Below are positions 1 through 34,513 of a stretch of 34,513 nt of DNA, piece by piece. The DNA is taken from IMG/VR virus record IMGVR_UViG_3300010400_000038, positions 1 through 34,513 of that record; one strand, given 5' to 3'. The notes beneath the pieces are model-generated. The model worked only from the letters and a program-made list of their open reading frames with translations, ran no database searches and was not told where the DNA came from. Numbering within the stretch: the stretch's first letter is position 1; each line of letters opens with the position of its first letter. The position numbers were made by a program, and so were the translations under genes. The DNA comes from a virus.

Positions 1-1080
1 GAGACGGCGCCGCTCGGCCGGTTCGCGCCGCCTATGTTCGAGGGCGGCTTTTTGGAAACCGTGGTGCATCCCAAATATGGCATGAAGCTGATCGTCTCCG
101 GCACCATCAAGCGCAAGTTTGAATCCGAGGTGAAGGAAGTGATCAAGCGCGCGCAGGAATTCCTCAAGGAGCATTCCATCTACAAAGGCCGCGCCATCTT
201 TGTCGATCTGGCGTGGATCAGCGGAGAGCGCCCCGTGGACCCCATCAACGACGCGCCCAAATTCTGGGACGTGAGCAACGTGGATCAATCACAACTCATC
301 CTCAATCCCACCGTCGAGTTCGATCTGACCACAAACATCTGGACGCTCATCGAATCGAGAACCGCCTGCGAGAACAACGGCATTCCCATCCGGCACGGTT
401 GCATGTTGGGCGGAGCGTTCGGCACCGGCAAAACCCTGACCGCTCGCGTCACCGCCGCAAAAGCAGTGCAACACGGCTTCACTTTCATCTACCTCAAGCG
501 CGCGGGCGACTTGGCGGAGGCGTTGAAGATGGCGGAACTCTACGAGCCTGCCGTCGTCTTTGCCGAAGACATTGATCTGGCTGTGAGTGGCGATCGTGAC
601 GAGGAAATGAACAACATCCTCAACACGCTGGACGGCGTGGACACCAAGGACACCGACATCATCACCATTCTCACCACGAACAATCTGGAAAGCATCGCCA
701 AGGCGTTCCTGCGCGCTGGACGTATTGATACCGTCATCAATTACACGCTGCCGGAACCGGAAACCGCGCAACGCTTCGTGCGCCACTACGCGATGGACGA
801 CGACAAGAAGTCCTTGCTTGCGGAGGATATTGATCTCACCAAGGCTGGCACGTTGCTCACCGGCATGATCCCGGCCTTCATTGCCGAAGCGGTGCAGAAG
901 GCCAAGCGCCGCGCCATCCATCGCACCAAGCAATCCAACATCGCCGGTCTGGTCATCGCCGAGGACATCGAGCTGGCCGCCGCTTCCCTCTCCGAGCACA
1001 TCAAACTCGTTCAGGACAAATCACCCTTGAGCGAGAACGACCAGATCGCCGAGGCGTTGCACAAGGTGAACAGGGCCTGA
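1..1080 (+). CDS. AAA-family ATPase, 5' truncated by the window edge
   Basis: The reading frame is open to base 1, so the true start probably lies outside the window; the first internal ATG is at 34. Counting from that ATG, a Walker A motif GGAFGTGKT lies at about residues 126-134, Walker B VVFAEDID at 174-181, a sensor-1 TTNN at 214-217, and the arginine-finger stretch LRAGRID at 226-232. These are the full set of classic AAA (not only P-loop) signatures, so it should be an oligomeric ATP-driven remodelling enzyme. The upstream part contains a strand/helix-rich N-terminal domain of unknown role. It is the first visible gene of a tightly packed plus-strand operon. Its substrate cannot be read from sequence; replication-associated remodelling or protease-like unfolding are both possible. 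Confidence 0.9.
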   Translation, partial: ETAPLGRFAPPMFEGGFLETVVHPKYGMKLIVSGTIKRKFESEVKEVIKRAQEFLKEHSIYKGRAIFVDLAWISGERPVDPINDAPKFWDVSNVDQSQLILNPTVEFDLTTNIWTLIESRTACENNGIPIRHGCMLGGAFGTGKTLTARVTAAKAVQHGFTFIYLKRAGDLAEALKMAELYEPAVVFAEDIDLAVSGDRDEEMNNILNTLDGVDTKDTDIITILTTNNLESIAKAFLRAGRIDTVINYTLPEPETAQRFVRHYAMDDDKKSLLAEDIDLTKAGTLLTGMIPAFIAEAVQKAKRRAIHRTKQSNIAGLVIAEDIELAAASLSEHIKLVQDKSPLSENDQIAEALHKVNRA

Positions 1081-1103
1081 AACCCGTAGCCACGCCAACC
1101 CCT

Positions 1104-1385
1104 ATGCACATCGAACTCACCAAACTGGAATGCGATCAACTGATCGAAGCGTTGAAAGCATGGGAACGCGAGCCGCACACGGAGTCCATGACCAGTTCGC
1201 TGCTTGGTGCCATGACAGCCCCGATGCGCGACAAGTCGAAAGAAGAATCCTTGGAGGAAATGAAGGCGGAGTTGGAGAAGGCGCGGCGCGCGGGAATGAA
1301 GCGGGAAGAAATCGTTTTGTTCCTGCGCGCCAAACTCACCCAATACCGCAACCGCCTGAGTGAACACGACGTGGAGAAGGAATAA
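1104..1385 (+). CDS. Small charged helical protein, unknown function
   Basis: Encodes 93 residues, rich in Glu, Lys and Arg, with a long predicted amphipathic helix (about residues 42-80, heptad-like Leu/Met/Ala spacing) and no Cys cluster. It lies 23 bp after the AAA ATPase gene and its stop overlaps the next ATG (TAATG), which supports translation as part of the operon. I do not recognise the family. The coding frame is preferred over the overlapping frames because it joins neighbours at both ends and has an unbiased amino-acid mix. It may be a partner or adaptor of the ATPase, but this is only positional inference. Confidence 0.75.
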   Translation: MHIELTKLECDQLIEALKAWEREPHTESMTSSLLGAMTAPMRDKSKEESLEEMKAELEKARRAGMKREEIVLFLRAKLTQYRNRLSEHDVEKE

Positions 1386-1585
1386 TGAACACCATCGAAC
1401 GAGCCTACACCGCCTTTCGCGCCGAGATTCGGATTCCCGTGCAGAACACTTCATGGGAAGACGCCATCACCCAGCATCGCGAACGCGACTGGCACGAGTC
1501 CCGCCAAGTCAAACGCGAGCAGCGCGGCTCCGCCCAGAAGCGCAAAGGCGGATGGCACAAGAATACCGTGATCAAACGAACATGA
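1385..1585 (+). CDS. Small basic protein, unknown function
   Basis: A 66-residue Arg/Lys/His-rich protein (C-terminal third especially basic, with KRKGGWHK-type composition), so nucleic-acid binding is plausible but not shown. The start codon overlaps the stop of the preceding gene and its TGA overlaps the next ATG (ATGA at 1582-1585), a strong sign of a real translationally coupled gene. No family recognised. Confidence 0.65.
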   Translation: MNTIERAYTAFRAEIRIPVQNTSWEDAITQHRERDWHESRQVKREQRGSAQKRKGGWHKNTVIKRT

Positions 1586-2268
1586 GCACTTGCCCACATC
1601 ACAAACTCCGCTCCGATCTGCCACCGCTCACCGAGCGCATCCGGAAACTTCCCGTCGATGAGCGCGGCTATCCCGTCCCCTTCTTCGTCGCGTGGCTGGA
1701 CGGCAAGCCGGAATTCCGCATGGCCGATCAACGCAAGCAGGAACGCTGTCGCAAGCACAGCCTTTGCTGGGTCTGTGGCGAACTGCTCAACGAACCAGAA
1801 CTCGCCTTCGTCATTGGCCCCATGTGCGGCCTCAACCGTATCAGTGCCGAGCCGCCCATGCACAAGGAGTGTGCCGATTGGTCCGTGCGCGGTTGCCCGT
1901 TCCTCAACAAGCCCAACATGGAACGCCGCGAACATGACAAGATTGCCGGGATCGGTTCCGCCGGCGGAGGCGTCATGCTCACCCGCAACCCCGGAGCCAT
2001 GATTCTTTGGGGCACCTATTCCTTCCACGCCATCCAGGCACCCAATGCCCAGGGCGGCCGAGGCTGGTTATGGCAAATCGGTGATCCATCGAGTATCAGC
2101 TTCTGGCGTGCGGGCCGTCCCGCCACCCGCGCCGAAATCATTGAAAGCATCGAGAGCGGCTTGCCGCTGTTGCTCGCTTCTGAACGCACCGAAGAAAGGC
2201 GTGCGCTCGCCACGGTCGAGATCGCAAAACGCTACGAGGAATTGAAACACCTGTTGCCACCCGCATGA
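1582..2268 (+). CDS. Cys-rich phage hypothetical protein, probable zinc-binding
   Basis: Encodes 228 residues from the ATG at 1582, chosen because it forms an ATGA overlap with the upstream gene; the open frame extends further upstream but would run inside that gene. The N-terminal half carries a putative zinc cluster: CWVC at 62-65, then the conserved-looking FVIGPMC (Cys82), HKEC (Cys97) and GCPF (Cys105). The block around FVIGPM with a following SAEPPMHKEC stretch resembles a protein often seen in phage early regions of proteobacteria and relatives, where function is unknown. A C-terminal helical region follows a W/G-rich stretch. No catalytic motif is evident. Confidence 0.85.
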   Translation: MSTCPHHKLRSDLPPLTERIRKLPVDERGYPVPFFVAWLDGKPEFRMADQRKQERCRKHSLCWVCGELLNEPELAFVIGPMCGLNRISAEPPMHKECADWSVRGCPFLNKPNMERREHDKIAGIGSAGGGVMLTRNPGAMILWGTYSFHAIQAPNAQGGRGWLWQIGDPSSISFWRAGRPATRAEIIESIESGLPLLLASERTEERRALATVEIAKRYEELKHLLPPA

Positions 2269-2738
2269 ACTCCATTTTCGCCATCGCTCCCTACAAGTGG
2301 AATAATATGTGGGTCTTCGACGATCCGGCGCGTGGCTTGGCCCGCGAGCCGTTCGTGGCCGGCGCGGACACCATTATTGATCTGGCCACCGCGCAAATCC
2401 CCGGCGCCGCGCGCGGGTTCATCCTGCTCTTTTCCGCCGTTCCATTTCCCGGCGCGCAAATCTGCCTGAAGCGCCTCAAGGGCGATCGCCAGCGGGGGAA
2501 CACCTATTTCTGCGCGGAATTGGAAACCGAGGCGTGGCTCTGCCCGGCGCTCTACCAGTATTACCAGCGCGCCCCATCGGCCATCTACGCGCAATTTCAG
2601 CCCAAACAAACAACATCAACCAAAACAAAACATGAGTGCCAAAAAACAGGAACAACAAATCAAGATCAACGACCTCAAACTGACGATCAACCGCAAGGGC
2701 GAAGTCGTCTGGGACGACGAGTTGCAACTCTCCGGTAA
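2265..2738 (+). CDS. DUF6717-like protein with an extended C-terminal tail
   Basis: Starts at an ATGA overlap with the upstream gene. The first about 111 residues (MNSIFAIAPYKW start, WVFDDPARGL, PFVAGADT, GFILLFSAVPFPGAQ) fit the DUF6717 family as I remember it, a small protein of unknown role found in bacteria and phages; this assignment is from memory and not searched. The family is usually about that length, but here the frame continues for about 46 Gln/Thr/Arg-rich residues inside the next gene. The tail looks like read-through in an unselected frame, so the ancestral stop may have been lost. Domain call moderately sure; biological meaning of the tail doubtful. Confidence 0.8.
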   Translation: MNSIFAIAPYKWNNMWVFDDPARGLAREPFVAGADTIIDLATAQIPGAARGFILLFSAVPFPGAQICLKRLKGDRQRGNTYFCAELETEAWLCPALYQYYQRAPSAIYAQFQPKQTTSTKTKHECQKTGTTNQDQRPQTDDQPQGRSRLGRRVATLR

Positions 2739-2937
2739 GGAACTGGATCTGATCGCTGACATCTCCCGCGGTTACGCCGCGTTGGAGAAGTTATCCAATA
2801 AGCTGCCTTCAGAAACGAGGGGCGGTTGCGAAATTCGACCGGACGATAACGGCGAAGTATCCATTGGCTGCCAGAGCATTTCCGCCGCCGACGTGGCCCG
2901 CGTCCACAAAATCAGCCTCGCCATGCGCCGCCGATGA
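2632..2937 (+). CDS. Small protein, unknown function
   Basis: A 101-residue protein beginning MSAKKQEQQIKIND, with alternating charged strands (LKLTINRKGEVVWDDEL) then a helical segment. The ATG follows an A-rich leader (about 2603-2631) with no clear Shine-Dalgarno, a pattern seen in some Bacteroidota/PVC-like genes. It overlaps the extended end of the previous gene by 107 bp in another frame, and ends in an ATGA overlap with the next gene. No family recognised. Confidence 0.7.
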   Translation: MSAKKQEQQIKINDLKLTINRKGEVVWDDELQLSGKELDLIADISRGYAALEKLSNKLPSETRGGCEIRPDDNGEVSIGCQSISAADVARVHKISLAMRRR

Positions 2938-3254
2938 CCGTCCACTTCCTCCAATTCGGCATGACGCCGTGCATGATGGAAGGGCCACCGAAAGATTGGC
3001 CCGCCGATCATAAATGGTCTGGTGACTGGCGCGAGGTGAACTGCCCGCAGTGCATCCACGGCAAGGACATCGCGCCCACCTTCGAGCTTTCCGAGGATGG
3101 CCAGAGCATTACCTGCCTGCGCTGTAAAATGACCAGCCACAACCCCAACGACGTGAAGAACCATTACTGCGGCCGGTGCCACGTCTCGCACGACGACATT
3201 TGGCCGCCCGCCCGGCGCTGGTGGGTCGAGCATCCCGATCCTGTCCGAGAATAA
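2934..3254 (+). CDS. Small zinc-ribbon-like protein
   Basis: A 106-residue protein with paired cysteines: CPQC at about 39-42, CLRC at about 62-65, then the motif NPNDVKNHYCGRCHVSH. The combination of a CxxC, a Pro-Asn-Asp-Val/Ile link and YCGxCHxxH is a recurrent phage/bacterial mini-protein pattern and would ligand one or two zinc ions. Coupled to the previous gene by ATGA. Function unknown; a nucleic-acid- or protein-binding adaptor is likely from the fold type only. Confidence 0.8.
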   Translation: MTVHFLQFGMTPCMMEGPPKDWPADHKWSGDWREVNCPQCIHGKDIAPTFELSEDGQSITCLRCKMTSHNPNDVKNHYCGRCHVSHDDIWPPARRWWVEHPDPVRE

Positions 3255-3256
3255 CT

Positions 3257-3907
3257 ATGTCCAAACCCATTCGCATCATCGTGGCCGATCAGCACCCCGC
3301 GGTGCGGCAGGGCGTCATCAGCGCGCTCGGCCGCTTCCGCGATCTGCGCGTGATTGGTCAGGCGGCCGACGGTCGCGAACTGGTCAAGCTGGTCGACAAG
3401 CTCAAGCCCGACGTATTGATCACCGACATCGCCCTGCCCTTGACGAATGGCCTGGAAGCGGCGCGGCAAATCACCGCCCGCCATGCCGGCACGGCCATTC
3501 TCATCCTGAGCGCGCTCCATCAGCCCCATAACATCGAGTACGCCATCCGGGTCGGGGTGCGCGGTTTCCTCACCAAAAACTCCTCCACCGAGACGATCTG
3601 CGAAGCCGTGCGCGCCGTGCATGAGCGGAAGAATTACTTCTCCCCCAGCATCGCCCGCCACGTCAAAGACAACTCCCAGAGTCCCGGTTACGCCAAGTCC
3701 GATCCCGGCGGACTCACCCCGCGCGAGATTCAGGTGATCCAGCTCATCGCCGAACGCTACACCAACAAGGAGATTGCCATCCTGCTCGCCATCAGTGAGG
3801 GCACGGCCGCGCGGCACGTGGAGAAGTTGATGGAAAAGACCGGCATCCACAACCGCGTTGGCCTCGCCCAGTTCGCCGTCAACGCCGACATCAGCCAAGG
3901 GAAATGA
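3257..3907 (+). CDS. NarL/FixJ-type response regulator (receiver + LuxR HTH)
   Basis: Encodes 216 residues from ATG 3257, two bases after the previous stop; an earlier in-frame ATG at 3176 lies inside that gene and adds an atypical sequence. The receiver domain (about 5-120) retains the acidic residue Asp11, the phosphoacceptor Asp57 in LITDIALP and the signalling Lys107 in FLTKNSS, so it should be phosphorylatable. A LuxR-type helix-turn-helix follows (about 150-205: LTPREIQVIQLIAERYTNKE, then EIA...ISEGTAARHV). No histidine kinase is in the window, so it would rely on a host kinase or small phosphodonors. It ends in an ATGA overlap with the next gene. Likely controls phage or host promoters; targets unknown. 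Finding a complete two-component regulator in a phage operon is unusual. Confidence 0.93.
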   Translation: MSKPIRIIVADQHPAVRQGVISALGRFRDLRVIGQAADGRELVKLVDKLKPDVLITDIALPLTNGLEAARQITARHAGTAILILSALHQPHNIEYAIRVGVRGFLTKNSSTETICEAVRAVHERKNYFSPSIARHVKDNSQSPGYAKSDPGGLTPREIQVIQLIAERYTNKEIAILLAISEGTAARHVEKLMEKTGIHNRVGLAQFAVNADISQGK

Positions 3908-4506
3908 CCATGAGTAAATCACGTTTGCCCAAGCCTGCCCAACCCAAGTTCGAGAAACCGCCGAAGCAATACCTCGAACAGTTGGAACAGATGCACCACA
4001 ACACCCGCTTGTGGCGCGCGCAGAACCGGGACCGTGAGGTGATGATCACTTTCAATTACCCGCCCGGCATGTGTGTCATCGCGCCCATCAGCGAAGCCAT
4101 CAGGCGCCGCCTCGTCATCGTGAACGGCGCCGGCATGGAACTGTTGCGGGCCATGTGGCCGCGCTGGGACGATGCCACCGAGCCAACCGTGAACATGGTG
4201 CGCGTGGTCCTGGAGCACGAGCCGAAATACAAACGGCCGTTGCCGTCCAAATGTCCCGGCTGCGGAGAATTTATTTCTGTCGCCGGCACCATCGGCAAGC
4301 GCGAACCGGGCGATAAAACTTCCGAAGTGGAAGCAGGTTCCATAACCGTGTGCATGTGTGGCGCGCTCTCCATCTTCAACCCGGATCTCACCTTGCGCGC
4401 CCTGCCCGATGCTGAATTTCAGGAACTGCCCGAGGAGCTGCGGAAAATGTTGCAGACGGCGGTAAACGCCATCAAGGCCAACCCCCTGCTGAAGAGGAAG
4501 AAATGA
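3904..4506 (+). CDS. Zinc-finger-containing phage hypothetical protein
   Basis: A 200-residue protein. ATG 3904 overlaps the preceding TGA, and a second in-frame ATG at 3910 is an alternative start. The N-terminus is Lys/Pro-rich and disordered; the centre has ITFNYPPGMCVIAP and a region resembling a beta-sheet domain; a CPGCG (about 116-120) and a CMCG (about 149-152) form a likely four-Cys zinc ribbon; the C-terminus is helical and basic (ends LLKRKK). Coupled downstream by ATGA. Not recognised to family level. Confidence 0.8.
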   Translation: MTMSKSRLPKPAQPKFEKPPKQYLEQLEQMHHNTRLWRAQNRDREVMITFNYPPGMCVIAPISEAIRRRLVIVNGAGMELLRAMWPRWDDATEPTVNMVRVVLEHEPKYKRPLPSKCPGCGEFISVAGTIGKREPGDKTSEVEAGSITVCMCGALSIFNPDLTLRALPDAEFQELPEELRKMLQTAVNAIKANPLLKRKK

Positions 4507-4859
4507 ATCCCGAAATTGCCCCCGCCATTAAAGAGATCCACGCCGTTCTCAAAAAGTATGACATGGCCGGTTTGATCATCGTCGCCAACAAAACACACAC
4601 CGATTACCTCATGGAGATCGAGCCGTCATGGTCTTGCGCGCGCCTGGAGCAAAAGGACGATACGATCGAGATTCGCGTCCGTTCCAAGCTCGTCGATTAC
4701 CCAAGTCCCGAAGCGCAAAAGGACAGCCTTGAGAAAACTGTGGGCGTCTTCGTCACGTTCCACGACATCCTCCGCTGTCTTCAGAAGAATGTGGAAACCG
4801 TGCTCGTCATGATCGGTCGCAACATTCCGTTCGACGGCAGGAGCACCCGGGAAGAATAA
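4503..4859 (+). CDS. Phage hypothetical protein
   Basis: A 118-residue alpha/beta-looking protein: helix (IKEIHAVLKKYDMAG), strand (LIIVAN), then a WSCARLE segment, a charged stretch with DYPSPEAQKDSLEKTVG and a final helix. Similar small proteins occur in phage early operons, but I know no function. Start forms an ATGA overlap with the upstream gene; a three-base gap separates it from the next. Confidence 0.75.
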   Translation: MNPEIAPAIKEIHAVLKKYDMAGLIIVANKTHTDYLMEIEPSWSCARLEQKDDTIEIRVRSKLVDYPSPEAQKDSLEKTVGVFVTFHDILRCLQKNVETVLVMIGRNIPFDGRSTREE

Positions 4860-4862
4860 CTT

Positions 4863-5090
4863 ATGCGCCGCGCCAATTACGAAATCGTGGAGCAGAACGA
4901 AACCTTTGTGCTCATCCGGGATCTGGGACCGTGGAGTGAACATCCCACCGTCACCAACGCCGCCGAGGATGTCGTTGAGGAACTTGCGCCCCTCCTTCGT
5001 GGCCGCCGCCTCGAGTACTTCGACAGTGAAGGCCAGCGCGATCAGTTGCTCGTCGTGAACGGGAAGTTTGCCGGGTTTGCCCCATTATGA
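4863..5090 (+). CDS. Small phage hypothetical protein
   Basis: 75 residues: N-terminal strands (YEIVEQNETFVLIRDLGPW), a HPTVTNAAEDVVEELAPLL helix, then LEYFDSEGQRDQL and FAGFAPL at the end. The LRDLGPW / HPTVTN / YFDSEG order recurs in small proteins that I associate with phage operons of alphaproteobacteria, without known role. ATGA overlap to the next gene. Acidic, soluble, no Cys. Confidence 0.75.
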   Translation: MRRANYEIVEQNETFVLIRDLGPWSEHPTVTNAAEDVVEELAPLLRGRRLEYFDSEGQRDQLLVVNGKFAGFAPL

Positions 5091-5320
5091 AAATCACCGA
5101 ACTCTACGCCTACATCTGCACCGAAGACGGCGGTGGCGAAGGCGTTCCCGCCGTCCGTGTGGGCGACATGGTTCTCCCGCTCATGGGCGCAGACGCCACG
5201 CGCATGGCATCTCTCCGTGATGCCGCGCAGGACGCCGCCAACCAAACCGGCCGCCCCATCCGCCTCGCCGTCTTCCGGCAAATGGAAGTGATCGAGGAAA
5301 TCAAACCAGTGGGGAAATGA
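5087..5320 (+). CDS. Small hypothetical protein
   Basis: 77 residues, alpha/beta character, with a central GDMVLPLMGADA segment and ending in EEIKPVGK. It has no Cys, no membrane segment and no motif I can name. Coupled on both sides by ATGA overlaps (5087-5090 and 5317-5320), which is the main support for its reality. Confidence 0.65.
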   Translation: MKITELYAYICTEDGGGEGVPAVRVGDMVLPLMGADATRMASLRDAAQDAANQTGRPIRLAVFRQMEVIEEIKPVGK

Positions 5321-5625
5321 GTGAGCCTTGCCGATACTGCGGTCAGCCGGTCACTGCATCCGATGCCGTCGTTACGCACTCCTACTGGCAAGGGTTGAAG
5401 TGCATCAGCCATAAAAACTGCAAAGTGGCTGGCGAGAAAGCGGAGGCTTTGGAATGTCAAACCGTGGATGCCGACTGCAACGACTGCCGGCACTTCCGTC
5501 GAGGTGAAGTCGTTGGCAAAGAAGTGTGGTCCGGTCACTGCCAGAAACATGATCGCGAAACCAGAGCTTATCCGAAGAAGTGGACAGGACGTGAATGCTT
5601 TGAACACCGGCGAGCCAGTCCATGA
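5317..5625 (+). CDS. Small Cys/His-rich protein, probable two zinc sites
   Basis: A 102-residue protein with CRYCG at 5-9, then SHKNC (Cys at about 35), CNDCRHFRRG (about 55-64), GHC and a terminal REC-F-EH. The two CxxC pairs and following His/Cys suggest two small zinc sites, the second of the CxxCxxF type seen in small phage ribbons. Overlaps neighbours by ATGA at both ends. Function unknown; one of several zinc-ribbon-like mini-proteins in this operon. Confidence 0.75.
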   Translation: MSEPCRYCGQPVTASDAVVTHSYWQGLKCISHKNCKVAGEKAEALECQTVDADCNDCRHFRRGEVVGKEVWSGHCQKHDRETRAYPKKWTGRECFEHRRASP

Positions 5626-5945
5626 ACTGCGCCTGCGGTAAACCACGCCGCCGCGGTGGCCTTGATTGCGCCGCCTGCTACATGCGCCGCTACCGCAAAT
5701 CCGCCGTCGTCCGCCAGAAACATCGCGCCGCCGTCAAAAAATATGAGAAAGCCAACCCACAAAAACGAAGAGGCTGGGTCCGGAACCACAAAAACCGCAC
5801 CGGCCAGCTCATCCCACCGCACATCCACGAACTCCGGCAAGCCGTCAAACGTCTCGAAAGCGCCGTGGCGCACGCCGCGCACCGTCAAGGAATTCAGCCG
5901 CCAGGTGAACGACGTGGCCACGAGAGTCTTGAATGGGACGATTGA
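5622..5945 (+). CDS. Small basic Cys-containing protein, 3' half overlapped by the next gene
   Basis: 107 residues: a CACG plus CAACYMRRY cluster at the N-terminus (residues 3-6 and 16-19; a minimal zinc knuckle), then a strongly basic helix. From about residue 41 the DNA is also read in another frame by the next gene. Both frames look acceptable, so part of this C-terminus may be overprinted. Start is in an ATGA overlap. No family recognised. Confidence 0.6.
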   Translation: MNCACGKPRRRGGLDCAACYMRRYRKSAVVRQKHRAAVKKYEKANPQKRRGWVRNHKNRTGQLIPPHIHELRQAVKRLESAVAHAAHRQGIQPPGERRGHESLEWDD

Positions 5946-6075
5946 TCTGCGCGTGGCCATTACCTACTCCGCCCTCGCCCGCACCGTCGCCCAGAGCGTC
6001 AACGCCGAGATCCGCAAGGCCCAGTTGGAAAGGAAATCGATCGTCAACACCGATTTCGGAGGCGACGAAACATGA
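5743..6075 (+). CDS. Small hypothetical protein starting inside the previous gene
   Basis: 110 residues from ATG 5743. The N-terminal 45 residues are Ser/Thr/Lys-rich and low complexity; the remainder (from about RTVKEFSRQVNDVATRVLNG onward, with ALARTVAQSVNAEIRKAQLE) is a convincing amphipathic helical domain and is not overlapped after 5945. It therefore looks like the real gene in that part, and either the start is further in or the 200 bp overlap with the upstream gene is genuine. Ends in ATGA with the next gene. Confidence 0.65.
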   Translation: MRKPTHKNEEAGSGTTKTAPASSSHRTSTNSGKPSNVSKAPWRTPRTVKEFSRQVNDVATRVLNGTIDLRVAITYSALARTVAQSVNAEIRKAQLERKSIVNTDFGGDET

Positions 6076-6302
6076 CTCCCGTGCGTCTCGCCAAGCTGAG
6101 TGTCTGCCCGTGTGGCTTTCCCCTCATGCACGAATCAGTCCCGCTCGGCACCGAATACGCCTGTGAAATGTCCGATCGCATCCACTGTGAATTCACCTGC
6201 GGCGGTTGCAAAAAACAGTACCAGTTCGAGGCGGTGTGGATTTATTCGCGCGACTCGCACCACGGCGGCTACGCGCCCGCCGTCGCCTTCGAACCAACCT
6301 GA
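6072..6302 (+). CDS. Small zinc-ribbon-like protein, last gene of the plus-strand operon
   Basis: 76 residues with CPCG (12-15), Cys31, Cys39 and CGGC (43-46), a plausible zinc ribbon in which the cysteines pair across a short insert. Coupled by ATGA to the previous gene. Its last 34 bp overlap the 3' end of the convergent tandem-HTH gene, so transcription from both sides would collide here. Role unknown. Confidence 0.75.
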   Translation: MTPVRLAKLSVCPCGFPLMHESVPLGTEYACEMSDRIHCEFTCGGCKKQYQFEAVWIYSRDSHHGGYAPAVAFEPT

Positions 6303-6868
6303 ACCGTGTGCTGTTTCCGCTTTTCTGGCGGACACAACTGGTCGAGCGTGATCTTGAGCCGGCGGCAAATGGCCCCGCGCAACTCCTTCGCGTAGAAAAC
6401 TGAAATCTCCAGTTCGCTCGCCACCTCCTCCGGCCGCACGCCGCGCAGGTAATACGGGTAGGCTTTCGATTCCATCGGGGTCAGCTTCTTCGATGTCTTC
6501 GGCCCGGGCTTGCGCACGTCCTGCCGTTTGGCTTTCGGACACAATTGCTCGGGAGTAATCTGGAGCTTGCGGCAGATGCTTTGCCGCACTGCCCGCACCT
6601 GGCTTTCGCACAGCAAATGTTTCTTCGCCATCTGGCGCGTGGAAAGCCCGTCCTGAAAATCCTTAAAGCGCGCGCGCTCCGTCGTGTTCAACGGGTCCGG
6701 CCGCCCCGGCGCGCAGCCCACAAAATCAGACCGTATGCGCAACCCGCTCCGCTCCTGTTGCTCGCGCCACCACAGGTTTAACGCCAACCGCTCATTCTCT
6801 TCCCTCAGCAACTCCAGCGGTTTGTGGATATAGGCGATCGGCGCTCGGCTATGTTCCGCCCCGCTCAT
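6269..6868 (-). CDS. Tandem LuxR-like helix-turn-helix protein
   Basis: 199 residues from the ATG at 6868, which forms an ATGA overlap with the stop of the upstream gene; the much longer open frame upstream is a shadow of that gene. The sequence shows two similar HTH modules, about 68-116 and 137-185. Both end with IC-R-(K/R)-L-(Q/K)-IT, two residues, QLCP and then KAKRQ or PEKRK; the second begins LTPMESKAYPYYLRG like a NarL/LuxR domain. There is no receiver domain. An N-terminal helix (LREENERLALNLWW) may dimerise. It is probably a transcription regulator; a terminase small subunit, which also uses HTHs, is an alternative I cannot exclude. Confidence 0.85.
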   Translation of the reverse strand: MSGAEHSRAPIAYIHKPLELLREENERLALNLWWREQQERSGLRIRSDFVGCAPGRPDPLNTTERARFKDFQDGLSTRQMAKKHLLCESQVRAVRQSICRKLQITPEQLCPKAKRQDVRKPGPKTSKKLTPMESKAYPYYLRGVRPEEVASELEISVFYAKELRGAICRRLKITLDQLCPPEKRKQHTVQVGSKATAGA

Positions 6869-7413
6869 GGCAGCGGCGGCAAGGGCGGAGGTGCCGCGTT
6901 GCTCACCTTCAACACCGGTTGCGCGCGCACCATCGGCGCCGCCTTCGCCAGCTTTCCATCCTTGAATCTCGTCGCTGAAACAAAGAACGCCCGATACCGG
7001 ATGAACTCCATCGCGCTGCCTGTGATCGGCAGCACCACATTCGTCGGCCCCGTCACCGTGTAGAGCGGCGCCCAGGTCGTCAGGCCGCCACGTTCCACGT
7101 AATACTTCCCCGCTGGCACTCGCAACACCACGTTCGTGCGCGGTGCCGAGTTGTTCCCTGCCGGCGTCGTGAACCACACATCCTCGCTGAACTCACTCTC
7201 TCCGTCCGGCCCGTAGAACACGGCATTGAAGCAATAGGTGGACTGCGGTTGTAACTTCAGCCGCGCCAGCCAGATCATATTGGTGTAACCGGCGTCATAG
7301 GAACTCAGGTAAGCATTGGTGCCATAGTAGATCCGCACCGGATAAGTAGAAGCGTCCCATTCCAGCCACGCCGCGTTCAGGGACATGGCCCAGAGGCAAA
7401 ACAACCATTTCAT
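6865..7413 (-). CDS. Secreted protein with fibronectin type III-like domain
   Basis: 182 residues from ATG 7413 (ATGA with upstream gene). The N-terminus MKWLFCLWAMSLNAAW is a short Sec signal peptide, likely cleaved after NAA. A single FN3-like beta-sandwich follows: Tyr/Thr-rich strands, LKLQPQSTYCFNAVFYGPDG and the terminal FTTP. Asn/Thr-rich wording of this kind is common in Verrucomicrobiota secreted proteins. The end is Pro-rich (PPPLPPLP). Lying in a phage lysis/virion block it could be an outer-surface protein or an adhesin-like cargo. Confidence 0.8.
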   Translation of the reverse strand: MKWLFCLWAMSLNAAWLEWDASTYPVRIYYGTNAYLSSYDAGYTNMIWLARLKLQPQSTYCFNAVFYGPDGESEFSEDVWFTTPAGNNSAPRTNVVLRVPAGKYYVERGGLTTWAPLYTVTGPTNVVLPITGSAMEFIRYRAFFVSATRFKDGKLAKAAPMVRAQPVLKVSNAAPPPLPPLP

Positions 7414-7859
7414 CGCGCATCCTCCCGCCGATGCTTGTTCCACGCCGAGAGGCCGAACCAGTTCACGCCCTGGTAGATGATCCATTGCCGCCGTGGCCCC
7501 GAAGGTTCTTCTGGAATGAAGCCGGAGTTGGCCGCGATGCAGAGCGCGCGCACCTTCAGGTGCAACTTCGCTTCGATGGCCATCAATTTTCTCAGCTCCA
7601 GATCCGCCTCCTTCTTCGTGCAATCGCCCTTCGTGTAATCGTCGTCGTGCCGCAGGTAGGACCGCGCGAAGCCCGTGGGTGAAATCTCGCCGCGCGCAAA
7701 CTTTGGAATCGAGCCGAAGTCCGTGATCGTGTCCTTCTGGATCAACTTGCCGTCGGCGATGAAATCCTGCCGCACCAGCCAGTTCTCCCCATCGAGCGGC
7801 ACGACATCCAGCACCAGCGGGAACGTGTCGCAGATGTAGAGTTCGGCGGAAATCTTCAC
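7410..7859 (-). CDS. DUF1353-like phage protein
   Basis: 149 residues. The core ITDFGSIPKFARG, followed by a Y-containing helix with HDDDYTKGDCTKKEADLELR, matches the DUF1353 pattern (TDFASIP then a HD-x-Y helix) that I recall from tail/lysis regions of tailed phages; function is unknown. Ends WNKHRREDAR in the overlap with the FN3-like gene. Start is at 7859, three bases after the lipoprotein gene's stop on this strand. Confidence 0.82.
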   Translation of the reverse strand: MKISAELYICDTFPLVLDVVPLDGENWLVRQDFIADGKLIQKDTITDFGSIPKFARGEISPTGFARSYLRHDDDYTKGDCTKKEADLELRKLMAIEAKLHLKVRALCIAANSGFIPEEPSGPRRQWIIYQGVNWFGLSAWNKHRREDAR

Positions 7860-7862
7860 CGC

Positions 7863-8099
7863 TTAATGCGATTTGATTTCAATGACCGTCCCGTCGGGCT
7901 TGGTAATCTTCACGTCCTGGTTCGTCGCCGGGTTCACGCGCAGCCCGTGCCCCTGGCCCCACGGCGTCACGATGTCATCCACCAGCGCGGAATGATCGTT
8001 GGCCAGCTCCTTCGTGAACTTCGAAATGTTCGTGGACGAGCAGGCAGTCAGTAACCCGCACGCAATCATTGCGGCGGCCAGCAGGATTTTTGTTCTCAT
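7863..8099 (-). CDS. Small lipoprotein, possible spanin-like
   Basis: 78 residues starting at ATG 8099 (ATGA overlap with the upstream holin-like gene). The N-terminus (MRTKILLAAAMIACGLLTAC) ends in an LTAC lipobox with the lipidated Cys at residue 20, followed by SSTNIS and a short hydrophilic body. Its position directly after two small membrane proteins is reminiscent of the holin-spanin order. It has no Rz1-like Pro-rich body, so it may be simply a lysogenic or lysis-accessory lipoprotein. Confidence 0.8.
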   Translation of the reverse strand: MRTKILLAAAMIACGLLTACSSTNISKFTKELANDHSALVDDIVTPWGQGHGLRVNPATNQDVKITKPDGTVIEIKSH

Positions 8100-8371
8100 A
8101 AATGTTTGCCGGGCGAATCGTTCTGCGGCGTCCCGTCCGGGTTCAGGCCCAGTTGCTTCTTCACTTCCATCTGATCCGCGCCGGCCATGCCCTGCCATTG
8201 CGTGCCCACGATTTTGCAGATGAAGCCGAACACAAAGAGGATGCTCGACACGTCTTCGCTGAAATGAAGTTTGATCGGCGACATGCCCGTCGCGTTGCCC
8301 AGCAACAGGCCGATGATGGCGTAACCCACGTTGCTCAGCGTCGCTCCCCACGTTGTTCTCCAGCAATTCAT
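8096..8371 (-). CDS. Holin-like small membrane protein
   Basis: About 91 residues from ATG 8371 (an ATG two codons earlier, at 8377, is also possible). Opens MNCWRTTWGATLSNVGYAI, with a (W/R)TT head before the first hydrophobic segment (about 12-26), a polar loop and a second one (about 45-58), then a charged C-terminus ending SPGKHL. Head-loop-TM-TM-charged-tail is holin-like. No catalytic motif. A second gene of the same shape is just upstream. Confidence 0.7.
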   Translation of the reverse strand: MNCWRTTWGATLSNVGYAIIGLLLGNATGMSPIKLHFSEDVSSILFVFGFICKIVGTQWQGMAGADQMEVKKQLGLNPDGTPQNDSPGKHL

Positions 8372-8425
8372 GCGCATAAGCCCGGCTCTGTTATGGTTCG
8401 CGTTTCACACCCGCCTCTTCGCTGC

Positions 8426-8638
8426 TCACGTTATGGTCGCGGCACGCGATGCCAGCAGCGTGCAACCAGCCACCGCCAGCACGACACCGGCGCACATATA
8501 GGCGTGCCGATTGTCGCCGTTGGTCCAGTTACCCAGCCAGCGCACATTGGCCAGCGGCGCGAGCACGAGGAACTGCCCGATGCCGATGAGCACGCCACAC
8601 GTGGATGTCTTCCAGGACTTTGTGATGTGTGTTTTCAT
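8426..8638 (-). CDS. Second holin-like small membrane protein
   Basis: 70 residues: MKTHITKSWKTSTCGVLIGI, then one hydrophobic segment (about 14-30), a short loop with NWTNGDNRHAY, and a second one (about 47-66). Same order and same KxWKT head as the neighbouring gene, so the two are probably distant paralogues or a holin/antiholin pair. The gap to the next gene, 8372-8425, is non-coding and shows nothing else I can name. Confidence 0.7.
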   Translation of the reverse strand: MKTHITKSWKTSTCGVLIGIGQFLVLAPLANVRWLGNWTNGDNRHAYMCAGVVLAVAGCTLLASRAATIT

Positions 8639-8644
8639 ACGAAA

Positions 8645-10486
8645 TTATTTGGCCACCCATCCGGTATTGCCCGATCCGGATTCCTTCACGTAATGGCTTG
8701 TTCCGGCTCCGCCATCAGTGCGCAAATAGAGTGAACCAATGACGGCCGTAACCGCGCCTTCTGGCGTTCCCGTGCCGGAGAAAACAAAAGCAGGCGCGCT
8801 GTTGGTTCCGATCTCCACCGCGCCGTTGGTCCTCACCGCGAAAACCTGGTTGGTGCCGGCGGAAAGGCGTAAAAGGAAATTGGTGCCGCTTGAGAAAACC
8901 TGAAACGCAACCTTGGCGGCAGTGGAGTTTGTTACAAAAGAAAAGGCACCCAGGCGGATTCCGTTCCCGGCGGAGGTTGTGAGTTCAAATACATCCGCAG
9001 AATTGTTAAACTGAATCCCGCTCTGAACATTTCCGGCGAAGGTCAGTGTTGCGAACGTGCCACCGCCTCCAGTCCCAATCGTTAAACCTGCTGCGTTGTT
9101 GATGCGCGACCCAGATCCGTTAACCACGAAAGCGCCGTTGTTGGTTATGTTCCCACTGACATTGACATTGCCTTGCACCTCCACCGCTTGCGCCGCCGAG
9201 TTCGTCCCGACGGCTATATTGCTGCGCGCAATCAAGTTCGTGGCATCCACCGTCTTGGAAAAGTTCGTGAGATAGCGGCGGTTAGGTCGCCCCAGGTTGA
9301 TCAAATCCGTGTAACTGGCGGATGGCCCAAACCAGAAACCATCCGCATCAAACTGGCTCGTGCTGAAGTTGAGGTAATCCAACCCATCATAGTTCAGCAG
9401 CGTCCCCACTCCTGAAGTGATCGTGGGATAAGTCAGCAACTTATTGATCGATGTGGTTCGATCTTTTATCCCAACCACCGACGTGGCGCCCGTGATCACG
9501 AGGCTTCCATTAATCCCTTGGTCCGCGGTGAAGGTTTGCGGCCGGTTTAACTTCGCGCTCGAATCGTTCCTGTCCCGCATGGCAAACACGTCGCTCGCCG
9601 CCTGGTTCATCACCGCGAGTTGATAGAACCGCGTCAGCACGTTCACGTTGGTCGTCGGGTTCTGGCCGCTCCCCTGTTCGAAGTAGATATGGGTCGTGTT
9701 GGTGCCGCTGGGGCAGTACAGGCCAATAAAGCGGTTCGTGATCCAGCCCTGCATCCCGTCACCGTCCACCCCTATGCGACTGTTGGGTTGGTCGATAATG
9801 ATTGAATGCGTTCGCGTGGCCGCGTCATTCACCGGGTCAGCGTACTTCCACGGGACCGTCCCGATGCCCAGCGCGAGGCTGCCGTTGCTGATCGTGTTGA
9901 AGACCAACCCGCTCACGTCCGAATACCAGTGGATGCCGTAGGTCAGGCTTGGTCCGGCACTGGCCGTGCCAAATAAATTTGAGGAAATGGCCCCACCCCA
10001 GCCTGCATACGTCGAGCCGCCAAAGTTCGTGTGGGAGACAGTCAAGGCCACCCGCCGCACCGGAAACTCTGAAAAGCTCGCAATGATATAAGTGGCCGAT
10101 CCCGGCCCCGTCGCGCTGTTGGTATATTGATAACCGCTCTCGAAGTAGCCATTCGTCAGGTTCGCGTGGTTGCTGGCCTGCCCCGTGAAAGCCCAGGTCT
10201 TGCCATCAGGTGCGGTGAGCGCGGCGATGGGCGCCGGTGAATTGCTGTAGCGCGAGAAATCGATCATGAACTGCCGCGCGCTCGCGTTGATCACTCCATT
10301 ACTCGTGTCATTCAACGTCGTGACCGTCGGCAATGAGGACGTGGCCGCGGTGACGATCGTTGTCACCACGCCGCGCGCCGTCGCGTTGGCATTCGTGTCG
10401 AACTCATTCGGCACAAAGGGCGGAGGCACGGCCGCCTGCACCGCCATCGCCAGCCACGTCAGCACCAGAAGTAAATAGGTTCTCAT
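8645..10486 (-). CDS. Fibre-like protein with Sec signal peptide
   Basis: 613 residues from ATG 10486; a longer frame upstream is ruled out because it would cover the next gene. The start encodes a clear signal peptide (MRTYLLLVLTWLAMAVQA, then AVPPPF) with an A-x-A cleavage site. The mature part is Asn/Thr/Ser/Gly-rich beta-structure, with IAVGTNSAAQAVEVQGNVNV-like stretches typical of trimeric fibre shafts. The C-terminus (AVTAVIGSLYLRTDGGAGTS, then YVKESGSGNTGWVAK) matches a widespread phage tail/host-recognition end motif. A signal peptide on such a protein is unexpected: either it is displayed on the host surface, or the leader is trimmed before assembly. Confidence 0.85.
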   Translation of the reverse strand: MRTYLLLVLTWLAMAVQAAVPPPFVPNEFDTNANATARGVVTTIVTAATSSLPTVTTLNDTSNGVINASARQFMIDFSRYSNSPAPIAALTAPDGKTWAFTGQASNHANLTNGYFESGYQYTNSATGPGSATYIIASFSEFPVRRVALTVSHTNFGGSTYAGWGGAISSNLFGTASAGPSLTYGIHWYSDVSGLVFNTISNGSLALGIGTVPWKYADPVNDAATRTHSIIIDQPNSRIGVDGDGMQGWITNRFIGLYCPSGTNTTHIYFEQGSGQNPTTNVNVLTRFYQLAVMNQAASDVFAMRDRNDSSAKLNRPQTFTADQGINGSLVITGATSVVGIKDRTTSINKLLTYPTITSGVGTLLNYDGLDYLNFSTSQFDADGFWFGPSASYTDLINLGRPNRRYLTNFSKTVDATNLIARSNIAVGTNSAAQAVEVQGNVNVSGNITNNGAFVVNGSGSRINNAAGLTIGTGGGGTFATLTFAGNVQSGIQFNNSADVFELTTSAGNGIRLGAFSFVTNSTAAKVAFQVFSSGTNFLLRLSAGTNQVFAVRTNGAVEIGTNSAPAFVFSGTGTPEGAVTAVIGSLYLRTDGGAGTSHYVKESGSGNTGWVAK

Positions 10487-10487
10487 G

Positions 10488-10742
10488 TTAAAAGCGTTGT
10501 GCCCAACCGGAGGTTGTCTTGATCCAGAAATTGCCGTCGTCGTTGTAGGCCACGTTATAGCCCGTCGGCGGCACGTCCGTGGCCGGCGTCCCGGAGCCAA
10601 CAATGTGATAGTTCGAGTTCGTCACACCGGGCACACCGGAGCCGGCGTCATTGAGCAGTTGCACGATCTTGATCAGCGATCGCTTTTCGCTGTCCGTGGC
10701 CAGCGCCTGCGTTCCTTCAGGAAATGAATTTGCACCAGGCAT
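10488..10742 (-). CDS. Small PEGT-motif structural-type protein
   Basis: 84 residues. Near the N-terminus is FPEGTQALATDSEKRS (residues 7-22), which is the same motif that occurs twice in the next upstream gene. The middle is Gly/Ser/Asn-rich, and the end FWIKTTSGWAQRF resembles the last residues of the fibre-like protein beside it. One base separates it from that gene. A minor virion or fibre-tip protein fits, but no known family is recognised. Confidence 0.75.
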   Translation of the reverse strand: MPGANSFPEGTQALATDSEKRSLIKIVQLLNDAGSGVPGVTNSNYHIVGSGTPATDVPPTGYNVAYNDDGNFWIKTTSGWAQRF

Positions 10743-10754
10743 AAAATCCTTTCG

Positions 10755-11291
10755 TCATAGGGCCAGCCAACCCGTGCCGTGATCGACAAAATCGCCGAGC
10801 GTGCCCGGGTCCAAATCCTGGTATTCCGTGAAGCCTGCCCCGTTCTTGTTCCGCTCCACGCGAATCGTCGTGTAGGAGTGCAAGTCTCCCAGCAGCCAGA
10901 AAATCGTTTCATTGTTTGCGTCCACCGCGAAGGGCGCGCTGTCGGTCGGGGTACTCGAGCAGGTCTGCCCGGAAATCGTGATGCGGCCAATGCTCCGCAA
11001 CACCACCGTGTCGCCAATCTGGTAATTGCCGCCCAGGCTCACGTCGTCCACGGTCGGCACGTCCATCGCCGGCAAATCACCGCACACGTCCGCTTCCACC
11101 GCCTTCTTGATCGCCTGAAGTTTCACCGTCGAGCGGTGCTCGTCGTCGCTGGGCAGCGGCTCCGTCCCCTCGGGATAGGGCACCGTGCCGACGTTGCCGT
11201 AGGTGTTGTACCAAAGCTGGTTCCACTTCTTCAGGGAACGCGCCTCGTCGTCCGTCACCAACGCTGTCGTGCCTTCAGGAAATGCGATCAT
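10755..11291 (-). CDS. PEGT-motif structural-type protein with two motif copies
   Basis: 178 residues from ATG 11291 (the frame opens earlier, but the ATG with a good AAAGGA-like sequence at about 11296-11301 on this strand is preferred). It carries FPEGTTALVTDDEARS (4-19) and YPEGTEPLPSDDEHRS (39-54), then a beta-rich domain with VVLRSIGRITISGQ and a Thr/Asp-rich, 'neck-like' C-terminus. Its position directly after the probable capsid gene suggests a head or fibre protein; this is inference from order only. Confidence 0.78.
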   Translation of the reverse strand: MIAFPEGTTALVTDDEARSLKKWNQLWYNTYGNVGTVPYPEGTEPLPSDDEHRSTVKLQAIKKAVEADVCGDLPAMDVPTVDDVSLGGNYQIGDTVVLRSIGRITISGQTCSSTPTDSAPFAVDANNETIFWLLGDLHSYTTIRVERNKNGAGFTEYQDLDPGTLGDFVDHGTGWLAL

Positions 11292-11306
11292 CGGTCCTTT
11301 GGAGAA

Positions 11307-11342
11307 GGGCCGTGACGGGAACCCCAAAACCCATCACGGCCC
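11307..11342 (-). promoter_or_regulatory. Hairpin between capsid-like gene and the PEGT-motif gene
   Basis: Perfect 9-bp inverted repeat: GGGCCGTGA (11307-11315) and TCACGGCCC (11334-11342), with an 18-nt loop that adds a GGG/CCC 3-bp inner stem after one mismatch. It sits in the 78-bp gap after the capsid-like stop. There is no long T-run on the minus strand, so it is more like an RNA-processing, attenuation or mRNA-stabilising element than a full terminator. Confidence 0.55.
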
Positions 11343-11369
11343 GAACTCAACCAGCACCACAACCCGCCC

Positions 11370-12536
11370 TTACGAGCAGGAAACCACCATGTTCAGCGCC
11401 GGGTCGCAGCGCAGATGCACGAACGCCACGCCGCGTTCCGGATGCACCGGCTCCGAGCCGCTCGCCAGAATGCCGCGATGGAACAGGATCGTTCCGTCGG
11501 GATTGCAATCACGGCTCAGGATGTTCAGCGCGCGCCAATCACCCATGTAGTTCACCGGGTCGAACCGGAAATTCGGAGCCGGGTTGGTGATCGGCTTCGG
11601 AATCCGGCTGGTGAACACCGTGTTGTCGAAGAACATCGACACTTCGTACGGTGCGCCTTCCCACGCCGTCCGCACGATCGCCTTGTTGCCCTTCGTCGCC
11701 GAGGCCACATCGAACGGCGCCACCTCGGTGTAGGTGCCGGCCGAACAGGTGTAGCGGATCGGGAATTCGTCGATCAGGTGATAGAACCCGCCGTACTCGC
11801 GCTCCACGCCGTAGGGCGCGAGCAGCTCGCTCGGCTTGCCCCAGCGCAAGTCCTGGCGAATGTCGGCGTTGTTGAAGATCAAGCTGTCGCTCGTCTCCGC
11901 CGAGATGATGATCGTCAGGATCGCCGTGCCGTCACGCTTGCCCAAGGCTGAACCGGCCGCGCCGTCGCGAATCAGTTTCTGCTTGTAGCGTTTCAACACA
12001 CCCTGCGTCAGCACGCCTGTCGCGCACTGCGGCGGGAAGGTCGTGCCTTCGCCTTCCTGAAGCACGGGACCGCACACGACTTTACGCTTGCACAAGCGCA
12101 AGTACTCGTGCCGGTAGCGCATCTCCCACGTCAAAATCGAGTAGTCCGTGAGGATGTCGATGATGGCGTTGAGCTGCGCGCGGATCTGGAACGGCGTGCG
12201 CAGTTCCTCCACGCAGAAGTCTGGACCCTGCAACGCCCGGCGCTGCAAGTTCCAGGTGCGGGTCGTGGAACCGATGGCGATGGTCGTCGCCGTCGGCAAG
12301 CACGCGCCGCCCAAGGCTCCATCCGATACGCTCACATCGCTCCACGTCGGATTCGCATCCGTCGGCGCGCTGCGCTCGTAGGTCAGGTTGGAGATGACTT
12401 CGCCGATGCCCTCCGGGAACGTGTCCTTTTTGATCAGGCCAATCCACGGGGAACGGGGAAATGCGCGGGTGAAAATTTCTTCACTAAACCTCCCCGACTC
12501 TCTTACCACGATGTCACTAACGGCACTGCAAGCCAC
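11370..12536 (-). CDS. Probable major capsid protein (GTG start)
   Basis: 388 residues from GTG 12536. This start is preferred because AAAGGA (12543-12548) lies six bases upstream on the minus strand; the longer open frame to 12686 has no ATG/GTG with an RBS and would cover the leader hairpin. The sequence runs FTRAFPRSPWIGLIKKDTFP, a mid-region with helix (LTDYSILTWEMRYRHEYLRL), and the end block FRFDPVNYMGDWRALNILSRD, CNPDGTILFHRG and ERGVAFVHLRCDP. That style resembles HK97-fold capsid proteins, but I have no fold evidence. Ten Cys residues are spread through it, which is high. It could instead be another abundant virion protein. Confidence 0.85.
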   Translation of the reverse strand: MACSAVSDIVVRESGRFSEEIFTRAFPRSPWIGLIKKDTFPEGIGEVISNLTYERSAPTDANPTWSDVSVSDGALGGACLPTATTIAIGSTTRTWNLQRRALQGPDFCVEELRTPFQIRAQLNAIIDILTDYSILTWEMRYRHEYLRLCKRKVVCGPVLQEGEGTTFPPQCATGVLTQGVLKRYKQKLIRDGAAGSALGKRDGTAILTIIISAETSDSLIFNNADIRQDLRWGKPSELLAPYGVEREYGGFYHLIDEFPIRYTCSAGTYTEVAPFDVASATKGNKAIVRTAWEGAPYEVSMFFDNTVFTSRIPKPITNPAPNFRFDPVNYMGDWRALNILSRDCNPDGTILFHRGILASGSEPVHPERGVAFVHLRCDPALNMVVSCS

Positions 12537-12542
12537 TGTAAA

Positions 12543-12548
12543 TCCTTT
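12543..12548 (-). promoter_or_regulatory. Ribosome-binding site deciding the GTG start of the capsid-like gene
   Basis: AAAGGA on the minus strand, six bases before the GTG at 12536. It identifies the start within a longer open frame. Confidence 0.6.
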
Positions 12549-12552
12549 CGTT

Positions 12553-12580
12553 ACGTCGGAACCCCGACGTTGTTTTTTTG
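12553..12580 (+). terminator. Plus-strand Rho-independent terminator, or leader hairpin of the capsid-like gene
   Basis: A 7-bp perfect stem ACGTCGG (12553-12559) / CCGACGT (12564-12570) with a 4-nt loop and then TGTTTTTTT on the plus strand. It lies in the untranslated leader of the minus-strand capsid-like gene, just upstream of its RBS. As a plus-strand terminator it would stop antisense transcription; as minus-strand RNA it is a stable hairpin after an A-run. Confidence 0.6.
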
Positions 12581-12766
12581 GAAATGGCAGTGGGATGTTT
12601 GCGGACACACATCCGGCGTCATCTCGACTGCCGTTAATTGTGGTCCGCTGACCTTTCGTGCTGCGGAATCGTCTAAGTGCCCGCACATTGGCACCCAGAT
12701 CTGCGAACTATTTTGCGACTAATTCTTCCTGGTCGGGAACTGATTACGCTGAGTTCCGGTCAGCGT

Positions 12767-12780
12767 TGTTACGATTACCA
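12767..12780 (-). promoter_or_regulatory. Third, degenerate copy of the TGTTA-N4-TAACA element
   Basis: Minus-strand TGGTAATCGTAACA, which resembles the sites at 28961-28974 and 34160-34173. It is about 230 bp upstream of the capsid-like start and 79 bp from the endonuclease start on the other strand. Weak match. Confidence 0.3.
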
Positions 12781-12830
12781 TACACGCTGCTTGCGTGGCA
12801 ATTATTTCGTTTATAAAACGTTGATCTCTT

Positions 12831-12852
12831 GTGATGTCCCGTGGCACATCAC
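12831..12852. repeat. Inverted repeat just before the HNH-like gene
   Basis: GTGATGT (12831-12837) and ACATCAC (12846-12852), 7-bp arms, 8-nt spacer, six bases before the ATG of the endonuclease. It may cap the leader or be an operator. Confidence 0.45.
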
Positions 12853-12858
12853 TGATAA

Positions 12859-13509
12859 ATGCCTGCAACTTACAGCACCAATTTGGTCGGTAAAAAATTC
12901 GGAAGACTCTCAGTTCTTCGCTACGTTGGAGAGAGCAAATGGGAGTGTAAATGTGAGTGCGGAAAAACCACGAAGGCACTCGGATTCTCCCTCCGAAGCG
13001 GCCGCACCAAAAGTTGCGGCTGCTACACGCGGGAGCTTGGAAGAATCGCCCACGAGAAAAGCAACCCATTGCGGCCCGAATATCTCGTGTGGAAGAACAT
13101 GAAGAACCGGTGCTGTAACCCCCGATCAGATCGCTACCACCAATACGGTGGACGCGGGATAAAAATCTGCGACAGGTGGAAGAATAGTTTTGATGCTTTT
13201 TGTGAAGACATGGGTTCTCGCCCATCGCTCAAGCACACAATTGAACGCATCGATAACGATGGCAACTATGAGCCTGGCAACTGCCGCTGGGCCACATATC
13301 GCGAACAAACCTACAACAGAACGGTTACGCGACATGTCGAAGTGAATGGAAAACCGTACAATCTCGACCAATTAAAATCATTGGTCCCACCGGAAAAACT
13401 TCAGGTTATGTCGCTTCAGGTGCTGCGTGGGCGTTTGTTCAAACTGGGATGGGATTACGAACGCGCCCTCACGACGCCGGTGCATCCCAGAAAACCGAAC
13501 CACAAATGA
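12859..13509 (+). CDS. HNH-like (GG-R-G type) endonuclease with zinc-ribbon head
   Basis: 216 residues. The N-terminal part has GKKFGRLSVL, WECKCECG (Cys30-34) and KSCGCYTRE (Cys53, Cys55), a small zinc-binding domain as in phage mobile endonucleases. The catalytic-looking part has VWKNMKNRC, YGGRGIKICDRW (96-107), ERIDNDGNY (129-137) and NCRWATYREQTYNR, a pattern of HNH/His-Me-like homing endonucleases. It is on the opposite strand to the capsid gene and the DNA around it is AT-richer. An inverted repeat sits just before the start. ATGA overlap to the next gene. Confidence 0.88.
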   Translation: MPATYSTNLVGKKFGRLSVLRYVGESKWECKCECGKTTKALGFSLRSGRTKSCGCYTRELGRIAHEKSNPLRPEYLVWKNMKNRCCNPRSDRYHQYGGRGIKICDRWKNSFDAFCEDMGSRPSLKHTIERIDNDGNYEPGNCRWATYREQTYNRTVTRHVEVNGKPYNLDQLKSLVPPEKLQVMSLQVLRGRLFKLGWDYERALTTPVHPRKPNHK

Positions 13510-13820
13510 AAACTAAAACCAAATTACAACTCGTCAACGTCGAAGAACTCGCCGCCAAAAGTTCCAGGTTTGAAATACTACCAAAAGAGGAGCGCGACAA
13601 AATTCCAGTCGGTCACTTCGCGAAAGTCTCTGACGGATTTGAACGCTTCTGGGTTTCCGTCCAAAGCAGCCGCAACGGAAAGTATCAGGGACGAATCGCC
13701 AGTCCAATCATCTCGGGAATGTTGACCGGAAAGGGTTGCGGTCTTGAAATGGGCGACACGATCAAATTCGATTCCCGCCACGTTTACGACATACAACCGC
13801 CACAACCACTCCATTCTTGA
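13506..13820 (+). CDS. DUF2314-like protein
   Basis: 104 residues from ATG 13506 (ATGA overlap with the endonuclease gene; the longer frame belongs to another start). The order HFAKVSDGFERFWVSVQ, YQGRIASP, GLEMGDTIKF and HVYDIQ fits DUF2314-type small domains (W-V-x-V, G-R-I, GD-x-I-x-F, H-V). These proteins are of unknown function and are frequent beside toxins, endonucleases and other cargo. Acidic/basic balance normal, no Cys pairs. Moderately sure. Confidence 0.75.
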   Translation: MKTKTKLQLVNVEELAAKSSRFEILPKEERDKIPVGHFAKVSDGFERFWVSVQSSRNGKYQGRIASPIISGMLTGKGCGLEMGDTIKFDSRHVYDIQPPQPLHS

Positions 13821-13848
13821 CGGTCTGCCACCGTCGTGATTTCCTGAA

Positions 13849-13875
13849 CGCAGTTGCTACGGAAATAGCAACGCG
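13849..13875 (+). terminator. Hairpin after the DUF2314-like gene
   Basis: GTTGCTA (13853-13859) and TAGCAAC (13866-13872) form a 7-bp stem, extended by CGC/GCG with a one-base bulge. No T-run follows, so it is only a possible terminator. The 13821-14011 gap has nothing else clear except a weak distant inverted repeat. Confidence 0.35.
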
Positions 13876-14011
13876 GCGTTGTGAATGGGAGTAATGACCC
13901 AGATGCCGCTTCAGACACAAACACTCTTGGTCACGAGATAGCGTCCGGAGTCATTACCGGGCGTGACAAGGTTTCCGCCTTCTCGTGGCCAAGGGTTCTG
14001 AAAGACACAAA

Positions 14012-14434
14012 ATGAAGAACAGTGCAAAACGGGCCACGGCATCGCGCGTGGCGCAATTCCCACAATTAAGTGAAGCCCTCGACCGCGCCGCTCACTTCTG
14101 CCGCAAACATTCCATGAGCCTCGATCGGTTCGCCGCGTCGTCAATTGACGAAATGATCGACTCTTGCGAGGAAGACCCAACGTTGCTCGGCGAAACGGTG
14201 CGGATCAACCTGCTCAAGAATCCGTTACCGCCCGTGGATGATCAAAGCGGGCTGGCGCAATTGATCAATTGCGCGGCGCGCGTGCGCGGCAAAATGAGCG
14301 TGACCGTGACGTTTGAAATCACCCCGGCGGCATTCCGTCAACTGCTCGCGGGCGCAGCCGAGTCCGGTGCAGGCCTGGATGAACTGGTGGGTCATGTCCC
14401 ACTAGATTGTGCCATTCGGCCTGAACCTTCGTAG
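14012..14434 (+). CDS. Hypothetical protein
   Basis: 140 residues from ATG 14012 (a GTG at 13985 in frame is an alternative). N-terminal part KNSAKRATASRV then a mostly helical region with HSMSLDRFAASSIDEM and FEITPAAFRQLLAGA. Not recognised. The start follows about 190 bp of gene-free DNA and it ends 27 bp before the HEPN-like gene, so they may share transcription. Confidence 0.65.
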   Translation: MKNSAKRATASRVAQFPQLSEALDRAAHFCRKHSMSLDRFAASSIDEMIDSCEEDPTLLGETVRINLLKNPLPPVDDQSGLAQLINCAARVRGKMSVTVTFEITPAAFRQLLAGAAESGAGLDELVGHVPLDCAIRPEPS

Positions 14435-14461
14435 TTCCAGCCCATTTAACCTTTTCTGCCT

Positions 14462-15304
14462 ATGAGTGTGAACAAGTCATCACGGAAGCGATCCTTTTGG
14501 CGTGCTTGGCAACGATGGCAAGGCGTGGTTAGCCTGCGTGACGTGCAAGCCTACGCCGCCAGCCGCATCGTTAAAATCTCTGAGGAAATCAGCCTGTGCC
14601 AGATGCTTGCTGGCTCTCCGAATCCACGATTTACGAGAAGCCAAGCCCGGCAACTGGTTGCTCACTTGAACGAGATCGCAAAAGAAGCGAAGCAACTGTC
14701 CTTGCCAATGACCGCAAAGCTGGCTCTTAGGCTGGCGAGGGGATGCCTTTCAAAGAAAACACATCCCGCAGACATCATGCTTGTCGTGCATGATCTGTCC
14801 GAAAGGTTAAGTGATGAGACGGAGGACAGGAATTTGTTTTTAGTGAATCCACTGCTGCTGCAATTTTATGAGAATAGCGAAATAGCCGGTGAACAATTCA
14901 AAGCCAACTTCCTGCGCGGCAACGTCGAATTGATCGAGGCTGGAAACTGCCTGACACTGGCGCGACACACGGCTTGCGTGTTCCATTTAATTCGCGCTCT
15001 CGACATCGCTCTCACATCGCTTCAAACCCATCTAGGAATTCCGCTCCCGACGAATCCGGCTGGCCGCACATGGGGCAGAACGCTGGGCCGAATCAAAGAC
15101 GTATTGGATGCGCCGCCCGCGCAATGGAATGACCAAGACAAAGAGTTTTTCCATCGGGCCTATACCTTTTTGCAAGCGGCTAAGACCGCTTACCGTGACG
15201 TGACTATGCACGTTGAATCCAGCTACGACGAAGCCAGTGCGCGCAGTGCGTTCAACGTCACAGTAGAAGTCCTCAAGCATCTTGCCGCGCGCTTGAAGGA
15301 ATGA
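14462..15304 (+). CDS. HEPN-like domain protein
   Basis: 280 residues. The first 100 or so are charged and helical. The C-terminal half (about 155-275) has the pattern ARHTACVFHLIRALDIALTS, LGIPL, W-x-R-TLGRIKDVL and FFHRAYTFLQAAKTAYRDVT with Arg245 and His250. This is a R-x4-H HEPN-type active-site motif inside a helical bundle. HEPN proteins act as RNases, usually as toxins, and appear in anti-phage or host-takeover cargo. Whether this one is active is not known. Its own RBS is weak. Confidence 0.75.
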   Translation: MSVNKSSRKRSFWRAWQRWQGVVSLRDVQAYAASRIVKISEEISLCQMLAGSPNPRFTRSQARQLVAHLNEIAKEAKQLSLPMTAKLALRLARGCLSKKTHPADIMLVVHDLSERLSDETEDRNLFLVNPLLLQFYENSEIAGEQFKANFLRGNVELIEAGNCLTLARHTACVFHLIRALDIALTSLQTHLGIPLPTNPAGRTWGRTLGRIKDVLDAPPAQWNDQDKEFFHRAYTFLQAAKTAYRDVTMHVESSYDEASARSAFNVTVEVLKHLAARLKE

Positions 15305-15341
15305 TTCAATTTCCGAGTGGGCATTGATTGCTCCACTCAAT

Positions 15342-15382
15342 AAAAACAAAGCCCCGCAAGGTGTTTCAGCACCGAGCAGGGC
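15342..15382 (-). terminator. Minus-strand Rho-independent terminator
   Basis: On the minus strand, GCCCTGC and GCGGGGC (one G-T wobble) flank an inner GGTG/CACC with an internal loop, and TTTGTTTTT follows. Coordinates: stem 15351-15382, T-run complement 15342-15350. No minus-strand gene ends nearby, so the transcript it would stop is unknown. Confidence 0.65.
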
Positions 15383-15471
15383 GCAACCAAGACGCAGGTA
15401 CAAGCTGCGTGTCTGGCCGCATACTTTGCAGTACGGCTGCACGATAGTTTTCTCCTGCTGGAAAGGCAACC

Positions 15472-16434
15472 GTGCAGTCGTGTCTGTGTTGTTCTGGCCC
15501 GATCAAGAAATCGGGCCAGTTCTCTAATCGCAATGGCGTGGTGCAGCGTTTTCGCTGTATCCGCTGTGGCAAAAGCTTCAGTGAACTTCAACCATTACAA
15601 GGACTCCGTGTGGACTTCGATAAAGCCTGCCAAGTCGTAAGCCTGCTCTGTGAAGGCATGGGGATTCGCGCGGTGGCACGCCTCACCGATCTGCACCGGG
15701 ACACGGTGCTTTCGATTCTGGAAACCGCTGGGCAGAAGTTTGCCGCGTTCCTTGATGCCAAGGTGCGCAACGTGAAAGCCGAGTACGTGCAAGTCGATGA
15801 AATCCACACGACCGTCTATTCCAAACAGCAGAACACAACGCCCGGAGATAAAGAGCGCGGCGAGTTTTTCACCTACATGAGCATTGAGCGCGGTTCCAAA
15901 CTCATCATCAACTGGCATACATCGAAACGCGACAGTGAGAACACCGAGCTTTTCATGCGTGACTTGCGCCAGCGCGTGCCAGATCGGTTTCAACTCACGA
16001 CCGATTGCTTCAATGGCTACACATGGGGACGAGCCAACAACGGCGCAGTTCGACGGGTGTTCGGCGAATCCATTGACTACTCAACGGAGAAGAAAATCTT
16101 TGGCCGCTCCGTTAATCCGATTCCATACCGCTACAGCCCGCTGGTTGTTACCGGAATAAAGCGCCAGATGCGCCTCGGCACACCGGATTTGACAATGGGA
16201 ACAACCTGCCACGCAGAGCGGACCAATTTGTCAGTGCGAACCTTCACGCGGCGGTTCACGCGCTGCACCATTGGTTACTCAAAGAAGTTGGCGAACCTGC
16301 GGCACGCCGTCGCCATGTTCGTCTGCCACTTCAATTTCTGCCGTAAACACTCCGCACACGGCCAGACGCCAGCAATGGCGGCAGGACTCACGGATCGCGT
16401 TTGGAAAGTGGGAGAACTGCTCTCGGCAAGCTGA
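15472..16434 (+). mobile_element. IS1-like (zinc finger + HTH + DDE) transposase gene
   Basis: 320 residues from GTG 15472, which has a Shine-Dalgarno GGAAAGG at 15460-15466. An N-terminal Cys-rich head (CLCC at 4-7, then RCIRCGKSF) is followed by an HTH-like part (GIRAVARLTDLHRDTVLSIL) and a DDE-type core: VQVDEIHT, LTTDCFNGYT and HAERTNLSVRTFTRR with a Glu at the third position. It is complete and looks intact. I see no clear terminal inverted repeats within about 150 bp on either side, so the element's ends are not defined. A hairpin in codons 8-16 may control translation. Confidence 0.9.
15494..15519 (+). promoter_or_regulatory. Hairpin inside the start of the transposase gene
   Basis: CTGGCCCGAT (15494-15503) and ATCGGGCCAG (15510-15519), a perfect 10-bp stem with a 6-nt loop, covering codons 8-16. 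The early position suggests a translation-control hairpin as known for some insertion sequences. Confidence 0.5.
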
Positions 16435-16469
16435 CTCGGCCATAAAGCCGCTAAAGTCTAAAGACGATT

Positions 16470-16495
16470 CTACCGAAAGCACGGTAGTATTTTCC
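16470..16495 (+). terminator. Rho-independent terminator after transposase
   Basis: CTACCG (16470-16475), loop of 6, CGGTAG (16482-16487), then TATTTTCCCC. Short but in the right place, 35 bp after the stop. Confidence 0.55.
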
Positions 16496-16541
16496 CCCAT
16501 TGTTGCGAAAATCGAAATCGGACAAATTAGGAATTGTAAAT

Positions 16542-16559
16542 TTGTGAAAAATTTCACAA
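16542..16559. promoter_or_regulatory. 18-bp palindrome, operator-like
   Basis: TTGTGAAA-AA-TTTCACAA: perfect 8-bp arms with a 2-bp centre, 175 bp upstream of the membrane-protein pair. It looks like a dimeric-repressor site or an element end. Confidence 0.45.
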
Positions 16560-16733
16560 GCGGACTTGACGAAAATTAAAACAGCATTTTAGGTCATTGA
16601 CAGATGGCGATAATGATTTCAACAATCCGCAATCAACCACGAAACTCCAGCGGAGAGGTCTGTTGCTGCACCTGTTCAGTCGAGTCGCCCTTTCACTCTT
16701 CCGAATTTCAGTTCCCGGCATTTATCAGTAACG

Positions 16734-16979
16734 ATGGCTGGCGTGGTGGTGCTGACCGCGATACTAAAGGCAGATCAGAAAGACATTCCAAAAATCATAG
16801 AAACTTTGTTTGGGGCAAGCGGTTTCATTACGCTGGGATGGTTCGTGGCAGGAATTATTCTGATCACGTCCGTCATGATGATTTGGTTTCTAATTCGAAA
16901 GTACGACAAGGAAATGGATCGGGTTTGCAAAGAACGCGACCGGCTCCAGGAATTCATTCTTAATCAAAAAAAGTCATGA
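16734..16979 (+). CDS. Small membrane protein with a cytoplasmic coiled-coil tail
   Basis: 81 residues: a first short hydrophobic segment (about 3-10), then a strong transmembrane segment (GWFVAGIILITSVMMIWFLI, about 35-55) and a charged tail (RKYDKEMDRVCKERDRLQEF) with heptad features. Stop overlaps the next ATG (ATGA). The two-gene unit has its own upstream region containing a palindrome and a possible promoter. AT-richer than the phage genes. Confidence 0.75.
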   Translation: MAGVVVLTAILKADQKDIPKIIETLFGASGFITLGWFVAGIILITSVMMIWFLIRKYDKEMDRVCKERDRLQEFILNQKKS

Positions 16980-17482
16980 ACACCGCGCCTCTCCTTGCAG
17001 CATTCATTATCGTGGTTTTTCTAAACATTCTTTATTGGAATGTTGTTCATCCAGTCGTTTTGCGCGCCTTGCTGTTTCGTATTTTTGCAAAGCGCGATCT
17101 CCTGCGCAATATGGGAATAAGCGGCGAGGTGGAAGTCGCGTCCGCAGAATACAAATACTTACAGGATTTTGTCTGCAAAACCATTGCATGGATTCCTAGA
17201 GTGAGTCTCGTAGAATTCTGCGTTTTCGCCGCGCAATCTAAAAATGCGCAAGACGTTGCACTAGAAAACTTTCACACGAGTGCCCCTGCGTCTTTGAAAG
17301 AACTTAAAAGGCAAGTTGTCCTCGACGCTTTTCGTATCATGCTAATCAATTCTCCATTTGTTGCTACAGTCGGTGGAATGTTTGGGTACCTTTCGTGGAT
17401 GGCGGACAAATTTCCTATCGGAAAGCTATTTCAAAGAACCGAGCAGTTCGTCAATACAATCGACCGCTATCAGCCTGCCTGA
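16976..17482 (+). CDS. Membrane-anchored protein of unknown function
   Basis: 168 residues. N-terminal hydrophobic segment (LLAAFIIVVFLNILYWNVV, about 5-23); two further hydrophobic stretches near 58-85 and 120-142 (RIMLINSPFVATVGGMFGYL). Translationally coupled to the small membrane protein. The fold is not recognised. A membrane pair in an island with HEPN- and HNH-like genes fits a host-interference or exclusion role, but that is inference. Confidence 0.75.
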   Translation: MNTAPLLAAFIIVVFLNILYWNVVHPVVLRALLFRIFAKRDLLRNMGISGEVEVASAEYKYLQDFVCKTIAWIPRVSLVEFCVFAAQSKNAQDVALENFHTSAPASLKELKRQVVLDAFRIMLINSPFVATVGGMFGYLSWMADKFPIGKLFQRTEQFVNTIDRYQPA

Positions 17483-17538
17483 TCTGGTTGATTTCTGAAC
17501 CGCACTTCCCGATCTTCCGCTCTGGTGAGCGTGATGAC

Positions 17539-17748
17539 TCAACGAATCTCGGACGCGGACGCGATGCCCCTGCCGTGGTTACGTTTGATCATCGCTTGGT
17601 ACATCATTTCCTCACCATTGAACGGTGCTCCAAGTGGTTCGTAGCCCTGTTCAAGCAATTCCTTCACTTTCTCTTCGAGGTCTAGGTGGGTTGCTTTTGC
17701 TCCGTGAAACGCCTGCGCTACAATTCTGTACTCAAGAAGTGATTCCAT
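17539..17748 (-). CDS. DUF1737-like small protein
   Basis: 69 residues from ATG 17748; an ATG at 17766 gives six more. The sequence EYRIVAQAFHGAKATHLDLE, EKVKELLEQGYEPLGAPFNG then MMYQAMIKR follows the DUF1737 pattern (E-Y-x-V, then a helix with EKVNELL-x-x-GW-x-PLGG, then YQAMVK), a small domain of unknown function. The only gene in the island on the minus strand; its C-terminus HGRGIASASEIR is a short tail. Confidence 0.7.
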   Translation of the reverse strand: MESLLEYRIVAQAFHGAKATHLDLEEKVKELLEQGYEPLGAPFNGEEMMYQAMIKRNHGRGIASASEIR

Positions 17749-17766
17749 TGCCTTGAGTAATCGCAT

Positions 17767-17993
17767 TACGCTTCTGGTTGTCAACGCGATAGCCGGGCAC
17801 AATCTGACAGGACATGACCAACTGGTGGGCACGGCGGTCAATCGGCTCGCCACGTCGCAACCTCCGTTTGTTATTCCAGTGCTGGCCAATTCCTGATTCA
17901 GCGTGCGTAACCACGAGGCGGCAGAACACCACTGCCGCCTTTTTGTATTGCAGCCCTTAGTGGATTTTGGATCAGTCGGGAACTCACTGACGT
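17767..17993. other. Intergenic region between DUF1737-like and PEGA-like genes
   Basis: 227 bp. The only clear object is the plus-strand terminator at 17917-17944. No confident small gene was found on either strand; the minus-strand frame running up to 17889 is more likely to be leader. Confidence 0.4.
17917..17944 (+). terminator. Strong plus-strand Rho-independent terminator
   Basis: GGCGGCAG (17917-17924), 7-nt loop, CTGCCGCC (17932-17939), then TTTTT. It lies 435 bp after the nearest plus-strand gene, with a minus-strand gene in between, so it may close a small RNA or the long transcript of the membrane pair. Confidence 0.7.
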
Positions 17994-18404
17994 ATGAGAT
18001 CCAACAAATTCATCATCCCACTCCTGATGTTGCTCGCCGGTTGCGCCACTGATCCAATCGGAACAGAACGTGGACCAGGTGGAACAATTGCCTACCTGAT
18101 CAATGTCGAGACAGAACAGGTAGGCTGTCGGATCGAAGTGAACGGGGATTACGTGGGTAAATCACCCATTGCCGTGAAAGTGTTTGGCGACCGAGATGGC
18201 ACGTTCCATAGCTTTGGCCAGCCGTACTGGACCATTATCGCCTATCCGATCCCGGGTAGTGGTGGATTGACTCAGACGAAAAAGTTTGGGACGGGCGGTT
18301 GGTTCACTTCGGATGACCGCATTCCAAAGACGATCTATTTCAACACCGGGCTGGAAGCAGTTAAACCACGCGAGACTATCGATCTCAACATCAAGAGTCA
18401 GTGA
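17994..18404 (+). CDS. PEGA-like lipoprotein
   Basis: 136 residues: MRSNKFIIPLLMLLAGCATD is a lipoprotein signal with lipobox LAGC (Cys17). A beta-rich body follows, including CRIEVNGDYVGKSPIAVKVF, which is the PEGA motif (V-x-V-N-G-x-x-V-G-x-x-P) of surface proteins, then a GTGGWFTSDDRIP part. Stop overlaps a GTG start (GTGA at 18401-18404), so it is coupled to the small membrane protein after it. Exposed on the outer membrane; possibly involved in surface modification. Confidence 0.85.
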   Translation: MRSNKFIIPLLMLLAGCATDPIGTERGPGGTIAYLINVETEQVGCRIEVNGDYVGKSPIAVKVFGDRDGTFHSFGQPYWTIIAYPIPGSGGLTQTKKFGTGGWFTSDDRIPKTIYFNTGLEAVKPRETIDLNIKSQ

Positions 18405-18562
18405 AGGTTGGGTATTTCATGCTCCTGTTTTTATCTGGGTTTGGTATCGCAGCGGCATTGGTTGTACCGGCACTGGCCCCGGTTCGATGGTATCTGGCGA
18501 TTGCCGCGGTCATGGCTCCATTTTGGATCGCGTGGGAGTTCTACCGCCGTCGCAAACCGTGA
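18401..18562 (+). CDS. Small membrane protein (53 residues), GTG start
   Basis: A GTG at 18401 overlaps the lipoprotein stop (GTGA), giving MKVGYFMLLFLSGFGIAAAL, then VVPALAPVRWYLAIAAVMAP and a basic FYRRRKP end; an in-frame ATG at 18419 is an alternative. Two hydrophobic segments (about 5-22 and 28-45) separated by PVRW. The gene ends one base before the stop of the giant convergent gene. It is short and was supported by coupling, hydrophobicity and position, not family recognition. Confidence 0.6.
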   Translation: MKVGYFMLLFLSGFGIAAALVVPALAPVRWYLAIAAVMAPFWIAWEFYRRRKP

Positions 18563-18563
18563 A

Positions 18564-21500
18564 TTACTTGTCGTGAAGGTCGCGCAAGCGTGTCGCTCGG
18601 TCCCGCAATTCACGGCTCAATCGATCACGCTCGTTCACGTCCTTCTCGTTCAAAATTCTCCGGCTCATCTTGTGCAACGTCTCGATCGCTGGATCACTCG
18701 TCTTGCCATTCTTGCGCGCCCAATCAAACACCCATTGCACATCCCGCGCCGCCGTGCCGGGTGGTTCGACCACGTAGCCCGTGGACTTCAAGGCCGTGTC
18801 CAAGGGACCGCGCTGGCTGCGGCCGATCGAAGTCGCGATCTGTCCGATGCCACCATAGGAGTTGAGCAGGTAATCTACCTGCCTCGGATCGGCTTCCAGA
18901 CCAGCCGCGTTGATGACCCCGGCAATTCCCTTTCCCGTGGCGCTCGCGTTGTTCGTGCCTTTGCGCAATTCCAGTTTCAGATCGCGTTCCCAATTCGGAA
19001 TGATGTCGCGATTGCGGAATGTGTCGCGATTGAACTTCACTTCCAACAGGGATCGAATCGGGCCAGCCAATTCCACCGGGTCGCCGATGGGCAATGCCGC
19101 GTTGGCAGAACTTCCGCCGTAACCTTCCATCGCTCGTTTGTCACCTTCCATGCGGAGGATTCCGCGTTCTGCGCCGCCGGCCATCACTCCCAGTTCATGC
19201 GGCTTCGGAATCCGCACCCAGTACGGTCCCATTTTGAAGTTCCAAAAAAAGTCACGCAGGTAGGCCGGTTGCTGCAAGTATTCGTCCCACGTCGCCTTGT
19301 CGCGCCGGTTCCAGAGCATCATGGCCAGCGTCGGCAGCAAGACAAACAAGCCCCAGCGCATCGCAAAGCCAGCCGGGTTTTCCTTCATCGTCACGGTGGC
19401 CCGAGCCAACCCACGAACGCGCGCGTTTGAAAATGGCACCAGCCGATTGATCACGCGCATCACGGTCCCCGCCTTGGCGAAATCCAAAAGCCCTCGCGCT
19501 TCCCCGGCCGCATACAGCGCGGCGTTGTAATCGTCGTAGCCGAGTTCCTTCTTGCCGCGTTCGAACGCGCGCCGAAACTCCGCGATGCGCCCAAGTTTTT
19601 CGCTCATCTCCGAGAGATGGTCCCACGCGGTTTTTAATTTCAGCGGTGCAAGGATGATGTTTGTCGGGTCTTTGGTGAGTTGCCGCACCACTCGCTTTAA
19701 CTCACGGTTCCACACGTGCGCATCCACGATGTAATTGCCGAACTGGCCGCCACCGAACACTTCGTAGCGAGACAATTCCGCCTGCGAGTAGCCCTGCAAA
19801 ATATCCCACGGGCGTGAAGCGTTTCGGCTGTTCACGGAACGTTCCACCGTGTCACGCACCACGTTGCGCGCGATGAACTGCGGCCCGTGCGTAATCATGT
19901 AACGCGCCAGCCTTGACGGTATCGCAAGAATGTCCACAAAGGCGTGCGTGCCGAGTTCCCCGAGTCCTTTCAACGATTCGTAAATGGCCGGATCGAACTT
20001 CCAATAATCCGCTTTGCCATCCTTGAACACGCGGATTGTATTTTTATCCTCGGCTTTCGCGCGGCTGCCGAATTGATCGAAATCGATCAGGTTCGCGCCG
20101 TGCAACGAACGCACCTGGCTCAAGCTGTCTGTAAAGGTGCGCAGCGTGACATTGCGATGGGCCTCGCGCTGGATGGAATCGGTTTGCTCCAGCAGGTTGC
20201 TGTAAACATTGTCCAGTTCCAGCGTGCTCCCTTTGAACCGCTTCATCACGTCGCGCATCGTGCCGATGCTGCTTCCCCGCTGCGCCCGGTTCTGCACGTC
20301 GAACTCGTCTGAGAGCCGGTGCATGTCCACGTAAAATTCGTTCTTGTCGCGGATGTCCTGCGCCTGCTCCGTGCTTAACCGTCCTGCGTCCACCAACATC
20401 TGAATGTTCTGGTCTGCCCACAGCCGATAACGTCGCGCCGCTTCCTTCAGCCGGGTTTCGCGCGCCGGTTCCGATGCCACGCGGTTCAACAATTCCTGCG
20501 CCGCCTGTTTGTCGGACATGATGCCCGCGCCGATGCCGGACACATTCATTGTGCGCCCGATCTGCGCGCCCTTTTCCAGCGTGCGCTGCGCCACCATGAA
20601 CGCGCTCGCGTCCCGCATCTCCTGTTGCATCGTGGCTTTGTCCTTGGTGTCGAAGGCGCCCAAAAGCCACTTCATCGTCATCGGCTCATTCGTCACCGGA
20701 TCGATCAATCGCTTCGTTTCCAGTTCACCCTTCGCATTCGGCACCTGGTCGGGACGCAGCGGCACCAGCCCGTGCTCGAATTGATCGCTCATACGCGCGT
20801 CGTGCGTGGCCAGAAGGCGCGAGAGGAGTTCAAAATTTTGCTCCGGTTTGATCGGCAATCCACCGCGCAATTCCTGCGCCTGGTGAAAGGCTTTAACCGC
20901 GTAGTGGTAAGGGTCATCAAACCACAGGCGCAGTCGATCCACCGGATTGATCTCGAAACCAAATCCGCGCCCGGTCAGCCCGCGCCATAACCGTTCCGTC
21001 AACGTCGGCGGCTCCATGCGAATGTTCAGGCCCGCACGCACCAACGGATCTTCTCCCGCCCATGTTCGCACGTCCGTTCCGAAATCCTGAATCGCCTTCA
21101 ACGCCTCTGGCGGCAGGGTCTTCTCGAAATACGCGGCAAAGGTCGGCGCTTCCGCTTTCGCCATGGTCGGGTTGACTACGTAGGCACGAATGAATTCGGC
21201 GACTCCTTCCGCACGCCGGTAACGCAGTGTGCTCGTCGGCGTCACCGAGCCATGAATCCAGAACTTAGCCAGTTCCGTGTCATACGGTGAGCGCGTGCGC
21301 GGCTTGATCCACGGCTTGCCGATGCCGTAACGATCATCCGTCCAATGTCCCGCGAGTTCATGCGCGGCCGTGTCAAGATCGCCGGCAAACCGTTCCGTGG
21401 TCAGTGTCGAACCCGGCGCATACGTGCCGAGCGTGTTCATCTTCAAACGCCGCACTCGAATCGCCTTGCCGATCGCCGCTGAAAAATCCTCGATGATCTT

Positions 21501-24500
21501 GTAGGGCGACTTCGCGCCCCCACCGGAAATCGGATCGACTGGAATCCGCACGGGCGGCGGGGACGGTGGCGGCCCCGGCGGCGGAGGCGTCGCGCCCGGT
21601 TTTGTTCCACCGGTCGGCGTCTTGGCCGGCGGAGTCGATGTGCCTGCTGGCGTTGCCTTCGGTTGTTTCGGTGGCACCGCATCCGCTGGGCGAGTCCCGT
21701 TGAAGACGTGCCGCAGCCAATCCACTTTCTTGGCCGCAATGGCATCACCCTTCGCCTGCTGCGCGAACATCTCCTTCATGTACGGCTTCCATACCGTCAC
21801 ATCACTCGTCGCCTTGATCGCGTTCAGGATGGAATCGAAGTCACGCGCGGCAAATGCCTTCTCGAACAATTTCCGAAATGCTTCCGGCGTGTGAACTTGA
21901 TCGCGGTTCGGTCCACGTTCCAATTCCGTCGGCTCATCCTCGGGATAAATCTCCCGAAACTGCGCGTCGAGTTCATCGAATGCCGCCTCGTCACCGCCGC
22001 GCGCCCGTTCAAACGGATCACCTTTCGTTGCCGTCTGCGAAAGCTCCTCGTCTTCGTTTGTTGACTCTTCGGTCAACTTGGCTTCCGGCTTTGGAAACTG
22101 TTCCTCCAACTTCGCCAGCACGGCTTGCTGCTCGGCCAACTGCTTTTCCAGTTCCGAAAGTTTTGCTTCCTTGGCTTTGATGTCGCGTCCGGTCTGTTCC
22201 CATGTGCGCTTTGCGTCGATGAACTCGCGCATCGCCTTCGTGGTGGGCTTCTTGGCTTTTTGCCGTTCGTCCAGCGCGGCCTGTAAGTCGAGCGTCTTTT
22301 CGTATTCCTTGGGCAATGCCTCGCGGGCGATGTCGAGTGATTCGCGCAAGTCCGTGATCTTATCGTTCAACACCCGCACACCTTCACGCGCGACGTTTTC
22401 CGGCAACGCCGCTTCCAATTCATCCGCCGCGTCGTTCAGGTTCTTGCGCTGGCCCTCATCCATCACCAGTTCAGTGTCCGCCGCCTGCGCGCGCAACTTC
22501 TCTACTGCGGGGCGCTCGCCGTAAATTTTCTTGGCGTCGTCTTTGACCTTATCCAGCCGACCGCGATACGTCATCACGTCCCCGATGCGTGGTGCTTTCG
22601 CGATGCCGCTCTCGCCCGCCGTAGTGCTCAATCGACGCGCGTCCTTCAATACCTGCTCAATGGCGGCTTTGTGATTTCTGACCGTGAACGTCCCGTCGCC
22701 GGGAATGTGGATTTTAATACTACCCTCGGAGGTGGCCCATTGACCTTGCTTCATTCCAGGCTTGAAAGCCTTGTTCCGTGACTGCTCAAGCCATTCGTCA
22801 TGCGTGGGCGCCTTCTTCAACGCCGATTCCAACTTTTCAATCAACTCGGATTTGATCTCTTTCGCTGGTCGCGTGCCTTCAGTCTTTGCCACTTCCGAAA
22901 CCTGTTCCTGCATCTTGGCTTCGGCGTTCGTTGCTTCTACCGTGGGCTGTTTCGGTCGCTTCGTGATCTCGGCGATGGCCTTCGCGCGCTCGCCGGCAAA
23001 ATCGTAGCCCGGTTTGGCGTAAACCGTTTTCTCAGTCGGATACGGCCCGCCTTTGCCTTTCACAAGCACGCCGTTCTTCACCGCTTTATTGAGCGCGGCC
23101 AATTCCCCAGACTTCAATTGCCCGATCTGCGGCACCGTTTCCGCCAGCGCGCGCTCGACAACGGGATGGTGTTTGGAGGCGGACTTTTGAGCTGTTGCAA
23201 AAGTTTCCGGCGTGAATCGATCCTGCCTTGGAATTGGAAGAGGCTCCGTGTTTACTGCGCGGGCATTTGGAAATTGTTTCGTAACCGCACCGTGAATGTC
23301 CTGAGGCTTCGATGGATCGTTTAACTCCGCGAGAAGGTTTCCATCCTTGTCGAACGCCTGAACATTCGTGTGTCCACGTCCCGTTTCACGAATCACTGTC
23401 GCATATTTGATCCCGGACTCCTGTTGAGTTCCGGGCGTTTTTGTCGATTGGCCATCGACTATCGGCGATGCCTTCGGCACTTCCGCCACACCCACTTCAC
23501 CAGCCACAGGAGCAGGCTGCCCAGCCACATCGCCGGTTGGAGCCGGTAATGTTCCAACGGGCGCAGGCGTCTCGGCAGCGGCGAGTGTTGGCGTCTTCGG
23601 CGCATTGGGTTCAATAGGCTGAACGTTTGCCGTTCTTTCCTCCAACACCTTTTCCGCTGGAACAACTTTCGTCTCTCCCCCTGGCACGGCCGCCTTGTGT
23701 GCTTCCGCCGCTTTCGCGATCGCTTCCGCCGTCGGTGGCACCACCTCGTCGAGCACGGGCACGCCGTTCTTCGTCGTCTGCACCACCGTGTTCCCCACCG
23801 GCTCCGGCTTGGTGCTTTGGCTCATCCCCAAAAGCGTGCCGTCGAAGTCCTTGCCTTCAGCGGCAGCCAACACAGCTTCGCGTGTCGTCTTGGCCGGATT
23901 GAATATCGCCAGTCCGTGCTTCGTATCCACGGCACTGAGCGTCGGCGGCACATCGTGCAGTCCGGGAATCAACATCGGCAGCGGCGATCCCGGCGTGATC
24001 AACGTCACCGCCTTCGTGCTTGCCGGGTCTAAAGTCACTTCCAACTGCTTATGGATGGCGTCGAGCTTTTCCGGAACAGGCGCAGCGGTTTTGGTTTCCG
24101 CCACGCCCGTCGTCGGGCTTAACACATCTTCCGTCCGCCCTTTTTCCTTCCCTTGCTTTCCTGAATCATCGCCGCTCACCTCCTTCAACACCTCCGCTGT
24201 CGCAGGTAAATTATTTTCCTCGGCCACTTTCACTTCCGCCGCTTTTGGTGCTTCCGGTGTTCCTTGTGGTTTGGGTGGCGTCAACGCCGTGTAGGCATCA
24301 AGGATTTCCTGAAACTTCGCCGTCGCTTCCGGCGTGTTGCCGGCCACGTCCGGATGAAATTGCTTGGCCAGATCCCGGAACGCGCTCTTGATGTCTGCCG
24401 GCGTCGCGTCCGGGTCCAGTCCGAGAGTCGAAAGATGTTCCTCGCGCGTTGGCCCGCGTGGCGTGGTCAGCGGTGCCGCCTCTCCGCGCAAAGCGTGCGT

Positions 24501-25163
24501 GCCCAGCGCCGCCGTCAATGGCGCGCTCAGTGCCGCGCTCGTCCAGAGTTTCGCCAGCTTCGCCGGGTCGCGTTGGTCTTCCGGCTTTCCATACTCCGCG
24601 CCGAGGGCTTGAGCGGTATCCACCGCGAGATTTTTCCCGGTGTGCAACGCAAACCACGCCGACAACGCGCGCGACAGTCCCGTGCCCTTCAGGATTCCAG
24701 CCACACCAAAGGTTCCGAGCGACAGCGGCGAAGTCAGCCCGGAGAGAAACTCATCTGCGCCCTGACGCAACCCGAGCATCTGTTTCTCCAGCGGTGTGCC
24801 CTCTTGCTGAATGCGCTGCACTTCCGCCACTTTTTCCGGGTCGTTGCCGCCGTAGCCGAAGAACTTGCCGCCCGTCGGCGTCGCTTCCAGAATGGGCTTG
24901 TTCAGAATCGCAGTGGAACCGAGTTGCCGCGTCGTTTCCAAGGCTGGCTTTTCTAACGCGAGCGCCAGGCGATCGGAACCGGCGGGGACGAACTGCGCTT
25001 TCCCGCCGCGGCGTGGCACGTCGGCAAAGACATCTTCCGGCAAGGTTACTTCCGCCCGTGGAACGTCAGAGAAAACGTCTTCCGGGATTGTCACGGCTGC
25101 TCTCGGAACATCCGCAAAGACATCTTCCGGCAGCGTGTTGGTTATTTCCTGAGTCTCGGGCAT
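18564..25163 (-). CDS. Giant polyvalent virion/ejection-type protein with J-domain
   Basis: 2199 residues. Residues 11-55 are three near-identical 15-residue repeats ((L/I)PEDVF(A/S)DVPR). A J-domain follows at about 240-295 with HPD at 270-272 (LAKQFHPD). Long Pro/Glu/Lys linkers run to about residue 900, then a coiled coil (about 945-1025), a Pro-rich hinge (about 1165-1210) and a zincin-like HELAGH at 1268-1273 (HExxxH spacing). The C-terminal region (about 1740-1990, with ARYMITHGPQFIARNVVRD and RLVPFSNARVRGLARATVTM) resembles the LPD38-type region of large polyvalent phage proteins. Such proteins are packaged and ejected into the host. Upstream and downstream genes are virion-type on the same strand, with a 10 bp gap. 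DnaK binding and protease activity are predicted, not shown. Confidence 0.9.
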   Translation of the reverse strand: MPETQEITNTLPEDVFADVPRAAVTIPEDVFSDVPRAEVTLPEDVFADVPRRGGKAQFVPAGSDRLALALEKPALETTRQLGSTAILNKPILEATPTGGKFFGYGGNDPEKVAEVQRIQQEGTPLEKQMLGLRQGADEFLSGLTSPLSLGTFGVAGILKGTGLSRALSAWFALHTGKNLAVDTAQALGAEYGKPEDQRDPAKLAKLWTSAALSAPLTAALGTHALRGEAAPLTTPRGPTREEHLSTLGLDPDATPADIKSAFRDLAKQFHPDVAGNTPEATAKFQEILDAYTALTPPKPQGTPEAPKAAEVKVAEENNLPATAEVLKEVSGDDSGKQGKEKGRTEDVLSPTTGVAETKTAAPVPEKLDAIHKQLEVTLDPASTKAVTLITPGSPLPMLIPGLHDVPPTLSAVDTKHGLAIFNPAKTTREAVLAAAEGKDFDGTLLGMSQSTKPEPVGNTVVQTTKNGVPVLDEVVPPTAEAIAKAAEAHKAAVPGGETKVVPAEKVLEERTANVQPIEPNAPKTPTLAAAETPAPVGTLPAPTGDVAGQPAPVAGEVGVAEVPKASPIVDGQSTKTPGTQQESGIKYATVIRETGRGHTNVQAFDKDGNLLAELNDPSKPQDIHGAVTKQFPNARAVNTEPLPIPRQDRFTPETFATAQKSASKHHPVVERALAETVPQIGQLKSGELAALNKAVKNGVLVKGKGGPYPTEKTVYAKPGYDFAGERAKAIAEITKRPKQPTVEATNAEAKMQEQVSEVAKTEGTRPAKEIKSELIEKLESALKKAPTHDEWLEQSRNKAFKPGMKQGQWATSEGSIKIHIPGDGTFTVRNHKAAIEQVLKDARRLSTTAGESGIAKAPRIGDVMTYRGRLDKVKDDAKKIYGERPAVEKLRAQAADTELVMDEGQRKNLNDAADELEAALPENVAREGVRVLNDKITDLRESLDIAREALPKEYEKTLDLQAALDERQKAKKPTTKAMREFIDAKRTWEQTGRDIKAKEAKLSELEKQLAEQQAVLAKLEEQFPKPEAKLTEESTNEDEELSQTATKGDPFERARGGDEAAFDELDAQFREIYPEDEPTELERGPNRDQVHTPEAFRKLFEKAFAARDFDSILNAIKATSDVTVWKPYMKEMFAQQAKGDAIAAKKVDWLRHVFNGTRPADAVPPKQPKATPAGTSTPPAKTPTGGTKPGATPPPPGPPPSPPPVRIPVDPISGGGAKSPYKIIEDFSAAIGKAIRVRRLKMNTLGTYAPGSTLTTERFAGDLDTAAHELAGHWTDDRYGIGKPWIKPRTRSPYDTELAKFWIHGSVTPTSTLRYRRAEGVAEFIRAYVVNPTMAKAEAPTFAAYFEKTLPPEALKAIQDFGTDVRTWAGEDPLVRAGLNIRMEPPTLTERLWRGLTGRGFGFEINPVDRLRLWFDDPYHYAVKAFHQAQELRGGLPIKPEQNFELLSRLLATHDARMSDQFEHGLVPLRPDQVPNAKGELETKRLIDPVTNEPMTMKWLLGAFDTKDKATMQQEMRDASAFMVAQRTLEKGAQIGRTMNVSGIGAGIMSDKQAAQELLNRVASEPARETRLKEAARRYRLWADQNIQMLVDAGRLSTEQAQDIRDKNEFYVDMHRLSDEFDVQNRAQRGSSIGTMRDVMKRFKGSTLELDNVYSNLLEQTDSIQREAHRNVTLRTFTDSLSQVRSLHGANLIDFDQFGSRAKAEDKNTIRVFKDGKADYWKFDPAIYESLKGLGELGTHAFVDILAIPSRLARYMITHGPQFIARNVVRDTVERSVNSRNASRPWDILQGYSQAELSRYEVFGGGQFGNYIVDAHVWNRELKRVVRQLTKDPTNIILAPLKLKTAWDHLSEMSEKLGRIAEFRRAFERGKKELGYDDYNAALYAAGEARGLLDFAKAGTVMRVINRLVPFSNARVRGLARATVTMKENPAGFAMRWGLFVLLPTLAMMLWNRRDKATWDEYLQQPAYLRDFFWNFKMGPYWVRIPKPHELGVMAGGAERGILRMEGDKRAMEGYGGSSANAALPIGDPVELAGPIRSLLEVKFNRDTFRNRDIIPNWERDLKLELRKGTNNASATGKGIAGVINAAGLEADPRQVDYLLNSYGGIGQIATSIGRSQRGPLDTALKSTGYVVEPPGTAARDVQWVFDWARKNGKTSDPAIETLHKMSRRILNEKDVNERDRLSRELRDRATRLRDLHDK
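24999..25133 (-). repeat. Three 45-bp tandem repeats encoding 15-residue units
   Basis: Residues 11-25, 26-40 and 41-55 of the giant protein each read (L/I)PEDVF(A/S)DVPR plus four to five variable residues. The DNA copies differ at several bases, so it is an old duplication under protein selection. Confidence 0.85.
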
Positions 25164-25173
25164 GGCTCAAGAC

Positions 25174-26853
25174 TCACTTCTTCTTGTCCTGAAGTGTGTA
25201 GCCGTTGGCCTCCAGTGTAGCCTTCAACTTCGCGCGCACAGCGGTCGGGTTTGCCGGTGGCACAAAGACTCCCGCGCTGTTGGTGTAACCCGCGATGGCG
25301 CGTTCCGCTTGTTTCATCAGCGCGTCGGCATCCAGGTGGCTCGCCAGCTTGGGAAGGTTGTTCGGCGCGGTGGCTGCCGTCGCCTCGGCTGTGGGCGCAT
25401 TCGTCGCAGAACCCTTGGCTGTTTCTGGTTTGGTCGCCGGTGCGCTCCCCTTGTTCATCCAGTTCGTCGAAAGTTTCACCCGTTCGTCCCACAACTTTTG
25501 CAACTGCGCGCGCGACGCCAGGGCCGCCTTGGTCGCGCTCGTCTTGTCCGTGTCCGTGGCACTCGTGCTCTGCGCGATCTTCATCTGCGCGCTCAACTCC
25601 TTCTGCACCGCCTCGATCTGTGATTTATTGTTTTCCTGCTGGGCCTTTACTTCCGCCGGCACTCGTTCGTTGATCGCGCTCGCGTTATGAACTTTGCGAA
25701 TCTTTCCCGTCTCCGGATCGGAATCCACCAACGCTTCATACGTCGGTTTGCCGTTCTCATCGTAGAATGTGTGGACGCCGAAATTGCCGCCTTCACTCCC
25801 GGCGGGCGGCAGTCCGTAAGTCGTTTTGCCAGTGGCATCCACCTTTGTTGGCACCAGTTTCGCCGCCTTCGCTTTCTCCGCCGCCTGCATCTCCACGTAC
25901 TTCTGTCCGGTGTGCAGGATGGCCAGTGCCGCCGGGCTGGGTGTGCCGTCCTTGTTCTGCGCGGCCTCACCCAGAGCACGGACCGCCACATGGAATTCGT
26001 CCGGCAATGCCAGGAAGCTGTCGTTGAATCGCTTCGTCAAATCCAACGCCGCCTTCGCCGCCACTGAATTGTTTTCAATCTGCTTCTGGCGCAGCGTGAT
26101 CGATTCGCCGCGTTGCAGGATCTGGCTCTTCTCCGCCAGCGCATTCTGGAACTGCGGATACATCACGCCCTCGGGATTGGCCGCCGTGATTTTGCTCAGC
26201 TCATCGAACGTCGTCGCCTGCATCACTTTGCCGATCGCATCGAGCGCATTCGTCGCGCGCCAGCTCGGGGCCGGCGGCGCCGTCATCCACGTCGGCTTCT
26301 CGTTACCGTCCCAGCGCGATCCCGGCGTCGGCGTAATGTTTCCCGTGCCGTTGCGATCGTAAGCCATGCCCACTTCCTCGTTGGGCACCACCGTCCCCGG
26401 CCGATCCGGCACAAAAACTTCCGGGCCACGTTCCCCCACGATCGCCGGTTCACCCACCGCCGGCCGTCCGCCATCCGCAAATCCCAGAAAGCCGAACGTC
26501 CTCGGCTTGAATTGCTGATCGTAGCCTGGGCTGTACGGCGTCGCGGGCGCGTTGGGTGCCGTCACCGGAGGCGTGCTGATCGGTGGGGCCGTGATCGGCG
26601 CCGCGTTCCACGGCTTCGTCGGATCGGGATGGAGAATGTCAAACTGCCGCCGGTCCTCGATATACTTGTCGCGAAACTGCTGCGCGTCCTGCGCCATCTT
26701 ATCCTTGGTCAGCGCATTTTGTTTCGCGGCCTGGAATGATTGCGCGAACGAGCGGCCAATCTCGGCATTGGCCGGCGCCGCTGCCAGCGCGTAGCTTTGC
26801 GGCGTAAACATCTGCCAGCCGGGGAGCGTCGAATTGCCAAACAGGTCAGACAT
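25174..26853 (-). CDS. Tape-measure-motif virion protein
   Basis: 559 residues from ATG 26853; SD-like AAGG lies about eight bases upstream, inside the end of the HNH gene. At about residues 128-158 is a GGRPAVGEPAIVGERGPEVF, VPDRPGTVVPN block, familiar from the C-terminal end of tail tape-measure proteins. Here it is near the N-terminus, so the protein may be a rearranged tape-measure or an internal core protein. The rest is helical, Ala/Gln/Lys-rich (coiled-coil-like), with Pro-rich insert at about 95-125. Ends in KKK. Situated between 231-residue and 2199-residue virion-type genes. Confidence 0.85.
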   Translation of the reverse strand: MSDLFGNSTLPGWQMFTPQSYALAAAPANAEIGRSFAQSFQAAKQNALTKDKMAQDAQQFRDKYIEDRRQFDILHPDPTKPWNAAPITAPPISTPPVTAPNAPATPYSPGYDQQFKPRTFGFLGFADGGRPAVGEPAIVGERGPEVFVPDRPGTVVPNEEVGMAYDRNGTGNITPTPGSRWDGNEKPTWMTAPPAPSWRATNALDAIGKVMQATTFDELSKITAANPEGVMYPQFQNALAEKSQILQRGESITLRQKQIENNSVAAKAALDLTKRFNDSFLALPDEFHVAVRALGEAAQNKDGTPSPAALAILHTGQKYVEMQAAEKAKAAKLVPTKVDATGKTTYGLPPAGSEGGNFGVHTFYDENGKPTYEALVDSDPETGKIRKVHNASAINERVPAEVKAQQENNKSQIEAVQKELSAQMKIAQSTSATDTDKTSATKAALASRAQLQKLWDERVKLSTNWMNKGSAPATKPETAKGSATNAPTAEATAATAPNNLPKLASHLDADALMKQAERAIAGYTNSAGVFVPPANPTAVRAKLKATLEANGYTLQDKKK

Positions 26854-27247
26854 ATCGATCCTTACCCTTAATCGCTCGTAGATTTCTGCGGTATTCGTTT
26901 CGGCACGTCGGATGCCAATGAGAACGATTACCTTCACGACGGCGCTTTAGATTCTCTGGCGAGTCATACTTATGGCAGTAGCAGCACTTTCTAAATTCGG
27001 CGTTACCACACTCCGAAAAGGCTCGCTGACTGGCATGATATTGCATGTGCGCGGCGTGAGATTGGAACACTTGCAAATTATCCATTCTGTTATCTCGTGT
27101 GTCGTGGTTGATGTGATGCACGACTTCTCCGTCCTCTATCGCTCTTCCTAAAATCTTTTCAGCGATCAGAATGTGTTCATAAACGTGCCCATTCGCGTTG
27201 GCGCGGTGATGTCCGTGGCACAGGGTCAATTTGTATTTTGCGCTCAT
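26846..27247 (-). CDS. HNH endonuclease (homing-type), inserted between virion genes
   Basis: 133 residues. HNH core EVVHHINHDTRDNRMDNLQV (42-61: His44-His45, Asn57) with a further His near 64-67, and a CCYCHKYDS Cys cluster (about 88-96) plus Cys114 that would bind zinc. Homing endonucleases of this HNH_3-like kind act on DNA and spread by double-strand breaks in virion genes. It overlaps its upstream neighbour by ATGA (27244-27247) and the downstream start by 8 bp. Slightly AT-richer than the flanking genes. Confidence 0.88.
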   Translation of the reverse strand: MSAKYKLTLCHGHHRANANGHVYEHILIAEKILGRAIEDGEVVHHINHDTRDNRMDNLQVFQSHAAHMQYHASQRAFSECGNAEFRKCCYCHKYDSPENLKRRREGNRSHWHPTCRNEYRRNLRAIKGKDRYV

Positions 27248-27939
27248 ATCGCGCCTCCCGCGCCACCGGCCGCCGAACCGGCCACACTCGTCGCCAGTCC
27301 GGTGATGCCTTGCCCCAGATCGCTCAATCCGTTGGACAGCTTCGTCCCGAACGAATACTGCGAGTCCAGTTGGTTTTGCATCCAGTCGCGTTGAAACTTT
27401 CCCGTCGTGTTGAACTCGGCCGCCGCCATGCGCTGCGCCGGGGTCACAAACATCGTCGAGACATCGAACCGCGGCGCCACCGTGTTTTCCCGCGCCGTCG
27501 CGATCCAGCGTGTGCCGGCGTCGATGCCTTTGCTGATCAAATCGAGGCTGCTCAATCCCAGATCCCGCGCCACCAGGTTCTTCGCCATGCCGCTCCCGCC
27601 AAATCCACCCGTGAGCGATCGGTAGGCCGCGCTCCGCCCGATGTTGTCCGAAACGTCCTGCGGCAATTCCCCGGAGAGGAACGAATTGATCTTCCCGCCA
27701 ATGCTCGAAACCATCTTGTGATAACCCGGCACCGCCGTTTCCAGCATCGAGTCGAGCTGTTGCTGGTTGAAGGCGTTCACCTGCCCGCCCAGCTTGGAAA
27801 GGTCCGCGAAGTTGGAAATGTTTCCCGCCACGGCTTTCTGTTGCTCGGTCGTGGTGTCAATCGGTTTGAACTTGGGCACCTTCGGTTCCGTCGCGAAGAG
27901 CGAACCGAGAAAGCCAAGTCCTGTAATGTCGCCGGGCAT
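27244..27939 (-). CDS. Internal virion-type protein
   Basis: 231 residues. Opens MPGDITGLGFLGSLFA, then a helical, Gln/Asn-rich centre with NAFNQQQLDSMLETAVPGYH, and a Gly/Ala-rich C-terminus (SVAGSAAGGAGGAI). The GLGFLGSLF opening and Gly-rich tail resemble small internal core/ejection proteins of podovirus-like phages. Stop is in the ATGA overlap with the HNH gene. Start is three bases after the upstream stop. Family not named. Confidence 0.75.
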   Translation of the reverse strand: MPGDITGLGFLGSLFATEPKVPKFKPIDTTTEQQKAVAGNISNFADLSKLGGQVNAFNQQQLDSMLETAVPGYHKMVSSIGGKINSFLSGELPQDVSDNIGRSAAYRSLTGGFGGSGMAKNLVARDLGLSSLDLISKGIDAGTRWIATARENTVAPRFDVSTMFVTPAQRMAAAEFNTTGKFQRDWMQNQLDSQYSFGTKLSNGLSDLGQGITGLATSVAGSAAGGAGGAI

Positions 27940-27942
27940 AAG

Positions 27943-28938
27943 TTAAATAGCGTTTTCGATTTCCCCCGCGCCGAAGCAGGTCGGTTGCACGCGCATCTGC
28001 ATCACCGGGCCATCGCCCAGGTGTGACGACAACTCATCGTTCAGCAACGACACCGCGAATTTCTCGGCCGTGTAACCCTCCGCAAAGTTTCGATTGTCGA
28101 AGTGAACCAGCGCGCGCACCTCCTCTTCCAGCGCATCAAGGTTTCCAATCAGGATGAAATCGTTTTCGTTCGCCACGTTGTAGAAACGCAGCTTCGCCGC
28201 CACGTCCACCGCCGCGCTCTCGCAACTGCCGCTATGGATCTGGCTCAGGCCCGGGAGAAAACTGCGCCGGTAATTCGGCAGCGTTTCACCCGGTTCATAA
28301 TAGGCCAGCGCGCGCACGTTGGCCGCCGTCATGGTGTTGTACTCGTAGAGGCGGATCGCGCCATTCGTCGTCGGCTTGATCACGCGCACCAGCTTGGAGA
28401 AATACTTTGTGCTCAGCGTTTGCGTCGCGTTCGTCGCCGGGATGGAAACTTTCTCGCCATCGATCCACGCCGAGCCGTCGAGCGTGCGAATCCACTGTGC
28501 GTTGTTGTCGTAGCCTTGCAGGTTGATGTACTTCCCGCTGCCCTCGCTCACGTCGGCATAGACTTTGATCTTTCGATCCGTCGCGCCGCCTGTGATGTCA
28601 TCAAACGCGCAGACGTTCCCCCGGTCGACCAGCTTCAACCCGCTGTTCGCATCCTGAATCCCCGGGCCTGATTCCAGGAATTCGTACCACGAGTTGCGCA
28701 CCGTGATCGGCCGCGAACACACCGCCGCCATCTCGATCGTTTCAATCTGGCGCGGCCACGTGATGCAATCGCTGTTCACGCAGATGCGATAATTCTGGTA
28801 GGTGCCCACCCATTTCCCTTTGGGCAGCAAGCGGCGCACGGCGCGGTTGATGTACTTCAGCACTCGCGTGTCCGAGGCGCACAGGTTCGCCGCACTGGCC
28901 ATGCGGTCCCGCGCTTCAGCTACAGTCAGGAGGCTCAT
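27943..28938 (-). CDS. Adaptor/neck-like virion protein
   Basis: 331 residues with MSLLTVAEARDRMASAANLC, RVLKYINRAVRRLLPKGKW, WPRQIETIEMAAVC and an alpha/beta middle. The opening helix with R-x-x-x-x-I-N-x-A-x-x-x-L, the early W motif and the position before tail proteins resemble head-tail adaptor (tail tubular A / gp11-like) proteins of short-tailed phages. C-terminus ends DGPVMQMRVQPTCFGAGE. Its leader carries a TGTTA-N4-TAACA palindrome at 28961-28974. The call rests on general architecture only. Confidence 0.75.
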   Translation of the reverse strand: MSLLTVAEARDRMASAANLCASDTRVLKYINRAVRRLLPKGKWVGTYQNYRICVNSDCITWPRQIETIEMAAVCSRPITVRNSWYEFLESGPGIQDANSGLKLVDRGNVCAFDDITGGATDRKIKVYADVSEGSGKYINLQGYDNNAQWIRTLDGSAWIDGEKVSIPATNATQTLSTKYFSKLVRVIKPTTNGAIRLYEYNTMTAANVRALAYYEPGETLPNYRRSFLPGLSQIHSGSCESAAVDVAAKLRFYNVANENDFILIGNLDALEEEVRALVHFDNRNFAEGYTAEKFAVSLLNDELSSHLGDGPVMQMRVQPTCFGAGEIENAI

Positions 28939-28960
28939 GCAATCACCGATCTCGCGTTAC

Positions 28961-28974
28961 TGTTACACGTAACA
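28961..28974 (-). promoter_or_regulatory. TGTTA-N4-TAACA palindrome upstream of the adaptor-like gene
   Basis: On the minus strand TGTTACGTGTAACA; 6-bp arms. It starts 23 bp ahead of the adaptor-like ATG in one of the few real gaps of this block. The 28939-29002 gap holds nothing else evident. Confidence 0.5.
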
Positions 28975-29002
28975 AATTCCGGCAGCAATGGCGAATGCGT
29001 GC

Positions 29003-29758
29003 TCATGAACGGTATTGCCGGATTGTCCGCCGGATGAAATAAACCGTGTAGTACGGCGGCAAATTGTTGTGCCCCTGGTCGTTGCCCGCTTCTCCCGTGG
29101 GCGCCACCGAAGGCACCGACGCATCGTCGCTCCGAACCTTGGACATGCGGTAATCTGTATTCACATCAGCCACCCGCTCCCGGTAAACATACGTCGAGGA
29201 CGTGGGGTTGATGCCGCTGTTGGACGTTCCTTGATCATCCACAAACATCTGGTGCTTGTGCTTGGGTAGCTCGTTCGTCACCAGCGTATGATTTTCCTCG
29301 CCGCCCGTGTTCGTCACCGCCAATGCCGTGCCGGAGGGAAGATTGCCCACGCCGATCGGCATCCGCGCCGCCATCGCCGTCACGATTTCCCAGAATGGTC
29401 CCGTGTAGATCGTGGCCGTTCCCGCCACGCCGTCATCCAGCGTGTCGATGTCGCCCGGCGCTCCGTCCCACATCAGGATCACGCCCGGCGGCAAGGGGTG
29501 ACGCTGCCGCCACGCGCCGTCGAAGAAATCCCACATGCCGGGATAACTCGGCGAACCATCCACGTTCAGCCGGTGCCACGGTTTGTCGCGGTCGTCGCTC
29601 CCGGGCGTCGTCTCGCCATAATTGAACGTGGAAAAATTCCCCGGCAGACTGCCGCTCGAGTACGCCATGAAAGCGTTGAGCCGTTCCTGCTCGGTCGCGT
29701 AACAGGCGCTCTCGGGCAACGTCCCCGGCACGAAGATGATTTGCGCATTTTCACTCAT
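29003..29758 (-). CDS. Tail-collar domain fibre protein
   Basis: 251 residues from ATG 29758. Collar-type motifs: WEIVTAMAARMPIGVGNLPS (near 130-150), GGEENHTLVTNELPKHKHQM (165-185), and the end HNNLPPYYTVYFIRRTIRQY. These are the classic GGxxxHTLTxxELPxHxH and NLPPYxxxxFIxR signatures of phage tail collar proteins. A WDFFDGAWRQRH part precedes. One base separates it from the previous gene's stop. Confidence 0.92.
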   Translation of the reverse strand: MSENAQIIFVPGTLPESACYATEQERLNAFMAYSSGSLPGNFSTFNYGETTPGSDDRDKPWHRLNVDGSPSYPGMWDFFDGAWRQRHPLPPGVILMWDGAPGDIDTLDDGVAGTATIYTGPFWEIVTAMAARMPIGVGNLPSGTALAVTNTGGEENHTLVTNELPKHKHQMFVDDQGTSNSGINPTSSTYVYRERVADVNTDYRMSKVRSDDASVPSVAPTGEAGNDQGHNNLPPYYTVYFIRRTIRQYRS

Positions 29759-29759
29759 A

Positions 29760-31178
29760 TTAAGAAACACTCAATGACCCGGGCGAGGAAGGGCATCCCG
29801 TGGCCGTCCGTGTGTAGTCGCCGATCGGGCTTAACCCGACAGCCTTCGTTCCTTCCCAGAGCACTTCCGAAAATCCACCCACCGACGCCGAGATGCTCAA
29901 ATACCAGTGCGAGCCTGGAATCAGCCCAAGCGTCACGAAGTAATAGAACGGGTTGAAATAAAGCGCCTCGCTGTTGATATATCCGCGCCAGTTGCAACCA
30001 CCAGAGCTGACCAGTTGTCCCGTCACGTTCCCGCCCGGATTGGGATAGGAAGAGGCGAAGCAAAACATTTCCAAGGTGACGGGGTAGCTCAATTGCAGCG
30101 ATCCCGGCACACTTCCCGGGCAATCCACGGGAGGGACACATCCGTCGCTCACCTCGGCGGAATCTTCGTCATTGCCGCAATCGTTTTCGGCTGTCACCAC
30201 GATCGTGTAGGGAATACTCGGCAACACTACCGGCGCGCTGCCGCTCAAGGCCGGTTCCACCACTTCGCCGTCCACCGTCATGGACGAAGGCACCGTGCCG
30301 CTCAGGTGCCACGTCACCGTCACCGTGTCACCGGTGCAAGCCGACTCGGGCGATACCGTCACCGAGACAAACTCCGGCGGCTCGCAGGGCGGAGGCGGGT
30401 CCGTGCAAATCGTGTCGATCAAACGCCGGATCACCGTCCCGTCCGCCAGCGTGATTTGCAGCAGGAAATATCCCGCCAGGGCCGTGAACGGTTGCCCCCA
30501 CATCCGCCATTCATAAGTCCCCGCCGCCACCGTCCCCAGCGTCGTTTGATAGGCGGAAAATAATTGCGTCGGCCCGGATTGATCGATCAACACCAGTGGA
30601 TAGGTATGGAACGGCACGCCCAGCGGCTCGATATATTCCTTCGTGGACCATGATTGTCCCGAGTCCCACACGCCGTCGGCGTCGGTCTGCAAAATCGTGA
30701 TGTCCAGGATCTCGATGTCGTTCAACAACGTCATCTGGAGCACGAACTGGTAATCGTTGGCCTGCCCGTTGGCCGCGAACTCGTCGAACGTCCCCACCTT
30801 GTCGCCCGTGTCGCACAGGTAGGCGAAGGCAAAACTGCTGTCCCCGGTTTCCTGATACGTCGCCGTGCTGATCGCCCCGGCCGCGCATCCGCTCACGATC
30901 GCCACCGCCTTGACCACTTCCACCAGCGTATCAAAAAGGAATGGCCCGCTGTAGAGGTTCGAGTCCGCCGTCGGGTCGCTCCCGTCCAGCGTGTAATAGA
31001 TCGAGGCGCCCGCCACGTTCGTCGTCAGGACCACCAGCGTCGGCAGCAACACAAACGATCCGTCCGGTGGATTGATCGTCACCGTCGCCGTCGGGCAACC
31101 CACGGGCGGGATCACGTCCGCGTCCGCGCGATAGTCCATCGCGGGTGGGCAGCATGATTCTGTGCGGCACGTGCTCAT
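29760..31178 (-). CDS. Virion-type protein with chitobiase-like and Ig-like domains
   Basis: 472 residues from ATG 31178 (ATGA with the beta-propeller-like gene upstream). Cys-rich short N-terminus (CRTESCCPP), then a CHB_HEX_C-like domain at about 30-105 (TTNVAGASIYYTLDGSDPTA is diagnostic), a beta-sandwich middle, and an Ig-like domain near 275-345 with CTGDTVTVTWHLSGTVPSSM. Carbohydrate-binding or surface adhesion is plausible, as in many fibre-associated proteins. The end has GCNWRGYINSEALYFNP. Confidence 0.85.
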   Translation of the reverse strand: MSTCRTESCCPPAMDYRADADVIPPVGCPTATVTINPPDGSFVLLPTLVVLTTNVAGASIYYTLDGSDPTADSNLYSGPFLFDTLVEVVKAVAIVSGCAAGAISTATYQETGDSSFAFAYLCDTGDKVGTFDEFAANGQANDYQFVLQMTLLNDIEILDITILQTDADGVWDSGQSWSTKEYIEPLGVPFHTYPLVLIDQSGPTQLFSAYQTTLGTVAAGTYEWRMWGQPFTALAGYFLLQITLADGTVIRRLIDTICTDPPPPCEPPEFVSVTVSPESACTGDTVTVTWHLSGTVPSSMTVDGEVVEPALSGSAPVVLPSIPYTIVVTAENDCGNDEDSAEVSDGCVPPVDCPGSVPGSLQLSYPVTLEMFCFASSYPNPGGNVTGQLVSSGGCNWRGYINSEALYFNPFYYFVTLGLIPGSHWYLSISASVGGFSEVLWEGTKAVGLSPIGDYTRTATGCPSSPGSLSVS

Positions 31179-32908
31179 TGGTCGTCGCACCCGTCAATTT
31201 CTCCCAGCGGTTCCTCCTGCTCGATCGCGCTCAGGCGCAACGTCCGCAGGGTCGCCCCGCCCGTGATCGTGATGCGTGGCTGAAACTCGTAGCCCAGGCG
31301 CGACGGCTTGTTGTCGCTCTCCGAGCAATCATCCGGCGGTTGGGGAAAACGTTTCTTCGCGCGGTATTGCGGTTGTACCGGTGCCGGGCAGCCTGAGCAA
31401 TTCGCCGTCGTCGCGCACGCGCTGCCCACGTGCCAGTCAAACCAGCACGGCGCCTGGTCAGGACGAAATTGCACCGTCCAATCCACCTGTCCGCGCATCG
31501 CCTCCAATGACACGTCGCCGCCTTCCAGTTTCTTCAGCGACTGCACTGTGCTCCCGCCCTTGAGCAACGCCGGTCCTTCCACCGTCCATTCGATCCGCTT
31601 GTTGCCGTTGTCCAGATACCCGGTCTTCAGCAATTCCCAAAGTTCGTTGCGCCCGTCGCTCGCGCGCCGGTGCATCACAAAGCATCGCTCCGTCCCGGAA
31701 AAATCGCCCGCGATCAGCGCCGTGAAATTCAGCCCCAGCCAAAGCCCGTCGTAAGCCGGTGGCAGCTTTTCCGCCATGCCGCTGATCAGATCGAAATCGA
31801 GCACGGCCATCCCGCGATGGTAGCAACCATTCGTCAACGGCGTCTGGTGGCACAACACCAGCAACCGGTTGTCGAACAACGTCGCGTTGCAGAAGTCGAG
31901 CAGCCGATCCGTGTCGAACGACAACGTGCGTCCAATCTCATTGGAGAGCGGCGTCGTGGCCCATGATTGTTGGAACTCCCGCCGCGTCATGGCCACCGAT
32001 CCCAAACCATCCGGGCGCCGGTAAAACATATCGCCATTCACCAGCACGACCGATTCCTGGCTCGTCGCGCCCTTGCCCAGCAATACCACCGACTGAAACA
32101 AAATCTGTTTCCACGTCTCGCGCTGTTCCCCGATGCGCGCCGACGCCGCGCCAAAGCGCGTGAACACCATCAAGTCACCCTGCCCCGTGCCGCGGTCGAG
32201 TTGCGCGATGATCTTCACCGCCGTGATCTCACCCGGGAACGGCACCGTGATGTTGCCGCCTTCGTTCAGGTAATTTTCTTCCGTGAACTGGATCACTTCC
32301 GTCCCGCCATGCACGATGTCGCCCACGATGTAGGCCCGCCGATGCGGCAGCGTCACCACCAGCCGCCCCAGCCCGTAGGCCATCGCCGTCCCCACCGGCA
32401 CTTCATAGCTCGGCGATCCAATGCTCGATCGGCGCATCGACGCGCCGTCGTAGATCAATGGGATCGATTGCCCGTCCTGGATGATCAGGTATTGCTCGGC
32501 CTGCACCATCCACACATGCCGGCGGATGCTCGGGTTGTCGTCGCCCGGAATACCGATGTTCGAAACATTCACCGCGTTCACGCGCGACGGATCGATCCGG
32601 TAAATCCGGCCGCCGATCGACACGATCAGGAACGTCCCGTAAGGCGTCGTGTAGAACTCGCGCCCCTGCACGTTATGGTTCCGGAACCAATGGCAGTCCT
32701 CGCCTGACTCGAAATGCAGTTGGATTTTTTTGAAGGGCGGCCGGTTGGATGGATAACCGCCGCGCACCGTCGTATTGATCAGCCGTGCCGCTTTGCGCGC
32801 GCTGAACGGCTCCCCGCTCCCGAGCAACGACGGCGACACCCCTTCATCCACCCCGTCTTGCAGGATGGTGAATCCATCAACCAATCGTTTGCGCTCCACT
32901 TCCGCCAT
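31175..32908 (-). CDS. Tail tubular-B-like / stabilisation beta-propeller protein
   Basis: 577 residues. The order INTTVRGGYPSNRPPFKKIQ, GTFLIVSIGGRIYRIDPSR, VWMVQAEQYLIIQDGQSIPL and FTRFGAASARIGEQRETW, with later FCNATLFDNRLLVLCHQTPL, is a repeat-rich beta-propeller as in short-tail nozzle/stabilisation proteins. A Cys-rich C-terminal part (SACATTANCSGCPAPVQP) may bind metal or form disulfides. It lies upstream of fibre-like and Ig-like genes. Family name from architecture only. Confidence 0.82.
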   Translation of the reverse strand: MAEVERKRLVDGFTILQDGVDEGVSPSLLGSGEPFSARKAARLINTTVRGGYPSNRPPFKKIQLHFESGEDCHWFRNHNVQGREFYTTPYGTFLIVSIGGRIYRIDPSRVNAVNVSNIGIPGDDNPSIRRHVWMVQAEQYLIIQDGQSIPLIYDGASMRRSSIGSPSYEVPVGTAMAYGLGRLVVTLPHRRAYIVGDIVHGGTEVIQFTEENYLNEGGNITVPFPGEITAVKIIAQLDRGTGQGDLMVFTRFGAASARIGEQRETWKQILFQSVVLLGKGATSQESVVLVNGDMFYRRPDGLGSVAMTRREFQQSWATTPLSNEIGRTLSFDTDRLLDFCNATLFDNRLLVLCHQTPLTNGCYHRGMAVLDFDLISGMAEKLPPAYDGLWLGLNFTALIAGDFSGTERCFVMHRRASDGRNELWELLKTGYLDNGNKRIEWTVEGPALLKGGSTVQSLKKLEGGDVSLEAMRGQVDWTVQFRPDQAPCWFDWHVGSACATTANCSGCPAPVQPQYRAKKRFPQPPDDCSESDNKPSRLGYEFQPRITITGGATLRTLRLSAIEQEEPLGEIDGCDDQ

Positions 32909-32909
32909 G

Positions 32910-34151
32910 TCACTTGGCTTCCTTCACAAATTCAATCCACGCATAAACCTCCACGTTGGAAAAACTCGATGCCTTGCCCATGCCGCTCGTGGCCTTCGTC
33001 GTTTCACAGCGATGTTGCAGCTCCAACACCGTCGCGCCGGCCAGCGTGAAACGTCCCTGCACTTCGCTCGTCGTCATCCCATCCACCGCCGCGCCCGATC
33101 GCACCGTGGTTCCAAACGCCACCGTCGTCCCGGCCGTGATGTTCTGGAGCCGCGTCTGGTGGTTGTCGCACTCGTAGCCCACCGCCTGCCCGCGAAACCG
33201 GTAGGTGCCTGCGCCCAGTGTGATTTGGTTCGAAGCCAGTGAACCGATCGCGCCCGGATCATACGTCTCCACGTTCAGCGGCCGCGTCTGCCACGCCCCG
33301 CTTGTGAACGTCCCGCCGTCGGTGCCGCTGGCCAGTTCCTCGCGATACATCGCCGGGTCCACGCCAGTGCGGCCCACTTGCGTGCTGAGATTGTTCACCC
33401 CCACCAATCCATAGGCCGGATCAGTTCCATTGGATTGCAACACCTCGTATTGCGCGCCCAAGGGCAGCCGTGCATTCACCGTGGCATTGCGGTAAATCAA
33501 ATCGCCGCGCGTCGTCACCGGGGAGAGCGCATTGAAAGCCGGGTTCGCCGTCGTCTGCCCCGTGCCGCCATTGCCGATCGCCAGCGCGTTCTTCACTTCG
33601 ATCGAGAGACTGAGATCCACCTTGTCGTAGCGCATTCCTGACGCTTGGCCCGAGTCCGCCACCAACCGCTTGCCATCGGTCCCCACTGCCACGCGCACTT
33701 CACTCGTCGCGTCGCGCGTGAGAATGTCGCCCTTGGTCGTCAGTGGAATGTTCGCCGGATCGCCATCCGCGCCGTCCTCACCTTTCACGCCGCCCGGAGA
33801 AACCTTTCCCAGTGCCGCGATCACGTCCGTCGGTGAAGCGTTGCCGGTGTAGCCAAGGTTCGTCACCGTGGCGTTGGTCGAGGAAGTGGAGGAAACGAAA
33901 TCGAAATAGCCCGCACCCTCGATGAAGATTTTTTGCCCCGCTCCCATCCACGTGGAGTCCACCACCTGGATCACCACGTTGGCATCCACCGCCGGCATCG
34001 TGAAGCCGCTCGTCAGGGTCGTAAACGAATCGACGCCATCCGCCCCGTCCGCGCCATCGGCTCCCGCGGCGCCCGTCGCGCCGGGAATCTGCACCGACAC
34101 CTGGTCATCACAAGTTTGGCAACAATCGGAAACTGATGGGAGCGCAGCCAT
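32910..34151 (-). CDS. Tail-fibre protein with collagen-like repeat
   Basis: 413 residues from ATG 34151; an SD-like AGG sits six bases upstream. A Cys-rich beginning (CCQTCDD), then five or six Gly-X-Y triplets (about 24-39), a beta-rich shaft, and two related segments containing TTKGDI..., VAVGTDGKRLVADS and TTRGDLIY..., LPLGAQYEVLQSNG, which are familiar in phage fibre shafts (IGNGGTGQTTANPAFNALSP also present). The C-terminus is a possible receptor-binding tip. Its leader holds a TGTTA-N4-TAACA palindrome. Confidence 0.88.
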   Translation of the reverse strand: MAALPSVSDCCQTCDDQVSVQIPGATGAAGADGADGADGVDSFTTLTSGFTMPAVDANVVIQVVDSTWMGAGQKIFIEGAGYFDFVSSTSSTNATVTNLGYTGNASPTDVIAALGKVSPGGVKGEDGADGDPANIPLTTKGDILTRDATSEVRVAVGTDGKRLVADSGQASGMRYDKVDLSLSIEVKNALAIGNGGTGQTTANPAFNALSPVTTRGDLIYRNATVNARLPLGAQYEVLQSNGTDPAYGLVGVNNLSTQVGRTGVDPAMYREELASGTDGGTFTSGAWQTRPLNVETYDPGAIGSLASNQITLGAGTYRFRGQAVGYECDNHQTRLQNITAGTTVAFGTTVRSGAAVDGMTTSEVQGRFTLAGATVLELQHRCETTKATSGMGKASSFSNVEVYAWIEFVKEAK

Positions 34152-34159
34152 GCGCTACC

Positions 34160-34173
34160 TGTTACAATTAACA
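34160..34173 (-). promoter_or_regulatory. TGTTA-N4-TAACA element upstream of the fibre gene
   Basis: On the minus strand TGTTAATTGTAACA, immediately followed by the SD-like AGG of the fibre gene. It shares 11 of 14 positions with the site at 28961-28974. Confidence 0.5.
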
Positions 34174-34197
34174 TGGCGCAAAAGCAATGAACTTTGC

Positions 34198-34513
34198 TCA
34201 CCGGAAAACCACGCCGCGCGCCGCCAGAAACGGCGCCGCCAATCGTTTGTTGTGCAACTGGCTCGGCAGCGTGTGCCGGCAATCCTCCCGCTCCCAGACA
34301 TTCGCGTGCCGCTCGTGCGCGATCAGGTCGTCGAACTCCGCGCCACCGCTCTGTTTCATCAACACGCGAAAGCACCAGTCCCATGTCTCCGCGCCCAGCA
34401 CCAGATCCGGCAGTTCGCGCCCGTGCTTCTCCCACCAGGCCACGCTGAACGCAAACAGGTCGCAACCCGCATAGGCCGCGCCAGCGCGAATTTCCTCCGC
34501 GCGCTTCGGTTGC
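34198..34513 (-). CDS. C-terminal fragment of a protein, 5' end outside window
   Basis: The frame is open to the window edge; 104 residues are visible. They include AAYAGCDLFAFSVAWWEKHG, LPDLVLGAETWDWCFRVLMK, LIAHERHANVWERED and LPSQLHNKRLAAPFLAARG. The WWEKHG, DLVLGAETWD and HERH order is one I have seen in uncharacterised phage proteins linked to nucleotide-sugar transferases, but I cannot name it securely. It is the first gene of the minus-strand run here. 46 bp of untranslated DNA separates it from the fibre gene. Confidence 0.7.
   Translation of the reverse strand, partial: QPKRAEEIRAGAAYAGCDLFAFSVAWWEKHGRELPDLVLGAETWDWCFRVLMKQSGGAEFDDLIAHERHANVWEREDCRHTLPSQLHNKRLAAPFLAARGVVFR

What the first reader, a model, noticed from the sequence alone, without database searches (positions are those of the whole stretch)
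18564..25163. A 2199-residue ejected-type protein combining a J-domain, a zincin-like motif and an LPD-like C-terminus
The J-domain HPD, coiled coil, Pro-rich hinge, HELAGH motif and the LPD38-like end can each be read from the sequence. Large polyvalent proteins are known to be packaged and injected. A built-in J-domain would recruit host DnaK/Hsp70 at entry, which is a distinctive strategy: the phage may use host chaperones to pull or refold the giant protein.
Basis: partly seen in the sequence, partly recalled or inferred. Interest (0 to 1): 0.8.

Follow-up and report, generated by a model that had tools for sequence, protein, structure and literature searches.

The report
J-domain on a giant phage ejection protein
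A metagenomic phage carries a 2199-residue protein of the kind packed in the virion and pushed into the host at infection; unlike its relatives it carries an added co-chaperone (J-) domain of the type that recruits the host chaperone DnaK, an accessory that may help the phage use host chaperones but is clearly not needed for ejecting such giants in general.

Summary
The gene is on the minus strand (18564-25163). Residues 240-296 are a real J-domain: Pfam E=1.7e-13, AlphaFold pLDDT 96-98, 1 A match to solved J-domains, HPD at 270-272. Residues 1219-1353 are a zincin-like fold with HELAGH, a HEXXXH variant that more distant relatives have as HEXXH. The C-terminus is LPD38 (1960-2113). Gene order and relatives place it as the last and largest of three putative internal virion proteins of a short-tailed-phage module (T7 gp16 position); an LPD38 giant of phage JC1 is proven in virions.

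None of 154 relatives has a J-domain, including five at about 70% identity over the C-terminal half. Their N-terminal halves are swapped freely and carry other cargo (transglycosylase, nucleases, ParB, Zeta kinase). So the J-domain is an accessory gain, not a requirement for pulling in or refolding such proteins. Binding of host DnaK is likely (phage RB43 Rki is a precedent), but when (assembly, entry, or as a host-directed effector) is open. No J-domain in a polyvalent or ejection protein was found in the literature held here. Verdict: new variant of a known kind.

The parts
18564..25163 (-). 2199-aa giant ejection-type (polyvalent) protein
   Evidence: open frame; LPD38 Pfam match; 154 distinct relatives
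25011..25130 (-). N-terminal triple repeat, residues 12-51, unit [LI]PEDVF[AS]DVPRAxVT, period 15
   Evidence: p=0.0005 against shuffles; short N-terminal duplications with other motifs in about half of relatives
24459..24779 (-). hydrophobic Ala/Gly-rich helical module, residues 129-235
   Evidence: hydropathy maximum; segment 131-225 shared with the giant protein of L002 (37% id, E=2e-9)
24276..24446 (-). J-domain, residues 240-296
   Evidence: Pfam, PDB sequence hits, AlphaFold/Foldseek
24348..24356 (-). HPD motif, residues 270-272
   Evidence: sequence; invariant in 26 phage J-domains
22464..24266 (-). residues 300-900: low-complexity linker and unassigned region
   Evidence: composition; no Pfam match; no conservation in close relatives
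21954..22466 (-). residues 900-1070: charged, putative coiled coil
   Evidence: composition; weak V_ATPase_I match 948-1044, E=0.96
21714..22046 (-). residues 1040-1150: start of the part shared with close relatives (DPFERARGGDEAAFDELDAQF...)
   Evidence: 67-70% identity from about 1040 on
21528..21686 (-). Pro-rich hinge, residues 1160-1212
   Evidence: sequence; composition
21105..21509 (-). zincin-like metallopeptidase domain, residues 1219-1353
   Evidence: alignment with invariant H, E, H and downstream E/D; model resembles lethal factor catalytic domain, Z 8.3 over 121 aa, and ArdC, Z 5.6
21345..21362 (-). HELAGH motif (HEXXXH variant), residues 1268-1273
   Evidence: one residue inserted relative to HEXXH of more distant relatives
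18579..20606 (-). conserved C-terminal module, residues 1520-2195, with LPD38 at 1960-2113
   Evidence: Pfam LPD38 E=1.7e-21; phrog_9854 E=6.6e-44; BFVD structural matches E down to 3e-28
25174..26937 (-). 587-aa protein in the position of the middle (tunnel) internal virion protein
   Evidence: position; its stop codon lies just before the start of the giant gene; counterparts of other sequence in relatives
27244..27939 (-). 231-aa protein in the position of the small internal virion protein
   Evidence: position; weak similarity to the gene in the same place in L217 and L219 (E about 1e-4)
27943..28938 (-). putative tail tubular protein A-like / connector protein
   Evidence: position and homologues in the same place in L216-L220 (24-30% id)
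31175..32908 (-). putative tail tubular protein B-like / stabilisation protein
   Evidence: homologues in the same place in L216, L218-L220; the gene in that place in L222 matches phrog_511 internal virion protein and phrog_3287 virion structural protein

Best explanation
This is the largest (T7 gp16-position) internal virion protein of a short-tailed phage, from the LPD38 group of polyvalent proteins. Its C-terminal half (zincin-like domain plus LPD38 module) is the conserved ejection part; its N-terminal half is an exchangeable cargo region into which this phage has put a J-domain, just behind a hydrophobic module. The J-domain most likely docks host DnaK-ATP through its HPD loop, triggers ATP hydrolysis and so loads DnaK onto nearby polypeptide: first of all onto the protein's own long unstructured linker (in cis), and secondarily diverting DnaK from its normal work. 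In the producing cell this would keep the giant chain soluble until it is packed; after delivery it could help the chain refold or act on the host stress response. Shown: fold, HPD, architecture, gene position, absence from relatives. Inferred: DnaK binding, the cis action and its timing, which the evidence does not separate.
For: J-fold and HPD; 21 of 26 columns conserved in phage J-domains are kept. Gene position as last of three putative internal virion proteins (phages HTVC204P, HTVC034P and ct8d5349). LPD38 giant gp69 of JC1 found in virions with 51 unique peptides (PMC9144972). N-terminal halves swapped between phages with 67-70% identical C-terminal halves and carrying other cargo. A stand-alone phage J-protein, Rki of RB43, binds DnaK and stabilises sigma32 (PMC3486835). 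The protein is made in the cytoplasm, so the J-domain meets DnaK at least there (inference).
Against: DnaK-contact positions of E. coli DnaJ are partly lost: R27 to D264, R36 to V273, N37 to A274, K48 to Q285; CbpA also has V after HPD. No relative carries the domain, so its conservation cannot be tested; it could be a recent, neutral or decaying acquisition. Host and its DnaK unknown. In relatives the N-terminal third carries peptidoglycan hydrolases (11-115, 269-357, 325-459, 428-509), so residues 240-296 may stay in the periplasm at entry.
Confidence: 0.5

Rival explanations
1. Entry motor: the J-domain behind the membrane module sits at the inner-membrane exit, loads DnaK on the emerging unfolded chain and so pulls in and refolds the giant protein, as Pam18 or Sec63 do for Hsp70 in organelles.
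For: J-domain directly follows a hydrophobic module; N4 vRNAP is thought to be unfolded during ejection and to refold in the cytoplasm (PMC12633501); T7 gp16 can refold from a partly unfolded state (PMC8954989).
Against: No other LPD38 giant, even at about 70% identity and similar length, has a J-domain, so no such motor is needed in general. In T7 the N-terminal part stays in the periplasm, where there is no DnaK.
Confidence: 0.15
2. Host-directed effector: the delivered J-domain diverts DnaK in the newly infected cell, for instance stabilising sigma32 as Rki does, or blocking a DnaJ/DnaK-dependent defence such as bNACHT25.
For: The N-terminal region of relatives is a cargo region with effectors (Zeta kinase, PBECR nucleases, ddrB-ParB); Rki precedent (PMC3486835); bNACHT25 needs DnaJ-DnaK cooperation (PMC12169576).
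Against: A virion delivers few copies against abundant DnaK (established knowledge); Rki is made in the cell, not injected; the effectors found in relatives lie further C-terminal (634-963) than the J-domain.
Confidence: 0.2
3. A J-like domain kept as a plain structural or binding module, or a decaying recent acquisition, without a DnaK function.
For: Unique to one metagenomic contig; several DnaK-contact residues and helix IV lost.
Against: HPD, the hydrophobic core and 21 of 26 conserved columns are intact; GC content matches the rest of the gene, which is uninterrupted.
Confidence: 0.15

Closest known systems
LPD38 phage-type polyvalent proteins (Pfam PF18857; Iyer et al. 2017, PMC5512222; e.g. 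DarB-like gp69 of Burkholderia phage JC1)
   Same: C-terminal LPD38 module, zincin-like domain, exchangeable multi-domain N-terminal half, place at the end of the structural module
   Different: J-domain, which neither the main text of that paper names nor any of 154 relatives carries; HEXXXH instead of HEXXH
T7 gp16 and other largest ejection proteins of podophages (PMC8954989)
   Same: last and largest of three internal proteins; hydrophobic segments; weak structural similarity of model residues 222-543 to a chain of mature T7 core proteins (Z 5.3)
   Different: no recognisable transglycosylase; no significant sequence match; zincin and J-domain not described in gp16
N4 virion RNA polymerase gp50 (PMC12633501)
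   Same: giant ejected protein with a putative membrane N-terminal domain and an HExxH domain ahead of a large C-terminal domain
   Different: no RNA polymerase domain here; J-domain instead
Phage J-domain proteins, e.g. Rki of RB43 (PMC3486835) and small J-proteins in IMG/VR contigs
   Same: J-domain with HPD; about 34-54% identity over the domain to the IMG/VR ones
   Different: those are separate proteins; all of the best-matching 80 loci hold the domain in frames of at most 382 aa
DnaJ, CbpA and other host J-domain proteins
   Same: helices I-III and HPD superpose at about 1 A
   Different: no helix IV, G/F region or client-binding domain; some DnaK-contact residues changed

Membership tests
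J-domain proteins | helix II - HPD loop - helix III fold | tested here: met
J-domain proteins | basic DnaK-facing surface of helix II and around HPD | tested here: inconclusive
   K259 and R263 keep the charge of DnaJ R22 and K26; R27 to D264, R36 to V273, K48 to Q285 changed
J-domain proteins | binding and stimulation of DnaK/Hsp70 | not testable with these tools
   needs biochemistry or genetics
LPD38 phage-type polyvalent proteins | LPD38 above Pfam's gathering score | tested here: met
   77.6 bits against 27
LPD38 phage-type polyvalent proteins | several unrelated domains in one chain | tested here: met
   J-domain, zincin, LPD38
LPD38 phage-type polyvalent proteins | packaged in the virion and delivered | not testable with these tools
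   only by precedent: JC1 gp69 in virions (PMC9144972)
zincin-like metallopeptidases of polyvalent proteins | helix, small sheet and two C-terminal helices bearing the motif | tested here: met
zincin-like metallopeptidases of polyvalent proteins | HEXXH or HEXXXH plus a downstream Glu | tested here: met
   HELAGH (HEXXXH form, a class described in PMC5512222) and the EGVAE helix, invariant in 25 sequences
zincin-like metallopeptidases of polyvalent proteins | peptidase activity | not testable with these tools
gp16-type (largest) ejection proteins | encoded last after two smaller internal virion proteins | tested here: met
   window order and relatives; the two smaller proteins are assigned mainly by position
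gp16-type (largest) ejection proteins | sequence or structural homology to T7 gp16 | tested here: inconclusive
   no significant sequence match; Z 5.3 over 193 residues to a T7 core chain
gp16-type (largest) ejection proteins | membrane-inserting segments | tested here: inconclusive
   19-mers at 140-158 and 1932-1950 with mean hydropathy 1.3 and 1.6 only

The most novel reading that the evidence does not exclude
A phage carries its own membrane-tethered J-domain into the cell so that host DnaK forms an import motor at the inner-membrane exit, drawing in and refolding a giant protein: a bacterial-virus analogue of the Pam18/Hsp70 motor of mitochondria.
Probability: 0.12. Interest if true: 0.85.

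Novelty: new variant of a known kind. Interest (0 to 1): 0.5.

Why it matters
How 2000-4000-residue proteins pass a tail channel of about 35 A and become folded on the other side is an open question for N4-like, T7-like and DarB-like phages. A natural variant with a J-domain built in makes the role of host Hsp70 in that process directly testable by one HPD mutation, and the J-less sister proteins with 70% identical C-terminal halves are ready-made controls. If instead the domain is an injected effector, it adds DnaK to the list of host targets hit by polyvalent proteins.

Tried and rejected
(1) J-domain shared by the clade: rejected; 0 of 154 relatives, of which 135 have a complete 5' end in the stretch held, and none in prophage-type loci L299-L309. 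(3) Hydrophobic-module sequences of L020, L242 and L002 misaligned to the J-domain in A5; dropped from the alignment used for folding. (4) Topology rule (peptidoglycan hydrolases before, cytoplasmic cargo after the hydrophobic module): not clean; hydrolases lie on both sides (SLT at 11-115 in L246, at 269-357 in L072), so not used as an argument. (5) Sequence search of the C-terminal half against solved structures: only a weak lethal factor match (E=0.24). (6) Foldseek of the 1001-residue model against PDB gave nothing with E below 1; the second look gave the zincin match. (7) Close relatives by the tail-tubular-A-like gene: none found by pattern. (8) L218's stand-alone J-protein (213 aa, domain at its C-terminus) as donor: not pursued; it did not appear among the 30 J-proteins most similar to our domain.

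Full report
What is there. The stretch 18564-25163 holds one open frame of 2199 codons on the minus strand. It starts about 10 bases after the stop of the preceding gene on the same strand. The window is the whole of an IMG/VR virus record of 34513 bases, host unknown; relatives with about 70% identical C-terminal halves lie on contigs of up to 58.8 kb, so the window is probably a fragment.

J-domain. Pfam DnaJ matches residues 245-298 with E=1.7e-13, far above the curated cut-off; phmmer finds DnaJ chains of the PDB over 240-300. A model of residues 96-310 made with 26 phage J-domains has pLDDT 96-98 over the domain, with helix I at about 240-246, helix II at 255-269, HPD at 270-272 and helix III at 278-294. 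The best Foldseek matches are J-domain structures; those confined to the domain superpose 52-53 residues at 0.9-1.1 A, including the J-domain bound to DnaK in 5nro. Of 26 columns conserved in phage J-domains, 21 are kept; of the positions by which E. coli DnaJ touches DnaK (recalled from the literature, not tested), K26 is R, K46, F47 and L57 are kept, while R27 is D, R36 is V, N37 is A and K48 is Q. Helix IV is replaced by a Pro-rich stretch. The domain is therefore a real J-domain, with a DnaK surface that is plausible but changed.

Zincin and LPD38. The motif HELAGH lies at residues 1268-1273. In the closest relatives it is the same, in more distant ones it is HEXXH, and the following acidic residues are invariant. 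The model of residues 1195-2195 (pLDDT 77.6) places it on a helix after a small sheet; residues 1219-1353 resemble the catalytic domain of anthrax lethal factor (Z 8.3, 121 residues, 3.3 A) and the antirestriction protein ArdC (Z 5.6). Iyer et al. linked the zincins of polyvalent proteins to the same structure and described a HEXXXH group (PMC5512222). LPD38 matches 1960-2113 with E=1.7e-21, and predicted structures of other LPD38 giants match the C-terminal model with E down to 3e-28. One chain of the mature T7 core (9jyy_I) appears with Z 5.3 over 193 residues, which is suggestive only.

Place in the virion. Upstream on the same strand stand, in order, a tail-tubular-B-like protein, fibre-like proteins, a tail-tubular-A-like protein, a 231-aa protein, an inserted HNH gene, a 587-aa protein and the giant. 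Relatives have the same order, and in annotated podophages HTVC204P, HTVC034P and ct8d5349 the homologous gene follows tail-tubular or stabilisation proteins and a protein annotated as internal virion protein. In T7 the three internal proteins form the channel through the envelope, with gp16 reaching from periplasm to cytoplasm (PMC8954989). For an LPD38 giant, gp69 of phage JC1 (4515 aa), virion mass spectrometry found 51 unique peptides (PMC9144972). Packaging of the present protein is an inference from these.

The J-domain is an accessory. Scans gave 154 distinct relatives, 135 of them with a complete 5' end in the stretch held. None has a J-domain. L020/L216, L217, L218, L219 and L220/L242 are 67-70% identical over residues about 1040-2195 but have different N-terminal parts and lengths from 1567 to 2255 aa. 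The N-terminal parts of the group carry transglycosylases, lysozyme, PBECR nucleases, ddrB-ParB, helicase, pyrophosphatase and Zeta kinase domains. Conversely, the 80 best J-domain loci found in IMG/VR hold frames of at most 382 aa, the PHROG families that match the J-domain are all at most 363 positions long, and the annotated J-domain hits in isolated phages that were looked at are small separate genes. Text searches found no paper that puts a J-domain in a polyvalent or ejection protein, though J-proteins of jumbo phages are known and predicted to recruit Hsp70 for folding and assembly (PMC7824862).

How it most likely works. A J-domain fused to long unstructured segments would load DnaK onto its own chain. 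That is certain to be possible in the producing cell, where the protein is made next to DnaK, and possible at entry only if residues 240-296 reach the cytoplasm. Relatives keep peptidoglycan hydrolases in the N-terminal third and T7 gp16-N stays in the periplasm, which argues for caution. The close relatives without a J-domain show that neither assembly nor ejection of such a protein depends on one. The third mode, an injected effector acting on host DnaK, has a precedent in Rki of RB43, which binds DnaK, stabilises sigma32 and helps growth (PMC3486835), and a possible reward in defence systems that depend on DnaJ-DnaK (PMC12169576). I put the cis action with open timing first, the effector second, and the entry motor third.

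Limits. One metagenomic contig, no host, no second J-bearing homologue, capped searches of viral contigs, no metagenome scan. The DnaK step and the presence in virions are untested.

Noticed in passing
window 25011-25130 (-), and N-termini of relatives L002-L281: Giant LPD38 proteins very often begin with two or three tandem copies of a short motif that differs between lineages (PEDVFADVP x3 here; DVFDEVA x2 in L020; WVDVP x3 in L058; SLFDLYSxPLPGV x2 in L040; AGFxxxEI x2 in many). 47 of 100 dereplicated N-termini have such a duplication at p<=0.01, against 11 of 200 other ORF N-termini and 12 of 441 internal stretches. It looks like a multivalent docking or packaging motif; no paper found in one search.
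   Followed up: partly
L020/L216-L220, L242: Abrupt mosaic switch near residue 1040: about 70% identity after it, little or none before it between most pairs; L217 and L219 are 96% identical just after the switch and about 30% before it.
   Followed up: partly
IMGVR_UViG_3300021289_000002 (L218 record), L282:1250-1888 (-): A close relative carries a separate 213-aa frame with a J-domain at its C-terminus (E=1.1e-11), and a second weaker one at contig 37774-37869.
   Followed up: partly
window 26846-27247 (-): 133-aa HNH-type gene (homing endonuclease-like by sequence) between the two smaller putative internal virion protein genes; similar HNH-like genes in L220 and L260.
   Followed up: no
window 15472-16434 (+): 320-aa transposase-like reading frame (weak PHROG transposase match, E=8e-4), with lower GC nearby (0.47 at 16501-18000): possible insertion element or non-structural island in the middle of the record.
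   Followed up: no
window 25174-26937 (-): The 587-aa putative internal protein contains the motif ADGGRPAVGEPAIVGERGPEVFVPDRPGTVVPN, which resembles the ends of tape-measure proteins (weak match to a tape-measure PHROG, E=0.05).
   Followed up: no
window 3176-3907 (+): Response-regulator-like protein with a receiver-like part and LuxR-type HTH by sequence (PHROG matches to sigma factor / transcriptional regulator), unusual in a small phage.
   Followed up: no
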